A DNA stretch of 64,000 nt from Candidatus Gastranaerophilales bacterium (GTDB lineage Bacteria; Cyanobacteriota; Vampirovibrionia; Gastranaerophilales; Gastranaerophilaceae). Positions within the stretch are counted from its first letter, which is position 1. Each line of letters begins with the position of its first letter. The position numbers and the translations under genes are program-made. The notes beneath the pieces are model-generated. The model saw only the letters and a list, made by a program, of their open reading frames with translations. It made no database searches and was not told where the DNA came from. The DNA lies in contig CALUYE010000001.1 of NCBI GenBank assembly GCA_944324945.1, forward strand, positions 1 to 64,000, in the 5' to 3' direction. Shown one piece after another: positions 1-64,000 of this stretch.

Positions 1-1
1 C

Positions 2-220
2 CCTCAAGCATCAGGATACTGCGCTATGTGCTATATAAATCCCAAAAAATGTATTATATGTACAAGAAGCTGCAACAGCGATGAATTTAAAAATGTAGAT
101 AATTGTACATGCGAATCATGCAAAACAAAATACAACGATTCTCACTGTTCAAGATGTAATTCTCAAAGATGTTTACAATGTGATCAGGGATATTATTTAG
201 ATAACAACAACAAATTGTAA
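2..220 (+). CDS. Cysteine-rich surface protein, upstream fragment (5' cut by window, 3' frameshifted)
   Basis: The frame is open from the window edge, so the true start lies outside; the ATG at 26 is internal. It encodes a cysteine-rich stretch with CxxC pairs (CIICTRSC, CSRCNSQRCLQC) ending in GYYLDNNNK. It then hits TAA at 218-220, while the same repeat pattern continues one frame away (NICPKGYYCPSGK). Removing one A from the AAA at 212-214 would join the two frames. This is therefore part of the same gene as the next entry, broken by a mutation or a sequencing error. Such EGF/furin-like repeats are normally extracellular and disulphide-bonded. Confidence 0.7.
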   Translation, partial: PQASGYCAMCYINPKKCIICTRSCNSDEFKNVDNCTCESCKTKYNDSHCSRCNSQRCLQCDQGYYLDNNNKL

Positions 221-1400
221 TATATGCCCAAAAGGATACTACTGCCCCTCGGGTAAAATAATTGAATGCCCCAAAGGAACCGCAAACAATCAAGAAGGAA
301 GATATACAACATGCGATTCCTGTATTAAATCAACAAGTACTATAACAGGCACCTACACTACATCAACAAAACAAACACTATGCTCATCATGCACCAACGG
401 TAACTACGCTTCAATTGATAAACAAACCTCCTATTGTAACACATGCCCGGGGGGATACTACTGCCCAAACGGCAAAATAATTAAATGTCCGGTTGGAACT
501 TATTCAACAGGAGGGGCGGTTAGTTGTATAGCATGTCCCGCAGGTTCCTATTCATCAACTCAAGGTGCAAGCACTTGCATTAAATGCTCTGCAGGATATT
601 ATTCTTTATCAGGGAAGTCGTCATGTAATATATGCCCATCTGGAACCTACTCAAATCAAGGAGCAAGCTCTTGTATCACATGTCCATCAGGATACTACTC
701 CAACCAAGGCGCTGCATCATGCACCAAATGCTCAACCAAATACCCCAACTGCAAGACATGCAACAACACCCAATGCATCGAATGCGAAACAAACTACAAG
801 TTATCTGATGATAAACAGAAGTGTGAGAAAAGATGCCCGAATAAAACCATTGAAATAGATGCAGGCGGGAAGAAACTCTGCGTAACCCAATACAACATGG
901 GAGATCAACCTGAATTTCCGCTGACGGGGGTGAGTGTGGTTTCAGTAAATTCCAAATGCAGCGGAAGTGCTTGTTGCTGGCAAGGCAGGACAGCGGAAGG
1001 GTGTGATTCTGCTAACGGAGGTTATAGTGGTTGCAACAGGACTTTGTGTACACATTATGGTGCTCAAAGAGCCTGCGCTAATCTTCATTACGACAACAGA
1101 AGCTGGAGGTTGCCGACAAATGATGAAGTAGTAAGTTTTGCTTCTTATTCTATCAATAAAGGAGCTTCAGGATTAATGTTGTGTGATATTAGACAAGGAT
1201 ACGGATCCGCATGGTGCGACTTAAATACCAGCGCTTGCACAGGTTCTACATACAATCATTGCGAAGCAAGCTATGTATGGAGTAACAATGTAAGTGGTGA
1301 TAATGCTTATTTTTGTCGCTTAAACAGCGGTTCCTGGAATTTAAGCAGTTATCCAAAAACATTTACCAGGTCTGTACGCTGTGTTACGGAATTAAAATAA
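201..1400 (+). CDS. Cysteine-rich repeat protein with C-terminal DUF1566/FISUMP-like domain (downstream part)
   Basis: The frame is open from about 201 to the TAA at 1398-1400. The first about 210 residues are GCC2/GCC3-like repeats of the type CPxGxYxxxxGxxxCxxC, found in extracellular adhesin-like proteins. The last about 165 residues (from the ATG at 897) are rich in C, N, G and W. They carry the WRLPTNDE motif and the ending SVRCV, typical of DUF1566 (Lcl C-terminal) or FISUMP-type domains of secreted bacterial proteins. There is no good ribosome site at 897, so I read it as the continuation of the frameshifted upstream gene. A strong terminator follows. Family assignment is good; function (surface attachment?) is inference. 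Confidence 0.7.
   Translation: MTTTNCNICPKGYYCPSGKIIECPKGTANNQEGRYTTCDSCIKSTSTITGTYTTSTKQTLCSSCTNGNYASIDKQTSYCNTCPGGYYCPNGKIIKCPVGTYSTGGAVSCIACPAGSYSSTQGASTCIKCSAGYYSLSGKSSCNICPSGTYSNQGASSCITCPSGYYSNQGAASCTKCSTKYPNCKTCNNTQCIECETNYKLSDDKQKCEKRCPNKTIEIDAGGKKLCVTQYNMGDQPEFPLTGVSVVSVNSKCSGSACCWQGRTAEGCDSANGGYSGCNRTLCTHYGAQRACANLHYDNRSWRLPTNDEVVSFASYSINKGASGLMLCDIRQGYGSAWCDLNTSACTGSTYNHCEASYVWSNNVSGDNAYFCRLNSGSWNLSSYPKTFTRSVRCVTELK
213..830 (+). repeat. Tandem Cys-rich EGF/GCC2-GCC3-like coding repeats
   Basis: Within the coding sequence, units resembling C-P-S-G-Y-Y-S-N-Q-G-A-S-S-C recur about every 16-32 residues, with both DNA and protein similarity between copies (for example around 530-710). 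These are coding repeats prone to slippage and recombination. Confidence 0.7.
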
Positions 1401-1428
1401 CTTTTAATATTTAATAACAGTTTTTAAA

Positions 1429-1452
1429 GGGAGCTTGTGCTCCCGTTTTTTT
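1429..1452 (+). terminator. Rho-independent terminator of the Cys-rich gene
   Basis: A six-base-pair GC-rich stem (GGGAGC/GCTCCC, loop TTGT) is followed by a run of seven T. It lies about 30 bases after the stop at 1400. Confidence 0.85.
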
Positions 1453-1459
1453 AAACGAA

Positions 1460-1486
1460 AAAGGGTGCATCAGTTGATGCACCCTT
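1460..1486. terminator. Bidirectional hairpin between the Cys-rich gene and pckA
   Basis: A long perfect stem (AAAGGGTGCATCA paired with TGATGCACCCTTT) sits 15 bases beyond the pckA stop. It probably terminates pckA on the minus strand and backs up the plus-strand terminator. Confidence 0.7.
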
Positions 1487-1501
1487 TGGTTTTATTTATG
1501 A

Positions 1502-3100
1502 TTAAACGCTTGCTTTGGCTCTTGGGCCGGCGTTTATGATTTCTTGGGGCATGTTGGGATATTTGGAGGCGAAGTTGTCTGCAAACATTTGAGCAAGTTT
1601 GTTTGCTTGTTCGTCATACGCTGCCTTATCCGCCCACATTCCTCTTGCATCAAGCATTTCGTCAGGAACGTTGGGGCATGATGTCGGGTAATCTACATTA
1701 AACACGTCATGGTGTTTAAATTCGATATTATCAAATGATCCGTTTAAAGCGGCGCTTACCATAGCACGTGTGTATGATAATTTCATACGCTTTGCGCCTG
1801 ATGCAGCGCTTCCACCTGCCCAGCCAGTGTTTACAAGATAAACTTTTGTTCCGTATTTATCAAGTTTTTCGCCAAGCATTTTAGCGTAAACCGAAGCATC
1901 CATCGGCATAAAAGGTTCCCCAAACAATGTTGAGAATGTCGGCTGAGGTTCTGTAACGCCTCTTTCAGTACCTGCCAATTTAGAGGTAAATCCTGTAACA
2001 AAGTGGTACATTGCTGCATTTTTATCCAATCTTGAAATCGGAGGTAATACGCCGAATGCATCAGCGGTTAAGAAAATAACAACTTTCGGTATTCCGCCGA
2101 CTGAAGGAATTTGAGCGTTGTTAATATAATTAATCGGATAACCTACGCGGGTGTTTTCGGTTAAAGAACCGTCGTTAAAATCAAATTCGCGTGTTTTATC
2201 ATCCATTACAACATTTTCAACAAGTGAACCGAATTTAATTGCGTTGTAGATATCGGGTTCATGTTCTGCTGATAAATTAATACATTTTGCGTAGCATCCG
2301 CCTTCAAAGTTAAATATACCGTCAGGAGACCAGCCGTGTTCGTCATCTCCGATTAATTTACGTGAAGGATCAGCGGATAGAGTTGTTTTGCCTGTTCCTG
2401 ATAAACCGAAAAATACTGCGGTTTCGTGGGTTTGCGGATCCATGTTTGCGCTGCAGTGCATCGGAAGAACGTTCTTCTTAGTCATAATGTAGTTCATTGT
2501 AGCAAATACTGATTTTTTAATTTCGCCTGCGTATTGAGAACCGCAGATTAAAATTGTATGAGCTTCGTAATCGATAATGATTGCGGCTTCGGAATTAACG
2601 CCGTCAACTTCAGGATCGCATTTGAATCCCGGAGCGCATAAAATTGTATAATCGGGTTCACCGTAATTAGCTAATTCTTCTTCTGACGGTCTTATTAATA
2701 ATTGGTGGATGAATAAATTTTGGCTTGCTAATTCGTTAATAACTCTGAATTTTTGAGTATATTTTTTATCTGCGCCTGCAAAACCGTCAAAAATAAATAC
2801 TTCTCTGTTTTGTAAGTATGCTGCGATTTTGCCTTTAATTGCATCGGCTTTTTCTTTGCTTATGGGTTTATTTACTTTTCCCCATGCAATTTCATTGTGA
2901 ACTCCTTGTGTATCAACAATAAATTTGTCTTTAGGAGAACGACCGGTATATTTTCCTGTTGTTACAACCAAAGCGCCGGTGTTTGACAATTTTCCTTCAT
3001 TTAAGCGTAATGCCGCTTCGGTTAATTGTGCCGGAGTTAAATTGCGATAAACCGCTTTTGGGCCTATTATACCCATTTTTTCAATACCATAAGTTTCCAT
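1502..3100 (-). CDS. pckA: Phosphoenolpyruvate carboxykinase (ATP)
   Basis: Catalyses oxaloacetate + ATP to PEP + CO2 + ADP (EC 4.1.1.49), a cytosolic link between C4 acids and PEP. The 532-residue length is typical of the ATP-dependent family. Visible motifs are RSPKDKF (about 54-60), the kinase-1 P-loop GLSGTGKT (about 232-239), GDDEHGW (about 251-257) and the conserved C-terminal NTGW region. The start ATG has a strong AGGAGG about 6 bases upstream. It appears monocistronic. In an anaerobe it may run towards oxaloacetate/succinate fermentation instead of gluconeogenesis; direction cannot be told from sequence. Confidence 0.97.
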   Translation of the reverse strand: METYGIEKMGIIGPKAVYRNLTPAQLTEAALRLNEGKLSNTGALVVTTGKYTGRSPKDKFIVDTQGVHNEIAWGKVNKPISKEKADAIKGKIAAYLQNREVFIFDGFAGADKKYTQKFRVINELASQNLFIHQLLIRPSEEELANYGEPDYTILCAPGFKCDPEVDGVNSEAAIIIDYEAHTILICGSQYAGEIKKSVFATMNYIMTKKNVLPMHCSANMDPQTHETAVFFGLSGTGKTTLSADPSRKLIGDDEHGWSPDGIFNFEGGCYAKCINLSAEHEPDIYNAIKFGSLVENVVMDDKTREFDFNDGSLTENTRVGYPINYINNAQIPSVGGIPKVVIFLTADAFGVLPPISRLDKNAAMYHFVTGFTSKLAGTERGVTEPQPTFSTLFGEPFMPMDASVYAKMLGEKLDKYGTKVYLVNTGWAGGSAASGAKRMKLSYTRAMVSAALNGSFDNIEFKHHDVFNVDYPTSCPNVPDEMLDARGMWADKAAYDEQANKLAQMFADNFASKYPNMPQEIINAGPRAKASV

Positions 3101-3207
3101 GGTTTTTCCTCCTGTAATTTAAATAATTTATTAAAACGATGGTGTCATTTTCGTGTCATTTTTACACTTTATAAATACAGTATAGCAGAAAAATAAATAT
3201 GTGGCGC

Positions 3208-4287
3208 TTAAAATTTCTCTAAAGACATTTTAGTATCGTAATCAAAAAAGTGTAAATCACGCGGATTTATTGAAAATTCCACGCTTTCGCCGTACTTTGA
3301 ATCCCCGGGCACTACTGCGCAAAATTCCGTATTGTCGTCAAATTTAAAATATAAATTTTTATGGGATCCTAAATTTTCTTCAAAAGTGATTTTTGCACTG
3401 AATTTAATTGTATTAAAATGAAAAATCGGGCTGTCCTGAGGCAGGATATTTTCACTTCTTACCCCCATTAATACCTTAGAAGCATTAAATTTATAAGGCA
3501 TTATATCTTCACTTAAAGCAATGTTGCCAAACCTTATAAACCCTTCTTTTATTTCGGCAGGCGCTATATTCATCGGGTGAGTTCCCATAAATGTTGCAAC
3601 AAAAATATTTTTAGGGTGATGGTAGATGTTATAAGGTGTATCTGCCTGTTGGATTTTGCCTTCATTTAATACAACTATTTTATCGCCCATTGTAAGCGCT
3701 TCTGTCTGGTCATGGGTAACATAGATAAATGTTGTTTTTAATTTTTTATGGAGTTTTTTAATTTCCGCTCTCATTTGAATTCTTAATTTAGCATCAAGAT
3801 TAGATAAAGGTTCGTCCATTAAAAACACAAGAGGTTCGCGAACAATCGCGCGCGCAAGCGCAACCCTCTGTCTTTGCCCTCCCGATAATTCTTTCGGGCG
3901 GGCGTTGAGGTAATCTTCCAGTTTCAAAATTTCAACCGCCCTTAAAATTCTTCTTTCTATTTCGCATTTTGCGACATGACGCACTTTTAACCCAAGCGCA
4001 ATATTTTCTCTAACATTTAAATGGGGGTAAAGAGCGTAATTTTGAAAAACCATGGCAATGTTTCTGTCTTTGGGAGTTATATCATTGACAATTTTATTTC
4101 CTATTATAATATCACCGGCATTTTGATGTTCAAGCCCCGCAATCATTCTCAATAAAGTTGATTTACCGCATCCTGAAGCACCTACAAGAACAACAAATTC
4201 ACCTTCTTTTATTTCAAGATTGATATCGTTTAAAATTTCTTTTTTCCCAAAATTTTTTGATATGTTTTCTAAAATAACATTTGCCAT
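3208..4287 (-). CDS. Sugar ABC transporter ATPase (MalK/UgpC/MsmX type)
   Basis: ATP-hydrolysing subunit of a carbohydrate importer on the cytoplasmic face of the membrane. The 359 residues contain Walker A GASGCGKS (36-43), Q-loop Q82, signature LSGGQ (134-138), Walker B VFLMDEP (154-160) and H-loop H192. The regulatory OB/TOBE-like region follows (about 240-350) and is typical of MalK relatives. No permease or binding protein is adjacent, so it may be a shared ATPase serving several sugar importers, as MsmX does; that role is inference. It lies 20 bases upstream of the next minus-strand gene's end and may be co-transcribed with it. Confidence 0.92.
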   Translation of the reverse strand: MANVILENISKNFGKKEILNDINLEIKEGEFVVLVGASGCGKSTLLRMIAGLEHQNAGDIIIGNKIVNDITPKDRNIAMVFQNYALYPHLNVRENIALGLKVRHVAKCEIERRILRAVEILKLEDYLNARPKELSGGQRQRVALARAIVREPLVFLMDEPLSNLDAKLRIQMRAEIKKLHKKLKTTFIYVTHDQTEALTMGDKIVVLNEGKIQQADTPYNIYHHPKNIFVATFMGTHPMNIAPAEIKEGFIRFGNIALSEDIMPYKFNASKVLMGVRSENILPQDSPIFHFNTIKFSAKITFEENLGSHKNLYFKFDDNTEFCAVVPGDSKYGESVEFSINPRDLHFFDYDTKMSLEKF

Positions 4288-4307
4288 AGTGCTTCCTCAA
4301 TACTCCA

Positions 4308-5435
4308 TCATCTTAATGGTAGCACAAAGGTAAGCATTGTACCAAAACTTTGTTTTGAATATACCCAAATGTCGCCTCTAAAGTCGGTAATATAATTTTT
4401 CAAAATGTTAAGAGTAGCCTTTAAGCCTATCGGACGCTTAACTGAGCCTTTGTAGTATGTGTCAAAAATATTATTTAATTCATCCTCGCTAAAAACAAGA
4501 TCGGTGATTTTAGCCTCAAATAAAACATACTTCTGACTGTCAAGCGAATCGTTTGCTTCAAAATCACGCGTTTTTAAAAAATCAACCGGAGGATGCCCGA
4601 TATTTAGCGAACATTTACCAAGATTGGAAAATCTTACAAATATATCCATTATACTTCTTAAAATGTATTCAACAATTTCGCAATCCAAAAAACAATCTCT
4701 TTGAGTTAATTCAGAATAATCAAGAGTGAAGATGATTTTTTTATCTTCAATATCTTTTTTATAGACCCGCTCAATTGATTTTATTAAAGAAATTAAATCA
4801 AAAGGCTTGTTTTGATATTGGACTTTTTTGGATTCGGTTTTAAAAAGCGCAAAAAGCTTTTCTAAATCATAGTTTAAATCTTTTGAATTTGTATTTATGA
4901 TTTTAAGATATTTTTCCTGTTTTTCGGATAACGCACCCCCGATTCCATCCAATAGCGCTCTTGAAAAACCGCTTATTGTTGTAAGGCTTGAAAGAACGGC
5001 ACCCGAAGAATCAAGAAGGAAGTCATTTTTTTCCGTTATTATTTTTTGCGCAACTTCATATCTTTCATTTATTACTTTTTGCTCTCTTTTATAAGCCGTA
5101 ACATCTCTAATGCAGACATATACCCTGTCAAACTCCGTGTTTCTGCTTACAGTCATTTCAAGAAGAGCGGATTTTTCTTTTTTGGATTTCGGTATTGATT
5201 TAACCTGACGCGCACAGTCGTCTTGCAAAATGTCATTTAAAACAGCGGTTCCGTTTTCAACAAAATCGGAAAAATAATGCCCTATAATATCAAATTTTTT
5301 AGCTTTATATATTTTTAAAATTTTAGCATTAACATCAATTATTTTCCCGTCCTGTTCAAGTACAAAAACCCCATCGGGAAGCATATCTAAACCGGTTTGT
5401 ATCTTCTGCGCTTTAAAACAATTTAACAAATTCAT
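4308..5435 (-). CDS. PAS-domain, histidine-kinase-like protein without a recognisable phosphoacceptor His
   Basis: Residues about 15-115 form a PAS domain (DGVFVLEQDGKIIDVNAKIL, ending RDVTAYKREQ). Residues about 138-205 look like a dimerisation helix pair (SLTTISGFSRALLDGIGG). Residues about 208-374 resemble an HATPase_c domain ending in GTMLTFVLPL. The usual H-E-L-R phosphoacceptor box is replaced by SSGAVLSSLTT, and the G2 box is poor (RPIGLKATLNILKNY). It may therefore be a signalling protein that no longer autophosphorylates, or a divergent kinase. No response regulator is adjacent. Confidence 0.75.
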   Translation of the reverse strand: MNLLNCFKAQKIQTGLDMLPDGVFVLEQDGKIIDVNAKILKIYKAKKFDIIGHYFSDFVENGTAVLNDILQDDCARQVKSIPKSKKEKSALLEMTVSRNTEFDRVYVCIRDVTAYKREQKVINERYEVAQKIITEKNDFLLDSSGAVLSSLTTISGFSRALLDGIGGALSEKQEKYLKIINTNSKDLNYDLEKLFALFKTESKKVQYQNKPFDLISLIKSIERVYKKDIEDKKIIFTLDYSELTQRDCFLDCEIVEYILRSIMDIFVRFSNLGKCSLNIGHPPVDFLKTRDFEANDSLDSQKYVLFEAKITDLVFSEDELNNIFDTYYKGSVKRPIGLKATLNILKNYITDFRGDIWVYSKQSFGTMLTFVLPLR

Positions 5436-5569
5436 ATCGTCACTTATTCGCTTATTAAAAACATGTCAATTCTATCATGGTTTTTTATCAAACAAAAGTT
5501 ATACAAACTTAATTCTTTGTAATTATTAACAATTCGTGAAAATGCTTGTAAAATTTAAAATACGGTAAG

Positions 5570-5908
5570 GTGGCAATGATTTTTTTTGATATTGTAAAGA
5601 AAAAAAATAAAACAATTTTTTTAATTAATCGCGAAATTATTGATGATGGTTTTGTTGATTTATTTATAAAATCAATCAAAAATTTTTCCAATATCGGCTT
5701 AAATATGACAAAAGTTAAAACAATTAAATCAAAAAAATTTATCGAACTTTTACTATCAGACAAATTCAAACTTTTTAATTTAAGAAACGAGGTTTTAATT
5801 TATCTTTCAATAATTATCAAAAACGGATTTTTAAAATCATACTTAAATGAAAACGATTTTATTTTAAATAAAAGAGAACTAATGAGGCGGAAATTTTTTG
5901 TTACATAA
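5570..5908 (+). CDS. Small hypothetical protein, possibly STAS-like
   Basis: 112 residues from GTG at 5570 (alternative ATG at 5576, giving 110). It is lysine-, isoleucine- and phenylalanine-rich and has no membrane segment. The pattern KSKKFIELLLSDKFKLFNL followed by EVLIYL is weakly reminiscent of STAS domains of anti-sigma antagonist type, which would fit the adjacent signalling protein; this is a guess. An overlapping minus-strand frame (5509-5769) is judged a shadow. Confidence 0.55.
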   Translation: MAMIFFDIVKKKNKTIFLINREIIDDGFVDLFIKSIKNFSNIGLNMTKVKTIKSKKFIELLLSDKFKLFNLRNEVLIYLSIIIKNGFLKSYLNENDFILNKRELMRRKFFVT

Positions 5909-5982
5909 TACTAAAAAATTAACCAAAACAGTATAAAAATATACAAAAATCTGTTATTATGGAATTAAAAGAGGATTAAAAT

Positions 5983-6696
5983 ATGACTATTAAAAAATTA
6001 AGTGCAAGTGTTATGATTTTAGCTTTTTCATTGTGTCAAATTCCCTTGGGAGCATTTGCTTTTTCCTATCCTGACGGCGAAGTTGAACACATGCAGGCTA
6101 CAAAACATTCAAAAATTGATCTTGTAAAAATAACACCTGAAGGCAACGTTATTCAAAAAGAAAACAATCTTATAGTTAATTTTGCACAAAATTTTAACTC
6201 CAAATACTACAAAGTCGGAGACTACGTCCAATTCACCTTTGACAACGATTTAAGAACACAGGAAGGTACGCTTCTAATCCCCTGTAACTCTTCTTTAATA
6301 GGAAGAATATCCTGCATCGAAAACCCTAAATGGTTTTCAAGAAATTCAAAAGTATATATAGAATTTACCCATATAATCCTTCCCGACTCCACGAATATCC
6401 CTGTAGCAGTAGGCATAGCAGGCAAAAAAGATTACTTACAGGAAGGCGCTAAAGAAACGGCAGGCAAAATAGCAGCCTATACCCTATCAATCGGCGGCGT
6501 AGGTTCAGGCCTAGGTGCTGCAATAGGCGTTGCCGCAGGTCATACAATCACAGGCCTTATAATAGGCGGCTCCATAGGAGGCGGCGTAGGTTTAGTCTCC
6601 GGAATAGTCTCCCCCGGACTTCACTACAAAGCCAAAAAAGGCGAATGCATAATGCTCGAAGTAAAAGACAACCTAAAACTACCTTGTCAGAGATAA
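5983..6696 (+). CDS. Secreted/envelope protein with Gly-zipper membrane segment
   Basis: 237 residues. An N-terminal signal peptide (about 1-26, MTIKKLSASVMILAFSLC, cleavage near AFA-FS) precedes a polar domain with two cysteines. A long glycine/alanine-rich stretch follows (about 165-215, GGVGSGLGAAIGVAAGH, IIGGSIGGGVGL), a glycine-zipper typical of outer-membrane or envelope-inserting segments. AAAGAGG lies upstream of the ATG. No specific function is recognised. Confidence 0.75.
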   Translation: MTIKKLSASVMILAFSLCQIPLGAFAFSYPDGEVEHMQATKHSKIDLVKITPEGNVIQKENNLIVNFAQNFNSKYYKVGDYVQFTFDNDLRTQEGTLLIPCNSSLIGRISCIENPKWFSRNSKVYIEFTHIILPDSTNIPVAVGIAGKKDYLQEGAKETAGKIAAYTLSIGGVGSGLGAAIGVAAGHTITGLIIGGSIGGGVGLVSGIVSPGLHYKAKKGECIMLEVKDNLKLPCQR

Positions 6697-6709
6697 TTAA
6701 AGACTAGAA

Positions 6710-7060
6710 TTAATCAATATACCCGAAATCCTTTCTTGCGATTTCTTTTAGTTTTGTTAGGGTTTCGGGGTTTGAGCCGCGGCAGGTCATGTTTGCAATT
6801 TTTCCGTTGTATTTATAAAACTGGATATTGCAGCTTGTGGCATTAATTAAATATTTTTTAACTGTCAATTCTTTGCAATTACCGCTTTTTAGTGCAGTAA
6901 TTGCTTTTTGATAGTCGCTTCTGTATCTTTGTATGGGATTAAAAGAAACCGCAACCTGATTTCCGTATTCGTCTTTATAGGTACATTCATACACGGTTGC
7001 CAAGACGATATCAAAATTTAAAAAAAGTATCATTAGTAAAACAATAATATACCTTCTCAT
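6710..7060 (-). CDS. Small secreted cysteine-containing protein, unknown
   Basis: About 116 residues from the ATG at 7060, chosen because the signal peptide MRRYIIVLLMILFLNF begins there; in-frame ATGs at 7066 and 7078 are alternatives. The mature part holds four cysteines (YECTY, NCKEL, TSCNI, MTCRG), suggesting disulphides. It is convergent with the upstream secreted protein, 13 bases from its stop. No family recognised. Confidence 0.65.
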   Translation of the reverse strand: MRRYIIVLLMILFLNFDIVLATVYECTYKDEYGNQVAVSFNPIQRYRSDYQKAITALKSGNCKELTVKKYLINATSCNIQFYKYNGKIANMTCRGSNPETLTKLKEIARKDFGYID

Positions 7061-7213
7061 AAACATAAAATGCCACAAAAATTCAATATTAAACAGTTTG
7101 CTTATAAAAAGACATATAGTTTTATTATTTTAGACAATTTAAGATAAAAAAATTAACAATTAAGCAAATTAAAAAAATAAAAATACTTTATATAAATATC
7201 AAGGGATATTTAT

Positions 7214-9202
7214 ATGGGGAACTATTATTTAGCAACAAATCTGTTTAAATCTGCTGCAAAGCACATTAAGGCTTGCAGCAGAAGAAATGTTTTAAAGATT
7301 AAACCGAATTGTAATATCAATATTACAGGATTGAAGTTTGCAACATCACCAATTGGCGATACCGTTGAGTTATCTAAACTAAAACGGGCAAATAAAATAA
7401 AATTTTTTACATCTGATGAAATATTAGATATGAAACCTGATATGTTTTCTGAAATTATGAGAAAAAGGACTGATATTCCCGAAAATTTAAAAAATAATAT
7501 TCTATCACCCGAAAAATTAAATCTTTATGATGAACTTTCAGAAACAGATATCATAAGGAAAATGCCGCAGGAAAAACGTGACAGAGCTTTCTCAAAGTTA
7601 TTTAGCGAATTTAATTTTAAAATATCAGAGCCGCCTGCCCAGTTAGAAATAATACCTGCGTTGGTAAAAAAGGGCTTTGATATAGAAGTACTGGCAAATT
7701 TACCGATAACTAATGCTAATAAAAATCAGATTGAATATGTATTAAGCAGAAACGATTTAATATCTACATCTTGGGAAAAAAGAGCTGAAGAAATAATAAA
7801 AAGAGGGAAAGCACGTAATTTTAGAGAAGATTCCATAAAGACGGAATTGAATTTTAATAAAAAATACTTTAAAATAAACCAGCTTATAAATATTTTAAAC
7901 TATATAGATAATAACAATGTTAAATATTTAGATGAATGTATAACATTAACCAATAATCCTTCTTTATTAAAATACTGGACAAAAGATTTTGCAAAAATAA
8001 TTAAAGATTTTAGAATGGATAATTTTAGCATAGATATTTTTGATAGAATTTTTAGGCGTTCCCATAATTATGAATCAATAAAAAATATTTTGGGAGATGA
8101 AAAACTAACAGATTTAAGTGCAAGATTATTGGAATTTAAAAACTTTGAAAAATTAAAAGATATTGGTCTTGGTGATTTATCGCAGCTTTCAATTGATGAA
8201 AAAAAAGAATTATTAAACGGTTTTATATCGGCAATCTCACCAAAAGAAGCTATTTGTAGGAAAGAATATTCTCTGGAAGATATAAGATTGCTACAGTCTA
8301 AAATGAAAATTTTTAGAGAAATTGATACTACATCAAATGAGACTTTTATTAATTCTCATAAAAATATAATTAATAAGATTTTAGACAGCATTCCTTCTTC
8401 AGAGCGCAAAATTATAAATACCGCAATTGATACAAAAAGCTACAGAAGAGAATACAGACAAGCAAACCCTATACCAACTTTGGTTGATGATATTGAGTCA
8501 GTATTAAAAATAAAAGAAACAGAAATAAAAGGCAGGAAAATAAAAATATCTGCAATGGACAGGGATGTTGATTTTGGGATTGCAACACATAGAATTCCTA
8601 ATGCAGAAGCAATTAAAACAATAGAAGCTTTGGAAATAACAGATCCCGATATGTTAATATGCGTAGGAACAAAAGGCGGCAGAAGAGATTTAAATTTCTC
8701 TGATGGAGGGTATGCTATAGCAGTAAAACCAAGAAGAGGGTCGGATTGGCATGTGCAAGCGAATAGTGATATTGATAGCGGAAATAATGCATCTAAAAAT
8801 ATTTATAATTTTGAAAATATAATATTGAATGCTTGCGGAAATCATTGCGGTTGTATTGATTTAGTGCCTAATCAAATAAAGAAAATTTTAAATTTATCTC
8901 AAAGAGAATATACGCAAAGAATGAAGTTTTTAAAAGACTGCACAACATTGCAAGAAATAGAGAAGATAGATTCCGAAATGGCAAATACAATAAGACAAAT
9001 TATAAAAGAACAAGACTTGCATGAAGGCCTGATTCGTCCGGAACCTATGGCTGTTTTGGTAAGGTGCGACATAACAAAGCAAGAACTTAGCGAAGAAATC
9101 CTGGACTATTGCGTGCGCAGAAATATTCCTTTAATTGCAGTTAATGCCAAAGCAAAAATTCCTGCCACAATGTCTGTTCCTAAAATTATTATCCCTTTGT
9201 AA
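7214..9202 (+). CDS. Large hypothetical protein, lineage-specific type
   Basis: 662 residues, no membrane segment or clear signal peptide, strongly helical and rich in K, N and I. The basic N-terminus contains ITGLKFATSPIGDTVELSK, a leader-like segment resembling the leaders of other long proteins in the window. The C-terminal about 230 residues look globular, with conserved-looking motifs (HRIPNAEAIKT, CVGTKGGRRDLNFSDGGYAI, NACGNHCGCIDLVP). RBS AAGGGA lies upstream of the ATG. No family recognised; an enzymatic or secreted effector-like role is possible but unproven. Confidence 0.75.
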   Translation: MGNYYLATNLFKSAAKHIKACSRRNVLKIKPNCNINITGLKFATSPIGDTVELSKLKRANKIKFFTSDEILDMKPDMFSEIMRKRTDIPENLKNNILSPEKLNLYDELSETDIIRKMPQEKRDRAFSKLFSEFNFKISEPPAQLEIIPALVKKGFDIEVLANLPITNANKNQIEYVLSRNDLISTSWEKRAEEIIKRGKARNFREDSIKTELNFNKKYFKINQLINILNYIDNNNVKYLDECITLTNNPSLLKYWTKDFAKIIKDFRMDNFSIDIFDRIFRRSHNYESIKNILGDEKLTDLSARLLEFKNFEKLKDIGLGDLSQLSIDEKKELLNGFISAISPKEAICRKEYSLEDIRLLQSKMKIFREIDTTSNETFINSHKNIINKILDSIPSSERKIINTAIDTKSYRREYRQANPIPTLVDDIESVLKIKETEIKGRKIKISAMDRDVDFGIATHRIPNAEAIKTIEALEITDPDMLICVGTKGGRRDLNFSDGGYAIAVKPRRGSDWHVQANSDIDSGNNASKNIYNFENIILNACGNHCGCIDLVPNQIKKILNLSQREYTQRMKFLKDCTTLQEIEKIDSEMANTIRQIIKEQDLHEGLIRPEPMAVLVRCDITKQELSEEILDYCVRRNIPLIAVNAKAKIPATMSVPKIIIPL

Positions 9203-9401
9203 TATTAACTCGCATTTAGTCATTAAATTTGCCTTTCAACCCAATAACAAACCAAAATATTAAAATGCATTACTATTTTGGCAAAAATAAAGTTTTTATA
9301 TTATTGTAATAAAATTACAAGATAAAAAGAAAGCCTTTGAATGCTCTCTTTTAGAAAAAATAGAGACAAATACTCCCTTTCTTGCTGAAAAACAGCCAAG
9401 T

Positions 9402-9703
9402 GCACCTGTAAAATTTTGTATTAATTGTTTTATTTAGTTGATTTTCATTTTTACCAATACTAGTAATTTTATAATAGCCCCTTGTTAGGTCTTGCAAGTA
9501 GACCCGCAAAAGATAATATACTGTCCAACTAACTCTATTCTTTAAAGCAGTTTGTGTTGTTTGGAATAACTTCATGGCGCTCTTCTTCGATTAAATCTTT
9601 CAGCAACTTTATTTTCTATATCTCTCGGACGAAGCTCGCTGCCATTTTTGGTATAAATATCCAACACAGGATTCATCATTGTTTGAAAATCAGGTACATC
9701 CAT
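9402..9703 (-). pseudogene. Decayed Mrr-type N-terminal domain (restriction endonuclease remnant)
   Basis: Starts at an ATG at 9703 with a good AAGGAG. MDVPDFQTMMNPVLDIYTKN matches the start of Mrr_N winged-helix domains. The frame stops at about 9572, but homology continues in other frames: EEERHEVIP in one, then TALKNRVSWTVYYL and LTRGYYKITSIGK in another, down to about 9402. At least two frameshifts are needed, and the Mrr catalytic nuclease domain is absent from the following bases. It is a dead remnant of a type IV/Mrr-like restriction gene next to tRNA-Arg. Confidence 0.72.
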
Positions 9704-9783
9704 ATTTAACTCCTTTTTCTTAAACTCAGGGAAAAAATTTAAAATATTCATAAGAGAATAAATACATCCCGAACAAGCGTAAA

Positions 9784-9818
9784 TAAAAAAAGCTTTCTTG
9801 TTTGTTGGAAAGCTTTTA
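9784..9818 (-). terminator. Terminator of tRNA-Arg
   Basis: A stem AAAGCTTTC/GAAAGCTTT followed on the minus strand by a run of T lies just after the tRNA 3' end. Confidence 0.75.
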
Positions 9819-9822
9819 AGTG

Positions 9823-9896
9823 CGCGCTTGGAGGGATTCGAACCCCCGACCTTTTGGTTCGTAGCCAAACACTCTATCCAACTGAGCTACAAGCGC
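9823..9896 (-). tRNA. tRNA-Arg (anticodon ACG)
   Basis: Minus-strand cloverleaf with a seven-base acceptor stem GCGCTTG/CAAGCGC, D-arm TAGCTCAGTTGGATAGAG, anticodon loop CTACGAA and T-arm GGGGGTTCGAATCCCTC. The discriminator is G. CCA is not encoded. Confidence 0.95.
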
Positions 9897-9943
9897 ATGG
9901 TATTGGGTTTAGTAATCAATTCTACAATGTAGAAAAATAAATA

Positions 9944-11764
9944 TCAAGTTAATTCTTCGGGAGGATTGTTTTCTTCTTGATTCGGGTTTTGCCCTTCTTT
10001 TGCTTCTTCTTCCGGGCTAAAAATTGAATTTTCTTCTTCGATATTTGGTTCTGATACAATTTGAGCTTCTATTTCACTTCCCTCATTTAAAATTTCTTCT
10101 TCAATTTTTTCTTTTTGACCGTGGTATGGTTCTCCAAGAATTAATTCTAAGTTATGATTTGCTTCTTTATGGTTGTTATCTATATCTATTGCTTTCTTGT
10201 AGAATTTAATTGCCCTTTCCATATCCCCTATATTTTCGTAAGCAAGGGCTATATTGTAAAGAGTGTCTGCGTTATCGGGGATATATTTTAAAACTTCGCT
10301 GAATTGTTCTATGCTTTTTGCGTATTCAAGCTCTTTTGTCAGAGATATTGCGTATGCAATTCTTGCTTTTATATTCATAGGATCGATGTTTATTGCATTA
10401 TAAAAAGCAATTTTTGCATCTTTTATTGAGCCTGTTTCATCATAAGCGCACCCAAGGCCAAAATAGTATAGAGAATTTTTCGGATCTATTGAAATTGCGC
10501 GTTTAAAATATGAAATCGCATCCTGGAAGCTTTTTATATAGTAGTTGCATTTTCCTAATTGGAAATATACTTCGTCATTTTCTTCATCATACTTTAATGC
10601 TTCAAAAAATTTATCAAAGGCCTGGCTGTAGTTGCCTTTTTCAAACATATCCTGCGCCCAGAAGCAGATAAGTTTTGAGATATATTTAATAATCAACTCC
10701 TCTTGTTCGGAGGGTAGTTCGTTCATCAGATTATTATACAGTGCAACCCCTTTTTGGTATTCTCCTGTTGTTGTATAGGCTTGAGCAAGGGTAAAAGCAA
10801 AAGATGTTTCTTTCGGATTCAATAAAATTAAATCTTTAAGTTTATCAATCGCTTTTTTAACTTCTCCGTTTTTAATCATGGCGCTGCATAATTCGTTTTG
10901 GTGGTATAAGTAATTTGTGTTTGATTCGTCTTCGAGAGAAATGATTTTTTTATATGTTGCAACCGCTTCACTCCAATTTTCCAGAATTACGTGAAGTTTT
11001 GCCACTTTCTCAAGCATTTCAAAATCATCTCCTACGATTGAAATGATTTTTTCGTAATATTTTAAACAATCGCTCCAGTATTTGTTCTTATAAGCTAAAT
11101 CCGCAAGCAGCATTAAAATTTCAAGATTATCGGGGTCTGATTGGCTTATTTTTTGATATTCCTCGTAAGCTTTTTCGTTATTTCCGTCTTTTGTATATAG
11201 ATCCGCTAAAATATATGTTAATTCTATAATTCTTTGTTCGTCAAGTTCGGAATCAATAAGCAGATTGTACATTTCTATTGCTTTCGGATAGTCAAGAGCT
11301 TCTTCGTATAATTTTGCAAGAGCTTCAACGGCGTTCACATTTCCGCTGTCATAGACCATTATTTGTTCATAAAGCTCAATTGCTCTGCTTTTAGGCCCGT
11401 TTTCACAGTAATAACGTGCTAATAATTCCTGTGTTTCAATATCATAAGGCGCAATGGATAAAATTGCCTCATAGTGCATTATTGCCATCTGCTCATCGCC
11501 TGTTGCCATTAAAGATTTTGCAAGAATTCTTCTTAATTCCGCGTTTCCGTAATTTTTTGCAAGTTCTCTTTGGGCGTATCTTTGAAGTTCACCATGCATT
11601 CCTTCGTCATAAAGCTGTTTGCACCTTTCAAGTGCGTTAGGCGAGGGCGGTTTAGGAATAGCGGTTTCGTTTTTTACATCCGTTGCATTGAAAATAAACA
11701 GCACATAAACCCATATTATAACGCCGACAAATAATACTAATCCTATAATTAAAAGAACGTTCAT
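9944..11764 (-). CDS. Membrane-anchored TPR-repeat protein
   Basis: 606 residues. One N-terminal transmembrane helix (about 3-27, VLLIIGLVLFVGVIIWVYVLFIF) is followed by a long array of about 14 tetratricopeptide repeats (for example YYFGLGCAYDETGSIKDAKIA, TLYNIALAYENIGDMERAIKF). The C-terminal tail is strongly acidic (many E, N, P). TPR arrays are protein-binding scaffolds; partners are unknown. It lies 41 bases downstream of dnaA on the same strand and may share its transcript. Confidence 0.9.
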   Translation of the reverse strand: MNVLLIIGLVLFVGVIIWVYVLFIFNATDVKNETAIPKPPSPNALERCKQLYDEGMHGELQRYAQRELAKNYGNAELRRILAKSLMATGDEQMAIMHYEAILSIAPYDIETQELLARYYCENGPKSRAIELYEQIMVYDSGNVNAVEALAKLYEEALDYPKAIEMYNLLIDSELDEQRIIELTYILADLYTKDGNNEKAYEEYQKISQSDPDNLEILMLLADLAYKNKYWSDCLKYYEKIISIVGDDFEMLEKVAKLHVILENWSEAVATYKKIISLEDESNTNYLYHQNELCSAMIKNGEVKKAIDKLKDLILLNPKETSFAFTLAQAYTTTGEYQKGVALYNNLMNELPSEQEELIIKYISKLICFWAQDMFEKGNYSQAFDKFFEALKYDEENDEVYFQLGKCNYYIKSFQDAISYFKRAISIDPKNSLYYFGLGCAYDETGSIKDAKIAFYNAINIDPMNIKARIAYAISLTKELEYAKSIEQFSEVLKYIPDNADTLYNIALAYENIGDMERAIKFYKKAIDIDNNHKEANHNLELILGEPYHGQKEKIEEEILNEGSEIEAQIVSEPNIEEENSIFSPEEEAKEGQNPNQEENNPPEELT

Positions 11765-11805
11765 ATAAAAATTATACTATGTTGTTTTAAAATGGCAACA
11801 ATGCT

Positions 11806-13200
11806 TTACCTTTTTATTAATTCCCCGAGTTCTTCGGATATTAAACGCATGGCTTTATTTGTTTTGATTTCGTCTTTTAATTTATCGTATTGATACATAA
11901 TTGTTGTGTGATTTTTTTTGAATTCTTTTGCTAAAACAGGATAGCTCAATTCAAGCATTTCTCTTGATAAATAAATGGCGTATTTTCTTGCGTTAACCAC
12001 TTCTTTTGCTCTTGCGCAGGATAGAACATCTTCTTTTTCAACGTTAAAATATTTACAGCATGTATCAATAACATTATCAATTGTTATTTTCTTTTTCTTT
12101 GAATCAAGCTCTAAAAATTCTTTTACTTTATCAATGCTTAATTCCACACCTTCAATTGAAGCAAGTGCGCTTGCTTTATTGTATGCGCCTTCAAGTTCTC
12201 TTATGTTTGTTGAAAATTCCTGCGCCAAAAACAGTGCAACATCGTCATTTATCGGAAAATTTGATAAAATGCTGTGGCGTTTTACAATCTGCGCTCTTGT
12301 CTCAAGGGAAGGAATAGTGATATTTGCTTCTATTCCCCATTCAAAGCGGCTTTTTAATCTGTCAGGGATTAATTCAAAAGCGCTCAAAGGGCGGTCTGAA
12401 GCAAAAACGATTTGTTTTCCGGCATGATAAAGCGCATCAAACGTGTTAAATATTTCTTCTTCGGTTCTTTTTTTGCCTTCAATCCATTGAATGTCATCAA
12501 TTAATAAAACATCAACGTTTCTGTGCATATCTCGGAATTTTTTCATTTTTTCGTTTAAATCGCTTGCGTTTTTGCAGGTGTTCAGGGTTTCAATGAGTTT
12601 GTTTCCGAACTCTTCCGCTTTTGTGTATCTTATTTTTAAATTGGGGAAATTTTTTAAAATTTTATGTCCTATAGCTTGCATTAAATGGGTTTTACCTAAT
12701 CCTACGCTTCCTGAAATAAAGAAAGGGTTATATTTCTGCCCCGGTGCCTCGGCTATCATTTGAGCAATTCTATAGGGAAATTTTGAATTTTCTCCTTCGA
12801 CAAAATTTTCAAATGTATATTTCAAATTTAAGCCGCAAAAAGAGTGCATTTGAGCTAAATTTTCCATTTTTTGAGCGGTTTGTATGTGCTCTTTTTGATT
12901 AGTTGTCAGTTTTTGTTTTTTCTTTGGTTTTACATTCTCATCAAAGATAAACCTAACGGCGCGCTTAAATCCGCAGGCTTCAAAAAAGGCTTCTTCAACT
13001 TCTTTTAAGTGTTTGTGTTGAAGAAAGTTGATTGCAAAATTTTGATTACTTTTAATTAGAAATATCTCATCAATATTTTCAAAAATAGGGATTGCAGGCT
13101 CAAGCGATTCAACCCAGACGGGCATCGGTAGTTTTTCTTTTAATATTGCAATAAAGTTATCCCAGGTTTCCTGTTCTTTTTTGTTTTGAAAACTGTTCAA
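11806..13200 (-). CDS. dnaA: Chromosomal replication initiator DnaA
   Basis: 464 residues with the four-domain DnaA layout. Walker A GSVGLGKT lies at about 164-171, Walker B VDVLLIDDIQW at about 229-239, and the C-terminal DNA-binding helix-turn-helix with the family motif AKEFKKNHTTIMYQYDKL at about 425-445. The usual GGRDHTT box is the variant KKNHTT. ATP-bound DnaA opens the origin. dnaN is not adjacent, and I see no cluster of DnaA boxes in the upstream gap. Confidence 0.96.
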   Translation of the reverse strand: MNSFQNKKEQETWDNFIAILKEKLPMPVWVESLEPAIPIFENIDEIFLIKSNQNFAINFLQHKHLKEVEEAFFEACGFKRAVRFIFDENVKPKKKQKLTTNQKEHIQTAQKMENLAQMHSFCGLNLKYTFENFVEGENSKFPYRIAQMIAEAPGQKYNPFFISGSVGLGKTHLMQAIGHKILKNFPNLKIRYTKAEEFGNKLIETLNTCKNASDLNEKMKKFRDMHRNVDVLLIDDIQWIEGKKRTEEEIFNTFDALYHAGKQIVFASDRPLSAFELIPDRLKSRFEWGIEANITIPSLETRAQIVKRHSILSNFPINDDVALFLAQEFSTNIRELEGAYNKASALASIEGVELSIDKVKEFLELDSKKKKITIDNVIDTCCKYFNVEKEDVLSCARAKEVVNARKYAIYLSREMLELSYPVLAKEFKKNHTTIMYQYDKLKDEIKTNKAMRLISEELGELIKR

Positions 13201-13369
13201 ATCCGATATTCCTAATCTCGACTAACCATACAAAGCATGTATTTTTAAGTATTTTACTATAAAAGTTATAAATGGTAAAACATAAATTTAAAAATATATA
13301 CACAATTGCAAAAATTGCATTTTAAGTATATTATATATACATTAATTTGAAAAATAATAAGGAATAAAA

Positions 13370-15226
13370 ATGTCATCTTCTCGACAGAACATAGATATTT
13401 CAGACGATAATAATTTAATCGAAATAACCAAAAACACTAGGATAGATAATACTAAATTAAAAGCGGTCATAAGAGCGTTTATTGCAAATATCGGAATAGC
13501 TCTTGTTAAATTTATCTGCTTTGCTTTTACAAAAAGTTCCGCCATGCTTGCAGAAGCAATTCACAGCAGTGTTGATTCTTTTAACAGCATCTGTTTAATG
13601 GTAGGAATTAAAAGAGGTTCAAGACCTGCTGACAGTGAACATCCTTTCGGATACGGTTTAGAAGCTAATGTATGGGCTATGTTTGCGGCACTTTTGATGC
13701 TTTTGGGTACTTTTGTTGCTATTTATAACGGTTTTGATAAATTAATAAATACCCATGATATCAGCGACCTTTTAAAAAATTATAACTACGTTGCTTTTGC
13801 ACTTATATGCAGTTTGTTTTTTGAAGGTTGGGCGGTTACAAGCGCAACAAGCGCGGTTGTAGCAGAGGCGCAGGTTGTTGAAAAAAATCCTCTGAAGCGA
13901 TTTTTTATATCCTTAAAATACATAAGAAAAATTCAATCACCGACAACAAAATTTGTCTGGTATGAAGATACCGCAGCGTTTTTTGGCGTATTAATAGCGC
14001 TTGTTTCTTTGAGTATTGCAAAATTTATAATGCCCAAAGATTTTGCTTATATCCCTGATGCTGTTGCATCGATAATAATCGGTGTAATTTTATTATTCCT
14101 TGCTTTTTATTTAATTAAAAATAACGTTAACAGCCTGACAGTTCAATCGGCACAGCCCAGAGTCGAAGAAATAATAAGAAAAACGGCAAGTTCAATCCAT
14201 GGAATAACAAAAGTTACGGAATTAAAGACAATTGACCTTGGTACATCGGGTCTTGTAATAAATATGGCAATCGAAGTTGACCCCCAAACGCAGATGAAAG
14301 ATGCCGATGATATTGCTCAGATGCTAGAGCGTAAAATTAAAAAGAACGTTAAAAACGTAAATCACGTTACAATTGAATTAGAAGCGCATGATGAAGAAGA
14401 TAATTGGGAAGAAAAGCTTGATAAATTAATTAAAGAAGGCGAAACAATAGGCGCTATAGATTCCCATGAAGCAAAAATGCTTTCTAACTTCTTTTCTTTT
14501 GCCAATGCGGTTGTAAGAGAAATTATGATACCGAGAACTGAAATTGTCTTTATAAATTCTCAAGCATCAATTGATGAATTATCGGATATAATCATTTCCT
14601 CGGGACACACAAGAATTCCCGTTTATGAAGATAATATAGATAATATAATCGGCGTAATTAATGCAAAAGATGTTTTAAAAGCAATTAAAAATAATAATAT
14701 AACTCCTGATTTTAAAATTAAATCTTTAGTAAGAGAGTTGTTGATTGTTCCTGAAAATAAATTTATAAGCGATTTATTGTCCGATTTAACTTCAACCAAA
14801 AATCAAATTGCCGCAGTTTTGGATGAACACGGCGGAATAGTCGGAATTGTTACAATTGAAGATATTATTGAAGAAATAGTAGGTGAAATATACGATGAAT
14901 TTGATAAAGTCGAGACACCTGAAATAGTCAGAATCGATGATTGTACATTGAATGTTTCATCAAAAACAGATATTAAAGATTTTAACGAAAGGTTTGATCA
15001 GGATATCCCCGATGAAGATTTTCAAACAATAGGCGGTTATGTTTTCGGGCTTTTAGGAAGAGAACCTGAGGTTGGAGATGTTATTGAAGATAAAAATATT
15101 ACATACACAATTTTAGAGCTTGACGGTATCAAAATCACAAGAATAAAAATGCAAAAGGAAACTCCTTTTATAGACAAAGAAGAAGCGGAAAATAAAGAAA
15201 TAAAAGAAGAATTGAAGGAAAAATAA
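13370..15226 (+). CDS. Fusion: CDF cation-efflux transporter + CorC/HlyC CBS module
   Basis: 618 residues. The N-terminal about 330 are a cation diffusion facilitator: several membrane helices, HSSVDS at the helix-2 metal site, EHPFGYG, and EDTAAFFGVL at helix 5 (as in ZnT9-like members, not HxxxD). A cytosolic CDF domain follows. Residues about 365-600 are a CorC/HlyC-type cytosolic region: a CBS pair (REIMIPRTEIVFI, IIGVINAKDVLKAI, DEHGGIVGIVTIEDIIEEIVG) and a transporter-associated domain (DFQTIGGYVFGLLGREPEVGD). These parts are usually in separate proteins, the latter behind a DUF21/CNNM membrane domain. The CBS pair probably senses nucleotide or Mg and gates metal efflux; that is inference. 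The stop overlaps the gpsA start. Confidence 0.92.
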   Translation: MSSSRQNIDISDDNNLIEITKNTRIDNTKLKAVIRAFIANIGIALVKFICFAFTKSSAMLAEAIHSSVDSFNSICLMVGIKRGSRPADSEHPFGYGLEANVWAMFAALLMLLGTFVAIYNGFDKLINTHDISDLLKNYNYVAFALICSLFFEGWAVTSATSAVVAEAQVVEKNPLKRFFISLKYIRKIQSPTTKFVWYEDTAAFFGVLIALVSLSIAKFIMPKDFAYIPDAVASIIIGVILLFLAFYLIKNNVNSLTVQSAQPRVEEIIRKTASSIHGITKVTELKTIDLGTSGLVINMAIEVDPQTQMKDADDIAQMLERKIKKNVKNVNHVTIELEAHDEEDNWEEKLDKLIKEGETIGAIDSHEAKMLSNFFSFANAVVREIMIPRTEIVFINSQASIDELSDIIISSGHTRIPVYEDNIDNIIGVINAKDVLKAIKNNNITPDFKIKSLVRELLIVPENKFISDLLSDLTSTKNQIAAVLDEHGGIVGIVTIEDIIEEIVGEIYDEFDKVETPEIVRIDDCTLNVSSKTDIKDFNERFDQDIPDEDFQTIGGYVFGLLGREPEVGDVIEDKNITYTILELDGIKITRIKMQKETPFIDKEEAENKEIKEELKEK

Positions 15227-16218
15227 TGAAACTGGCTGTATTAGGCCCGGGGTGCTGGGGTCTTACGATTACTAAATTATTAAACAATAATTTTGATGAA
15301 ATTTGTGTTTGGGGAAGAAAAGAAGATATTACCCCGACTCTTCAAAACGAAAAGCGTCTTGATTTTCCCTTGAAAATACAGCTTGATAAAAAAGTGGAAA
15401 TAACAACGGATTTAAAATATGCGCTAAAAGATGCCGTTATTATTCTTCTTGTTGTTGCAACGGGCGGGATAAGACCCGTTTGCGAACAAATTAAAAAAAT
15501 AGGACTTGATAAGAATCAAATTCTTGTAAATTTATCAAAAGGTATAGAATTGCCTTCTTTAAAAAGAATGAGCGAAGTAATTTCAGAAGTTTTACCCGAT
15601 ATTAAACTTGCGGTTTTATCAGGCCCTACTTTGGCTCGCGAAATTGTTGAGGGACATCCGACTCTGGCTACCATTGCCTCAAAGGATGAAAATGTAGCTA
15701 AAGAAGCTCAAAAATTGCTGAATGTACCATCATTATTCAGGCTTTATACAAATACGGATGTTGTGGGGGTTGAACTTGGCGGAAGTCTTAAAAACGTTAT
15801 CGCAATAGCATCGGGGTTTGCAAGTGCCATGGGTTTGGGAGATAATTTAAGGGGTTCTCTGCTAACGCGCGGTATGGCAGAAATGGTAAGAATAAGCACC
15901 GCACTTGGTGCTAAACCTCAGACCCTATACGGTTTATCAGGCATGGGAGATTTAATTGCCACAGCCTCAAGCCCTTATTCAAGAAATTATACGGTAGGCT
16001 CCATGCTTGCAAAAGGTAAAAAAATTGATGATATTTTAAAAGAATTAGGTTCTGTAGCTGAAGGTGTTAAAACTTCGCGTGCTCTGTGCGAGCTTGCTGA
16101 TAAATTAAACATAGAAGTTCCTGTTTCAAGAGCGATTTATGAAGCCGTTTATACTGATATTACGCCAAGAGAAATTTTGGAAAAATTAATGAATCGTAAA
16201 TTAAAACACGAAGATTAA
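15226..16218 (+). CDS. gpsA: Glycerol-3-phosphate dehydrogenase [NAD(P)+]
   Basis: 330 residues. Reduces dihydroxyacetone phosphate to sn-glycerol-3-phosphate (EC 1.1.1.94) for phospholipid synthesis. The Rossmann start is GPGCWGLTI (about 7-15), then NLSKGIE, SGPTLAREI and the catalytic-lysine region GGSLKNVIAIASG, then GLSGMGDLIAT. Its ATG overlaps the TAA of the CDF-CorC gene (TAATG), so the two are translationally coupled. PlsY, which can use its product, is encoded at 18597. Confidence 0.97.
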   Translation: MKLAVLGPGCWGLTITKLLNNNFDEICVWGRKEDITPTLQNEKRLDFPLKIQLDKKVEITTDLKYALKDAVIILLVVATGGIRPVCEQIKKIGLDKNQILVNLSKGIELPSLKRMSEVISEVLPDIKLAVLSGPTLAREIVEGHPTLATIASKDENVAKEAQKLLNVPSLFRLYTNTDVVGVELGGSLKNVIAIASGFASAMGLGDNLRGSLLTRGMAEMVRISTALGAKPQTLYGLSGMGDLIATASSPYSRNYTVGSMLAKGKKIDDILKELGSVAEGVKTSRALCELADKLNIEVPVSRAIYEAVYTDITPREILEKLMNRKLKHED

Positions 16219-16312
16219 TTTTTATTAATATCATGTTGTATTTTTTTTCATGTTTTAGCTATACTTATATAGCTATGTAAAATAGCGGTAGTATAACAAT
16301 AAAGGAATAAAT

Positions 16313-16582
16313 ATGACAATCAACTTGAAAAACAAACAGGAAATCATCAAAAAATTCGGTAAAAACGAAAAAGACAGCGGTAACATTGAAGTTCAAATCG
16401 CTATGTTATCTCAAAAAATTACCGAATTAACGGAACACTTAAAAACAAACAAAAAAGACTTTCAAGCAAAGCGCGGTTTGCTTGTAATGGTCGGTAGAAG
16501 AAAAGGTATGCTTACATATCTTAAAAACACCAACCTTGAAAAATACAGAAATCTAATCAAAGAATTATCAATCAGAGGTTAA
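16313..16582 (+). CDS. rpsO: 30S ribosomal protein S15
   Basis: 89 residues, the standard length, with the S15 signature [18 protein letters not shown] near the C-terminus. It binds 16S rRNA early in small-subunit assembly. RBS AAAGGA lies upstream. Transcribed alone; a terminator hairpin follows at 16609. Confidence 0.98.
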
Positions 16583-16608
16583 ATTAAAAGTTTTCAAGTT
16601 AAAATTAA

Positions 16609-16640
16609 AAATGCTGCAAGAGTTATACCTTGCAGCATTT
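16609..16640. terminator. Bidirectional terminator between rpsO and the MBL hydrolase
   Basis: A 12-base-pair stem (AAATGCTGCAAG / CTTGCAGCATTT) with A/T tracts on both sides lies between two convergent genes. Confidence 0.8.
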
Positions 16641-16655
16641 AATTTGGTAAATATT

Positions 16656-17291
16656 TTAGTAGTTGCTTCCAAAATAAGGGTTAAATTTTTTCTCGTAACC
16701 TATTGTTGTTTTATCGCCATGACCCGGGTAGACGGTTATGTTATCATCAAGTTTAAAGAGTTTTTCTTTAATGCTTTGTTCGATTTCTTTAATGTCTCCT
16801 CCAAAAAGGTCGCATCTTCCGATTGAGGCTTTAAATAATGTGTCTCCCGAAAACAGATTGTCTCCTATTAAATAACAAACACCGCCTTTGGAGTGTCCTT
16901 TTGTGTGGATTACTTTAATTTCGCTGTTTCCTATTTTTAAATTTTTGGTGTCATCATTGATAAGCGCATCAATACAGGGGACTTTAATTTCTTCCACTCC
17001 TGTCATGGAACATTGGTTTGCAACCTGATTTAAAAGAGGCATATCGTCTTTATGCATTAGAACTTGAATTTGAGGGAATTTTTCTTTAAATTCAGCCAAA
17101 CAATAAACATGATCGAAGTGCCCGTGGGTGATTAGGATATATTTTAAATTGATGTTTTGTTGTTTGATAAAATTTAAAATCTCATCAACCGCACAGGTGC
17201 AATCAATTAAAACTCCTTCTTTTGATTCTTTATCGTAAACAAGATATGTTGTTGCGCCAAAAACTCCGTTAGGGTATGATTTTATTTCCAT
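16656..17291 (-). CDS. Metallo-beta-lactamase-fold hydrolase (glyoxalase II-like)
   Basis: 211 residues. The binuclear metal-binding motif THGHFDHV lies at about 55-62. Further metal ligands fall in KGHSKGGVCY and in SGDTLF, with GHG near the C-terminus. Small stand-alone members hydrolyse thioesters such as S-lactoylglutathione or have unknown substrates. It follows the small gene at 17294 with a 2-base gap, so the pair is an operon. Confidence 0.9.
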   Translation of the reverse strand: MEIKSYPNGVFGATTYLVYDKESKEGVLIDCTCAVDEILNFIKQQNINLKYILITHGHFDHVYCLAEFKEKFPQIQVLMHKDDMPLLNQVANQCSMTGVEEIKVPCIDALINDDTKNLKIGNSEIKVIHTKGHSKGGVCYLIGDNLFSGDTLFKASIGRCDLFGGDIKEIEQSIKEKLFKLDDNITVYPGHGDKTTIGYEKKFNPYFGSNY

Positions 17292-17293
17292 AA

Positions 17294-17539
17294 TTAATAC
17301 TTTCTAAATTTATCCTCACAAAAGGATTTTAACATATCAAGCTTATTTTTCATAAAAATTTTAAAGAAATGATAAGGGGATAAATCCTGATAAATTTTAT
17401 AAATTATTGAGCGCATAGTATCATCAGGCATATCAAAATGTCTTTGTAATTCTTTAAGATATTTACTTATATATTCTCTAACCTTTTCTTCCTCTTGGAT
17501 TTTCAAGGCGTCTTTATTCTCTTTAAAAAAACTTCGCAT
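17294..17539 (-). CDS. Small hypothetical protein upstream of the MBL hydrolase
   Basis: 81 residues, charged and helical, rich in K, F and Y (HFDMPDDTMRSIIYKIYQDL). No membrane segment. Its stop is 2 bases before the next ATG, supporting real translation and coupling. No family recognised. Confidence 0.6.
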   Translation of the reverse strand: MRSFFKENKDALKIQEEEKVREYISKYLKELQRHFDMPDDTMRSIIYKIYQDLSPYHFFKIFMKNKLDMLKSFCEDKFRKY

Positions 17540-17683
17540 AATAATACACCATTTATAATATATAATTTTTAAAAAATTATTTCATTGGATTATTTCACAA
17601 TAAAAGCTAATATACACAAGTTTACATTATTGTGTTAATATCATAAATGGAAGGAGAATTTATATCTTAGCGTTAAGGTTGCT

Positions 17684-18595
17684 ATGTTTAATTCGGGCAG
17701 AAATTTGAATTTTAAAAATTTATTATCAGGCATTATTCTTGTTTTATTTTGCCTTTTTTGCTTTGCGCCCAAGGCATGTGCAATTAGAATCGGATTAAAC
17801 GAAGGAATTAAAAGAACTTATGTCGGAAGTTCGATGAATGCTTCGTTTTTTGATGCAACAACGGGTAAGCTTCTTTTTATTTCGCGCTCTTTTTTCCCTT
17901 ACCCTGTTAAAGCTTACGGAGATTCAATAGCAATAAAAGTAAAAGGAAAATATTACGACTGCCAGACAAATGCCATTTTTATCCAAAACCCTCAAAGCAG
18001 AGGTTTTCTTGCAACAAAAAGAAAATGGTACCGCGGTGATTTAATCGTTTATAATTTTGACGGGAAATTAACAATTGTTAATTCTCTTCCTTTAGAAGAA
18101 TATTTAATGGGCGTTGTGCCTGCAGAGATGCCTTCAAGATGGAACCAGGAAGCCCACAGGGCTCAGGCGATTGCTGCAAGAAGCTATGCTTTGGCTAATT
18201 TAAATAAAAGAGCATCCCATGGCTACGATCTTAAAGATACTCCGCAGGATCAAGCCTACGGAGGAGCAAGCAGCGAAACAAAACAAACAACAATTGCCGT
18301 TTTGTCTACCAAAGGCGAAGTTTTAACTTATGATAATAAAATAATTCCTGCCTACTACCATGCTTCATCAGGCGGAAAAACAATTCCCGCAGGTGAGATT
18401 TGGGCGCATGATTTACCTTATATACAATCTGTTGACAGTTTTGATAAAGGAATCAAAAAAAACGGACACGGTGTCGGTATGAGCCAGCATGGCGCCAATA
18501 ATTTAGCCAACAAAGGTTTCAGTGCAAAACAAATTTTAAATTATTTTTATAAAAACATAAGCTTTGCAAGATTAAAAGAAGAAGATGAAGAATAA
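17684..18595 (+). CDS. SpoIID/LytB-domain protein (short form)
   Basis: 303 residues with an N-terminal signal or anchor segment (about 10-36). The SpoIID core is present: LPLEEYLMGVVPAEMPSRW, AQAIAARSYAL, AYYHASSGGKT and the terminal NGHGVGMSQHGANNLA. The stretch normally lying between the SVDSFD region and GHGVGMSQ is very short here, as in compact SpoIID forms. SpoIID is a lytic transglycosylase acting on denuded glycan; in non-sporulating bacteria the domain is linked to wall remodelling. Catalytic E is probably in VVPAEMP. Confidence 0.9.
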   Translation: MFNSGRNLNFKNLLSGIILVLFCLFCFAPKACAIRIGLNEGIKRTYVGSSMNASFFDATTGKLLFISRSFFPYPVKAYGDSIAIKVKGKYYDCQTNAIFIQNPQSRGFLATKRKWYRGDLIVYNFDGKLTIVNSLPLEEYLMGVVPAEMPSRWNQEAHRAQAIAARSYALANLNKRASHGYDLKDTPQDQAYGGASSETKQTTIAVLSTKGEVLTYDNKIIPAYYHASSGGKTIPAGEIWAHDLPYIQSVDSFDKGIKKNGHGVGMSQHGANNLANKGFSAKQILNYFYKNISFARLKEEDEE

Positions 18596-18596
18596 T

Positions 18597-19205
18597 CTAT
18601 CTTACTTTATTTTCCTGCCCTTTTAATAATCTTTTTATGTTTTCGCGATGAAGATAGATTATATATAAGGCAGCTATTGTTGAGTAGATAATGTAGCATA
18701 TCGGGTTTTTAAATAAATACATTAAAATCGGAGCCAGAGCTATTGCAATGATTGAACCTAAAGATACATATCTTGAAAAATACGTTATAATTGCCCAGAT
18801 TACAGCAATTAATATACCGACTAAAGGATTAAGGGCTAAAAGCGTGCCGACACCGGATGCTACCGATTTTCCTCCTTTAAATTGTAAAAATATTGGTTTT
18901 GAATGTCCGATAATGACAAAAACGGCACTTACAACGGCATAAATACCGTAAACATCGTTACATAAAATTTTGGCTAAAATAACGGGAATCGCTCCTTTTA
19001 AGGCATCCAAGAGCATAACAATAAAAAACCAGTTTTTGCCGAGAACTCTTTTAACGTTTGTGGCGCCTGTGGAACCTGAGCCTATTGTTCTTATATCTTT
19101 ATCGGTTTTTATTTTAACTATTAAATAGCCTGTCGGGATTGAACCGATTAAGTATGCGATAAGTGCACAAATTAATATTTTAAATATGATTATTAACGTT
19201 GTCAT
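18597..19205 (-). CDS. plsY: Acyl-phosphate:glycerol-3-phosphate acyltransferase
   Basis: 202 residues, integral membrane. Transfers the acyl group from acyl-phosphate to glycerol-3-phosphate to make lysophosphatidate. PlsY motifs visible: GSIPTGYLIVK, GSGSTGATNVKRVLGK and GHSKPIFLQFKGGKSVASG. Its ATG overlaps the der stop by one base, so it is coupled to der. It is convergent with the SpoIID gene. Confidence 0.96.
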   Translation of the reverse strand: MTTLIIIFKILICALIAYLIGSIPTGYLIVKIKTDKDIRTIGSGSTGATNVKRVLGKNWFFIVMLLDALKGAIPVILAKILCNDVYGIYAVVSAVFVIIGHSKPIFLQFKGGKSVASGVGTLLALNPLVGILIAVIWAIITYFSRYVSLGSIIAIALAPILMYLFKNPICYIIYSTIAALYIIYLHRENIKRLLKGQENKVR

Positions 19206-20530
19206 TATTTATCTCCCTTTTGTCTGTACGATACTACAACAGGCGTGCCTTTAAAGCCGAAATTTTCTCTTATTTTCTTTAAAAGATATCTTTTGTAATG
19301 ATCTTGAATTAAATCTTTGTTATTTATAAAAATTACAAATGTCGGCGGTTTTGTTTTGGCTTGCGTTGAATAGTATATTCTTAGCATTTTGCCTTTTATG
19401 GAGCTTGGTGGGTTGAGCGCATAGGCTTCATTAATTACCTTGTTTAAAAGCCCTGTTGAAATTCTTTTCGAGCGCTCAAGTTGAATCATTTCTGCCGTCT
19501 TGAATATGGAATCCAGTCTTTGACCTGTTTTTGCGCTTATGAATATCTTTTGGGCAAAGTTTAAAAAGGGCGCGTCTTTTTCAATTTCTTCTTCAAATTT
19601 ATGGGTTTGAACGTTTTTAATTAAATCCCATTTATTAAAAGCTAAAATTAAACCACAGCCTGCTTCCTGGGCGATTGACGCTATTTTTTTATCCTGGTCT
19701 GAAAGCCCTTCGCTGCTGTCTATGACTAAAAGCGCAACATCACACTCTCTCACTGCTCTGATTGCCCTGTCGACCGCAAACATTTCAACGCCATAGTCTA
19801 CTTTTGATTTTTTGCGAATCCCTGCCGTATCAACAAGACGGTAAATTTTATCCTCAAAGATTACTTCTTCATCAATGGCATCCCTAGTTGTCCCTGATAC
19901 ATCGCTTACTATTGCTCTTTGTTTTTTTAAAAGATTATTTAAAATAGAGCTTTTGCCTGCGTTTGGTTTACCTACAATTGCAATTTTTATGGGTGAATTT
20001 TCATCTTCTTCGGTTTCTTTTGTGTTTGAAGGCTTGATATCTTTTGTTATAATATCAAGCAAATCTCCGACTCCGCCATCGCCGTGGAGTGCTGATAAAA
20101 GATGCATATCATCAAACCCTAAAGCCCAGAACTCGTTTGCTAAATCTTTTTGATGGATTGAATCAACCTTATTTACAACAAGCAAAACTTCTTTTTTTAT
20201 TTTTCTTAATTTGTTTGCAATATCGTAATCGTAAGGATTTAAACCCGATTTAGCATCAACGATAAATAAAATTAAATCCGCTTCATCAAGCGCTATATCA
20301 ACTTGTGAGTTGATATTTTTTACAAATTCATCTTCGTTATTTTCAACAATACCGCCCGTATCAATTAAAATAAATTTTTTATCCTGCCAAACAGCATCAA
20401 TATAAACCCTATCGCGCGTGATATTAGGCATATCATCAACAATAGAAAGCCTTTTTCCTGCTATTCTGTTAACTAAAGTGGATTTTCCGACATTGGGACG
20501 CCCAACAACGGCGATTAGTTTTTCTTTCAT
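19205..20530 (-). CDS. der: Ribosome-associated GTPase Der (EngA)
   Basis: 441 residues with two tandem G domains: G1 GRPNVGKST (about 10-18) and, in the second half, GKPNAGKSS, each followed by DTGG/DTAG and NKVD/NKWD boxes. A C-terminal KH-like domain ends the protein. Needed for 50S subunit maturation. First gene of a der-plsY pair. Confidence 0.97.
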   Translation of the reverse strand: MKEKLIAVVGRPNVGKSTLVNRIAGKRLSIVDDMPNITRDRVYIDAVWQDKKFILIDTGGIVENNEDEFVKNINSQVDIALDEADLILFIVDAKSGLNPYDYDIANKLRKIKKEVLLVVNKVDSIHQKDLANEFWALGFDDMHLLSALHGDGGVGDLLDIITKDIKPSNTKETEEDENSPIKIAIVGKPNAGKSSILNNLLKKQRAIVSDVSGTTRDAIDEEVIFEDKIYRLVDTAGIRKKSKVDYGVEMFAVDRAIRAVRECDVALLVIDSSEGLSDQDKKIASIAQEAGCGLILAFNKWDLIKNVQTHKFEEEIEKDAPFLNFAQKIFISAKTGQRLDSIFKTAEMIQLERSKRISTGLLNKVINEAYALNPPSSIKGKMLRIYYSTQAKTKPPTFVIFINNKDLIQDHYKRYLLKKIRENFGFKGTPVVVSYRQKGDK

Positions 20531-20660
20531 AGAAAAATTATACTATAAACCTTGTTTAAATTTTTTATTTTTTTTAATAAAATTTAATATTTTTATCTAA
20601 AAAGGTAAATATTTTTATAGGTGCGTTTTTAAATATTTATAGCATAAAAGGTTAGATTGT

Positions 20661-23276
20661 ATGAGCAGTGAAATTGGATTAAGTCAGGCAAACTTAGAAG
20701 TATTGAAAAAAATTTATAATCAAAACAACAAACAAACGCAAGCACAAACCAAAACGCCTGCTGTGGATAAATTTGAAAAAAATACAAATTCTTCTGCTAT
20801 AGAATTAAATACTTATCAAGCCCCTGCTAAAAGCAATATAAGTTTTGGTTCAAATTCAAAATATAAAATAATAGCTGCTTTATCGACAACTCTTGCTCTT
20901 GCCTGTGCAATAGGTTTAATTGTAAACGGGAGAAGAGTAAAAGATTTTGATGCGCTGCAAAAAACAATGCAGAATACAACAAACCAATTGATGGATACAA
21001 CTCAAAGACTTCAAGATACGCAGGCTAAAATCATTGAAGATCAAAAAGCCATACAAGAACTGGAAGAAGGAATTGAAAAACTAAAAACCAGAATAAGCGA
21101 TTTTGCATACGACGGTAAAAGTTTTGAAGCATTAAAAAGTGAAAGAATAGCACATTATGAGGAATTAATAAAAAATCCTAAATTGGACTATGATCCTTTG
21201 GATCCTCCTGCTGATATAGAATTGTATCAAAAATATTTTGTAAAAAAATTGCCTTTTGTTGGCTTTGAAGAGTCCCAAGGTGATATGCAAGCAAGCAATT
21301 ATGCGCAAAGCTTGCTTGAAAAATTCAGAAAAACTTTTAATTTAGAATTACCTCTTAACTCAAATGCAAATACGCAAGAAGAAATTCAAAAAGCATGTAT
21401 TAAAAATGAGGACTTGCAAATATTTAAAATAGGTGAGATGCAGCCTGCAGGCATGAAGCTTGAATATGGTACAAGAACAATGTGGTCCGATGAAAAAATT
21501 TCAAGAGATATATTGCAGAATTTCTTTGATGCTAACGGACACAACCTGGATGGCGTCGGGATTTCAATTAAAAAAACGGGACAAAATTATAAAGTAAAAG
21601 TTTCCGGAAACGGACTGTACGGGCTTGATTCATTGCTTGAATTGGGTTCTGGAAGCAAGATAAAAGAAAGTCCTTATAACGCAGGAGGTTTTGGTGAAGG
21701 CTCAAGAATTTTTGTGGCAAATTTGCTTGGCAGACAAAAAACTTCAAATGTTAAATTTTCATGTGCGGATTGGCAAATAGATTTTATGCCGCAAAAGGAA
21801 TCTATTGTAAGAAAATTGGAAAGATTAAAAAAACCTATCAATGGTAATTATATTGAATTTGAAACATCAGATAAAGGACTTGTAGAATCTTTAATTAAAT
21901 CTATTGATTATTTTAAACATTCAAAAAATACGGATTTTCAAAATTTATCTTTTGATAACAAGGATTTTGGTTTTAAAATTTTAAATCCGGGTCAAAAAGG
22001 TAATTTATATTTAACCCAAAGATTTGAATACAATAAAGAAGGACAATGGGAAGGCGGGGTTGAAGGTTTAAATTTAATCTTCAAGAGAAAGCCTGACTTG
22101 GAAAAATATAGAGAAATCACGGGAAACAATTTTTCAACAGGCAGAGACAGAAATTTTATATCAAACAGCGATGTTTATAATTTGGTTAAATATTTTGCTT
22201 CGGATTTATCGAATGAAGATTTAATCAAGGCAATTTCAAGCACAAAAGCGCACTGGGAGAAAATTCAGTATGATGATAATACGGCTATTAAAGAATTTAT
22301 AAACGCTTTATGTGATGTAGCGGAAAAAAGGCATATAGGAATAGATTTTAAAGATATAAAACTATGTAAAATAGATGAATACGGATGCGATGAAACGATT
22401 TGTCAGTTTGTAAAGAGTATGGGCTATAAACTTATAACTTCAAAATTAAAACTGGATGAAGTCGGTATGGATACTGCAAAAGATGTAATGAAAAAATCAT
22501 CCGTTCATAAAGCACTTAATCCCGATGAATACGAAATTAAAAAATTAAAACTATTGGAAGAAGCAACTGATGTTATACAAAAATCAATAGAAGCTACACT
22601 GCCAAATAAATTAAAAGACCTTTTCAGGGACTGTAAAGATGCACTTCGCGCAGATATGCCGGCCGATGTTTTTTCTTTTGTCAGGGCATTAGATAAAGAA
22701 TATAAAGACAGTGATTTTGTCAAAAAGTATATAAACTTTCAAGAAGTAGCACTTGACGAATTTAACAGGGACTTAAAATTATTCCTCGAAGATGAAGTTT
22801 TAAAACTAACAAACAAAGATATTGCAAAAGGCAGATGTCTTGCAAAGGCAATATTACATGTATTGAAATATGGCAATAATGACGAACTTTTGAAAAAATA
22901 TGCAACTCAAATTCAAAATCTTGACATAATTGCACCCAAGGATGTGCGCAAGCCAAGATATATATTTGACAGATTTAATGAAATTGCAAATAATACCTTA
23001 GGCGAAGCAATAACGGATATAAGTAATGAAAATTTCAGACTCCAATACATGGGACACTGGGTTGATAAAACATATTTTGATGAAGCTTCATTTTTTAATT
23101 TGTTAGCAACCTGGCTCCATGAGATTTCTCATAAAAGCGGAGGAGACGGAAGTGCTGAATTTACATATAAATTAACCGATTTAATCGAAGCGCTCACAGA
23201 ATCCTCCACTAATTCTTATCAAACAAGAATCGAGCTTGCTGCGATTCAGGAAGTATTTGATAATTTAAAACGTTAA
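20661..23276 (+). CDS. Membrane-anchored protein combining a GHKL ATPase fold with an HEXXH zincin motif
   Basis: 871 residues. Residues 1-68 form a polar Q/K/N-rich leader ending NISFGSNSK; 69-89 one membrane helix; then NGRRVK and a coiled coil to about 147. Residues about 260-420 carry GHKL (HSP90/histidine-kinase/MutL) boxes: N-box SRDILQNFFDAN (281-292), G1-like GNGLYGLDSLLELGSGSKI (316-334) and G2-like GGFGEGSRI (342-350). A long helical region follows. Near the C-terminus is a zinc-protease motif, WLHEISHKSGGDGSAEF (H820, E821, H824, possible third ligand E833). Positive charge after the helix suggests the large domain is cytosolic. An ATP-gated protease or chaperone-protease is inference. 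Confidence 0.8.
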   Translation: MSSEIGLSQANLEVLKKIYNQNNKQTQAQTKTPAVDKFEKNTNSSAIELNTYQAPAKSNISFGSNSKYKIIAALSTTLALACAIGLIVNGRRVKDFDALQKTMQNTTNQLMDTTQRLQDTQAKIIEDQKAIQELEEGIEKLKTRISDFAYDGKSFEALKSERIAHYEELIKNPKLDYDPLDPPADIELYQKYFVKKLPFVGFEESQGDMQASNYAQSLLEKFRKTFNLELPLNSNANTQEEIQKACIKNEDLQIFKIGEMQPAGMKLEYGTRTMWSDEKISRDILQNFFDANGHNLDGVGISIKKTGQNYKVKVSGNGLYGLDSLLELGSGSKIKESPYNAGGFGEGSRIFVANLLGRQKTSNVKFSCADWQIDFMPQKESIVRKLERLKKPINGNYIEFETSDKGLVESLIKSIDYFKHSKNTDFQNLSFDNKDFGFKILNPGQKGNLYLTQRFEYNKEGQWEGGVEGLNLIFKRKPDLEKYREITGNNFSTGRDRNFISNSDVYNLVKYFASDLSNEDLIKAISSTKAHWEKIQYDDNTAIKEFINALCDVAEKRHIGIDFKDIKLCKIDEYGCDETICQFVKSMGYKLITSKLKLDEVGMDTAKDVMKKSSVHKALNPDEYEIKKLKLLEEATDVIQKSIEATLPNKLKDLFRDCKDALRADMPADVFSFVRALDKEYKDSDFVKKYINFQEVALDEFNRDLKLFLEDEVLKLTNKDIAKGRCLAKAILHVLKYGNNDELLKKYATQIQNLDIIAPKDVRKPRYIFDRFNEIANNTLGEAITDISNENFRLQYMGHWVDKTYFDEASFFNLLATWLHEISHKSGGDGSAEFTYKLTDLIEALTESSTNSYQTRIELAAIQEVFDNLKR

Positions 23277-24515
23277 TTAATCAACAATAGCGCCTTTGGG
23301 TACTACTGTGATGCCGCCTTGTGAAACGAAAAATCCTCTTTTTAAATCTTCTTCTTTGTTGAAACCGATTTCCGTATATGGCGGGATTTCGACATTTTTA
23401 TCGATGATTGCACGGTTAATCTGGCTGTGGCGTCCTATTGTAACATTTTCCATCAAAATCGAATCGCAAACGCTTGAATAGCTGTTGATTCTTACTTTTG
23501 GAGATAAAACACATCCTGAAATAACGCCGCCTGAGATTATGCAGCCTTCAGATACCAAAGAATTTTTAGCAACCCCGACGCGTTCTTCTTCATCCCAGAT
23601 AAATTTAGCCGGAGGCATGTTGTAATTATATGTCCTTAAGGGCCATTGAGCGGAATATAAATTAAGCTCGGGGGAATATGCAAGCAGATCCATATTAGCC
23701 TGCCAATAACTGTCAACATTACCTACATCTTTCCAATACCCGCGCTCAGCATCGGTAATACCCGGGAATTCGTTGTCGCAAAAATTGTAAATATAAACCT
23801 TTGAGCCGTTATTTAGCATATTAGGGATTATATTTTTGCCAAAATCGTGCGAGGAATTTATATCAAGAGCATCTTTTTTTAATTCTTCAACGAGTTTATT
23901 GGAATTAAAAATATAATTACCCATTGAAGCAAGACATTTAGTGGGGTCGTTTGGTATATGGCGCGGAGTTGTGCGCGGTTTTTCGATAAAACCCGTTAAT
24001 CTCCAGTCATCATCAACCTCAATAATCCCGTATTCTCCCGCTAATTCGATAGGTATTGCAATGGCGGAAATTGTTAAATCCGCCTGTTTTTTGATATGAT
24101 AATCAAGCATCTGGCGCACATCCATTTTATAAATATGATCACCGCCAAAAACGCAAACATAAGAATAATCTTCATCCGTTATTTGATTAATGTTTTGATA
24201 GATGGCATCAGCTGTTCCTCTATACCAGCTTCCATCCGTTCTCATTTGTGCAGGAACCAAATCAACGTATTGATCAATTGAAGACGATAAATCCCAGCCT
24301 CTTGAGATATGTTTATTTAATGAGTCTGATTTATACTGGGTTAATACTTTTATTTTGTAAAAACCCGAGTTTACAAAATTATTCAAAACAAAATCAATGA
24401 TTCTATATCTTCCTCCGAAAGGAACCGCAGGTTTTGCTCTGTCTTTTGTTAAGGGAAGAAGTCTTTTTCCCTGGCCGCCTGCTAAAATCATTGTTAAAAC
24501 TTTGTTGTGAAACAT
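23277..24515 (-). CDS. glgC: Glucose-1-phosphate adenylyltransferase
   Basis: 412 residues. Makes ADP-glucose from glucose-1-phosphate and ATP (EC 2.7.7.27) for glycogen. The nucleotidyl site is ILAGGQGKRLLPLTKDRAKP near the N-terminus; other motifs are FGGDHIYKMD, GIIEVD and FIEKP. A left-handed beta-helix C-terminus (repeats around VTIGRHSQINRAII) follows. Monocistronic, convergent with the GHKL-zincin gene. Confidence 0.97.
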   Translation of the reverse strand: MFHNKVLTMILAGGQGKRLLPLTKDRAKPAVPFGGRYRIIDFVLNNFVNSGFYKIKVLTQYKSDSLNKHISRGWDLSSSIDQYVDLVPAQMRTDGSWYRGTADAIYQNINQITDEDYSYVCVFGGDHIYKMDVRQMLDYHIKKQADLTISAIAIPIELAGEYGIIEVDDDWRLTGFIEKPRTTPRHIPNDPTKCLASMGNYIFNSNKLVEELKKDALDINSSHDFGKNIIPNMLNNGSKVYIYNFCDNEFPGITDAERGYWKDVGNVDSYWQANMDLLAYSPELNLYSAQWPLRTYNYNMPPAKFIWDEEERVGVAKNSLVSEGCIISGGVISGCVLSPKVRINSYSSVCDSILMENVTIGRHSQINRAIIDKNVEIPPYTEIGFNKEEDLKRGFFVSQGGITVVPKGAIVD

Positions 24516-24608
24516 ATTAACACCTATCTTAATATATTATAATTTTATTTGTAATTATAATTAAAAGCAATAATTCAAATATATGTTTTAATTGGGAATT
24601 TTATATTT

Positions 24609-24640
24609 AAAAAGGCTAATATTTAATTAGCCTTTTGTTT
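24609..24640 (-). terminator. Terminator of the nitroreductase gene
   Basis: Stem AAAAGGCTAAT / ATTAGCCTTTT with T-rich sequence on the minus-strand exit side, starting beside the stop at 24640. Confidence 0.75.
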
Positions 24641-25281
24641 TAATTTAATTTTTCAAAGTAAATAATTTTATTGTAATCTTTTCTTATTTTGTTTGTTTTT
24701 TCTTTTTCTTTGGCGTATCCAAGCGTTAACATGGTGATTAATACATCGTCTTTGGATAAATTAAGAACTTCATTTACTTTGTTAAATATTTCTTCTTTAA
24801 TTACCGTTGCTTCGTTAGATATGGCGCCAATTACGCAGGAATCAATTCCAAGCTCTTTTGCTTCAAGCATCATATAAGAAACAGCATAAGTAACCTGTTC
24901 AACCGAGCGCAAAAGCACTTTATCATCTCCTAAAAGCGAAGGATATAACATTGGTTTTGTTAAGATTTTTTCTATTGCACTTTCCGCTAATCCGTTATTT
25001 GATAAAACTTTTGAAAATTCTTCTTTTGACCAGCCGTTTTTATCCGCAATAAAAACAATAACAACGGGGGCATTTTTAACATGAGGTTGATAGCCTGATA
25101 ATTGCGATAATAAATCTTTGGTTTCATTATTTTTAACAACAATAAATTTCCACGGTTGGCTGTTCATCCAGGAAGGGGCCAGGTATCCTGCTTTTAGGAT
25201 TTTATTTAAATCTTCGTTTGGAATTTCTTTATCAAGATACTGTCTTATACTTTTTCTTTCTTCAATTAAATCTAATAACAT
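24640..25281 (-). CDS. Nitroreductase-family flavoprotein
   Basis: 213 residues. FMN-dependent NAD(P)H oxidoreductase fold: ERKSIRQYLDKEIP at the N-terminus, APSWMNSQPWKFIVVKN, then SYMMLEAKELGIDSCVIGAI and a terminal LTLGYAKEKEK. The physiological substrate is not deducible. RBS GGAGG lies just upstream of the ATG. Confidence 0.92.
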   Translation of the reverse strand: MLLDLIEERKSIRQYLDKEIPNEDLNKILKAGYLAPSWMNSQPWKFIVVKNNETKDLLSQLSGYQPHVKNAPVVIVFIADKNGWSKEEFSKVLSNNGLAESAIEKILTKPMLYPSLLGDDKVLLRSVEQVTYAVSYMMLEAKELGIDSCVIGAISNEATVIKEEIFNKVNEVLNLSKDDVLITMLTLGYAKEKEKTNKIRKDYNKIIYFEKLN

Positions 25282-25375
25282 CTTCCCTCCTTTTTTCTTT
25301 ATTATACATAATTTTTTTAAAAAAAGTTAATTAATTCAATGTTTAGTGTGATATTATAATTAAAAGGTATTAACT

Positions 25376-26155
25376 ATGGTAAATAAAAAAACGGATATTA
25401 AAATAAGCGCAATAGTAAAATCTCAAAATTCGGATAAATATTTGTATGAAACGCTTGAATCAATTAAAGATTTAAATGAAATTATTTTAATTGATTATAA
25501 TTCATCCGATGACAGTGTTGAAATTGCAAAAGAATATAAAGCTAAAATAATCTATCGCGATAAAAACGATTTTTCGGATCTTGATTTTATTATTTCAAAT
25601 GCGCAAAATGATTGGGTTCTTGTATTAAACCAAAATGAAATTGTGCCTTTAAATTTATTAAATCAAATTGCAAATTATATAGAAAACCCAAAGAAAAATA
25701 AAAATGTCGTTTCGATAGGCAAAAAAAGTTTTTATTTAAATAAAGAAATAAAATTTTTAAAAGAAAAAAGAAATTTAAGGCTTTTTTTGAAGGATTTTTG
25801 TACTCTTGAATACGATTTTTCAACAAAATTGAAACAAAAAACAAAAATTCATTGTATAAACAAAAATTTAAAGAAAAAAAACGAATACATATTGAATTTT
25901 ATTGATAACAATATTTCAAGAAATATTGAAGAAATTATTGAACAAAATAAAAATTTAATAAAAAATTCCCCTAAAACAAGAGCTTCGATTGTTTTAGGGC
26001 CTGTTTTAAAATTTTTAAAAAATTATTTTATAAAAGGTGCGATTTTTGACGGGAAATACGGATTTTTATTTTGCAAATTAAAATATATCAAAGATTTTAC
26101 CCTTGAAGTAATGATTCTGGAGCGTAATTTTAAAGGAGAAAAATATGATATTTGA
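25376..26155 (+). CDS. Family 2-like glycosyltransferase
   Basis: 259 residues. GT-A start KISAIVKSQNSDKYLYETLE, then EIILIDYNSSDDSVEIAKEY. The place of the usual DxD motif reads VLVLNQNEIVP, as in LPS-core GT2 proteins of the WaaE/KdtX type, where metal ligands vary. Probably acts on a surface glycan. The 3' end overlaps the YhcH-like gene by 11 bases. Confidence 0.85.
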   Translation: MVNKKTDIKISAIVKSQNSDKYLYETLESIKDLNEIILIDYNSSDDSVEIAKEYKAKIIYRDKNDFSDLDFIISNAQNDWVLVLNQNEIVPLNLLNQIANYIENPKKNKNVVSIGKKSFYLNKEIKFLKEKRNLRLFLKDFCTLEYDFSTKLKQKTKIHCINKNLKKKNEYILNFIDNNISRNIEEIIEQNKNLIKNSPKTRASIVLGPVLKFLKNYFIKGAIFDGKYGFLFCKLKYIKDFTLEVMILERNFKGEKYDI

Positions 26156-26597
26156 CAGTATTGAAAACGCTTCTAAATATTTTATTTTAGGAGAAAGAAT
26201 AAAAAAGGGGTTTGATTTTTTATTAAATACGGATTTAGAAAATTTAAAACCGAATAGATACGAGATTGAAAACGATGAGATATTTGCAAACGTACAAATT
26301 CTCACAACCAAAAATAAAGAAGATAAAAAATGGGAAGCACACAGGAAATATATTGACATTCAATACCTGATTAAAGGTCAGGAGTGTATGGGGTATGGTT
26401 TGTTGAAAAATTTTAAAACAAGTGTTGAATACGACGATAAAAACGATATTGAATTTTTATCGGGGGATAAATTTAACTATATTAATTTATCAAAAGGAGA
26501 ATTTGTAATATTTTATCCTGATGATGTACATGCGCCTGTGTTAAATGTAGATGAAAATAAAGAAATTAAAAAGGTTATAGTTAAAATAAAGATTTAA
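26145..26597 (+). CDS. YhcH/YjgK/YiaL-family protein (DUF386)
   Basis: 150 residues of cupin-like fold. Family motifs WEAHRKYIDIQYLIKGQE and FVIFYPDDVHAPVL are present. Members act around sialic-acid and other sugar metabolism, possibly as anomerases. Overlaps the preceding glycosyltransferase and has AAAGGAG upstream. Confidence 0.9.
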   Translation: MIFDSIENASKYFILGERIKKGFDFLLNTDLENLKPNRYEIENDEIFANVQILTTKNKEDKKWEAHRKYIDIQYLIKGQECMGYGLLKNFKTSVEYDDKNDIEFLSGDKFNYINLSKGEFVIFYPDDVHAPVLNVDENKEIKKVIVKIKI

Positions 26598-28204
26598 ATA
26601 TTACCTATATCCATGGGTTCGTATTTTTTGCATCCGTCTTTTTCGTATATTGAAACACAGTTTTTGCCGTTGTGTTTGGAATGATAAAGAGCGGTATCGG
26701 CTGCATTAATAAGTTCTTTCGGGTCTTTTCCATCTGTTGTATACTGGGCTATACCTATTGAAACAGTAGGAGAGATGCTTATTTTATCGTTTACTACAAC
26801 AACAATTTGAGAAATGCTTTTTCTTATTCTTTCCGCGATAATGCAGGCATCATCTTTATTTGTTTCAGGTAAAATAACAACAAATTCTTCTCCGCCATAG
26901 CGCGCGGGGATGTCTATATTTCTAACGGTTTGCTGAAGAATGTTTGAAATTCTTCTTAAGATATTATCGCCCATAAGGTGCCCGTAGGTATCGTTAACGT
27001 GTTTAAAGTTGTCTATATCAAGCATCAAAAGAGAAATATTTCTTTTATATCTTTCGCATCTTCTTATTTCGTTTTCAAGCAATGTACAGAAGTGGCGGTA
27101 AATATAGAGTTTTGTCATACCGTCTTTTGTTGCAAGTTCATATAATTTTGCATTATCAATAGCAATTGCCGCCTGGTTTGCAAGCGATGTTATGAATTCG
27201 AGGTCTTTTTGATTGAATAATTTATCGTGTTTTTTGTTTGTAATGTTAATTACCCCTATGACTTCGCCCTTTGCAATTAAAGGAACGCAAAGAAGAGATT
27301 TAACATTAGTCATAAATTCTTTTACAATATAGCGGGGGTCTGCCGAGCCAAGATTTGTAATTATCGGCTTACGCTCTAAAAATACGGTTCCTGCAATACC
27401 TTCGCCGATTCCTATTTTGGCGCATTGAACCGCGCCGTTATTTATTGCTTCTTCAAGTTTTTTGTCTTTCAGGCCGCTTACAATTCTAACCTGCAGGGCA
27501 TTAAGGGTGTAATCATAAAGCATTAAAGAGCCTTTTTCGGCATCAAGCGTAATCAGTGCTTTTTGAATAATTACCTGCAAAAGCCTTTTTAAATCGTCAA
27601 TAAAATTAACCGCCTGCGAAATGTTATAAAGAATTGAAATGTTGTGAAGCGATTTTTGTAATTGTGCGATTTCTTCATTTTTCTTAATTTGCCTGTGGTA
27701 TTTTCCTATTATGGGTTCAATGTAGCTGAAAGCAGAGTTAAGATTTTCAATTGTTGCTTCATCAATCGGATTATCGGGATTTTCTTTAATAAAGCAATAA
27801 CAGATTGGGATTTCTTTGCTGAAAAATACTCTGACATAAGTAGGATCAAGAAAGGCGATGTTGTTATATTCTAAAAATGATTTATATAAATGAATTCCTT
27901 TATCGTCTTTCATTTTAACAATTCTGGAATTGTTTGCAGCATCCCAAAAACCCGATTTTCCTTCTTCGGATTCGAAAAACTCATTGTCTCTTGTTTTTTC
28001 GTTGGTATAAATACATTTATAAAATTGATTTTCAAGAAGATAGAAAGTAATGTGGTTTGTTTTTGTTACTTTTTCGCAGTATTTTGCAAGTTCGTTAATA
28101 AGGCTGTATACGTCGTCTGTTTGATTTGCAATTGTGCTTACATCAAACATCATGTTAAGATATTTTATATGTTTTTCTAAATTAATGTTTAAATTTTCAG
28201 ACAT
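26594..28204 (-). CDS. GAF-GGDEF diguanylate cyclase
   Basis: 536 residues. An N-terminal helical sensor region (1-180) precedes a GAF domain (about 205-350, GIGEGIAGTVFLERKPII) and a GGDEF domain with an intact active site, ARYGGEEFVVILPE. RNID five residues before GGEEF fits the inhibitory RxxD site. Makes cyclic-di-GMP from two GTP. No membrane segment, so it is a cytosolic sensor. It overlaps the convergent YhcH gene by 4 bases. Confidence 0.95.
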   Translation of the reverse strand: MSENLNINLEKHIKYLNMMFDVSTIANQTDDVYSLINELAKYCEKVTKTNHITFYLLENQFYKCIYTNEKTRDNEFFESEEGKSGFWDAANNSRIVKMKDDKGIHLYKSFLEYNNIAFLDPTYVRVFFSKEIPICYCFIKENPDNPIDEATIENLNSAFSYIEPIIGKYHRQIKKNEEIAQLQKSLHNISILYNISQAVNFIDDLKRLLQVIIQKALITLDAEKGSLMLYDYTLNALQVRIVSGLKDKKLEEAINNGAVQCAKIGIGEGIAGTVFLERKPIITNLGSADPRYIVKEFMTNVKSLLCVPLIAKGEVIGVINITNKKHDKLFNQKDLEFITSLANQAAIAIDNAKLYELATKDGMTKLYIYRHFCTLLENEIRRCERYKRNISLLMLDIDNFKHVNDTYGHLMGDNILRRISNILQQTVRNIDIPARYGGEEFVVILPETNKDDACIIAERIRKSISQIVVVVNDKISISPTVSIGIAQYTTDGKDPKELINAADTALYHSKHNGKNCVSIYEKDGCKKYEPMDIGNI

Positions 28205-28302
28205 ATAAAAACACCAACTTTCTAAAACTATAATAAATTATAAACGTTAAAAAAGCAAAAAAACACACCCGATTTTATTTAAATACTACGTTTGGAGGAA
28301 TA

Positions 28303-29169
28303 ATGAGCGAAATATGCAAAAACTGGACTTCTTGGCTAAAATCAACAAGATTTGCATACATGGATGAAGAACAATTAAAGCAGACTATGGCATGGTTAAT
28401 TTCCGTTAGAGACGAAATATTAAATTTAGCGGATTTAAAAGAAAATCAAAAAATTGCCGATTTCGGCTGCGGTTCAGGATTGCTTGCTTTCGGAGTTTTA
28501 GAAAGGTTTCAAAATAGGGTTGAACTTATTTTTTCGGATAAATTTAAAGACTGTCTTGATGAATGTAAAAAAATACTCAATTCTTCCAATACTTTAAATA
28601 ACGCCTATTTTTTGCAATCCGACATTACGGATATCAAACTCAAGGATAACTATTTAGATAGAGCTTTAACGCGCTCTGTTTTGGTTCATGTTTTGGATAA
28701 ACAAAAGGCATTTTGCGAGCTATATAGGGTTTTAAAAAAGGGAGGATATTATTGCGCGTTTGAACCAATAATATCTCAAAATACAAGATACAGCGAATTA
28801 ACAAATCAAGATGAGATAAGCGATTATAACGATTTTAAAAAAGCCGAAGATGAGTTCATGGAAGCAAAAGATGATCCTTTGGTTAATTTTAACTCGGATT
28901 CTTTAAAAGAAAACATGGAAAATGCGGGTTTTAGCGAAATTAATCTTGATATAAAAATAGTTTCATCAACTTATACTCCTCAAAAAGAAGCGGTTAAAAC
29001 CTGGTTTAATATTCCTCCTGCCCCCGGACAGAGAACCATGAAAGACAGGTTTTTGGATTATTTTGATGAAAAAAAAGTAGATAATTATATTCTTGAAGTG
29101 CAAGAAGCACTCTCGGGAAAAGAAATAAATATAAACAGCAAAACTGCACATATTAAAGCGGGTAAATAA
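28303..29169 (+). CDS. Class I SAM-dependent methyltransferase
   Basis: 288 residues. SAM-binding motif I is IADFGCGSGLLAFGV (about 46-60), followed by an acidic residue in LIFSDKF and a post-motif LDRALTRSVLVHVLDK. UbiE/Methyltransf_11 type; substrate unknown. GGAGGAA precedes the ATG. Its stop overlaps the ATG of the YlxR-like gene. Confidence 0.88.
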   Translation: MSEICKNWTSWLKSTRFAYMDEEQLKQTMAWLISVRDEILNLADLKENQKIADFGCGSGLLAFGVLERFQNRVELIFSDKFKDCLDECKKILNSSNTLNNAYFLQSDITDIKLKDNYLDRALTRSVLVHVLDKQKAFCELYRVLKKGGYYCAFEPIISQNTRYSELTNQDEISDYNDFKKAEDEFMEAKDDPLVNFNSDSLKENMENAGFSEINLDIKIVSSTYTPQKEAVKTWFNIPPAPGQRTMKDRFLDYFDEKKVDNYILEVQEALSGKEININSKTAHIKAGK

Positions 29170-29426
29170 TGAAAGTTATTAAAAGAAAATGCCAGTCATG
29201 CGGAAAAATTCTTGAGCGTGATAACTTAATTAAAATTACAAAATTACAGGATAATACACTCAAAATAAATCCAAAATCAAACGAGCTTGGAAGAAGCGCT
29301 TATGTTTGTAAAAATCAGGAATGCGTTATAAAATTAATAAAGAAAAAAAGATTAAAAAATGCACTCAAAACAACAAACATGGAAGAAATAGCGCGTATTG
29401 AGCAGGAACTTTTAAAATTAATTTAA
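29169..29426 (+). CDS. ylxR: YlxR-family (DUF448) RNA-binding protein
   Basis: 85 residues. Family pattern visible: KCQSCGKILERDNLIKI, NELGRSAYVC and C-terminal KKKRLKNALK. YlxR (RnpM) binds RNA and modulates RNase P in Firmicutes. It normally lies between nusA and infB; here it is coupled (TAATG) to a methyltransferase, so it may be a second, relocated copy. Confidence 0.85.
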   Translation: MKVIKRKCQSCGKILERDNLIKITKLQDNTLKINPKSNELGRSAYVCKNQECVIKLIKKKRLKNALKTTNMEEIARIEQELLKLI

Positions 29427-30013
29427 AAAATTAATTCAAAATAATCAAGAAGTTTTACAAGATTTTTTTCTTGAATTGCATTGAATATCGCATTTTTTAT
29501 ATTTTCAAGCTGTTTATTTTCAAGCCTTTTTAAACAAGACGGGATTTTAACATCCGATGTATTCGAGCAATTGCAAAAACCTTTGTTTATAACAAGAAAT
29601 TCCCTGTACGCTTTTAGAATCGGGATATATCTTTTATCAGGCTCATATAGTCTGTTTATATAGTATTTAGTATCGCGCGGGAACTGGTTTTCAATAAAAT
29701 CAATCAAAAAGTCAAGTTCGCCCGTGTATTCTTTTTCGCTGGAGTTATCTCCAAGAAGCTTATTTCCTTCTATTTCGTAGTTTTCAAATTCGGAAATATA
29801 GCTTGCCCACAGCAAACACCCCATATAAAAAGCAATGTTTAATTCAAGATGTTTTTCAAGTTTTGATGCAATAACTCTAAAATTCAGCCTTTTAAGTTTT
29901 TTATCGGGAATTGAATTAAACATATAATACATATATCCGACCTGTCCTAAAGATTCAATAACAAGAGGGGCAAAGCCGGGGTCAAATTCAATCTTTTTAT
30001 TTTTATCTTCCAT
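29423..30013 (-). CDS. Hypothetical protein
   Basis: 196 residues, no signal peptide or membrane span, mostly helical, acidic N-terminus. A CNCSNTSDVKIPSC segment could bind metal. No family recognised. Convergent with the YlxR gene (4-base overlap). Confidence 0.65.
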   Translation of the reverse strand: MEDKNKKIEFDPGFAPLVIESLGQVGYMYYMFNSIPDKKLKRLNFRVIASKLEKHLELNIAFYMGCLLWASYISEFENYEIEGNKLLGDNSSEKEYTGELDFLIDFIENQFPRDTKYYINRLYEPDKRYIPILKAYREFLVINKGFCNCSNTSDVKIPSCLKRLENKQLENIKNAIFNAIQEKNLVKLLDYFELIF

Positions 30014-30035
30014 ACAATTATTCTATCAAAAAAAA

Positions 30036-30416
30036 TTACTTAAAAACAAAAAATTTCAATATTAAAAAAGAAATAAAAGCAACGGGTAAAACAAGAATTG
30101 CCTGAGAGAGATATTCATTCAGCATTATTTTATTTACAAGAATATTTAAAATTAAACTGTTTAAACCAAAAGTAAATATATAGCTTGCAACAAATTTAAA
30201 AATTAATCTGTTGTTACGGTTTTTAAAAACAATGCCTCCCGTTGTTTTAAAATTCCATAAAACACCCAAGACATACTGGAAAAATAAAGCCAAATTTGCA
30301 CACAAACCGATACACACAAAAAAAGCGTATAAAAGATAACTGACAAGAGTGTTTATAAATCCGACAAAAAGGAATTTGAAAAACTTTTCATCAATTTTTT
30401 TAAAAATTCCCCACAT
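30036..30416 (-). CDS. GtrA-like small membrane protein
   Basis: About 126 residues with four hydrophobic helices. The GtrA start pattern FFKFLFVGFINTLVSYLLY is followed by NFKTTGGIVFKNRN. GtrA proteins help flip lipid-linked sugars for surface-glycan decoration. I chose the ATG at 30416 because the open frame extends back through the rplA terminator and into rplA; longer starts (30455, 30479, 30515) are possible. Family moderately certain. Confidence 0.78.
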   Translation of the reverse strand: MWGIFKKIDEKFFKFLFVGFINTLVSYLLYAFFVCIGLCANLALFFQYVLGVLWNFKTTGGIVFKNRNNRLIFKFVASYIFTFGLNSLILNILVNKIMLNEYLSQAILVLPVAFISFLILKFFVFK

Positions 30417-30444
30417 AAATTTTTTGTGAATATAGTGAAAATAC

Positions 30445-30488
30445 AAAGAAAGCATGGCTTTTGTTTTGCGATAAGCCATGCTTTCTTT
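30445..30488 (-). terminator. Terminator of the rplK-rplA operon
   Basis: A 16-base-pair perfect stem (core AAGCATGGCTT / AAGCCATGCTT) lies about 17 bases after the rplA stop. It separates rplA from the GtrA-like gene. Confidence 0.8.
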
Positions 30489-30504
30489 TATGGTTTTTAT
30501 AATT

Positions 30505-31230
30505 TTAACCGACATACTCTTTAACTTCGGCAGGTGTAGCTTTAGCGTCAAGCTTGATGCCGGGGCCCATGGTAGTTGCAAGGTAGATTGATTTTAAATA
30601 TGTACCTTTTGCAGCTGAGGGTTTTGCTTTAAGTACGGCGTCAGCTAAAGTTGCGAAGTTTTTCATTAAATCTTCCGTAGAAAATTTCATTTTGCCAAGG
30701 GGTACGTGAATCATGCCTTGCTTATCCGCACGAAATTCAACTTTACCTGCTTTAGCATCTTTAACTGCTTTTGCTACATCAACCGTAACGGTTCCTGTTT
30801 TAGGGTTGGGCATTAAACCTTTAGGGCCTAAAACTTTACCTAATTTACCTAATTTAGGCATCATATCAGGTGTTGCAATTAATGTATCAAATTCAAACCA
30901 GCCGTTTGAAATTTTATCAATAATTTCTTCGCTTCCTGCTTCGTTAGCGCCTGCTTCTTTTGCTGCGGGAACTAAGTCAGCTTTTGCGATAACGCAAACT
31001 CTTACGTCTTTACCAAGACCTGCCGGTAAAACGGTTGTGGATCTGATTTGTTGGTCTGCATGTTTTACATCAATCCCTAAACGCATATGGCATTCAAGGG
31101 TTTCGTCAAATTTTGATGTAGCGCTTGCAACTTCCTGAAGTTTTTTAATTGCTTCAAGAGCGCTTGATGGTTGAGTGAAACCTTCCATCATTTCGTTTAT
31201 TTTCTTTTGTCTTTTGGTTAATTTAGCCAT
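30505..31230 (-). CDS. rplA: 50S ribosomal protein L1
   Basis: 241 residues, standard length. L1 motifs: [15 protein letters not shown], the signature around [19 protein letters not shown], and a conserved C-terminus with [10 protein letters not shown]. Forms the L1 stalk at the ribosomal E site and often autoregulates the rplK-rplA mRNA. RBS AAAGGAG lies upstream. rplJ and rplL, which often follow, are absent here. Confidence 0.98.
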
Positions 31231-31282
31231 TTTTTCTCCTTTTGTGGTGTTTAGCGGTAAAATTAATTACCTCCCATCATAA

Positions 31283-31720
31283 CTATTGTGCAACGGTAAC
31301 GCCCATAGCTCTTGCAGTACCTTTAATCATTTCAACGGCAGCTTCAAGAGTTGTTGCGTTAAGGTCATTCATTTTAATTTTTGCAATTTTTTCAAGCTGT
31401 TCCTGGGTAATTTGTGCAACTTTTGTTTTGTTTGGAACGGATGAACCTTTGGGCAGATTTAATTCTTTTTTAATTAAAACTGCAGCCGGAGGTGATTTAA
31501 CAACGAAATCAAAGCTTCTGTCTTCATATACATCAATAACAACAGGAATAATATAACCTGCTTGAGAAGCTGTTCTTTCATTGAACTGCTTGCAAAAATC
31601 CATGATATTTACGCCTTTTTGACCCAATGCAGGACCAACCGGAGGCGATGGATTTGCTTTTCCGGCTTCTATTTGAAGTTTGATTTTGCCGGTAATTTTT
31701 TTGTTTGATTTTGGTGCCAT
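31283..31720 (-). CDS. rplK: 50S ribosomal protein L11
   Basis: 145 residues, standard length. The N-terminus [20 protein letters not shown] and the [20 protein letters not shown] signature are clear. Part of the GTPase-associated centre. Between nusG and rplA. Confidence 0.98.
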
Positions 31721-31773
31721 TTTTTTCTCCTTTCGTGGTAATTGCGGGTTTATTCAACCCTTCCACCAGCACA

Positions 31774-32409
31774 TTATACTTTTTGAATTTGTTTATATTC
31801 CAATTCGACGGGCGTTTCGCGTCCGAATATTGAAACCATAGCTCTTAATTTAGATTTATCGGGATATACTTCGGTTATATCTCCGATAAATTCCGCAAAA
31901 GGTCCTGAAACAATGCGAACCTTATCGCCGACTTTAACGTCAAGTTCGATTTTTGCCGTTGTTTGTTGTCCTCTGTGTATAATCTTTTTGATTTCGGAAT
32001 CTTTTGCAGGAATCGGTTTTTTAGCTGTTCCTACAAATTTTGTAACCCCTGCCGTGTGTCTTACGACATACCAGGAATCATCGTCCATAATCATTTCAAC
32101 AAGCACATAACCGGGGAAGATTTTTTCTTCTTTTTTTGTTTTTTTACCCGAGCGTACTTGAGTGATTGTTTTTTGGGGAACTTCGATTCTGAATATTTTT
32201 TCACCCATGTTCATATACTCAACACGTTTTTCAAGGTTAACTTTTACCTTGTTTTCGTATCCCGAGTAAGTATGAACAACATACCATCTTTTCTTGGGCG
32301 CTTTTTCAACGTTATGAGTAGCTTCTTTGCTGATATAAATGCTTTCATCAGGATTTTGCTCAGTAGATGAAGCTTCTTCGTTTAAATTTTCGTTTTCTTT
32401 TTCTGACAT
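31774..32409 (-). CDS. nusG: Transcription antitermination/elongation factor NusG
   Basis: 211 residues. The NGN domain begins KRWYVVHTYSGYENKVK (about 40-56) after a polar N-terminal extension of about 38 residues. A KOW domain follows (VGDKVRIVSGPFAEFIGDI). Modulates RNA polymerase pausing and couples to the ribosome. Follows secE by 10 bases. Confidence 0.97.
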   Translation of the reverse strand: MSEKENENLNEEASSTEQNPDESIYISKEATHNVEKAPKKRWYVVHTYSGYENKVKVNLEKRVEYMNMGEKIFRIEVPQKTITQVRSGKKTKKEEKIFPGYVLVEMIMDDDSWYVVRHTAGVTKFVGTAKKPIPAKDSEIKKIIHRGQQTTAKIELDVKVGDKVRIVSGPFAEFIGDITEVYPDKSKLRAMVSIFGRETPVELEYKQIQKV

Positions 32410-32419
32410 TTTACAACCT

Positions 32420-32632
32420 TTACTTAATTAGATCCAAAAGAGCTTTAAAAATTATATCCATAAAATAGACAACTAATGTAAAAAATATTACAACAACAAG
32501 AACAATGCCTGTTTCAACAATTGTTTGCTGTTTTGTGGGCCAGGAAACTTTTGACCATTCAGCCTTAACGCCTTTAAAGTACGTAAGCATTTCCTGTTTG
32601 AAATTATTTTTGTTTTCTTTTTCTTGAGACAT
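32420..32632 (-). CDS. secE: Preprotein translocase subunit SecE
   Basis: 70 residues with one C-terminal membrane helix and the SecE hallmark EWSKVSWPTKQQT. Inner-membrane component of SecYEG. Gene order rpmG-tRNA-Trp-secE-nusG-rplK-rplA is the classic bacterial arrangement. Confidence 0.96.
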   Translation of the reverse strand: MSQEKENKNNFKQEMLTYFKGVKAEWSKVSWPTKQQTIVETGIVLVVVIFFTLVVYFMDIIFKALLDLIK

Positions 32633-32659
32633 TTTTTACTTTCTTGGTTATTTTTAAAC

Positions 32660-32732
32660 CGCGCCCTGAAGGACTCGAACCCTCGACATCCGGTTTTGGA
32701 GACCGACGTTCTACCAACTGAACTAAGGACGC
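32660..32732 (-). tRNA. tRNA-Trp (anticodon CCA)
   Basis: Minus-strand cloverleaf with acceptor GCGTCCT/AGGGCGC (one T-G pair), anticodon loop CTCCAAA and T-arm GAGGGTTCGAGTCCTTC. Discriminator G, 3' CCA not encoded. Placed between rpmG and secE, as in many bacteria. Confidence 0.95.
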
Positions 32733-32751
32733 AATTTAGCGTACAATCTGA

Positions 32752-32919
32752 CTATTTTGTTTCCTTGTGAACAGTGTGGTGTTTGCAAGTCGGGCAATAT
32801 TTTTTAAGTTCCATTCTTTCTTTGTTGGTTTTTTTATTTTTTGTTGTGGTGTAATTTCTTTCTTTGCAATCTTCACAAGCAAGGACAACCATTTTGTCGT
32901 TTTTACCTTTTATTCCCAT
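32752..32919 (-). CDS. rpmG: 50S ribosomal protein L33
   Basis: 55 residues from the ATG at 32919, chosen for its AAAGG site and family length; an open frame extends 24 codons further. Zinc-ribbon form with CEDC and CPTC, and the L33 core [20 protein letters not shown]. First gene of the cluster. Confidence 0.95.
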
Positions 32920-32969
32920 TTTTTCTACCTTTCTTGGGCTTTTATCTGAGATATATCTTCTTATTAATA

Positions 32970-32995
32970 GAATGTCCTTATTTTGGGACATTCTG
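32970..32995. promoter_or_regulatory. Hairpin in the rpmG leader region
   Basis: An inverted repeat (AGAATGTCC / GGGACATTCT) lies 50-75 bases upstream of the rpmG ATG, in the divergent gap with the amidase gene. It could be an operator or a leader structure; nothing more can be said. Confidence 0.35.
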
Positions 32996-33111
32996 ATTAA
33001 TTTTATATTTGTATACTTATTTTAACAGGAACAAAAAAATTTACAAATATTTAATTTTCAATATTTTACAGATTCTTAACAATATTTATTTTGTTATATA
33101 ATAATTTCATT

Positions 33112-34290
33112 ATGAAAAAAGTATTTTTTATTTTAACGGCTTTATTATTAATAGCACAAAACGCTTTAGCTATTGAAGAATTAAAGGATGTCGGAATTGC
33201 AAAATATGCGGTTTTAGAGACTTTAAGAGATGATGTACCGATAAGAAACAAAGATAGTGAAAACGCATTAAGAATAACGGAGTTATATAAAAACAGCATT
33301 CTTTTTGCGGATAAACAAAATAAAGATTATTACAGAGTTGAACTTGATGATGATAAATATGCCTGGGTTAACAAAAAATATGTTGAAGTTCAGGCAATAA
33401 TCCCTGAAAAAAGATTTGAAGATATTGAAAAAATAACTCATAAATCAAAAAAAGACAGATACATTTTTAAAATCAATACAAATTCAAGAAGCGCTTTTGA
33501 ATTTAAACAAAACGGCAATAATCTTGATTTTACGCTGTATGATGTTCATTATGATCCTGATTGCGTCAATTTTAAAAATAAAGATTCTAATTTTAAACTA
33601 AGCGATAAAATAGAAAACGAATTTAAAATTAACTATTCATCAAATAAGCCGCTTTTCGGCTACGGAATAAGCCCTTATGAGGAAGGGTACATTTTAACAA
33701 TAAAAAAACCTCCAAAAATCAACCCCAAAAAACCTTTGAAAAATCTTATTTTTACGCTTGACCCCGGTCATGGCGGGGATGAAGTCGGTGCGTGTGCTTT
33801 TGGTCTTGAAGAGAAAACAATTAACCTTCAGATAGCTAAAAAATTAAAAAAAGAACTTAAAAAAAGCGGCGCAAAGGTCTATATGACAAGAAAAAAAGAT
33901 AAAACAACGGATTTATATTCAAGATGCGCTTTTGCTAAAGAAAAAAACAGCGATATTTTATTAAGCATTCATCAAAACAGTCTGGCTAATAAAAAAGATG
34001 TCGAAAAAAAGCACGGTGTCGGTACATATTACTACCACAACCAATCAAAACCTTTAGCTGAAAATATTTTAGACAGTCTTGTAAAAGCAACGAATTTCAG
34101 AAACGACAATGTTAATTACGCTTCTTTTGTTCTGACTAGGACGACTTTTCAACCAAGCGTTTTAATTGAGTGCGGTTATTTAATTAAACAGGATGAAGCG
34201 CAAAAACTTAAAGATAAAAAATTTCAAAAAATTATAGCCCGCGCAATTGTTGAAGGGTGTAAAAATTATTTAAAAGAAAATTTTAATTAA
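33112..34290 (+). CDS. N-acetylmuramoyl-L-alanine amidase (Amidase_3)
   Basis: 392 residues from the ATG at 33112, which starts the signal peptide MKKVFFILTALLLIAQNALA. An N-terminal SH3-like/AMIN-type region precedes the amidase domain: TLDPGHGGDE (first zinc His), LLSIHQNSLA (second His), and SVLIECGYL with the catalytic Glu. Cleaves the stem peptide from MurNAc in the periplasm. Probable role in cell separation. Confidence 0.93.
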   Translation: MKKVFFILTALLLIAQNALAIEELKDVGIAKYAVLETLRDDVPIRNKDSENALRITELYKNSILFADKQNKDYYRVELDDDKYAWVNKKYVEVQAIIPEKRFEDIEKITHKSKKDRYIFKINTNSRSAFEFKQNGNNLDFTLYDVHYDPDCVNFKNKDSNFKLSDKIENEFKINYSSNKPLFGYGISPYEEGYILTIKKPPKINPKKPLKNLIFTLDPGHGGDEVGACAFGLEEKTINLQIAKKLKKELKKSGAKVYMTRKKDKTTDLYSRCAFAKEKNSDILLSIHQNSLANKKDVEKKHGVGTYYYHNQSKPLAENILDSLVKATNFRNDNVNYASFVLTRTTFQPSVLIECGYLIKQDEAQKLKDKKFQKIIARAIVEGCKNYLKENFN

Positions 34291-35527
34291 TCTCATCTTT
34301 TATTTTAAAAGAATAAACAAGAGCAACAAGGCTTAATAAGAAAAATAAACCGAAAACCAAAATGTATGATTCGTTAGGATAAATTAAAACCCCGTTTTTA
34401 TTAACGGGTTCAAAAATATGCATCAATACACCCGATATTTCTCCTAAAATACCTACTATCATAAAAAAGTTAAAACTCTGAATTGCAACAGCGCTTGCCG
34501 AAATTTCATATCTGTTTAAAAGATGAAGAGTATAAATTAAAAGAGGAGAAATGCTTCCTATATATGCCGTTAAAAGGAAAATAAGCGCTATTATTTTTGT
34601 GTGGATATCTAAAAATAGAAGAATACAAATTGAAAGAGTGGATAAACTTGAAAAAATACCGACAATTTTAAAAATAATCGCCCTTTTGTTTCCGATTGCT
34701 CTTGAAATACAGGCGGTTAAAACACCTGCAAAAGCCGAAACAACCGCCATTAAAGATAAAATAAGGGCTGATTTATTCACTCCGTAATAACAAAAGTCCT
34801 GCAGGAATTTTTTCCCTATAACGCTTTGTAATACATAATACAACCCGTAATTTATTCCGCCGAAAATGTAAATATAGATATTTTCTTTTTTGGTTAAAAT
34901 TTCCTTAAACGGTTCAATTGAAAACTTAACTTCTTTATCGCAATGCGAAGGTTTGAAAATAAAAAGTATAATTAAATAAATAAGCCCTATAAATAAAGTA
35001 AAGTATCCAAGATACGCAAACGCTTTTTGCCATCCTGTTATGTTTATTAAAGAAACCAACGGCGCATTTGCAAAAATCCCGCCGCTATAACCGACAAAAA
35101 GCATATAAGATACCGCAAGAGAAAAATTTTTATCTTTTACATATTTTTTAACTTCCCTGATTGAACTTAAATAAAAAGTTGCACTCCCGAATCCTAAAAG
35201 TGCTCTTGATAAATATAAAAAGAAAAAATTATCACTATAGGGAAACATTAAAGCACCCGTGCAAAATGTTACTATTCCGATTGCCGCAACCCTGAATCCT
35301 CCGAGTTTATCAACACAAATTCCTACAACAAGCTGGGTAAGTGCATAAACATAACAAAAAACAGCACCCAGCATAGTAATCTTAGGGGCGGTTGTGTTTA
35401 AATCTCCCTGCAATAAATCAAAAACAGCCCCCGGAATTGCAACTCTTTGAACGTTTGCAAAAAAATAAAACGATATTGCTATAACTATTAAACAAAGTCT
35501 TAAGTAATGTCTTTTTTTTGAATCCAT
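34283..35527 (-). CDS. Major facilitator superfamily transporter
   Basis: 414 residues with about 12 hydrophobic segments. MFS loop motif GICVDKLGGFRVAAIG lies after helix 2, with RALLGFGSATFYLSS after helix 4. Substrate unknown. Overlaps the convergent amidase end by 8 bases; the DUF486 gene lies 12 bases upstream on the same strand. Confidence 0.9.
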   Translation of the reverse strand: MDSKKRHYLRLCLIVIAISFYFFANVQRVAIPGAVFDLLQGDLNTTAPKITMLGAVFCYVYALTQLVVGICVDKLGGFRVAAIGIVTFCTGALMFPYSDNFFFLYLSRALLGFGSATFYLSSIREVKKYVKDKNFSLAVSYMLFVGYSGGIFANAPLVSLINITGWQKAFAYLGYFTLFIGLIYLIILFIFKPSHCDKEVKFSIEPFKEILTKKENIYIYIFGGINYGLYYVLQSVIGKKFLQDFCYYGVNKSALILSLMAVVSAFAGVLTACISRAIGNKRAIIFKIVGIFSSLSTLSICILLFLDIHTKIIALIFLLTAYIGSISPLLIYTLHLLNRYEISASAVAIQSFNFFMIVGILGEISGVLMHIFEPVNKNGVLIYPNESYILVFGLFFLLSLVALVYSFKIKDEIN

Positions 35528-35539
35528 AATCCCCGTGTG

Positions 35540-35878
35540 TTATTTTTTAAAAATAAAAAATACAGCCAAAATTATAAATATAAAGCCTATTAAATAATTC
35601 CATTTAAATTGCTCTTTAAGGTAAAAAATTGAAAACAGGCTGAATATTATTAAAGTTATTACCTCCTGAATTGTTTTTAACTGCGCTGCATTATATACTT
35701 CATAACCTATTCTGTTTGCGGGAACCTGAAAACAGTATTCAAAAAAAGCAATAAGCCATGACGTAATAATTACAAACAATAGCGCTTTTGAACGGTATTT
35801 AAGATGCCCATACCAGGCAAACGTCATAAAGACGTTTGATATTGTTAATAAAATAATAGGACTTAAATATTTAATCAT
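35540..35878 (-). CDS. DUF486-family membrane protein
   Basis: 112 residues, four hydrophobic segments. The family pattern is visible: TISNVFMTFAWYGHL, FEYCFQVPANRIGY, LKTIQEVITL. Related to small DMT-type transporters. Same strand as, and 12 bases upstream of, the MFS gene. Confidence 0.88.
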   Translation of the reverse strand: MIKYLSPIILLTISNVFMTFAWYGHLKYRSKALLFVIITSWLIAFFEYCFQVPANRIGYEVYNAAQLKTIQEVITLIIFSLFSIFYLKEQFKWNYLIGFIFIILAVFFIFKK

Positions 35879-35900
35879 AATATTATTTTATAACGAAAAT

Positions 35901-36893
35901 TTATTCAAACACCATTTCGTATAAAATATCTGCTTTTTTATCTTTTGAATCAGGCTTATTTTTCCATAATTTTATCAATAATTTTGCAGGTAAATCTTCA
36001 ATTTTTACCGTTAATTGTTCCTGATAAGGCGAATAGTTGTTGCAGCCTTGAATTTTTTTACAGGATAAACCTTTATGATAAAATCCTTTAATATTATAAG
36101 GCTCAATGGAAAAATTATTCTTAATGTTTTTAAAACTTATATTTTCGCAATTTTTGGCATAAATCCAATTATATCCTAAATCTCTCGCGTTTGTTTCATC
36201 AAAATGTAAAAAAGTTTCAACAAAATCGGGGTTTATTGTATAAAAATTTTTAATATCAAAATGAATTGAAATTTTATTTTCTTTTTTGCTCCAATAAACA
36301 GCCTTCGGATAAAAATAATCATATTCGCTGAAATTTTTCGCATCTCTTAAAGAGCCCAGATCGGGAGTTATTATGCTTAATAATATTTCAGGGTTATTGA
36401 TACTTATTGAATGTCTTGAAGGGCCTTTTGAGATATCTTTACTTTTATTTATTCCGTATTTTGCAATTTCTTTTGCGCTAATCCAGGGAAGCTTGTCTTC
36501 AATTTTATAAACTTCAGGGTTGGGTTTATAGTTTTTTATTGAATTAAAAATTAAAGAATTTTCTACATACTCTTTTCTCTTAGCTAAAATTTCATCTTTT
36601 GTTTTATAAGATAAATCTTCCATCTCTCTTAGGGGGATTTTTATTTGAAAATCATCTGGTTTTTGTTCTTTGTGACGGATAATATATTGTTTTGTTTCAT
36701 TTATTTTTTCAAGACTGTAATTACTTTGATTTTGAATTTCTAAAAATACAAAAGGCAAAATCACAACTATAATAACCCCTAAAGCTTTAATAATATTAAG
36801 AGGCGGTTTATACAAACATTTCGGACAGTGCTTTTGCTCTTTATTATATTTTTCATTGCAAACAGGACATATTTTAATGTTTTTATCTTCCAT
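35901..36893 (-). CDS. Zinc-ribbon membrane protein, unknown
   Basis: 330 residues from the ATG at 36893 (a TTG at 36902 adds three). An N-terminal zinc ribbon CPVCNEKYNKEQKHCPKC precedes one membrane helix (IIKALGVIIVVILPFVFLEI) and a large likely extracytoplasmic domain of about 270 residues with a few cysteines (CKKIQGCNNY). No further family recognised. Confidence 0.75.
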   Translation of the reverse strand: MEDKNIKICPVCNEKYNKEQKHCPKCLYKPPLNIIKALGVIIVVILPFVFLEIQNQSNYSLEKINETKQYIIRHKEQKPDDFQIKIPLREMEDLSYKTKDEILAKRKEYVENSLIFNSIKNYKPNPEVYKIEDKLPWISAKEIAKYGINKSKDISKGPSRHSISINNPEILLSIITPDLGSLRDAKNFSEYDYFYPKAVYWSKKENKISIHFDIKNFYTINPDFVETFLHFDETNARDLGYNWIYAKNCENISFKNIKNNFSIEPYNIKGFYHKGLSCKKIQGCNNYSPYQEQLTVKIEDLPAKLLIKLWKNKPDSKDKKADILYEMVFE

Positions 36894-37026
36894 ATTAACC
36901 AAGATATCAAATTTAAAAAATCAAAACAATCATTTATTTGTAATATGTTTATGACAAAAACTTATTTGTCATTATAAAAAAAGTATGCGTATAATTATAT
37001 TATTAAGAATTAGTACCTGAGGAATT

Positions 37027-37668
37027 ATGAAAAAAAGTTTATTAGCGATTTTTTTACTGTTATTTCTATCATCACCGATTGCATTTGCCATAACCGAAGG
37101 CAAAAATATCGACGTTACGCCTGAAATGATTAAAGAATATAAAGATGTAACCTTAAGCCTTAATGTTATACGTGCACTTGAAATGCTTAAAGATACAACA
37201 GGCAGCTATTCAAGAGAAGCAATTTTAGGGAAAAATTTAACAAACCGCCCTGTTAAAATCGAATTTTTAAATCTGGCTACAATTAACCCGATTTACTCAA
37301 ATTTTGACGCTTTAGGCTGGAAAAAGAAAAAAGATTTATATATTTATATAAACGAAAAACATAAAGATGCCCCAATAGAAGCACTAAGCGCAATTTTAGC
37401 CCATGAAGCAATCCATCAGGACGAATATAATTCTCTAAACGAAGAAACATACGCCTGGACGCTTGAAGCTGCCGTTTGGACACAGCTAACGGAAGAAAAT
37501 CCGGCATTAGAAAAAATTTCGCACCCTCTTGTTGAGCGCGAAAACGTCATTAAACAACTTTTTGTGCGCGGAGACTACACAAGCAAATATATCTACAAAT
37601 TTGTTGTTACAAACAAAGGATACCAAAACTTGCCCGAGCGCTCCTATGGTTTCGAAGAACTGCTTTAA
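37027..37668 (+). CDS. Secreted HEXXH metallopeptidase-like protein
   Basis: 213 residues. Signal peptide MKKSLLAIFLLLFLSSPIAFA, then a domain with ILAHEAIHQDEYNSLNEETYAW (H, E, H zinc motif; a possible third ligand Glu about 10-12 residues later). Small secreted zincin; target unknown. No metal-site substitutions seen. Confidence 0.8.
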   Translation: MKKSLLAIFLLLFLSSPIAFAITEGKNIDVTPEMIKEYKDVTLSLNVIRALEMLKDTTGSYSREAILGKNLTNRPVKIEFLNLATINPIYSNFDALGWKKKKDLYIYINEKHKDAPIEALSAILAHEAIHQDEYNSLNEETYAWTLEAAVWTQLTEENPALEKISHPLVERENVIKQLFVRGDYTSKYIYKFVVTNKGYQNLPERSYGFEELL

Positions 37669-37824
37669 TTATTTTCCGTAAGAATTAATATATCTACTTG
37701 CAAGATGTGCAAAATAAGACATTCTAAACTCTTCCGACGTGAAATTTTCAACAATAGCCGGAATAATAACCAAAAACATATACACTACAAAACCAAAAAA
37801 TACAAGACTTAATAATTCTAACAT
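37669..37824 (-). CDS. Small single-pass membrane protein (51 residues)
   Basis: Short frame in the gap between two convergent genes. The ATG at 37824 (an ATG at 37827 is adjacent) is preceded by AGAGG at proper spacing. The product starts MLELLSLVFFGFVVYMFLVI, one membrane helix, then a polar tail ending RYINSYGK. Codon use matches neighbours. Function unknown. Confidence 0.6.
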   Translation of the reverse strand: MLELLSLVFFGFVVYMFLVIIPAIVENFTSEEFRMSYFAHLASRYINSYGK

Positions 37825-37935
37825 CATTTAACCTCTTTTATCATCCTACAAAACCATAAACGGAACTTTCCCAAAAATCTTTACAACTTCCCCCCAATAA
37901 ATTAACAATTATTTACAAAAAATTAATAGATAATC

Positions 37936-37961
37936 AAAAAGGCGGCCCGGGCCGCCTTTTT
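37936..37961 (-). terminator. Terminator of PFOR
   Basis: A perfect 26-base palindrome with a GC-rich core (AGGCGGCCC/GGGCCGCCT) flanked by A and T runs lies 18 bases after the PFOR stop. Confidence 0.9.
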
Positions 37962-37979
37962 GATGTGTGAAATTGGGTT

Positions 37980-40900
37980 TTATTTCATTAGTTCGCCGAC
38001 GGCTTTGAATACTGCCATGCGGTTTTGGGCGTCTTTTTCGGCTTGGGCGTATAGGGCTTCTGCGGCGTCGGGGTTGGTTTTTAATAAGGATTTATATCTT
38101 CCTTCGCTTCTTATGAAGTCCTGATAGCTTCCTTTCGGATCTTTTGCATCCCAGCTGAAGGGCTGTTCAAGCGACGGATTATATCTGTATAAAGGATAGT
38201 ATCCTGCTTCAACGGCTCTTTTTTGTTCCGTTTGTGTTTTTGACATATCGATGCCATGGGCAATACATGGAGCGTATGCAAAAATTATTGAAGGACCGTC
38301 GTAGTTTTGTGCTTCATGGAATGCTTTTAGGGTTTGATTTCTGTCAGCTCCCAGTGCAACTGAAGCAACATAGACATATCCGTATGACATGCTCATAAGA
38401 CCCATGTTTTTCTTGTATGTCTTTTTACCGCCTGTGGCAAATTTGGCAACAGCACCTGTCGGAGTAGATTTAGAAGCTTGACCGCCTGTATTGGAATATA
38501 CTTCGGTATCCAATACAAGAATATTGACGTTTTTATTTTGTGCCAGAACATGGTCAATACCGCCGTATCCGATATCGTTTGCCCAGCCGTCGCCGCCTAT
38601 AATCCATATTGATTTATCGACAAAGTAGTCTTGAAGTTCGCGTACTTTGGATAAATCAGGACAATCGACATTTTCATATTTTTTCAAAACTTCTTTGACA
38701 TTGTCCTGTGCTTTAATTGCTTCAGGGGTTTTGGAATTGTCAAAGTGGCTCATTGCTTCATTTAGCGCCTCTTTAAGGTCGGATGGAGTTTTTTCGTTTT
38801 CCAAAACTTTTTCAACATATAGTTTTAATGTGTCTCTGTTTTGATCAACCGCCAATCTCATGCCGAAGCCAAATTCAGCGTTATCTTCAAACAATGAATT
38901 TGCCCAGGCAGGGCCTCTGCCGTCTTTATTTGTTGTATATGGAATAGTCGGGAATGTGCCCGAGTATATTGAAGAGCAGCCTGTTGCGTTTGCAATTATT
39001 GCGTTTTCGCCAAATAATTGTGAAACAAGTTTTACATAAGGAGTTTCGCCGCAGCCTGCGCAGGCGCCCGAGAACTCGAACAACGGTTTTCTAAGCATTG
39101 CGCCTTTAATTGTTTGAGTTGTATTTTTACCCATAACGTTATCGGGTAGTTCATCAAAGAATTTTTCATTGATTAGCTGGCAATCAAGTTCTTCTTTTTC
39201 AATTGTTGACCAGGTAAGAGCGGCTTTATTGGGAACTTTTGACATCGGACATTGATCAATACAAACGCCGCAGCCTGTACAATCTTTGCAATAAACCTGA
39301 ACTTTGAATTTTTCGCCGTTTAGATTTGGTTTAGCGTCAATTGCATTAAACGATTTTGGAGCATTTTCCATGTCTTTTGCTTCAATTAATTTTGTTCTAA
39401 TTGCGGCATGAGGACAAGCAGAAGCGCAAACTCCGCATTGAACGCAATTTTCGCTGTTCCAGTGAGGAACTTTAGGAGCAATTGCACGTTTTTCTAAAGA
39501 TGCCGTACCGACAGGAATAACCCCATCACAGCTCATTGCGCTTACAGGAATTTCATCTCCTTTTTGGCGCATCGAGGGTTCTATTATTTTCTTTGCAAAT
39601 TCAGATGCGTTATCATCTATTAATTTAACATCGTCAATAGCACAAACACCATCCAATGAAGCGGGAACTTTAACTTCTTCGCAGGCATTAATTGCAGCAT
39701 CGATTAATGCTAAATTCATATTAACAACGTCATCGCCTTTTTTCTTAAAGGTCTTGATTGTCATTTCTCTCATGCCTTCAAGAGCTTGTTCAAAAGGAAT
39801 AATGCCCGATACTTTAAAATATGCAACCATCATGACTGTATTTGCGCCTTTTCCGCGAAGTCCCGGTTGTTCTTTTATTAATTTTTCGGCATCTACGTTA
39901 TAGAATTTAACTTTTTTATCTATAATGGTTTTTTGCATATCACGTGTCAGATGTTCAAAGGCTTCTTCTTTTGTGTAGGGTGAATTTAGAAGGAATGTTG
40001 CCCCTTCTTTTATTCCTTTTAGCATATCATATCTACCTATATAAGAATGAGCGGAACAAGAAACAAAATCGGGAGCCGTTATTAAATAAGTTGATTTAAT
40101 GTGTTCATCGCCGAATCTTAAATGTGAAACCGTAACACCGAAAGATTTTTTGGAGTCATAGGCAAAATAAGCCTGAGCGTCTTTATTTGTGTATTTACCT
40201 ATGATTTTTATCGAGTTTTTATTGGCTCCAACGGTACCATCGGAACCCAAACCCCAGAACATACAGTTTGTCGTGCCTTCAGGTTCGGTTACTATGTGTT
40301 CTTCTATTTTTAAAGATTTGTTTGTAACATCATCTTCAATACCTACGGTGAAATTATGGAATCCTTCATTTTCGCAGTGCTTATAAACAGCTAAAACCAT
40401 TGAAGGAGTAAATTCTTTGGATGATAAACCGTATCTTCCGCCGATAACTTTAATTGATTTATCATAAAGCGCTGCAACAACATCAAGATATAAAGGTTCT
40501 CCGATTGAACCAGGTTCTTTGGTTCTGTCTAAAACGGCTATTCTTTTTGTTGTTTTGGGTAATGCTTCATTGAAGCGTTTTACATCAAAGGGTCTGTATA
40601 ATCTTACTTTTACAAGTCCGTATTTTTTGCCTCTTTTTGAATTCAAATATTGGATTGTTTCTTCAATTGTTTCGCAGCCTGAACCCATTGCAACAATAAC
40701 ATCCGTAGCATCCGAAGCACCGACATAATCAAACGGATGATATTGTCTGCCTGTTATTTTGGCTACTTTATCCATGTATTCCTGAACAATATCGGGAACT
40801 TGGTTATAGTATTTATTAACGGTTTCTCTGCCTTGGAAATATACATCGGTATTTTGAGCGCCTACTTTACAAACCGGTTTTTCGGGGCGAAGGGCTCTTT

Positions 40901-41513
40901 GTTTGAATTCTTCTATATATTTAGGTTCAACTAAACTTTTTATTTCATCGTATGAAATTTCTTCAATTTTATGAACTTCATGAGATGTTCTGAATCCGTC
41001 AAAGAATTGCAAGAAAGGAACTTTTGCTTTGTATGTTGAAAGATGCGCAACCAAAGCTAAATCCATTTCTTCTTGAACGGAATTAGCAGCTAACATTGCA
41101 TAGCCTGTATTTCTGCAACCCATAACGTCGCTATGGTCGCCAAAAATCGATAACGATTGAGCAGCAAGCGCACGGGCTGCAACATGGATAACTGATGGCA
41201 GCATTTCGCCCGCTATTTTATGCATAACGGGAATCATTAATAAAAGACCTTGAGAAGCGGTATATGTAGAAGTCAAGGCACCTGCCGCAAGTGAACCATG
41301 GACAGCTCCTGCAGCACCTGCTTCGGATTGCATCTCGGCAACTCTTACTTCTTTGCCCCAGATATTCTTTTTGTGTTGTGATGACCATTCATCAATCCAT
41401 TCTCCCATTGTGGAAGAAGGAGTAATGGGATAAATTGCAGAAACTTCACTTAGTGCATAAGCAACGTGAGCTGCTGCGTAATTACCATCAACAGTAATTG
41501 TGTTTTTAGCCAT
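37980..41513 (-). CDS. nifJ: Pyruvate:ferredoxin (flavodoxin) oxidoreductase
   Basis: 1177 residues, the single-chain form. Converts pyruvate + CoA to acetyl-CoA + CO2, reducing ferredoxin (EC 1.2.7.1). Domain order: N-terminal PFOR domain (VAYALSEVSAIYPITPSST), domain II, then a two-cluster ferredoxin domain (CVQCGVCASACPHAA and CKDCTGCGVCIDQCPM), then the TPP-binding domain (ACAGCGETPYVKL, GGDGWANDIGYGG). Oxygen-sensitive enzyme, so it marks anaerobic metabolism. Monocistronic with its own terminator. Confidence 0.97.
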   Translation of the reverse strand: MAKNTITVDGNYAAAHVAYALSEVSAIYPITPSSTMGEWIDEWSSQHKKNIWGKEVRVAEMQSEAGAAGAVHGSLAAGALTSTYTASQGLLLMIPVMHKIAGEMLPSVIHVAARALAAQSLSIFGDHSDVMGCRNTGYAMLAANSVQEEMDLALVAHLSTYKAKVPFLQFFDGFRTSHEVHKIEEISYDEIKSLVEPKYIEEFKQRALRPEKPVCKVGAQNTDVYFQGRETVNKYYNQVPDIVQEYMDKVAKITGRQYHPFDYVGASDATDVIVAMGSGCETIEETIQYLNSKRGKKYGLVKVRLYRPFDVKRFNEALPKTTKRIAVLDRTKEPGSIGEPLYLDVVAALYDKSIKVIGGRYGLSSKEFTPSMVLAVYKHCENEGFHNFTVGIEDDVTNKSLKIEEHIVTEPEGTTNCMFWGLGSDGTVGANKNSIKIIGKYTNKDAQAYFAYDSKKSFGVTVSHLRFGDEHIKSTYLITAPDFVSCSAHSYIGRYDMLKGIKEGATFLLNSPYTKEEAFEHLTRDMQKTIIDKKVKFYNVDAEKLIKEQPGLRGKGANTVMMVAYFKVSGIIPFEQALEGMREMTIKTFKKKGDDVVNMNLALIDAAINACEEVKVPASLDGVCAIDDVKLIDDNASEFAKKIIEPSMRQKGDEIPVSAMSCDGVIPVGTASLEKRAIAPKVPHWNSENCVQCGVCASACPHAAIRTKLIEAKDMENAPKSFNAIDAKPNLNGEKFKVQVYCKDCTGCGVCIDQCPMSKVPNKAALTWSTIEKEELDCQLINEKFFDELPDNVMGKNTTQTIKGAMLRKPLFEFSGACAGCGETPYVKLVSQLFGENAIIANATGCSSIYSGTFPTIPYTTNKDGRGPAWANSLFEDNAEFGFGMRLAVDQNRDTLKLYVEKVLENEKTPSDLKEALNEAMSHFDNSKTPEAIKAQDNVKEVLKKYENVDCPDLSKVRELQDYFVDKSIWIIGGDGWANDIGYGGIDHVLAQNKNVNILVLDTEVYSNTGGQASKSTPTGAVAKFATGGKKTYKKNMGLMSMSYGYVYVASVALGADRNQTLKAFHEAQNYDGPSIIFAYAPCIAHGIDMSKTQTEQKRAVEAGYYPLYRYNPSLEQPFSWDAKDPKGSYQDFIRSEGRYKSLLKTNPDAAEALYAQAEKDAQNRMAVFKAVGELMK

Positions 41514-41589
41514 ATACTTTCTTCTCTCTTTCTAACTACCTCACAAACCTAATTATAATTATAGCGCGAACATAAATCAAAACACAAAA

Positions 41590-41625
41590 TTTTTGGCTTT
41601 ACTTAATAAAAAGTAAAGCCAAAAA
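41590..41625 (-). terminator. Terminator downstream of the LysM/EF-hand gene
   Basis: A 15-base-pair stem (TTTTTGGCTTTACTT / AAGTAAAGCCAAAAA, loop AATAAA) followed on the minus strand by a T-rich exit lies about 20 bases after the stop at 41645. Confidence 0.85.
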
Positions 41626-41644
41626 TAATATTTTATTTATGCAA

Positions 41645-42517
41645 TTATTCTAAATCCAACAGTTCAGTTGCTATTTTTTGTGCATTTTCTTCCGATTCGG
41701 GACTGATTTTTATTTGATTTGCAAGAAATTCAGGATATTCTGACATAGCATCTATATCAAACTTACCGTCTTTACCTTCATTGTCAAATTCATCAAGATA
41801 TTGATAAAAAGTTTGAAATTCCTCTGCATCAATATAATTATCGCCGTTACCCATTTTTTGATCTATTACGTTATACAATTTTTGAGCCAAAATATATGCG
41901 TCTTTTATATAGCTTACTGCGTCGTCTTTTGAAATTTCACCGTTTTTAATTAACGTTTTAACATTTTCAATTTCCAAACCCATCTCATGTGAAAAATATT
42001 CATTAAAGCTTACTTGCTCGTCATTGTTGCCATCTTTTGCCATAAGCTCCCCTTGAGCAAGTTCAAGAGTTTGATTGTTGTATTCTTCTTCGTTGTTGTA
42101 ATCTTTTCCATCCATAAAATCAAAAGAACTTCCCGTAAGCTCTTTCATACCTTCATAGTCATCAAACGATACTTCGCCATTAATTACTTTTTCCATAAGA
42201 ACTTGATGCTCGCCTTGCCATTCGTTTAATTCCTGAAATAACGAGCCATCATTTTGTGCTGCGGATGCTTTTTGTTCTTGTGATTCTCCTGTTGCACTTT
42301 CAGTTTGAGCTGATTGAGCCGTTTCAAAAATAGAAGTTATATCAGGCAAGTTTAAATTGCTACCTATAGATATAACATCGGGGTTTTTGATATTGTTATT
42401 TTTTGAAATTGCATCAACCGCTTTTTGAATATCGGCATTTGATTTTAAGTTTTCACCGTAAGTATTTTTAGCAATATTCCATAAATTGTCGCCTGATTGA
42501 ATTGTGTAGTTTGTCAT
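41645..42517 (-). CDS. LysM-domain protein with EF-hand-like calcium motifs
   Basis: 290 residues. LysM at 1-55 (TNYTIQSGDNLWNIAKNTYG ... IGSNLNLPD). A Q/S/A-rich linker follows, then a helical region with EF-hand-type loops: DGNNDEQVSFNE (matching D-x-N-x-D-x-x-x-x-x-x-E), a weaker one around GNGDNYIDAEEF, and a DNEGKDGKFDID loop. No signal peptide is visible, so export, if any, is by another route. LysM binds glycan; calcium binding is inferred from the loops. Confidence 0.82.
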   Translation of the reverse strand: MTNYTIQSGDNLWNIAKNTYGENLKSNADIQKAVDAISKNNNIKNPDVISIGSNLNLPDITSIFETAQSAQTESATGESQEQKASAAQNDGSLFQELNEWQGEHQVLMEKVINGEVSFDDYEGMKELTGSSFDFMDGKDYNNEEEYNNQTLELAQGELMAKDGNNDEQVSFNEYFSHEMGLEIENVKTLIKNGEISKDDAVSYIKDAYILAQKLYNVIDQKMGNGDNYIDAEEFQTFYQYLDEFDNEGKDGKFDIDAMSEYPEFLANQIKISPESEENAQKIATELLDLE

Positions 42518-42698
42518 AAACTCTTCTTTCTTTATAAAAAATCCTCTTATATTATTAATAAAAATTTTTTGCCCCGTAAATTGCCGATTTTAAAAAATTT
42601 TCTTAATAATTGTTAACAATTATACTTGTATCTTTCCAAAGACCAATTAAAAATTATAAGATATAAAGTTATAATTCCACAAAAAGGAGAAAAATTTT

Positions 42699-43001
42699 AT
42701 GTTTGTTGAATTAAATGATAATAATTTTGAAAACGAAACAAATAACGGTCTGAAGCTCGTTGATTTTTATACAACCTGGTGTAAATATTGCCAAAATGAA
42801 GAAAATGTTTTAAAAGAATTATCTGATAACGGCTTCTGGATTGGAAAGCTTGATTGCGATAAATACCCTGAAATTGCTAAAAAATATGGAATCAGCGGGT
42901 TCCCGAGCTTTATTTTATTTAAAGAAGGAAAATTAGCGGCTCAATTTGCGGGATACCACACAAAAAGCCAGCTGTTGAACAAATTAACAAGTTATTTGTA
43001 A
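42699..43001 (+). CDS. Thioredoxin-family protein with WCKYC active site
   Basis: 100 residues, full thioredoxin fold. Active site TWCKYC (C28, C31) in place of WCGPC, and cis-Pro in SGFPSFILF. The CKYC variant suggests altered redox potential or partner. RBS AAAGGAG precedes the ATG. Cytosolic; no signal peptide. Confidence 0.9.
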   Translation: MFVELNDNNFENETNNGLKLVDFYTTWCKYCQNEENVLKELSDNGFWIGKLDCDKYPEIAKKYGISGFPSFILFKEGKLAAQFAGYHTKSQLLNKLTSYL

Positions 43002-43102
43002 ATATTTGTAACATTTTAAAATTTTTTTGCGGAATTTCGTAAATTTTTATTTTCAAGAGCATTGATTTACATGAATATAAATCTTTAATTGGAGAACACA
43101 CA

Positions 43103-44632
43103 ATGACAATTCCGCAAACTCAATTAAGCAGCTTAAACGCAAATTATATTGCATCTTCTAAAGCAACAGTATCAAAACCCCAAAATACAACAGCTGAACC
43201 CTCTTCTAAAAAAGATGTTTTTTGTGCAATAAAAAATCCAAACAATTTATCAAAAGCAGCAATAGCTTTTTGTGGAGCAGCCGTAGTTGCAGGTATTGTT
43301 AATATAATAGGAAACAGAAGAAATACAAAAACAATCAACGAATTATCAAGCAACGTAAATCAATTTCTCGGTTCGATAAAAGGGGAAATGGCTCAAGTTT
43401 TTGAAAAAATGAAAAACGAACTAAAAGATGCTCCGATGGCTCCTGATTCAAAAATTTTGCAGCAAATTGAGGATTTGAAAAAGGAATTTAATAAACTTAG
43501 CGAAAAAATTAACGAATTTTCTTCAAAAAAAGACGGAATCGATACGGAATCCCTTAAAAATCTTGACGATTTAAAATCAAAAATTATAAAAATGCTTGAA
43601 GATAATTTCAAAGCACAAAATAACCTTTTAAACGAAAATAAATCAAAAACCCAAGAAGAATTACAAAATTCTATTGCCTCAGTTTTAAAAGATTTTAAAG
43701 AAGCACTAAATGCGCAAGCTTTAATCCACGGCACAAACCAAAAAGAAGCAATGGAAAAACTAAACGCTCAATTTCAAAATTTAGAATCCATAGAAGAAAA
43801 ATTAAAAGCATATTTTTCAAAAGAAGCATCGTCTTCAAAAGATTCAATGCTTGAAATACAAAAAGCAATTGAAGAATTAAAAGAAACCTTACAAAAACAA
43901 ACAATAGAAATTCCTTCCAAAGAAGAAATCACAAAAACGCTAAAAGATATAAAATTTAATAAAGGCGCTGCATATAATCTTGACGGTACATTATTCAGCG
44001 GAATAATATCTGATACAAAAAATAATAAAGAAATCAAACTAACATATAAAAACGGACAGATAATTGAAGCAATAGCAGGCGATGTTAAGAAAACCTATAA
44101 ACTAACAAAAACCCCTAAAGAAACAGCAAGAATTATTACAATTACAGATTCAAGCCCTGTTACAAAAATTTTCAAAATTCTTAAAACCAAGAAAAAAACA
44201 ACCATGAAAGAATATAGAAAATTTATTAAAGACGGAATAGAAACAAAATCCCAATCGCGCCATTTTGAACATGACGGTAAAAATTACATAAGGGCTTCAC
44301 TTTTAGATTATGAACAAAAGAAAAATCCGATATTATATTATGGAACTCTGGGACAGAAAAACGAACGCATCTTGTCAAGCGATGAAATGCCAAGAAGATT
44401 TAAAGATAAAGCTATTGAAGATGACGGATACAAATGTTATTCATTATTTACGGGCGATGATGCAGAAAAAAAATCCAGAAATGTTTTTGATATTCTAAAT
44501 TCCAAAGAAGCAAATAAACAAAACAATGATTTAGAAATAGTTTTTGCTAATCCGGGCGAAACAAAAGGATTGGAAGATTTGGATATTGTTGATCCCGCGG
44601 ATTTAGAAGATTTATTAAAACCAAAAAATTAA
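43103..44632 (+). CDS. Leader-TM-coiled-coil protein, lineage-specific
   Basis: 509 residues. A polar S/T/Q/K-rich leader (1-50) precedes one membrane helix (about 52-72, KAAIAFCGAAVVAGIVNII), then GNRRNTK and a long coiled coil to about 285. The C-terminal domain has a MORN/YwqK-like repeat (YNLDGTLFSGIISDTKNNKE). Same layout as the first part of the GHKL-zincin protein at 20661. Function unknown. Confidence 0.75.
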   Translation: MTIPQTQLSSLNANYIASSKATVSKPQNTTAEPSSKKDVFCAIKNPNNLSKAAIAFCGAAVVAGIVNIIGNRRNTKTINELSSNVNQFLGSIKGEMAQVFEKMKNELKDAPMAPDSKILQQIEDLKKEFNKLSEKINEFSSKKDGIDTESLKNLDDLKSKIIKMLEDNFKAQNNLLNENKSKTQEELQNSIASVLKDFKEALNAQALIHGTNQKEAMEKLNAQFQNLESIEEKLKAYFSKEASSSKDSMLEIQKAIEELKETLQKQTIEIPSKEEITKTLKDIKFNKGAAYNLDGTLFSGIISDTKNNKEIKLTYKNGQIIEAIAGDVKKTYKLTKTPKETARIITITDSSPVTKIFKILKTKKKTTMKEYRKFIKDGIETKSQSRHFEHDGKNYIRASLLDYEQKKNPILYYGTLGQKNERILSSDEMPRRFKDKAIEDDGYKCYSLFTGDDAEKKSRNVFDILNSKEANKQNNDLEIVFANPGETKGLEDLDIVDPADLEDLLKPKN

Positions 44633-44659
44633 TCAAATAAATCATCCCAAAGACTGACT

Positions 44660-44687
44660 TTGAAATTGCAAAAATATATGATATAAT
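44660..44687 (+). promoter_or_regulatory. Sigma-70-type promoter for the small gene at 44755
   Basis: TTGAAA at 44660-44665 and TATAAT at 44682-44687, with a 16-base spacer, 68 bases before the start codon. Confidence 0.5.
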
Positions 44688-44754
44688 TACAACGTAATAA
44701 GCAATAAAAATCTTGTTTGTGTTTTATATAATTGTGTTGTAAGGAGAAATGCTT

Positions 44755-44964
44755 ATGAATTTGACAAGTTTGAATTTAGCCTTTAAGTCAAGCGATTTAA
44801 CTTCCCCCAGAGCTTCTTATAGCGCTAAAGTTAAACAAAATTCGCAAATTGCCCAAAAAGAAACCGAACCGATTTTAAATCCGGGCACAAAAAACATTCA
44901 AACATCAAACCAAATTTCCATGCAGGGAACAAACCAAGGACAAAAACTCAACGTCATTGCATAG
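44755..44964 (+). CDS. Small polar protein with leader-like N-terminus
   Basis: 69 residues. Start at 44755 because AAGGAG at 44741-44746 is correctly spaced for it; the ATG at 44749 is too close. Sequence is S/N/Q/K-rich without hydrophobic helix (MNLTSLNLAFKSSDLTSPRA). It resembles only the N-terminal leaders of longer proteins in this window. Function unknown. Confidence 0.6.
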   Translation: MNLTSLNLAFKSSDLTSPRASYSAKVKQNSQIAQKETEPILNPGTKNIQTSNQISMQGTNQGQKLNVIA

Positions 44965-44980
44965 GATTAATTAAAAGTTA

Positions 44981-45901
44981 CTAAATATGTGCAAAAGTTT
45001 TTATAATTTTTGCACATATTTTTATATTGGAATTTAATGCAATTTTTAATAAAATTTTTAAATATCCCCGCTTACTTAACTTTGAAATCAATTTTTCACG
45101 GTTATCAAAAAGCATCTGAACAATATCTGAATAAAATTTTTCATTTTTTAAAATGTAATCTCTGTTATTTTGAAAATAAGAATTATGTTCTCTAAATAAA
45201 TAACAAAATAAAGACACAAAAACACTTTTGCCTAAAAGATTTAAGATTGATAAAACAATGTTTTCGGCATCCTCCTGCCAAAAATTAATATCAGGATACA
45301 AATTAAGAATATCAAGCACCTCTTTTCTAAATAACGCGCAGCGTATATTAAGGGCATGTTTTTTAAACGGGGTTGGGGAATTAGTGCTGATTTTCAGCGA
45401 AAAATCATCTTTGTTGTTATATAAATTTTGAATATTTTTATAAAAAATTTTATCCGCCAGCTTATACATTTGTTTGTGCGCGGGATTCATAGACGAAAGC
45501 TCATCTTTTTCATTTATTTTTGAACCGTTTGAATAACCGTAAAGCACAGATTCATCAATAAGTGCTTTTGTTAAAATTTTAAAATATGAAGGAAGTAATA
45601 TATCATCGGCATTTAAAAAACAAACAAAATCTCCGCTTGAAGCCTCTAAACCTTTCAAAAAAGAACCGAACTGCCCTAAATGAGTATTTAAATCAATAAT
45701 TGCAGTATTTTTTGCGGCAATTTTTCTCAAAATTTTAAAATTTTTTTCATCCGAATTATCATTTACAATTATAATCTCAAAATTTTTATAATCCTGATTT
45801 AAAACACTGTTAACACAATCTTGAATATATTTTCCAAGATTGTAATAAGTTATTATAACCGAAATTTTTGGCTCTATAGCTAAAAAATCTTCCCTTGACA
45901 T
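44981..45901 (-). CDS. Family 2 glycosyltransferase
   Basis: 306 residues. GT-A nucleotide-binding start KISVIITYYNLGKYIQDCVN, then FEIIIVNDNSDEKN and the metal motif LNADDIL (DD of DxD type), then WQEDAENIVLS where the catalytic base region lies. Surface polysaccharide or glycoprotein glycosylation is likely. A lone gene next to tRNA-Ala. Confidence 0.9.
   Translation of the reverse strand: MSREDFLAIEPKISVIITYYNLGKYIQDCVNSVLNQDYKNFEIIIVNDNSDEKNFKILRKIAAKNTAIIDLNTHLGQFGSFLKGLEASSGDFVCFLNADDILLPSYFKILTKALIDESVLYGYSNGSKINEKDELSSMNPAHKQMYKLADKIFYKNIQNLYNNKDDFSLKISTNSPTPFKKHALNIRCALFRKEVLDILNLYPDINFWQEDAENIVLSILNLLGKSVFVSLFCYLFREHNSYFQNNRDYILKNEKFYSDIVQMLFDNREKLISKLSKRGYLKILLKIALNSNIKICAKIIKTFAHI
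44983..45026. terminator. Bidirectional terminator after the small gene
   Basis: Stem AAATATGTGCAAAA / TTTTGCACATATTT followed by Ts. The left arm overlaps the last codons of the convergent glycosyltransferase gene. Confidence 0.75.
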
Positions 45902-45994
45902 AAATATATTTTAACATATCTTGAATTTTTTTAAAAAAAGACTTGATTATTTTTTTTGTTTAATTTAGCATGATAATTGTTTCAAACAACCCAC

Positions 45995-46070
45995 GGGGGT
46001 TTAGCTCAGCTGGTAGAGCATCTGCTTTGCACGCAGAGGGTCAGGAGTTCGAATCTCCTAACCTCCACCA
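45995..46070 (+). tRNA. tRNA-Ala (anticodon TGC), integration site
   Basis: Complete 76-base cloverleaf including encoded CCA: acceptor GGGGGTT/AACCTCC, D-arm TAGCTCAGCTGGTAGAGC, anticodon loop TTTGCAC, T-arm AGGAGTTCGAATCTCCT. Its 3' end is repeated at 57467-57493, so it serves as the attachment site of the element to the right and remains intact after insertion. Confidence 0.96.
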
Positions 46071-46071
46071 T
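46045..46071 (+). repeat. attL: 27-bp direct repeat within the tRNA-Ala 3' end
   Basis: Begins GAGTTCGAATCTCC and ends ACCTCCACCAT; identical to 57467-57493. The repeat covers the T-arm and acceptor 3' strand. Confidence 0.9.
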
Positions 46072-46100
46072 AAAAAAGAGCCTTTCAAAGGCTCTTTTTT
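46072..46100 (+). terminator. Terminator after tRNA-Ala
   Basis: AAAAAAGAGCCTTT paired with AAAGGCTCTTTTTT directly follows the CCA end. Confidence 0.85.
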
Positions 46101-46507
46101 AATGCTTTTTTGGCATATTTTCAAAACACAAAAATAAGGTAAAATAAGTATAAAAGGGACCAAAAGGGGACTGCTTAAAAAATTTCTTTATTTTAAAGGG
46201 TTTCTGAAATCAAACAAAATTAAAGATTACACAATACTTTTTGCGGTAAATGCAGTCAATCCCAAATAACACATAAATTTCAGGATTACCACCTGCAATA
46301 ATTGCGCTCAATGCCAATGTTTATATAAATATTGGTCTATTTTACTATGCCAAATTTTTAAAATCGAAAACAATATTAATAAATTACACAATTTTGCAAT
46401 CCCAAAACCCGCTTGCACCAATCGAAGTCAAGAATTTGGGAGCACGTTTTTATAAAACAGTTTATTATAAATTTGCGTAATTTAAAAAATAAAAAAGGAG
46501 CAAATTT
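46101..46507. other. Left end of the element, non-coding
   Basis: About 400 bases without a credible gene. Contains two GGGAC direct repeats (46156-46160 and 46167-46171) 11 bases apart, matching similar repeats near the right end, so this is probably the left recombinase-binding arm. An AAAAGGAG site at its end serves the gene at 46508. Confidence 0.5.
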
Positions 46508-46882
46508 ATGGAAAAATTAGCAATAGCTTTAGTGATTTTCATTTTTATTTTTGGTCTTATTGAAGAAGCAAAAAATCGGTTAAACGGTTACAACGACAAT
46601 GATGATTACTATGAAGAAGATAATTATGATGACAACGACAATTGGAATAATAATTATTCTTATAATCAGCAAACTTACAACAGTCCACAATTTGACAATA
46701 GCTTTATTTCTCGAACTCAACCACCTGAATATCATCATAAAGATACTAATGAATACAAGATGTTGGTGCGAGTCAAGGGAAGTAAATATGCAAGACAGGA
46801 AGAAATTACCATAGAAGCACACAACATATCTGAAGCTCGACAAAAGGCTAAAAATATGGGTTACGACATTATTAGAAGTTAG
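46508..46882 (+). CDS. Membrane-anchored Asp/Asn/Tyr-rich small protein
   Basis: 124 residues. N-terminal membrane helix (KLAIALVIFIFIFGLI), a middle dominated by D, N and Y, and a C-terminal about 45-residue globular part (VKGSKYARQEEITIEAHNIS). RBS AAAGGAG. Seven bases before the DnaB-like gene, so co-transcribed. No known family. Confidence 0.65.
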   Translation: MEKLAIALVIFIFIFGLIEEAKNRLNGYNDNDDYYEEDNYDDNDNWNNNYSYNQQTYNSPQFDNSFISRTQPPEYHHKDTNEYKMLVRVKGSKYARQEEITIEAHNISEARQKAKNMGYDIIRS

Positions 46883-46889
46883 GAAAAAT

Positions 46890-47576
46890 ATGAACAAAGA
46901 AGAATTAAACAAAATCTTAAAATATTTTATAAAAGGTTCATTAATTACAATAGGTGGTCGCCCTGCTATGGGCAAAAGAATATTTGCGCTGAATTTAGTT
47001 GAATTATTTTGTAAAGAAGGGCATAAATGCCTATATATAACAGATTACAATAGACAAATAATTGTAAAAATGTTATTAAAAATTGCTGCAAACCTAAATG
47101 ACAACGATAGTTTAAAGGTGCAAACAGAAAAATTCTCACAAGCAACAAAAGAACTAAACAATTGGAATTTAGTTATTAAATCTACAGAATTTTGCAGAAT
47201 AAAAGACATTAAACAAATAATACAGAAATACAAACCTGATTATTTATTTATCAATATGCACATTAACAGCAAAAATATGTTAAGTTCTGAAAAATTGAGA
47301 GAAATATTAAAGTATAATAATTTAATAATTTTTAAACTGGTAAATACTCGCAAGGAACCACACAACACAACAAACTATTATCCAAAAATTATGGATTTAC
47401 AAGATAAAAATCTTCCAAGATACTCAGATGCAGTCTTATTACTCTATCGTGAAGATTATTATAATTGTGATATTTCAGGTGATAGAAAAAATATTATTGA
47501 AATAATTCAGGTAAAACCTGAAAATAATTTAATCAAATTAAAATTTAACAGAAAAACTGGAAAAATCGGAATATAA
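46890..47576 (+). CDS. DnaB/RecA-like ATPase domain protein with degenerate Walker A
   Basis: 228 residues matching the C-terminal helicase domain of DnaB in layout: SLITIGGRPAMGKRIFALNL, LYITDYNRQI in the usual loop, SDAVLLLYREDYYN and a C-terminal IIQVKPENNLIKLKFNRKTG. The Walker A Thr/Ser after GK is Arg (GRPAMGKR), and the Walker B Asp is not obvious (DYLFINM). It lacks the DnaB N-terminal domain. Probably non-hydrolysing; it could be a replication decoy, loader or interference protein. Role inferred. Confidence 0.72.
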   Translation: MNKEELNKILKYFIKGSLITIGGRPAMGKRIFALNLVELFCKEGHKCLYITDYNRQIIVKMLLKIAANLNDNDSLKVQTEKFSQATKELNNWNLVIKSTEFCRIKDIKQIIQKYKPDYLFINMHINSKNMLSSEKLREILKYNNLIIFKLVNTRKEPHNTTNYYPKIMDLQDKNLPRYSDAVLLLYREDYYNCDISGDRKNIIEIIQVKPENNLIKLKFNRKTGKIGI

Positions 47577-47616
47577 AAAATCACAAATTTAAAGGCTCCA
47601 TAAAGAGCCTTTAAAT

Positions 47617-48360
47617 TTATTCTGTCTTCCAATCAATTATATCAACATTGTTTGCCCGTAAAAAATTATTACATTCTTCAAAAGGTTTAAAATTGTCATC
47701 CTTAAAGGCTGAAATCTCGCCATTGCAGATAGTTTTTTCACAAGCCTGATGATTATTTGACGGATGAGAAGAACGCAAAATTTTAATAAATGGATATTTT
47801 TCTTGAAAATCTACTTCCTGTTTATTTCCTTTATAAGCTAAAACTTCTATTTCGTTTGCTTTTTTACCCCACAACATAACTACTAAAGGTTGTTTGTTTT
47901 CAATCTTAGTTTCAAGAAGTTTAGATATTACTTGATTTGTAAAATTACGCCAAGCATTTATATGAAAGTCTTTATTATCAGGCGCAAAGGTTAAAGCAGC
48001 GTTTAGCAACAAAACACCCTGATTTTTCCAAGCTGACAAATTTGAATAAGTGTTTTTAATTTCTGTTTCATCTTCAATTTTGCGAAAGATATTTGACAAT
48101 GAATCCCTTGTAGGAATTTCACCGCTATTATAAGAAAATGCAAGTCCATGAGCTTTTGTCTCATCAGGGTAGGGGTCTTGTCCGAGAATCAAAACTTTAA
48201 CATCTTGAGGTTTTAATCTCTCAAATGCGTTAAATATATCGCTTTGTTTTGGTCTTATACATTCACTGATACATTGTTGAATATCTAATGTAAATAGCTT
48301 TTCTAGCTCTTGTTTTGTAAACCATTCATTTTTAATTAAAACTTCTTTAAGAGCTTCCAT
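47617..48360 (-). CDS. ung: Uracil-DNA glycosylase (family 1)
   Basis: 247 residues. Catalytic motif VLILGQDPYPDETKAHGLAF (catalytic Asp kept; GQDPYP for the usual GQDPYH), LLLNAALTFAPDN, VVMLWGKKA, and the second His in LRSSHPSNNH. Removes uracil from DNA. It points left within the element, opposite to most genes. It may be mobile cargo or recruited from a host genome. Confidence 0.9.
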   Translation of the reverse strand: MEALKEVLIKNEWFTKQELEKLFTLDIQQCISECIRPKQSDIFNAFERLKPQDVKVLILGQDPYPDETKAHGLAFSYNSGEIPTRDSLSNIFRKIEDETEIKNTYSNLSAWKNQGVLLLNAALTFAPDNKDFHINAWRNFTNQVISKLLETKIENKQPLVVMLWGKKANEIEVLAYKGNKQEVDFQEKYPFIKILRSSHPSNNHQACEKTICNGEISAFKDDNFKPFEECNNFLRANNVDIIDWKTE

Positions 48361-48526
48361 AATTTCCCTTTCTTCCGTTTAGAACTTATAGGCTTAAAAC
48401 AAGCATATATTATTACTTGCATATACATCTTAACGCATCACAGTAGTAAAAGCAAGCCTATTTGCAAACTTTCGTGGTCTGTATGTGAATGGTGAAATCA
48501 CATATTATTAATCAAAAGAGGGTTCA

Positions 48527-48850
48527 ATGGAAAATAATCTGGAAATAAAAAAATTATTAGGTCAACGAATTAAGGAATTACGAACAAAAAGAGGGTTCAC
48601 ACAAGAACAACTAACAGAAAAACTCAATATAGGGCAAAGAACACTGTCAAAAATTGAAAGAGGTAACTCCTTTGTTTCAGCAGAAACCCTAGCTAAATTG
48701 TTGACCGCTCTTGATATTAAAATTGACGAACTGTTTAATTTCGGATACTTACAAGAAAAAGAACTCTTAAAAGAAGAATTAATCAACGCAATTCGCGATG
48801 AAAAAGTTGATGTTGAAACATTATATCGCATTTATAAATCATTGAAATAA
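48527..48850 (+). CDS. XRE/Cro-C1-family transcriptional regulator
   Basis: 107 residues. N-terminal HTH: LGQRIKELRTKRGFTQEQLTE, then KIERGNSFVSAETLAKLLTAL; a helical tail follows. Likely element repressor or control gene, upstream of the excisionase-like gene and divergent from ung. Confidence 0.88.
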   Translation: MENNLEIKKLLGQRIKELRTKRGFTQEQLTEKLNIGQRTLSKIERGNSFVSAETLAKLLTALDIKIDELFNFGYLQEKELLKEELINAIRDEKVDVETLYRIYKSLK

Positions 48851-48965
48851 CAGAAAATATTTATAGCAATAAATTTTTACAAAACTTGACAATTATGCAA
48901 ATTTTCATTTTCAAACTACCTTAGCCCTGAATAGTTTCCTTTTTAAGTGTCAATACTCTTCCCGT

Positions 48966-48977
48966 AAACCCTTGTTA
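48966..48977 (+). repeat. 12-mer AAACCCTTGTTA, copy 1
   Basis: Same 12 bases recur at 50951-50962; both copies lie in gaps upstream of replication genes. Confidence 0.45.
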
Positions 48978-49054
48978 TGACTTATTTTGGGGTCTATTAA
49001 TTTTTAAATTATGAGTTATTCTAGACATGTAATAATTTAAAGTGAGGTATTGAA

Positions 49055-49288
49055 ATGAGCACAGAGAAAATTCCAGTCCTTAAAACAATAAAAGAAACTT
49101 CAGTAATTGTTGGGCTAGCGCGCTATCACTTAAGACAACTTGTAAAACAAAATAAAATCAAATTTGTAATGGCGGGCAAAAAGTGTCTAATCAACTTAGA
49201 CAGCTTAATTGATTACTTAAATAAAGGCGAAGTTAAAACAGAAACAGCAAAACAAAACGAAACTGTAAACAAAATAGAAAGGTGGTAG
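49055..49288 (+). CDS. Excisionase/AlpA-like HTH protein
   Basis: 77 residues. Winged-HTH of the MerR/Xis type: KTIKETSVIVGLARYHLRQL, then KFVMAGKKCLINLDSLIDYL. Such proteins direct excision with an integrase or act as activators. The next gene's GTG starts 5 bases after its stop. Confidence 0.8.
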   Translation: MSTEKIPVLKTIKETSVIVGLARYHLRQLVKQNKIKFVMAGKKCLINLDSLIDYLNKGEVKTETAKQNETVNKIERW

Positions 49289-49292
49289 TATA

Positions 49293-50903
49293 GTGGAAAA
49301 ATTTGATATTACGGCAAGTTTTGATGAAATTTTTGGCGAAACTACACCAGAATACAATAGCGAATCTGCTACAGTCATAGCAAGAATGCAGGAGCTCTTT
49401 CCGGAATTATTTGACATTGATTGCAATTATAATGATGAAATAAATTGCAACACAAGCAAAATTACCAATACCCCTAAGCTCATCGAACAGACAGTTCAAA
49501 CAATAAAAAAACGTTATCCAGGAGTCACAACCGCATATATAAAAAATGTGATTAACGCCATGGTAAGTCAATATACAACAATGAAACGCATAAAATACAT
49601 CGAAGCTAATAATTGCGATTCTGCCTACCCCAACTATTACGCTATTAACTTTATGCCGTCTGGAGCAGGCAAAGATAGGGTTTTGAAAGATTTAAAAAAA
49701 TTTTTCTATTGCTATCTTGAAAAAGAATTCAACTTTGATGTTGAAACATATCTACGTAACCGAATACAAAAAATAGAAAAAGAAGCAAAAGAAAAATACC
49801 CAAATAACGAACAGGAAAAACAGAGAAATTCTTACATAAACACAAAGGAAATAGACATAGATAAACCAACGCTAGAAACTTCTGACGGCACGCGAGAAGG
49901 AGTATACCGCGACGCAAAAGCTCTTAAAGAAGCTGGATTTGGAAGTTTAACAATTGTACATTCGGAATTTGGTCAATTATTAAACAATCCAACACATGAG
50001 CAGGAACAATTTTTAAAATTATTGTTTTCAGGTTATGACGGCAAAATTACATCTAAGAGCATTAAAGGCGAAAAAAAGAAAGAAGATATAACAGACATCC
50101 CCGTTAACCTCCTTGTTCATTCAGACCCTACCTTATTTTGTAGCGATTTAAAACAAACTTTCAATAGTATGCTTGAATCAGGTGTGTGTCGTCGCTCCTC
50201 AATAACATTTGCAGATAAAATTGAGTCTTACGAAATGCAGCAAGACCCCAAAAAAGCCTTAGAAGAACAAAGGCAGTATTTTAGAAATTTAGCTATTCTT
50301 GGCTATAAACTATTTATGGTGCTTGAAAAGGTAAAATTTGGAGCACAGTTCAAAATGACAAACGAGGCTTTTGAAAAAGTTTTGTATCCTTATATGTTAG
50401 AACTAAAAGCCCTTATGGATAAAGAAGAAAATTCTTTGATAAAAAAAGAAATTATGTCGAGAGAGTTTAAGGCTATAAAATTATCTTGTAACTATGCCTG
50501 CATTAATCACCCGAATGAACATTTTATAAATACCGAAGATATGAATATGGCTATTTCCAATATCGAGGAACTTAGCAAAGATTTTTACAAATTTATAAGC
50601 TATGCACCAAAATATGAAGATAAATATGATAGAGGCTTTAGATTTTTCCTTGAACACGAGGGTATAAGCTTTAAAAAATCAGAGCTTATTACAGATTATC
50701 GCCAACACTTTGGAATTTCGAGGGAAAAATTTAAAAATTGTTTTGATGAATACATGAAAGTTGTAAAAAGCATTGCAGTTTCAAAAGGATATTTGCTAAA
50801 TGAAATATTAATTAATCACAACTCAGGCAGCAAATTTACACTAATCCCTCTAAAAAAACAAAAATTAAGCGACTTTGTAACCCCGCTAGAGGATTTACTT
50901 TAA
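49293..50903 (+). CDS. P-loop replication protein (DUF3987-like)
   Basis: 536 residues from a GTG start with AAAGGTGG upstream. Walker A-like INFMPSGAGKDRVLKD (about 119-134), later VNLLVHSDPTLFCSDL, and a polar C-terminal half. Resembles DUF3987/helicase-like proteins of phages and satellites. Together with the Toprim gene it forms a probable replication module. Assignment moderate. Confidence 0.7.
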   Translation: MEKFDITASFDEIFGETTPEYNSESATVIARMQELFPELFDIDCNYNDEINCNTSKITNTPKLIEQTVQTIKKRYPGVTTAYIKNVINAMVSQYTTMKRIKYIEANNCDSAYPNYYAINFMPSGAGKDRVLKDLKKFFYCYLEKEFNFDVETYLRNRIQKIEKEAKEKYPNNEQEKQRNSYINTKEIDIDKPTLETSDGTREGVYRDAKALKEAGFGSLTIVHSEFGQLLNNPTHEQEQFLKLLFSGYDGKITSKSIKGEKKKEDITDIPVNLLVHSDPTLFCSDLKQTFNSMLESGVCRRSSITFADKIESYEMQQDPKKALEEQRQYFRNLAILGYKLFMVLEKVKFGAQFKMTNEAFEKVLYPYMLELKALMDKEENSLIKKEIMSREFKAIKLSCNYACINHPNEHFINTEDMNMAISNIEELSKDFYKFISYAPKYEDKYDRGFRFFLEHEGISFKKSELITDYRQHFGISREKFKNCFDEYMKVVKSIAVSKGYLLNEILINHNSGSKFTLIPLKKQKLSDFVTPLEDLL

Positions 50904-50950
50904 GATTAAATATCTTGCATTAACGGCTAAATCGGTCATTACCCATACAA

Positions 50951-50962
50951 AAACCCTTGTTA
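50951..50962 (+). repeat. 12-mer AAACCCTTGTTA, copy 2
   Basis: Second copy of the repeat at 48966-48977, about 40 bases before the primase gene. Confidence 0.45.
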
Positions 50963-51003
50963 ATACTGACATTGGCGGCATTTGCCGCAAAAGAAAGGAA
51001 AAA

Positions 51004-51891
51004 ATGCAAAAACTAGAATTATTAACAGCTAAATACGGGCAACCTGAAAAAAAAGTTGGAAATCAATACTATTGGCAATGCCCATATTGCAAAGAAAACG
51101 GCAAAGATAACCACAAGGATAATCTGCAATACAATTCAGTCAAAGATGTTTTAAGTTGCTTTGCCGACAAGTCTCATACCTCTAAAATTTTACAAGATTT
51201 GAAAATATGCAAAACCACAATTGGTTGCACATCGCCACTGCAAATTGATTATAAAAATTTATTCACGCCAGAAAAGCAAAATGAATATAAAACTTATTTA
51301 AAAAGATGTAATCAGGAATTACTAACAATATTTTATAATTCATTGAAAGATTTAAAAAACACCAGAGGCATTGAGCAAGAAACAGTTAAGCGGCTCAAAA
51401 TTGGAGTTGATAAAAATAAGCTCACTTGGGTTTTTCCAACTTTTGAATACACAAGCGAAAAAGACAGAAATATTATCGGCTTTGAATACAGACCATTAGA
51501 CTTTAGCAAACAAGGCTTGCATAGAGAAAAGGGGACACCCACAGGACTTGCAATGATAAATGCCTATAAACAAGAAACTGAAGCAATAGTGGTAGTTGAA
51601 GGATATTTAGACGGTTACGCTCTATGGCAACATCTTAATGAAAAAGGACAAAGTAATTACTACCATATCGTTACCCCATCAAACGGAGTGAGTGCATTGC
51701 CCAAAATTATTTCACACATAGATTTTTCAAAATATAAAAAATTCTACTTATTTATTGATAATGATGATGCAGGAAATTTTGCTGCGAGTGAAATTCTTGA
51801 ACAATATCCAATGTTTGAACGGATAATTTTAAACTGTGGCTGCAAAGACTTTAACGAACACTATTTAAAATGTATAAAAGGAAATGGTTAA
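51004..51891 (+). CDS. Zinc-finger/Toprim primase-like protein
   Basis: 295 residues. CHC2-like zinc finger (CPYCKENGKDNHKDN, then SCFADKSH) followed by a Toprim domain (IVVVEGYLDGYALW and FLFIDNDDAG-type acidic motif LFIDNDDAGNFAAS). DnaG-like primase short form. RBS AAAGGAA. Followed by the integrase. Confidence 0.85.
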   Translation: MQKLELLTAKYGQPEKKVGNQYYWQCPYCKENGKDNHKDNLQYNSVKDVLSCFADKSHTSKILQDLKICKTTIGCTSPLQIDYKNLFTPEKQNEYKTYLKRCNQELLTIFYNSLKDLKNTRGIEQETVKRLKIGVDKNKLTWVFPTFEYTSEKDRNIIGFEYRPLDFSKQGLHREKGTPTGLAMINAYKQETEAIVVVEGYLDGYALWQHLNEKGQSNYYHIVTPSNGVSALPKIISHIDFSKYKKFYLFIDNDDAGNFAASEILEQYPMFERIILNCGCKDFNEHYLKCIKGNG

Positions 51892-51975
51892 AATCATCTC
51901 CCTAATTACAAAACTAAGAAAATGAGGCTAAAAACAATAAAAAAGAAAGATAATAAAAATAAAAAAAGGCAAAAA

Positions 51976-53355
51976 ATGGCACATTATGAACAAATTTCAA
52001 AATATACATATAGATTAACGGTTTGTCAGGGCTACAATTCCAAAGGCAAAAAATTACGCAAACGAAAAACGATTAAGCTAGACGAAACATTAACACCCAA
52101 ACAGATAGAAAAAGAGCTTAATCGTCAAATGGTTATGTTTGAAAAAGCAGTTAAGGAAGGCAGATTTCTTGAAGGTGAATCTATAACTTTTGAAGAATTT
52201 ACTAAAAAATGGTTAGAAAATTATGCAGAACTTAATCTTGCTCCTGCAACAATAACATCATATAAAAACAAATTAAAAAATAGAATAATACCCGCTATTG
52301 GACATATTAAAATTGGAAAATTACAGCCTGTGCACTTACTTGATTTTTATAAAAATTTGAAAGAAAGCAATATTAGACAAGACGGATTATATTCACCTAC
52401 GAGCAAGTTAAATGAATTTTTAAACCCGCTTTCAACAAAAGAAATTGAAATTGCAACAAAAATTTCATTTAAAACTTGTAAAAAACTAAAAGAAGGAAAA
52501 AATGTAAATTATCAAACAGCAGAAAAATTATGCAAAATATACAATCTTGAAATAAATAAAATGTTTAATCAAGCCATTAAAGAATTTTTATCAGAAAAAA
52601 GCATTCAAGCCCATATTAATTTAATTGGTTCAATAATGTCAACAGCGCTTAAATGGAATATTATTTATGATAATCCAGTAAAAAGAATTGATACAAAAAA
52701 ACAAAATAAAAGAAAAGCATGCTACTACGATGATATACAAACAGCAGCCATGCTCAAGGAATTAGACTCTGAACCATTGATATTTAAAACAATAATATAC
52801 TTAGCCTTAGATACTGGAATGAGAAAAAGCGAGCTTATGGGTCTAAAATGGGAAGATATTGATTTTGAGAAATCAACTATTAATATCAACAAACAAAGAC
52901 ACTACGTACAAGGTTACGGGACCATTGAAGATAAAACAAAGACAGAAGCAGGAAACAGAACTGTAACAGTATCAAAAATAGTTATTTCACTTCTTAGAGT
53001 GTATAAATATGAACAAAATAAAAACAGGTTAAAATTGGGAACCGCTTGGATTTCAACTCCATATGTATTTGTACACGAAAACGGCAAAGCTATTAGCTCA
53101 AACCTGCCATATAAATGGTTTGTTAATTTTTTGAAAAGACACAACCTTCCAAAAATAACATTTCATCAATTGAGACATACAAACGCAAGCATATTAATTG
53201 CATCAGGCGAGGATATTGTAACTGTGAGCGGACGCCTCGGACATGCTGATAAGAATGTGACATTAAATACTTATTCGCATATGATTAGATCAAGAGAGAC
53301 ACAGGTTGCAAACAAAATGGAGGAATTTTATGAGAAAATAATTGCCTACCATTAG
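51976..53355 (+). CDS. Tyrosine recombinase/integrase
   Basis: 459 residues from the ATG at 51976, which has an AAAGG site; an ATG at 51922 would add a lysine-rich 18 residues. N-terminal arm-binding domain, core-binding domain with an inserted HTH-like stretch (ISFKTCKKLKEGKNVNYQTA), then the catalytic domain: Arg in ALDTGMRKSELMGLKWEDI, HQLRHTNASIL (H-x-x-R), GRLGHADKNVT, and the nucleophile Tyr in LNTYSHMI. Catalyses insertion at tRNA-Ala. Downstream genes converge with it. Confidence 0.93.
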   Translation: MAHYEQISKYTYRLTVCQGYNSKGKKLRKRKTIKLDETLTPKQIEKELNRQMVMFEKAVKEGRFLEGESITFEEFTKKWLENYAELNLAPATITSYKNKLKNRIIPAIGHIKIGKLQPVHLLDFYKNLKESNIRQDGLYSPTSKLNEFLNPLSTKEIEIATKISFKTCKKLKEGKNVNYQTAEKLCKIYNLEINKMFNQAIKEFLSEKSIQAHINLIGSIMSTALKWNIIYDNPVKRIDTKKQNKRKACYYDDIQTAAMLKELDSEPLIFKTIIYLALDTGMRKSELMGLKWEDIDFEKSTININKQRHYVQGYGTIEDKTKTEAGNRTVTVSKIVISLLRVYKYEQNKNRLKLGTAWISTPYVFVHENGKAISSNLPYKWFVNFLKRHNLPKITFHQLRHTNASILIASGEDIVTVSGRLGHADKNVTLNTYSHMIRSRETQVANKMEEFYEKIIAYH

Positions 53356-54065
53356 GTAAGAGTACTAATGTTTTCTATTGACTTAGTTAATTTATCAATT
53401 AATTTTTGCGAAAATTGTTTAAGATACTTTATATAATCAATAATTTCTTCTTTTGTAAAAGTAATAGAAGTGTCATTGTGCAAAATTGTATTTCGTTTGT
53501 ATGTTAGTTCATTAACTTTGGCTTTAAAATCAATATTTTCATCTTCCATACCATCAATTGTTTGGACTTTTTTAACAATAACAACTTCATCCAGAATATT
53601 TTTAAATCCAATTCTTTGAAAAAGTTCATTTATTGCCTTCTCTCCGTGTTTACCAAAATTAAATTTGTTGTTTATTTTAATTGGTTTTGCATTAATATCA
53701 CTTTTCCATAAAAGAGCCAAATCTCTCATATTTTCAGAAATAAATTTTCTCTTATCTTCTTCGTATATTTTTTTAAAACAAGTTTCAAATTTTTCAAGGA
53801 CTTCTTTTGTATGATGAATTTTAATAATTTCAGGAATAAACCCCACTGCTACATTATCATTAAGTAAGGCAGTATACTCAACAATGACATTTTCCAAAAA
53901 AGCTTCAAATTTAGAAGTTAAAAGTATTAATGCAGCCTTTAAATATATGTTGCCAATTAATCTGCATTTTACCTCTTCCTTTTTAGAGCGACGAATTAAT
54001 ACAATTACTTCCCGAAGTGCAATATGAAATTTATGCAAGCTTTCAAAATTAATAGCTACTATCAT
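53352..54065 (-). CDS. HEPN-domain protein (MAE_28990/18760-like), partner of DUF262
   Basis: 237 residues, helical. The N-terminal half YLKAALILLTSKFEAFLENV fits HEPN proteins of the RiboL-PSP/MAE type. Near the C-terminus R-N-T-I-L-H (R191, H196) matches the Rx4-6H motif of HEPN RNases. Its start overlaps the DUF262 gene by 17 bases, so they form an operon. HEPN proteins commonly cut RNA in defence or toxin systems; activity is inference. Confidence 0.78.
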   Translation of the reverse strand: MIVAINFESLHKFHIALREVIVLIRRSKKEEVKCRLIGNIYLKAALILLTSKFEAFLENVIVEYTALLNDNVAVGFIPEIIKIHHTKEVLEKFETCFKKIYEEDKRKFISENMRDLALLWKSDINAKPIKINNKFNFGKHGEKAINELFQRIGFKNILDEVVIVKKVQTIDGMEDENIDFKAKVNELTYKRNTILHNDTSITFTKEEIIDYIKYLKQFSQKLIDKLTKSIENISTLT

Positions 54066-55233
54066 TTAATATACTACCCATTTTGGTCATCCAACCTCCT
54101 AGCCTATATTTCATGCGCCTTGGTTCAGATGTACCAACAGTAATAGAATCTTCAAAATCCTTGTTTTCATTTACACAAGTTTTCAGTGCATTTAAAATTT
54201 GTTCTTTGTGCTCTATTAATTCATCTATATGATATTGCTCAAAACTAAGCATAATAAAATCGTATATTGCCTTATTTATCCACTTATAAAATTCTCCATT
54301 CGCTTCAATTCTTTTGAAGGCATTTTTGCCAAAAATAGAATAAACTTTGTCAATTGTATCATTAAATTTTTCTCTCAACTGGTTTATTTGATATTCTGTC
54401 ATATTTTTATTTTTATCCATAAAAGTATTTAAAAAAGTTTTCATGATGCCTTTATAGCCAGATATTGACATTCCTTCTTTATCAAAATTTTCAGATAAAG
54501 CAAAATACCTTAAAATTAATTCAGCATCATCCATACGCTTGTGAGGTTCAGTTAAATTTAGAATTTCTAATAATTTTTTATTATAGCGTAAATCCTTAAT
54601 TAAATCATTTAAAGAGCCTCTATAAAGACAGTTCCTTAATTCTTGTTCAGTCAGTTTTACAGAACCCCTATTTAGCCTCATAAATACATCATATTTCATT
54701 TCTGGATGAGATTCTTTTGTAATTAAAATTATACGCAGTGAGCCATTGTCCAAAATGCTTTTTGCATTAGGATTTAAACTTTCATAACTTTGTTTATTCA
54801 ACTCTTTTAGAGAATCTAGCCCTTTTAATTTGAATTTTCCTTCATAGAAATTTTTAAAACTTGTTAATCTTTGCAATCCATCAATGATATTCCAACTACC
54901 ATCATCTTCTTCGGCTACATAAATTGGAGGTATAGGAACATTCAATAATACTGATTCAATAAGCTGAGATGCAGTTTTATAATCCCATACTTGCGAGTAT
55001 CTTTGAAAATCTGGCTGAAGAAAAATGCGCCCCTTATCTATCATTCTAACAGTATCTTCTACACTTTTATCATATGCCTGGGTGCGTATCTTTCTTAATT
55101 CTTTTGGAATTTGTATTGTATCTTCGTAACCTTCACTATACTCAACAACATTATTTTCAAAAATTTCAAAATCATTATTTTTCTGTTCTGTATTTTCTAT
55201 ATTTAAATCAATATTAAAATTTTCCATGCTCAT
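54049..55233 (-). CDS. DUF262 (GmrS/ParB-like) protein
   Basis: 394 residues. The DUF262 core is clear: FLQPDFQRYSQVWDYKTASQ, NVPIPPIYVAEEDDG, and the DGLQRLTS motif (118-125; family DGQQRLT), then FMRLNRGSVKLTEQELRNC. Related to the nucleotide-hydrolysing part of GmrSD restriction; the DUF1524 nuclease part is lacking. Paired with a HEPN gene, so a two-gene defence module is likely. Confidence 0.88.
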   Translation of the reverse strand: MSMENFNIDLNIENTEQKNNDFEIFENNVVEYSEGYEDTIQIPKELRKIRTQAYDKSVEDTVRMIDKGRIFLQPDFQRYSQVWDYKTASQLIESVLLNVPIPPIYVAEEDDGSWNIIDGLQRLTSFKNFYEGKFKLKGLDSLKELNKQSYESLNPNAKSILDNGSLRIILITKESHPEMKYDVFMRLNRGSVKLTEQELRNCLYRGSLNDLIKDLRYNKKLLEILNLTEPHKRMDDAELILRYFALSENFDKEGMSISGYKGIMKTFLNTFMDKNKNMTEYQINQLREKFNDTIDKVYSIFGKNAFKRIEANGEFYKWINKAIYDFIMLSFEQYHIDELIEHKEQILNALKTCVNENKDFEDSITVGTSEPRRMKYRLGGWMTKMGSILNDSSY

Positions 55234-55359
55234 AACACTCTCATTGCAACCAATATAAAATTTTGTAGACCAATACTCTTATAAAAATTAACATATAAAT
55301 AAAATTTTGCAATATTACTTAAAAGTTGAATACAATACAAATTGACAGCGATATATAAC

Positions 55360-55380
55360 ATTTTCTGCTATAATCAAAAC
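55360..55380 (+). promoter_or_regulatory. Extended -10 promoter giving a probably leaderless transcript
   Basis: TGCTATAAT at 55366-55374 is an extended -10 ending 6 bases before the ATG at 55381, so transcription would begin at about the start codon. A TTGACA lies at 55342, but with an over-long 21-base spacer. No ribosome site precedes the ATG. Confidence 0.5.
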
Positions 55381-56949
55381 ATGAAAAATAAAAGAATATT
55401 ATTTGACACAAATATAGTTATCCAAAGAGAAGACCCTAAAGTTTTGTCTCCAGATTTCATCGAGTTAAATAAAATCATAAATGACTTAAATTATAAAATA
55501 TTTATTCATCCACTTTCTATTGCTGATATCAATAGAGATAAAAATGAAGAAAGAAAAGCTATAAGTTTATCCAAAATAGCAACCTATAGCAATATAGAAA
55601 AGTACCCTGATTATAGCCAAGATGAAGCTTTTAAATCTCAGCTTAAGACTGAATCAAAAGAAAACGACTCAATTGATAACGCATTGATTTATGCTGTCTA
55701 TAAAAATGCTGTAGATTTATTAATTACTGAAGATAAAGGAATTTTAAACAAAGCAAAAAACTTAAATTTACAAAATAAAATTTTAAATATTACAGATTCC
55801 ATAATTAAATTATCACAAGATATTTCTTTACAACAAATCCCTCTTCTTTCGTGTTTTAAAATAGATAAAGGATGGAACATTGACCTTTCTGATACCATAT
55901 TTGATAGCTTAAAGCAAGAATATTCCGATTTTTCTGATTGGTGGCAACGTTCAGTATGTAGAACACTAAGGAATGTTTATGTTTATTATTCAAGAAATGA
56001 TCCGAATAGAAATAAAATAAAAGCAATATTGATAATGAAAGAGGAAGAAAAAGAAATAATTGATTCAGAACCTCCAATAATTTTAGAAAATGTTTTAAAA
56101 ATTTGCTTATTTAAAGTTGATGTCTCTACCAGAGGGATGAAACTAGGTGAACGTCTATTAAAAATGGCATTTGAGCAAGCAACTATTAAAAACATTTCTA
56201 AACTTTATTTAACTCATTACACAACACCAAATGAAGATAAGCTTATTGAACTTATACAAACTTACGGATTTTACTTTTTAGCAAAAAAGAAAAATGGTGA
56301 AGAAGTTTATTACAAAGAAATAAAGCCCAATAAAAGCATAAAAATTACTTCAAGAGAAGAAGCTATAAATATTAATACACAATACTTTCCAAGCTTTTAC
56401 AATGGCGAACAAGTTTCAAAATATATACTTCCAATTCAACCACATTTTTTTGACCGACTTTTCCCTGATTATAAAAGACCGACACAAGAAACTTCTATCC
56501 AGTTACAATTAGATATAGGTATAAATAAGTACACAAGCGAAGGGTTTTCTATTCAAAAAGCATATATATGTAATACACCTGTTCATACAATGCAAAATGG
56601 AGATATTGTATTATTTTACAGGACCTTAGATTACATGGCAATATTAACACTAGGCGTTATAGAAAAAGTGTATTATGATATAGATGATGCAGATAGTATA
56701 TATAAAATAATCAAACGCAGGACAGTTTATTCAATAGACGAAATAAAAAAAATATGCGAAAAACGAAACAAACCTGTTATAATTTTATTTAAACATAATT
56801 TAAATTTTAAAAAAGAAGTGTCTTATGATTTTTTAAGAAAAAATGATATTATAAGAGGCTCTATAATATCTGCAAGACAAATAAAAGAAAATACCTTATA
56901 TAAAAAAATTATTCAAGGAAATATAGATGAAAGTCTTATTATCAATTAA
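55381..56949 (+). CDS. PIN-GNAT-PUA/EVE-like fusion protein
   Basis: 522 residues from the ATG at 55381. PIN-like nuclease domain (about 5-140): ILFDTNIVI with D9, DNALIYAVYKNA with D99, and LLITEDKGIL with D118. GNAT acetyltransferase-like domain (about 190-313; STRGMKLGERLLKMAFEQA). PUA/EVE-like domain (about 385-510; MQNGDIVLFYRTLDYMAI). The 3' end overlaps the ASCH gene by 23 bases. Nuclease plus acetyltransferase plus base-reading domain suggests RNA or modified-nucleotide targeting; activity is inference. Confidence 0.82.
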   Translation: MKNKRILFDTNIVIQREDPKVLSPDFIELNKIINDLNYKIFIHPLSIADINRDKNEERKAISLSKIATYSNIEKYPDYSQDEAFKSQLKTESKENDSIDNALIYAVYKNAVDLLITEDKGILNKAKNLNLQNKILNITDSIIKLSQDISLQQIPLLSCFKIDKGWNIDLSDTIFDSLKQEYSDFSDWWQRSVCRTLRNVYVYYSRNDPNRNKIKAILIMKEEEKEIIDSEPPIILENVLKICLFKVDVSTRGMKLGERLLKMAFEQATIKNISKLYLTHYTTPNEDKLIELIQTYGFYFLAKKKNGEEVYYKEIKPNKSIKITSREEAININTQYFPSFYNGEQVSKYILPIQPHFFDRLFPDYKRPTQETSIQLQLDIGINKYTSEGFSIQKAYICNTPVHTMQNGDIVLFYRTLDYMAILTLGVIEKVYYDIDDADSIYKIIKRRTVYSIDEIKKICEKRNKPVIILFKHNLNFKKEVSYDFLRKNDIIRGSIISARQIKENTLYKKIIQGNIDESLIIN

Positions 56950-57316
56950 GCCTAAATATGTTAAAGAAATAACCGAAGGTTCTAAATTATATGAATTTAG
57001 AAAAATCATTTTTAATAATAATATCAGCACAATTTATGTATATGAAACCGCCCCAACAAAAAAAATCGTCGGAAAGATTATAATAGATAATATTATAGAA
57101 GACAGTCCCTTAAATTTATGGCAAAAATTTAAAGATAAAAGCGGCATTACCAAGCATGAATTTTTCGAATACTTTAAAAACCGAGATAAGGGATATGCAA
57201 TCAAAATAAAAAAATATGTTAATTATAAAAAACCAATTGACCCTTACAAAACTAAACCCAACTTTATGCCTCCGCAGTCATATATATATGTAGAAAATAT
57301 TAAAAGCTTGTTATAA
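56927..57316 (+). CDS. ASCH-domain protein
   Basis: 129 residues. LLSIKPKYVKEITEGSKLYEFR is the hallmark start of ASCH (PUA-like) domains, with YVYETAPTKKIVGKI following. These bind RNA or modified nucleotides. Overlaps the preceding PIN-GNAT gene by 23 bases; a coupled pair. Possibly the antitoxin or cofactor of that protein (inference). Confidence 0.85.
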   Translation: MKVLLSIKPKYVKEITEGSKLYEFRKIIFNNNISTIYVYETAPTKKIVGKIIIDNIIEDSPLNLWQKFKDKSGITKHEFFEYFKNRDKGYAIKIKKYVNYKKPIDPYKTKPNFMPPQSYIYVENIKSLL

Positions 57317-57334
57317 ACTTGTTTAAAAATTTAT

Positions 57335-57370
57335 GGGACTAAATAAGGGACTAATTCTACAAACAGTCCC
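57335..57370 (+). promoter_or_regulatory. Right-arm GGGAC repeats near attR
   Basis: GGGAC at 57335-57339 and 57347-57351, and an inverted GTCCC at 57366-57370, mirror the pair near the left end. Candidate integrase or excisionase binding sites. Confidence 0.45.
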
Positions 57371-57466
57371 TAAAAGATATTAAAAATTACCAAAAGAAAA
57401 AGTTTTTAAATTAAATAATACTAAAGGTTACTAGATGAAATTTAAAAATACAAAATGTATTTTTTA

Positions 57467-57493
57467 GAGTTCGAATCTCCTAACCTCCACCAT
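57467..57493 (+). repeat. attR: second copy of the tRNA-Ala 3' end
   Basis: Identical to 46045-46071; no tRNA body precedes it. Confidence 0.9.
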
Positions 57494-57494
57494 T

Positions 57495-57524
57495 AAAAAA
57501 GACCGTCTTGTACGGTCTTTTTTT
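57495..57524 (+). terminator. Hairpin after attR
   Basis: AAAAAAGACCGT / ACGGTCTTTTTTT. Similar in form to the one after attL, suggesting the sequence after each att copy is the left end of an element or the original tRNA terminator. Confidence 0.75.
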
Positions 57525-57581
57525 GTTATTATTGTTATCGTGTATCAGAGATTACGAGAGAAAGTGTCGTGAGTTTGAGAT

Positions 57582-58736
57582 TTAAGTCGGAAGGCTATCT
57601 GGACAAATGGCTTGTTGCCATTCTTGATATAAATCGTTTAATTTATATCTCGCATTCGCAGGGCTTGTCGAAGGCAGTTTATAACATTGGTAGTTTTTTA
57701 ATAATTTAAGGAAATATTTTTTGAAGGCTAAATATGCTTTATTGCCGTTTAAACAGATGCATTTTATATTCGGAAATTTTTCTAATAATTCAGCAATATT
57801 GTTTGGTATTTCATTTTGAATATTGGAATCAAGGCTGCCATTCCGTTCGCAAGATTGAATAACATCCCAAAGTGCAATTTTATTTTTTAATAAAATTTGT
57901 AGTTTATTTTCATAATATAAATTTGATAAATTATCGGCATTGCAAATTTTCTCCATTATTTTCCAAAACCTGTTTTGCGGATGCGCATAATACTGTTGTT
58001 CACACAAAGATTTTACACCGGGTATAGAGCCAAGTATTAAAATCTCGGATTTTTCATTTATGCTTGGTAAAAAACTTTGACAGGTTTGTTTTACGGATGT
58101 TTTTCTTATTTTATTCTGAATATCGTTGTATATTAAATCATTTAAAACAATTCCATTTTCACTCATTTTTTTGAGCTTGAAAATTCCCGTCAAATTGTTT
58201 ATGCAAATAACTTCTCTTATTAAACGAGTTTTGTTAATTCCAAGTTCATCTGCCAATTTTTTATAATCGGAAAAATCCGGATGTTCAAGATAATAATCAA
58301 GAATGCGAGCCTGAAGTTTATTAATATAAAAGCTCTTTCCATTAAATCCAAATGTATATTCAATATTCTGAATTTCTTCTTGTGGAGTTGTTATGATGTT
58401 ATCTGTCGAGTTTCTTTTTTGATGTCTTAATCTTTTTTCTCGTCGTTTTTTTCTTATATATGATAATTTCAATGATTCAGATAAAACTTCTAAAACTGCA
58501 TTGGAATATTCACTATTTCCTATTTGGCAATCAATCATATTTAAATAATTATAAAAACATTCTGCTTTTTTGGGGTATTTTTCTAAAAAATCATTTATAA
58601 GTATATTTCCTTTAAGACTATTGCACTTTTGACAACAGACAACAATATTTCTTACTTCAGTTTGTCCATGTGAACATCTTGGAATAATATGATCATTTGT
58701 GCGCTCTTCCATTGGCATAACTTTGTTACAGTACAC
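57582..58736 (-). CDS. HNH nuclease - deoxyinosine/uracil DNA glycosylase fusion
   Basis: At least 384 residues. N-terminal HNH: MYCNKVMPMEERTNDHIIP, NIVVCCQKCNSLKGN. C-terminal glycosylase of the UDG superfamily, deoxyinosine (HDG-like) type: ILILGSIPGVKSL, QQYYAHPQNRFWKIM, IALWDVIQSCERNGSLDSNI. The frame stays open 26 codons upstream of the GTG at 58736, and that part looks coding, including the Cys of CVYC just before it. The real start is thus unclear: a non-standard start or a damaged 5' end. Confidence 0.82.
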   Translation of the reverse strand: MYCNKVMPMEERTNDHIIPRCSHGQTEVRNIVVCCQKCNSLKGNILINDFLEKYPKKAECFYNYLNMIDCQIGNSEYSNAVLEVLSESLKLSYIRKKRREKRLRHQKRNSTDNIITTPQEEIQNIEYTFGFNGKSFYINKLQARILDYYLEHPDFSDYKKLADELGINKTRLIREVICINNLTGIFKLKKMSENGIVLNDLIYNDIQNKIRKTSVKQTCQSFLPSINEKSEILILGSIPGVKSLCEQQYYAHPQNRFWKIMEKICNADNLSNLYYENKLQILLKNKIALWDVIQSCERNGSLDSNIQNEIPNNIAELLEKFPNIKCICLNGNKAYLAFKKYFLKLLKNYQCYKLPSTSPANARYKLNDLYQEWQQAICPDSLPT

Positions 58737-58881
58737 ACAAATACAACTCAGATGTCTTAATTTTTGTAAGTTAATTATACCTTCTCTATAAATGCTTGAT
58801 TTTATTGCATTATATCATAATATTAAAATAAAAAATAAAAGAGGTAAATTATGAATATTCAACATAAAATTAATAATAAAA

Positions 58882-58914
58882 AGCCTTTCTTCTAATAAAA
58901 GAAGAAAGGAGGCT
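58882..58914 (+). promoter_or_regulatory. Hairpin that pairs with the ribosome site of the gene at 58919
   Basis: AGCCTTTCTTCT can pair with AGAAGAA-(3-base bulge)-AGGCT, the second arm containing most of AAAGGAGG. The site would be hidden when folded; possible translational control. Confidence 0.45.
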
Positions 58915-58918
58915 CAAA

Positions 58919-59113
58919 ATGAGCAGAAGCAGAAAACGACCATATATTCAAGCAGCTGCGGATAAAAAGAACAAAACACGGTTCAACAGAATTATTCGTA
59001 GAACAAAAGAAGATATTGGCCAATATTGCGAATATAAAAAACATCACAATTCTTGGGATATCTGCGATTATTTAATATATGAACCGATTAATCCCAAATT
59101 TTACAGAAAGTAA
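58919..59113 (+). CDS. Small basic protein, unknown
   Basis: 64 residues, strongly basic (MSRSRKRPYIQAAADKKNK), with a hydrophilic tail. Strong AAAGGAGG site. Could bind nucleic acid. About 50 bases before the next gene, same strand. Confidence 0.65.
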   Translation: MSRSRKRPYIQAAADKKNKTRFNRIIRRTKEDIGQYCEYKKHHNSWDICDYLIYEPINPKFYRK

Positions 59114-59163
59114 TTATCAAGTCGAGGCTTAGCGTCCTGGCTTTTGTTTTTTAAGGAGGTAAT

Positions 59164-59676
59164 ATGGTATCGTCATTAAGATATACGGTTAACAAAAATT
59201 TTGGAAAAATATGCTACTTACATTATTTTAAAAGGATGATAAAAGACTATGAGTCAGGTAAATGGGATTTTGATATCAGAACAATTGTAAAAAATATAAA
59301 AGTTGATATCCCTTGCCCAAAATATATTTGTAAGCGCGGGTTTTCAAAACGATTATGTTTGACAATATTAGATGATAACCTGTTTATGAAAGAATTTGAG
59401 AGATATTTGGATGGTTATATCCGCCCAATTCAGGTATTAAGAAAAAATCTAATTTTAGCAAGGAGAATTTTTGTTTCTAAATATGGTTATTTTACAAAAT
59501 ACAATCAAGATTGTGCATTGGCTAATTATAAGTGCAAATGTTGCAAAAGCAAGCAAGAATGTGATTTGTCTAAAAAATTAAGTAAAAAAGATGACCATAT
59601 ATATAAACTTACAAGAATTGCAGAAATACTATACGGAAACTTAAATCACGGACACTGGGCAGATTTGGTTGAATAA
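59164..59676 (+). CDS. Hypothetical protein with Cys cluster
   Basis: 170 residues, basic. A C-terminal cluster YKCKCCKSKQECDLSKK looks metal-binding. AAGGAGG upstream. Co-transcribed with the small basic protein. No family recognised. Confidence 0.65.
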   Translation: MVSSLRYTVNKNFGKICYLHYFKRMIKDYESGKWDFDIRTIVKNIKVDIPCPKYICKRGFSKRLCLTILDDNLFMKEFERYLDGYIRPIQVLRKNLILARRIFVSKYGYFTKYNQDCALANYKCKCCKSKQECDLSKKLSKKDDHIYKLTRIAEILYGNLNHGHWADLVE

Positions 59677-60070
59677 TATTTGCACTTGAATGATACTAAT
59701 AAGTTTGTATGGCTTGAAATTATTATCATGCAAAGTTAAATTGCAAATGTTAAATAAATATTAAAGTCAGGAGTCCAAGCCTCCTAACCTATAAAAACAG
59801 ACTATGAACACTTTTTTTAACAAGCAATGTGTCATTATAATGCACCAGAGATTTTAAGAAAAAGTGTCGCGAGTTTGACGCTATTTAAGCCTTTAATCTC
59901 TTTAAGCTTGTATTTTGATGCAATTCAATCATTGTTATCTCATATAAACAATAATATATCGTTCTCAATGAGTTAAACATCAAGCAAACAAGCAAACTCT
60001 TTTAAATATCATTTAAAATTATTGTTAGGATAATTTATAAAATAAGCGTTTTCTATGTCAGTATCTTGTC
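59677..60070. other. Gap with degenerate tRNA-Ala fragment and flank repeat
   Basis: Non-coding. Holds the 59766-59790 fragment and the repeat at 59841-59880 that matches 57541-57580. No other feature seen. Confidence 0.5.
59766..59790 (+). repeat. Degenerate third copy of the tRNA-Ala 3' end
   Basis: GTCAGGAGTCCAAGCCTCC then TAACCT; four differences from the tRNA over 25 bases. The T-stem (AGGAG/CTCCT) is preserved. Confidence 0.65.
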
Positions 60071-60232
60071 CTAAGTTTCCGATGATCGAGACGATGTTAT
60101 ACAGTTCCTAAATCTTCTATTGCGCTCTGCAAAAAAATAAATTACAGTAGCTGCATAATAAGCCCGCTCAACTATTTTTCCTAACTTCCTAAAATCTTTT
60201 TGTTTAATCCGGTATTTTTTACATTTACTCAT
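60071..60232 (-). CDS. Small basic protein candidate (53 residues)
   Basis: ATG at 60232 preceded by AAAAAGG at good spacing. Product begins MSKCKKYRIKQKDFRKLGKI and is rich in R and K. It lies in an otherwise empty stretch. Real translation uncertain. Confidence 0.4.
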   Translation of the reverse strand: MSKCKKYRIKQKDFRKLGKIVERAYYAATVIYFFAERNRRFRNCITSSRSSET

Positions 60233-60287
60233 ACAACCTTTTTAGGTGTTGTATTCATCACCTACAAGCTCGAAAGTCAAGTTAATT

Positions 60288-61706
60288 TTAATACAATAAG
60301 TATTCACTGCAAGGTTTTAATTCTAATTGATTTGTTATTGTTGAATAATACAAATCATAAAAATTAAAATTTTTTTTATTATTACAATGATTTAGCATTA
60401 TTTTAATTATTTTTCGTTTATCTTCTAATGAAACCTTCCTGCCAAAAATAAGCCCCTGTAAATCTTCTATTTTATAATTGACTTTTCGATTTTCTTCCTT
60501 TTCGTATGCAGGATAAATTAAATCTTTTAAGATAATACGTTGTTCTTGTTCGTATTCCCAATTTTTAGATTTTGTGCAAATATAATCTTCTGCCTTTTTA
60601 TGGTACTCATAGTACCATTCTGAATGATTTTCGTATTTTTTTAAGCAATTACTATATCTTGTTTTATCAAAATTACATAACCAGAAATCCTCAATTATTT
60701 TTTTAGGTAAACCACCTAATGAAGCAAAAAAATTTACTTCCGGATATGTATTTGCATATTTAACTTCTAATATTTTTCGTTCACAAAAGGCTTTGTATAT
60801 TTTATTACTTTTAATATCACCACAAGCAGAATATAGGGTTAGACATTTTTTACCATTAAACTCTTTTGTTTTGTAAATTAAACAAATCCCGTTTTCTGAG
60901 TTTGCATAATTTGACCACATTGGCTCATTCTGAAAGCTATTTGTAAAACAAGCAACACAAAAATTATTATATAAAATCTTTTTAATATTTTTAATATAAA
61001 CCTTTGGGAACTCAAAATAGATTAAGTCTATATTATAAGTGTCTTTGTCTTTATATTCCTTGTTTAAATATTTTTTAGTTTGTTCCTGTTCTAATTCTAA
61101 TCTATATATTAAATTTAAAATTTCTTTTTTATCAGATTTATTTATAAGATCAATTAAATTAGAATATTCATTGCAATATTTTAACGATTCATATATTTCT
61201 TTATATTCACTATCTTTGACCCGATCAATATTTTTATCAAATTTTTTAAATTCAGCATCAATAACCAAATATGCAAATTTATGCAACTTAGTCAATATCA
61301 ATAAAATTTCATCAATTGAATACTTCTTGCAGGATTCTGCTAATTTAATTGGAACATTATATATATCTAAGCAATTAAAAAACTCATAATAAATCGATTT
61401 AAAAGTTGTTTTCATTTCCAACTTATCACTAACATCACTTGCCAAAAATACCGGTAAATAATTTGGATCAATTTTCTTTTCTCTATTCCTAAAATGTATA
61501 TCATAGTAAACACTTGATAAAACGTATAAATAGTGCTTAAAAAGACCTCGAAATGCTATTTCATCCCCTTGCCAAAATATATTCATATAATCTTCCATTT
61601 GATCGTTAAGTTCATCTGGTTTGGCAAAATATATTTCTAAATTTTCAAGTTCTTGGAAAATAAATAAATTATTTAATGAACGATAACGGTATAAATATTT
61701 AGTCAT
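60288..61706 (-). CDS. DUF2971-domain protein
   Basis: 472 residues from the ATG at 61706, with AAAAGG upstream; a longer frame begins at 61772. The DUF2971 pattern is seen at the start (YLYRYRSLNNLFIFQELENL, IYFAKPDELND) and later (VACFTNSFQNEPMWSNYANS, YEQEQRIIL). This family is common in accessory and defence loci; biochemical role unknown. Confidence 0.82.
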   Translation of the reverse strand: MTKYLYRYRSLNNLFIFQELENLEIYFAKPDELNDQMEDYMNIFWQGDEIAFRGLFKHYLYVLSSVYYDIHFRNREKKIDPNYLPVFLASDVSDKLEMKTTFKSIYYEFFNCLDIYNVPIKLAESCKKYSIDEILLILTKLHKFAYLVIDAEFKKFDKNIDRVKDSEYKEIYESLKYCNEYSNLIDLINKSDKKEILNLIYRLELEQEQTKKYLNKEYKDKDTYNIDLIYFEFPKVYIKNIKKILYNNFCVACFTNSFQNEPMWSNYANSENGICLIYKTKEFNGKKCLTLYSACGDIKSNKIYKAFCERKILEVKYANTYPEVNFFASLGGLPKKIIEDFWLCNFDKTRYSNCLKKYENHSEWYYEYHKKAEDYICTKSKNWEYEQEQRIILKDLIYPAYEKEENRKVNYKIEDLQGLIFGRKVSLEDKRKIIKIMLNHCNNKKNFNFYDLYYSTITNQLELKPCSEYLLY

Positions 61707-61744
61707 ATATATCCTTTTATTTAAATTGTAACCTAAATTAAAAA

Positions 61745-61767
61745 CAGAGGGGAGGATATCCCCTCTG
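61745..61767 (-). terminator. Terminator after the HNH gene
   Basis: CAGAGGGGA / TCCCCTCTG stem followed by TTTTTAAT on the minus strand, between the HNH and DUF2971 genes. Confidence 0.85.
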
Positions 61768-61779
61768 CCCAATCGTCAT

Positions 61780-62124
61780 TTATGTATTAAATTTCCAAGA
61801 TTGTTCTTTATGTGTATTATGTTCATCTTCTGAGCTAATAGAAGTTTTGAATTTAGGATGATCATCACCTTTGGTTCTATTATTGCACCATTGTAGTGGT
61901 TCTAAGTTACTCAAGTCATCGCTACCATCTTTTGACACAGGAAGTTTATGGTCAATTTCCCAACCCAAATTTGTATCTGAAGATGTTTTACCATAATCTT
62001 CATACTTTATCCAAGCACCAGCAAAATCTTTTCTATAAATGTTAGAATTGTATCCTGGTACTTCTTTAGCTTTTTTCCAAACTTTGAGTTTTATGTCCTC
62101 AGACCAATTTTCATTATAAAACAT
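61780..62124 (-). CDS. HNH endonuclease
   Basis: 114 residues from the ATG at 62124, which has AAAGGAG; an upstream frame to 62199 is less likely. HNH core LGWEIDHKLPVSKDGSDDL, then NLEPLQWCNNRTKGD. Small stand-alone nuclease of the type found in mobile and defence regions. Confidence 0.85.
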   Translation of the reverse strand: MFYNENWSEDIKLKVWKKAKEVPGYNSNIYRKDFAGAWIKYEDYGKTSSDTNLGWEIDHKLPVSKDGSDDLSNLEPLQWCNNRTKGDDHPKFKTSISSEDEHNTHKEQSWKFNT

Positions 62125-62235
62125 TTTAAATATCTCCTTTAATTTTGCATCACAAATTAACCACAATATCCGAAAGCAAGAAATTTGCTTTTGTGACAAT
62201 TTGTAATATAATGTATTTACAAAAAAATTTTTTAG

Positions 62236-62277
62236 AGTGTTTTGTTATTGGATAGCAATATTAAAACACTTTTTTTG
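62236..62277 (+). terminator. Terminator-like hairpin
   Basis: AGTGTTTT / AAAACACT with a 19-base loop, then TTTTTTT. Confidence 0.5.
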
Positions 62278-62432
62278 CCCCAACCTCCATACCCCTATTT
62301 ACATTTTCATACTTTCTACTCCTTCCTTCTTAATAATACTGCTTCAAACAAACAAGAAACAGGCTGGACTTTGGCGACAATATGATTTTGCAGGGGTTTG
62401 TTCCATATAATTAGAATGTTTAAATAGTTAAG

Positions 62433-62459
62433 AAAAAAGACGGTGAAATCCGTCTTTTT
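62433..62459 (+). terminator. Terminator-like hairpin
   Basis: AAAAAGACGG / CCGTCTTTTT with loop TGAAAT. Confidence 0.65.
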
Positions 62460-62917
62460 GTTTTATTATTCAGTGAATATTAATATGATACTTATGATAC
62501 TTGTTAATTAGAGTAATATGATATATAAAAGTCTTTTATATTATTAGTAGCTATCTTTATTACAATAATAATGCTATAAAAAAAGAGATTATTGTTCAAT
62601 ATTATTTATTCAATATTTTACAAATATTTACAATTAATATGATAAATTTTTAAGTTTTTGTGGTTTGGTATTGGAAAAGAGTTCTTTTTGTATCGTTGGT
62701 TAAATATTACAGGAATAATATTATAAAAAAGAAAGAGATTGCAAGGTTGTTTAAAGAAGGTTTTGCAAATGTTTACAAAAAAAGGAGATACCGTATAAAC
62801 CGTTATTGATTTTGAAATCTGCAAGACATGCACCGCAATAGTGAGGTTTCATACAGTATTCATGCACATTTTGTCATGCTTGTGTTAAAATTAAATATAT
62901 AAAATCGGAGTTTAGTT

Positions 62918-63934
62918 TTGAAAAACATAGATAAATCATATATTCAAATTCTGGAAAATTTGAAAAATGAAATCAAAAATGCTCAAGTAAAAGCGGCTTT
63001 ATATGTTAATTCGGAACTTATAATTTTATACTAGAATATCGGTAAAACTATCCTAAGCCAGCAGAAAAAGGCAGGGTGGGGTTCAAAGGTTATTGAAAAT
63101 CTGTCAAAAGATTTACAAAATTCATTTCCCGATATGAAAGGTTTATCCGCAAGAAACCTGAAATATATGCGCAAATTTGCACAAGTTTATCCTGATTTTG
63201 AAATTGTGCAACAGGTTGTTGCACAAATACCATGGGGACACAACGTTTTTCTTTTGGATAAAATTTCTGATTCAAAAGAACGCATCTGGTATGCAAATAA
63301 AATCCTTGAAAACGGCTGGTCAAGAAGTGTTCTGGAGCTGCAAACCGAAAGCGGATTATATAACCGCCAAAATAATGAGTATAAGGTCAATAATTTTCCC
63401 TTAACTTTGCCCAAACCTCAATCCGACCTTGCATGTGAATTATTAAAAGACCCTTATAATTTTGATTTTCTAACAATTTCGCAACAAGCAAAAGAAAAAG
63501 AACTGGAAAAAGGCCTGATAAATAACTTAAAAAGATTTTTGCTTGAGCTTGGTAAAGGTTTTGCCTTTGTGGGAGAACAGTATCATCTCGAAATTGCAAA
63601 TCAGGATTATTATTTGGATTTACTGTTTTATAATGTTCGCCTGCATTCTTATGTTGTATTTGAGTTAAAAATCGGTGAATTTTTACCTGAATATGCAGGT
63701 AAAATGAATTTTTATTTGAATGCCGTTGATGAAAAAATAAAAACAAAAGATGACAATCCGTCAATTGGGATAATTTTATGTAAGTCAAAGAACAAAATTA
63801 TAGCTGAATACTCCCTAAGAGATATGACAAAACCTATTGGCATTGCCGAATATACTGTTACAAGAGCAGTGCCTGAGAATTTAAGATTAAATTTACCTAC
63901 AGCCGAAGAATTGGAAAAAGAGTTTAAGGATTAA
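62918..63934 (+). pseudogene. DUF1016 (YhcG-type) PDDEXK nuclease with in-frame TAG
   Basis: Reads from a TTG at 62918 (GGAG upstream) through NSELIILY, then TAG at 63032-63034, then NIGKTILSQQKKAGWGSKVI. It continues in the same frame to 63934 with the nuclease domain (YLDLLFYNVRLHSYVVFELK, with D, E, K in PDDEXK order). The family has Trp at the TAG position (LYWNIGK), so TGG to TAG is the simplest change. The 266-residue part from 63134 is otherwise intact. Either inactivated or read by suppression. Confidence 0.8.
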
Positions 63935-64000
63935 ATTAGAAATTTAATGATTTATATAATCGGAAACACTTAAAGGATTATATTTATCTTTGAATACTTT

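Follow-up and report, generated by a model that had tools for sequence, protein, structure and literature searches.

A GHKL-transducer module joined to a predicted zincin domain in a membrane-anchored protein of Candidatus Gastranaerophilales

We describe a protein of Candidatus Gastranaerophilales in which a GHKL-transducer module is followed, in the same chain, by a C-terminal domain that models as a WLM/SprT-like zincin, behind a single predicted N-terminal membrane helix. Its gene is an intact ORF of 871 aa with an ATG start (20661..23276, + strand) in the window, by which we mean the whole stretch of 64,000 nucleotides analyzed (contig CALUYE010000001.1, positions 1 to 64,000). We predict a zinc peptidase that is tethered to the membrane and controlled by the GHKL clamp, a reading that in our judgment could equally well prove right or wrong.

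Well-known energy-dependent bacterial proteases run on AAA+ rings. Coupling a zinc protease to a GHKL clamp within the same chain would regulate proteolysis by different means. The GHKL-zincin architecture is common to phages, plasmids, and gut bacteria, yet it has no name in the libraries searched. Moreover, the family includes second tandem units in which the ATPase residues persist but the peptidase is gone, and which provide natural controls, and its swapped adenine-reading residues raise the question of which nucleotide is used.

The Gene and Its Surroundings

A genome search found the gene as a single copy in its own genome. Its stop codon abuts the stop of the convergent glgC, with a spacer of 0 (window 23274-23277). 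In Vampirovibrionia the gene is surrounded by unrelated housekeeping genes, and most of the loci read are without defence neighbours. A conserved operon was ruled out, given that the neighbours vary between the genomes read; in two sister genomes, der is followed by neither this gene nor glgC.

Scans of the 871-aa protein against Pfam, NCBIfam, PADLOC, and PHROG gave no significant and relevant match, and library scans of the protein returned only coiled-coil or weak chance matches. Among the latter was Csx28/HEPN (~1e-3 to 6e-3, residues 482-574, in the transducer/helical region), which we dismissed. PDB sequence searches, whether run with the protein alone or with the full alignment, yielded nothing meaningful; designed TIM barrels appeared at E 0.002 and were rejected, as they stem from a repeated 20-residue match. 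According to the original prediction, no described family is known to have this architecture. That is correct for named families, judging by the library scans, but unnamed homologues with GHKL plus HExxH occur in phages and plasmids.

The GHKL-Transducer Module

The full-length model has a pLDDT of 84.5. In this model, residues 262-603 (21444..22469, +) form a GHKL plus transducer (S5-like) module, identified from structural matches obtained with VIA. TRAP1 was matched at Z 11.3 (7kcl_B, 245 residues, 4.4 A) and so was GyrB (3zkb, 236 residues, 4.0 A). Hsp90, GyrB, ParE, TopoII, and TopoVI-B all lie at Z 10-11, with TRAP1, GyrB, ParE, and TopoII at about 11 over 217-251 residues. Models without a GHKL fold had been named as an outcome that would speak against the prediction; the fold is present. 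By fold and homology, the protein belongs to the GHKL superfamily.

Alignment of 84 homologous units, with a mean column identity of 24%, revealed a set of invariant residues that includes, among others, W275, R282, D283, Q286, N287, G342, G345, E346, G347, G395, Q453, and R497. The N box, R282-D290 (R-D-I-L-Q-N-F-F-D; 21504..21530, +), thus has four residues conserved in 84/84 units (R282, D283, Q286, and N287) and a fifth, D290, in 80/84. D283 stands in the place of the catalytic acid, an Asp here versus Glu in other GHKL proteins, and N287 in that of the Mg2+ Asn. The G2 box, G342-G347 (GGFGEG; 21684..21701, +), is equally constant (G342, G345, E346, and G347 in 84/84). In the transducer, Q453-R454 (22017..22022, +; Q in 84/84, R or K in 77/84) is a candidate gamma-phosphate contact by analogy with the QTK loop of GyrB.

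The G1 box is different. At its position, V314-G318 (VSGNG; 21600..21614, +), Gly316 replaces the canonical Asp and lines up with the leading D of a phage protein's DDGPG; Gly occupies this column in 83/84 units. Similarly, G395-N396 (21843..21848, +) aligns with the GT of the phage protein and replaces the GT of other GHKL ATPases, the second column being N in 77/84 units and T in 6. In GHKL ATPases, the G1 Asp and the later Thr usually contact adenine. The expectation of clear N, G1, and G2 boxes therefore survives for N and G2; G1 is recognizable by position only, and "clear" was too strong a word for it because the adenine-contacting Asp is missing. For the same reason, the protein cannot be counted among the canonical ATP-binding GHKL enzymes. 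Since the residues for phosphate, Mg2+, and hydrolysis have been kept, a changed base preference seems more likely than a dead nucleotide site. Binding of the nucleotide may be unusual, or the nucleotide may be one other than ATP.

The Zincin Domain and Its Metal Site

The C-terminal domain begins with a helix in residues 619-645 (22515..22595, +), seen as helix 623-645 in the full-length model and as helix 5-19 in the model of a homologous domain. It is followed by a helical insertion, residues 650-755 (22608..22925, +), that is present in the close relatives of the window protein and not in compact members, and then by the main part, residues 758-871 (22932..23273, +), which was delimited from models and structural matches. 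Because the window's copy carries the insertion, the domain of L084, a compact homologue that in alignment A3 shares 35% identity with the domain of the window protein, was modelled alone. The resulting model (pLDDT 95) has strands at 39-42, 58-64, and 70-78 ahead of the HExxH helix at 87-102, so that a three-stranded sheet comes first. The best 12 Foldseek matches to this domain are all zincins, namely selecase/jannalysin and Wss1. VIA placed Wss1 first (Z 9.0, 107 residues, 2.8 A), followed by 1oz9 (Z 6.7) and SprTN (Z 6.1), with unrelated rows near 4.5.

In a PDB profile search with the zincin domain, two Wss1 proteins came out on top, but at E 0.11 and 0.28. Among distant members of the class, L130 matches WLM above the cut-off and L129 matches YgjP at 8.6e-5, and SprT matches occur too. 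The WLM profile found no match in the window protein itself, and for this reason we do not file the protein under WLM/Wss1. Sequence and model together support a C-terminal domain that is a WLM/SprT-like zincin by fold, with HExxH plus Asp.

The motif expected at residues 820-824, HEISH, is present exactly there (23118..23132, +) and is the predicted zinc-binding and catalytic motif. Asp829 (23145..23147, +), which extends it to HExxHx4D, is invariant together with H, E, and H in alignment A3. The extended motif HExxHx4Dx4F was found in 52/52 standalone proteins and 17/17 first tandem units, and in 0/15 second tandem units. HExxH itself is conserved in position in 69 of the 84 units, and all 15 exceptions are second tandem units, every one of which has kept the N box, G2, K333, and Q453. 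This pattern of retention in standalone and first units and loss in second units indicates that the peptidase site is real and selected. A chance HExxH can be ruled out, as only 0.8% of shuffles of this protein contain one and the motif is conserved in position. Moreover, the second units have lost both His, the Glu, and the Asp together, as would be expected if all four form one metal site; Asp829 is the probable third zinc ligand. Burial of HEISH in a non-zincin, unconserved helix had been proposed as grounds for abandoning the idea. Instead, the motif is conserved and, in the homologue model, belongs to a zincin fold.

The peptidase is not universal among distant relatives, since L127 is without HExxH. 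A further distant relative in the class, L131 3755-6934, carries a pair of GHKL units and, instead of HExxH, a degenerate EEKAH.

The Membrane Helix and the N-Terminal Region

Residues 68-88 (20862..20924, +; core IIAALSTTLALACAIGLIV) are predicted to form an N-terminal membrane helix. The segment reaches a KD value of 2.44 across the 19 residues starting at 70 and is a helix, of low confidence, in the model. Across residues 201-871, KD never exceeds 0.46 in any window of the scan. The reading frame is uninterrupted and has this single membrane-like segment, in agreement with the original prediction of an 871-residue chain with one membrane helix. The flanking charges (+3 on the N side, +2 on the C side) do not settle the topology. 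A comparable segment (KD >1.5) occurs in 49/52 standalone members and is missing in L057 and L066, which belong to another family, and in L123, from a Caenarcanales member; membrane anchoring is therefore not universal. Beyond the helix lies a membrane-proximal long helix, residues 96-148 (20946..21104, +), that is helical in the model, has weak coiled-coil library matches, and is probably a coiled coil.

Just upstream of the membrane helix, several members carry an NISF[GS]/ISFSG stretch (window 20835-20852; L125 5986-8628; L089 1437-3683). A few unrelated neighbours have similar stretches close to their own N-termini, and enrichment of an N-terminal [IVLN][NSTA]F[KGSTRA]G motif is weak.

Relatives in Vampirovibrionia, Phages, and Plasmids

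A single-sequence search found relatives in 21/146 near genomes, and a profile search extended this to 59/289 genomes of the class, a patchy distribution. GTDB contigs held 112 relatives, mostly from Candidatus Gastranaerophilales, and a set of viral contigs held one homologous locus. Standalone proteins are ~700-880 aa long and usually have an N-terminal membrane segment. Many genomes also have giant ORFs (1400-4355 aa) whose C-termini carry two units in tandem; examples are L037 73-13137 (4355 aa), L033 7686-13466, and L038 369-10277. One giant protein contains a LysM-like segment, below the cut-off. In the middle of L037 73-13137 there is a separate second HExxH stretch, SIRHELTHINDKK, possibly another zincin. 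A tree of the units (FastTree, midpoint root) did not recover monophyly of the first or of the second tandem units. The second units are spread over three or more positions in the tree; HExxH may therefore have been lost more than once, or long branches may be misleading. Broken copies were also observed: L034 9403-11190 has in-gene stops (genome G101) and L048 6682-9086 consists of two overlapping frames with an apparent frameshift (G116), which could reflect decay or assembly error.

Direct tblastn of the window protein against phages and plasmids found nothing. With the distant class member L131 as the query, tblastn led to phage and plasmid proteins annotated as "ATP-binding protein" (WP_212382915.1, WP_272443548.1, WP_231847039.1, and WP_331762439.1) or, in phages, as "hypothetical" (WPA89660.1 and AYP68649.1); PHROG 6077 is annotated as "unknown function." Five of these proteins end in HExxH...D-x-T-x-x-F: those of a Moorella phage (HETLHKYSGARDCTREF), an Exiguobacterium phage (HETIHRVTGANDNTEAF), and Alkaliphilus (HEEVHHMSGAADRTREF), Aneurinibacillus (HEQVHRQSGAYDRTREF), and Salinibacter (HELAHPKSRAKDQTREF) plasmids. 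In a sixth, that of a Streptomyces plasmid, HEHGH precedes ADRTRDF. The protein of Xanthomonas phage phiXF1 has GHKL only, and at least one PHROG 6077 member is without the zincin. An hhalign comparison with the phage/plasmid profile gave a probability of 98.5% (E 1.6e-15) over 407 columns, from GHKL through HExxH and the Asp. Because the proteins align end to end, the architecture extends beyond the window. In the reverse direction, the phage/plasmid profile finds the window's family as one match per genome in 16/194 genomes; in the window's own genome the match was not above threshold. A PHROG 6077 search was silent in the own genome and in controls alike, and hence carries no weight.

The phage and plasmid proteins share with the window protein the order of domains, GHKL-transducer and then HExxH...D-x-T-x-x-F. 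They differ in having a shorter middle and no membrane helix that was noted. Furthermore, most of their units that were read have the canonical G1 Asp and GT, whereas the Gastranaerophilales branch has Gly and GN. Two of the plasmid proteins, L132 2869-6180 (Alkaliphilus) and L181 1411-4284 (Aneurinibacillus), contain ~3 GHKL-type units followed by a single HExxH domain. The Salinibacter ruber plasmid homologue (L137 2797-4236) sits inside a type I restriction-modification locus, between the genes for its S and R subunits.

Possible Roles

In the clamp-controlled peptidase that we predict, the N-terminal helix would anchor the chain with its catalytic part facing the cytoplasm, where nucleotide is present. 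Two chains would pair via the coiled coil and, upon nucleotide binding, via their GHKL domains. Closure of the clamp would trap or position a protein substrate and bring up or free the zincin site, and hydrolysis would reset the clamp. In the giant proteins, the tandem GHKL units would form a ready-made pair that has two nucleotide sites but only one live peptidase. This is close to the original prediction that the protein could be an "ATP-controlled membrane protease," a reading that stays tentative, as the residues that usually read adenine are replaced. A wider claim, that there is a class of regulated proteases driven by a GHKL clamp and not an AAA+ ring, spanning phages, plasmids, and one bacterial class and with a membrane branch whose base recognition has changed and which relies on a nucleotide other than ATP or on a new mode of ATP binding, is tentative, and we regard it as rather unlikely.

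Wss1 and SprTN act on DNA-protein crosslinks. The resemblance of the zincin to these two proteins suggests a different role, in which a GHKL-S5 module akin to those of MORC, MutL, or RIIA would work with a Wss1/SprT-like protease to cut DNA-bound or defence proteins. On this view, the phage and plasmid relatives would serve in defence or counter-defence, with the gut family as a domesticated, membrane-bound branch. The patchy presence in 59/289 genomes, the very occurrence of homologues in phages and plasmids, and the position of the Salinibacter homologue inside a restriction locus all fit such a role, as does the presence among the structural matches of RIIA, a counter-defence GHKL protein (PMC7824862). 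Nevertheless, the Vampirovibrionia copies lie amid housekeeping genes, mostly away from defence neighbours, most members have a membrane anchor, PADLOC gave no relevant match, and a DNA-binding domain was not found. We give this role perhaps one chance in four.

The giant proteins suggest another possibility, namely a module through which large surface or effector proteins process themselves: the zincin would cleave the chain it belongs to, or giant partner proteins, with the GHKL units as the switch. The tandem units do sit at the C-termini of the giants, one of which has the LysM-like segment, and zincin domains of polyvalent proteins have been proposed to process their chains (PMC5512222). 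Standalone members are common, however, with no giant partner adjoining them in the loci read, an export signal was not identified, and GHKL domains normally need cytoplasmic nucleotide; we therefore consider this function improbable. Least probable of all is a GHKL domain that has lost nucleotide binding and merely dimerizes the peptidase, for although the adenine Asp is lost in 83/84 units and the Thr in 77/84, D283, N287, the G2 box, K333, and Q453 are invariant or nearly so despite a mean column identity of ~24%, and Mg2+, phosphate, and hydrolysis residues persist even in the peptidase-less second units, which is unexpected of a dead site.

Comparison With Known Systems

GyrB/ParE, topoisomerase II, Hsp90/TRAP1, MutL, and MORC share with the window protein GHKL plus transducer, the N and G2 boxes, and the transducer Q-R/K. 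Compared with these proteins, the window protein has the G1 Asp and the later Thr replaced, and has a zincin in the place of their own C-terminal domains, as well as a membrane helix. RIIA consists of GHKL plus a variable C-terminus and functions in counter-defence, and phage SprT-like peptidases have also been described (PMC7824862). Proteins of the phage T4 RIIA type resemble the window protein in having an N-terminal GHKL module and a variable C-terminal part, and several RIIA models are among the structural matches, with low TM-scores; the PHROG RIIA family has no sequence match to the window protein, and no HExxH zincin was seen in the RIIA-type proteins here.

In structure, the C-terminal domain comes closest to Wss1/WLM and SprT/SPRTN (Z 9.0 for Wss1, 6.1 for SprTN). 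Their third ligand is His, whereas in the window protein it is apparently Asp (HExxHx4D), and the window protein, unlike them, is fused to GHKL. Minimal Asp-zincins of the Acel_2062 type are stand-alone domains with HEXXHXXGXXD (PMC3890501). They have in common with the window protein HExxH, an Asp third ligand (predicted in the window protein), and a minimal zincin fold, with the Asp one residue earlier in the window protein. In the open-access literature searched we found no description of GHKL-zincin fusions, an absence that is no proof of novelty. Both kinds of component are thus already known; what seems to be new is their fusion, the altered G1 box, and what appears to be an Asp-type metal site.

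Follow-up and report, generated by a model that had tools for sequence, protein, structure and literature searches.

How did tRNA-like fragments and a repeated flank come to be stacked downstream of a single tRNA-Ala gene? The question is raised by a 64,000-nucleotide stretch of a Candidatus Gastranaerophilales genome (assembly GCA_944324945.1, contig CALUYE010000001.1, positions 1 to 64,000), hereafter called the window. The initial annotation explained the pattern by several related elements that landed one after another at the same site. Same-orientation arrays behind tRNA genes in many genomes bear out stepwise accretion. The agents, however, are of two kinds, namely, small cassettes and a tyrosine-integrase element.

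An integrative element lies behind tRNA-Ala in the window

The anchor of the array is tRNA-Ala (TGC), located by ARAGORN at 45995..46070 on the forward strand; the glycosyltransferase and thioredoxin genes upstream of it are syntenic in many genomes of the genus. The region from 46071 to 57492 (forward strand; interior, 46071..57466) is an ordinary tRNA-integrated element, as recognized from Pfam matches, translation, and 26-nt exact repeats at its flanks. Its tyrosine integrase gene (51922-53355) keeps the R..HxxRH..LGH..Y motifs, and Pfam identified DnaB-like, HTH, DUF3987, and Toprim genes besides, with HEPN and GmrSD-type genes as cargo. The adjacent HEPN RiboL-PSP and GmrSD_N/DUF262 genes, at 53352-55233, are likely a pair of defence cargo. 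At 57467..57492 (forward), the final 26 nt of tRNA-Ala recur without a mismatch; this segment is the attR made by the element. A terminator-like hairpin and spacer, read from the letters at 57493..57540 (forward), lead from this tRNA tail to the first cassette, and the same layout before the left end recurs in other genomes. A sister species has three same-direction tRNA-Ala tails within 20 kb (L033/L034; G004:C8, 302752, 319609, and 321748), which are integrase-type accretion.

The repeated flank and the third tRNA-like copy belong to cassettes

The fragment at 59766-59790 reported as a tRNA-Ala copy is real; it matched the tRNA-Ala tail at 21 of 25 positions with a score of 30, compared with 20 for the best of 1,000 dinucleotide shuffles. 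Local alignment of the flank pair (57535-57587 with 59835-59889) gave a score of 47, which no shuffle reached in either of two tests (maxima, 29 and 34), and chance or AT-rich similarity was thereby ruled out. The likeness noticed between 57541-57580 and 59841-59880 was thus confirmed far above the shuffles. By comparison, the flank after the real tRNA-Ala (46071 on) aligned to the repeated flank at the level of shuffles, with scores of 16 to 21. The motif core has only two sites in the whole 1.92-Mb genome, both in the window.

The conserved blocks extend further than first reported: the left ends span 57541-57596 and 59842-59899, and the right-end block, which includes the 21/25 fragment, spans 59705-59809. 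Against the right end of a tRNA-Ala array from a different genus, the right-end block was identical at 78 of 97 positions, with a score of 94 where shuffles reached at most 29; it scored 34 against the window's own tRNA-Ala. Therefore, the third copy, proposed to be a degraded att copy, is a tRNA look-alike that forms part of a cassette's right end; it is no att site of the integrase element at tRNA-Ala. Likewise, the repeated flank is neither an element remnant nor chromosomal flank. Small mobile cassettes accumulate behind tRNAs family-wide, and the flank is their transferable left end, which is also found behind tRNA-Met, tRNA-Val, tRNA-Asp, tRNA-Arg, and tRNA-Pro.

Positions 57541 to 59809 are thus one 2.3-kb gene cassette, and 59842 begins the next one. 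The left end of cassette 1 (TGTATCAG...AGTCGGAAG; 57541..57596, forward; nhmmer, 48 bits; covariance search, E 2.7e-15) holds two repeats of about 20 nt. Inside the cassette are a gene for an HNH nuclease fused to a uracil-DNA glycosylase (57582..58736, reverse; Pfam) and two forward ORFs that translate into a small 64-aa product (58919..59113) and a 170-aa product (59164..59676), both without a Pfam family. A 66%-identical glycosylase was found by blastp among cassettes in one behind tRNA-Pro in another genus. The right end (59705..59809, forward, 105 nt; nhmmer, 66 bits; E 7.3e-19) consists of a promoter-like TTGAAA-17-TAAATT followed by the tRNA T-arm look-alike. Cassette 2 has its left end at 59842..59899 (forward; nhmmer, 44 bits; E 4.6e-13) and, by translation and Pfam, a likely cargo at 60288..62199 (reverse), made up of an HNH protein and a 494-aa ORF that matches no family. 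Down to base 79000 of the contig, this cassette or element showed no right end. A YhcG/DUF1016 nuclease gene lies at 62921-63934; its Pfam match begins at profile position 62, and its first part seems to be cut off by a stop codon near 63032.

The left end is found behind tRNA genes across the family

We first saw the left end directly behind complete tRNA-Ala genes when 28 genomes of the genus were searched. Within the genus it also follows tRNA-Met and tRNA-Val, each time past that tRNA's own terminator. An ancestral tRNA-Ala flank, hinted at by matches in two genomes of the genus, was dropped because the block also stands behind these other tRNAs. A sequence model built from eight copies found the conserved left end, TGTATCAGGGATTTTGACATAAAGTATCGCGAGTTTGACATATTTAGTCGGAAG, in 117 of 288 genomes, mostly fragmented metagenome assemblies, and in 31 of the 41 genera of the family. 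An exact-pattern search of 84,980 species genomes yielded 40 loci, all from Candidatus Gastranaerophilales or uncultured bacteria, many of them RUG isolates. Among viral contigs, the left end was present once, in a prophage contig, and the right end had no match. At 700-760 of IMG/VR 3300032167_000393 (L287), a prophage-type contig with a reverse-transcriptase-like gene, a tRNA tail remnant, a terminator, and a cassette left end at the contig edge form a window-like layout. A search of Rfam returned tRNAs plus one unrelated sRNA match and nothing else.

Eighty-seven distinct left ends had sufficient upstream sequence. Nearly half (43 of 87) lie past an intact same-strand tRNA within 320 nt, at a distance of 44 to 270 nt (tRNA-Ala, 27; Val, 7; Asp, 4; Met, 3; Arg, 1; Pro, 1), and 24 lie 9 to 121 nt past a right end. 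The other 20 have neither nearby, and about half of these show a tRNA-tail remnant and terminator by eye. One of the 87 has a tRNA nearby on the opposite strand. A recurring AATTCAAAWGTCCCMAATAAACCCC precedes several tRNA-less left ends (L174, 9780; L240, 4091, reverse; L288, 6985; L313, 4523) and is perhaps the right end of a third class. At L035, L038, and L047, a related but distinct end, TGTAAAGTGACACCAAGTTTGAGAAAAAGTGACAGGG, stands just behind tRNA-Ala and probably marks another family of tRNA-homing element.

Cassettes form same-orientation arrays and carry accessory genes

Neighbouring left ends less than 6 kb apart formed 15 pairs, all on the same strand, compared with 0.44 expected under random placement. 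Before each internal left-end copy in an array stands a second conserved block, which closes with a tRNA T-arm look-alike and by eye also reads as a sigma-70 promoter, TTGATA-17-TAAATT. The look-alike mostly mismatches the adjoining tRNA, and the outer parts of the right ends vary. The left end is transferable, occurring behind six kinds of tRNA and in same-orientation arrays with right ends. Blocks similar to the right-end block precede genes in L100 and L112.

Units from left end to right end measure 0.5 to 3.9 kb and hold one to five genes. No integrase was found in the array loci or cassettes, and most units carry no transposition gene. Named by eye, the cassette genes include an acyltransferase, a photolyase, a dihydroorotate-dehydrogenase-like enzyme, an AMP-binding enzyme, and MuF-like proteins with an HTH regulator; others are a methylguanine-DNA methyltransferase (assigned by Pfam in L328) together with a peroxiredoxin, and a uracil-DNA glycosylase (Pfam). 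The photolyase cassette is found behind tRNA-Val and in a tRNA-Asp array, and another cassette is found behind both tRNA-Ala and tRNA-Asp. Otherwise unrelated cassettes have the left end in common. Cassettes that agree fully over the 230 nt following the left end have unrelated DNA upstream of it, which shows a sharp left boundary.

A second class of composite site (L224-L234) has the right-end block, 22 nt, and the left-end block without the T-arm look-alike. These sites fold as a long hairpin and are often beside AAA_14/DUF4143 ATPase genes, which were first considered as recombinases but are cargo.

A cassette was inserted precisely outside a tRNA gene

Genomes G183 and G051 share a tRNA-Val locus, in which G051 holds one cassette more than G183, 1.38 kb long and placed between CCATGTC and TGTTTTGTATCAGGG. 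The insertion is precise and lies about 90 nt past tRNA-Val; it leaves the tRNA, the terminator, and the following cassette as they are. No target duplication was seen in this single clean filled/unfilled pair. Insertion points vary in general, and in a few cases the point falls within a resident left end or T-arm look-alike. An empty site sought through synteny of the downstream gene was dropped because this gene is not syntenic, and a second attempt to locate one found none.

Larger elements with the same left end encode a candidate mobiliser

Two larger elements from different genera begin at this left end beside tRNA-Ala and carry restriction/defence genes, then a transposase gene and an ATPase gene. 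Their homology begins 7 nt before TGTATC, with 95% identity over 230 nt, and the transposase and ATPase genes are 97% identical over 3 kb. The transposase matched Mu-transpos_C above the Pfam cut-off and rve weakly, and its only PDB match was MuA chain 4fcy (E 2.7e-7); the adjacent ATPase matched AAA_22 and TniB above the cut-offs. By these matches, the two are predicted members of the MuA/TnsB family and of the TnsC/MuB type, respectively. In the larger element whose contig continues, a third gene encodes a 265-aa protein with an integrase SAM-like domain; TniQ had no match among the proteins scanned. Parts of this element are present at tRNA-Ala in G016, a genome of the window's genus. No right end of the full-size elements was found. 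Because the same left end starts a transposase-bearing larger element, such a machine, with its Mu/Tn7-type transposase, probably moves the cassettes in trans.

In the window's own genome, tRNA-Met and tRNA-Ala(GGC) are followed by related operons, and in other genomes such operons follow tRNA-Lys and tRNA-Met; the own genome also has, behind tRNA-Ser, another MuA-like gene, which is broken by a single stop. Transposase/TniB-type operons stand just behind tRNAs at L103 (G000:C6, 1873-5195), L102 (G000:C1, 5180-10076), L108, L113, L333, L334, and L335, and several of them include a third protein derived from an integrase. At 547 to 549 aa, the longer versions of this protein read TGAS, QHNF, and LGYY where the integrase of the window reads TGMR, LRH, and LGH. 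By these letters, they would be inactivated tyrosine recombinases and a possible tRNA-aiming analogue of TnsF. Shorter versions keep only an HTH-like region and the SAM-like domain.

At L328, the same set of genes is found at a distance of 13 kb from a left end that follows tRNA-Met; the first genes after that left end are a DNA-repair cassette, and the left end that opens this cassette may not be part of the downstream transposase genes. In G020 (L032, 3900-9804), a left end directly behind tRNA-Ala is followed by the repressor, MuA, MuB, and GemA of a Mu-like prophage. That the left end is a Mu-like prophage end was rejected, as most left ends have no such genes. TniB counts correlated with left-end counts at a Spearman coefficient of 0.31, in a family that is too general and with mobile load as a confounder; the presence of TniB was uninformative as a mobiliser test, being found in 286 of 288 genomes.

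A model of cassette accretion and its alternatives

We consider it fairly probable that small recombinase-less cassettes settle 3' of tRNAs through the action in trans of a MuA/TnsB-type machine and that the integrase element came last. The enzyme is assigned by association, and mobilisation in trans would involve the transposase and ATPase together with the integrase-derived DNA-binding protein. The larger elements with the same left end would supply the predicted MuA/TnsB-family transposase and TnsC/MuB-type ATPase, and the integrase-derived protein would act as a target selector in the manner of TnsF. Such a machine may place cassettes about 60 to 160 nt past a T-arm, and the T-arm look-alike at a right end could then offer the landing site for the next cassette beyond the first. 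In the window, cassettes would have settled behind tRNA-Ala first; the integrase element would later have inserted at the 3' end of the tRNA, moving them 11.4 kb off and leaving copy two as its attR. More tentatively, the landing pad could be self-extending: cassettes that have no transposition genes would bring along a promoter and a T-arm look-alike at the right end, a catalytically dead, integrase-derived, T-arm-reading selector would treat each cassette as a new "tRNA", and the Mu/Tn7-type transposase would add the next one, giving an integron-like gene-capture array with tRNA genes as anchors. MuA/TnsB transposition should leave a 5-bp target duplication. Two observations weigh against a plain DDE model: the clean pair lacks a duplication, and the right ends do not repeat the left end in inverted form.

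The order of right end, T-arm, and left end inside the arrays also resembles that of an attP, with a P arm, a core, and a P' arm, and arm-like repeats TGACAWWWARTATC are found on either side, all pointing one way. The cassettes could hence be cis-mobilizable remnants of classical tyrosine-integrase accretion, with the crossover in the tRNA T-loop and the integrase supplied in trans; Dehalococcoides carries tandem T-loop islands with such a layout at ssrA (PMC3146451), and the layout is also known from CIMEs (PMC5704250). The lack of a target duplication in the G183/G051 pair would fit as well. However, the G051 insertion falls outside tRNA-Val rather than in the T-loop, with tRNA tail and terminator intact, which counts against a crossover inside the tRNA. 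The internal tails share nonfunctional acceptor sequences (TATACCA) across genera and tRNAs and are hence hard to explain as displaced working tRNA ends. One cassette stands behind different tRNAs and therefore cannot restore the 3' end of each. Moreover, the array loci are without integrase, and the tyrosine recombinases that nine cassette genomes share resemble XerC/XerD. We regard this origin as rather unlikely.

Far less probable is hairpin-based single-strand transposition 3' of GTTN by an IS200/IS605- or IS91-like enzyme acting in trans. It requires no target duplication, as seen in G183/G051, and it agrees with the GTTN-like letters before most left ends and with the hairpin folds of the right-end block and class 2 sites. 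A preference for tRNAs would be atypical of it, though, and in G051/G183 the letters before the left end move with the cassette. Two similar direct blocks 2.3 kb apart might simply be a local segmental duplication of the tRNA tail and flank within this genome. This is already refuted by the cross-genus comparison, since the third copy is nearer to right ends from other genera than to its own tRNA and the blocks stand behind other tRNAs in many genera.

Significance and relation to known systems

If the trans-mobilisation model is true, the cassettes would represent a gene-cassette capture system outside integrons, so far in Gastranaerophilales and rumen MAGs only, that carries DNA-repair, restriction, and other accessory genes. 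It would explain the strong variability of tRNA 3' sides in these genomes, and the left-end signature marks cassette borders to a few bases on one side. It would also be a test case for whether a DDE transposase can be directed to tRNA genes by an integrase DNA-binding domain that has lost its catalytic portion. We found no description of these arrays in the open-access literature.

CIMEs and tandem tRNA/ssrA islands of Streptococcus and Dehalococcoides (PMC5704250, PMC3146451) similarly stack integrase-less units behind one RNA gene, with repeated 3'-tail fragments. Unlike them, the units here are much smaller, recur across tRNAs and genera, and insert outside the tRNA gene. With regard to the flanking att sites of a CIME, the cassettes show T-arm repeats, but of a nonfunctional type, and have no integrase.

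Tn7-like transposons of CAST type I-D insert 30 to 33 nt past tRNA-Leu (PMC10293859, PMC8649781). Tn7-like transposons that home to tRNAs have in common with our elements the insertion just past a tRNA left intact, the defence cargo, and, in the larger elements here, a predicted TnsC-type ATPase with a TnsB/MuA-family transposase. The differences are an integrase-derived protein in place of a TniQ match among the proteins scanned, most units without a transposition gene, and no target duplication in the one pair. As to the inverted ends with repeated transposase sites of Tn7-like elements, the left end here has two repeats of about 20 nt, and the right end is not its inverse. In Tn6022, the selector TnsF of a Tn7-like transposon is an inactivated tyrosine recombinase (PMC10293859). 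Here, too, a tyrosine-recombinase-derived protein is encoded with the transposase and ATPase, but the targets are tRNAs rather than comM, and no TniQ partner was seen.

Integron cassettes differ in that the anchors here are tRNA genes. By eye, the RYYYAAC...GTTRRRY core order of attC was not seen in the sites. The integron integrase model TIGR02249 was below the cut-off in all ten proteins scanned, which were picked from matches in nine genomes. Nevertheless, like integron gene cassettes, the units described here are small, lie in arrays of one orientation, and do without a recombinase of their own.
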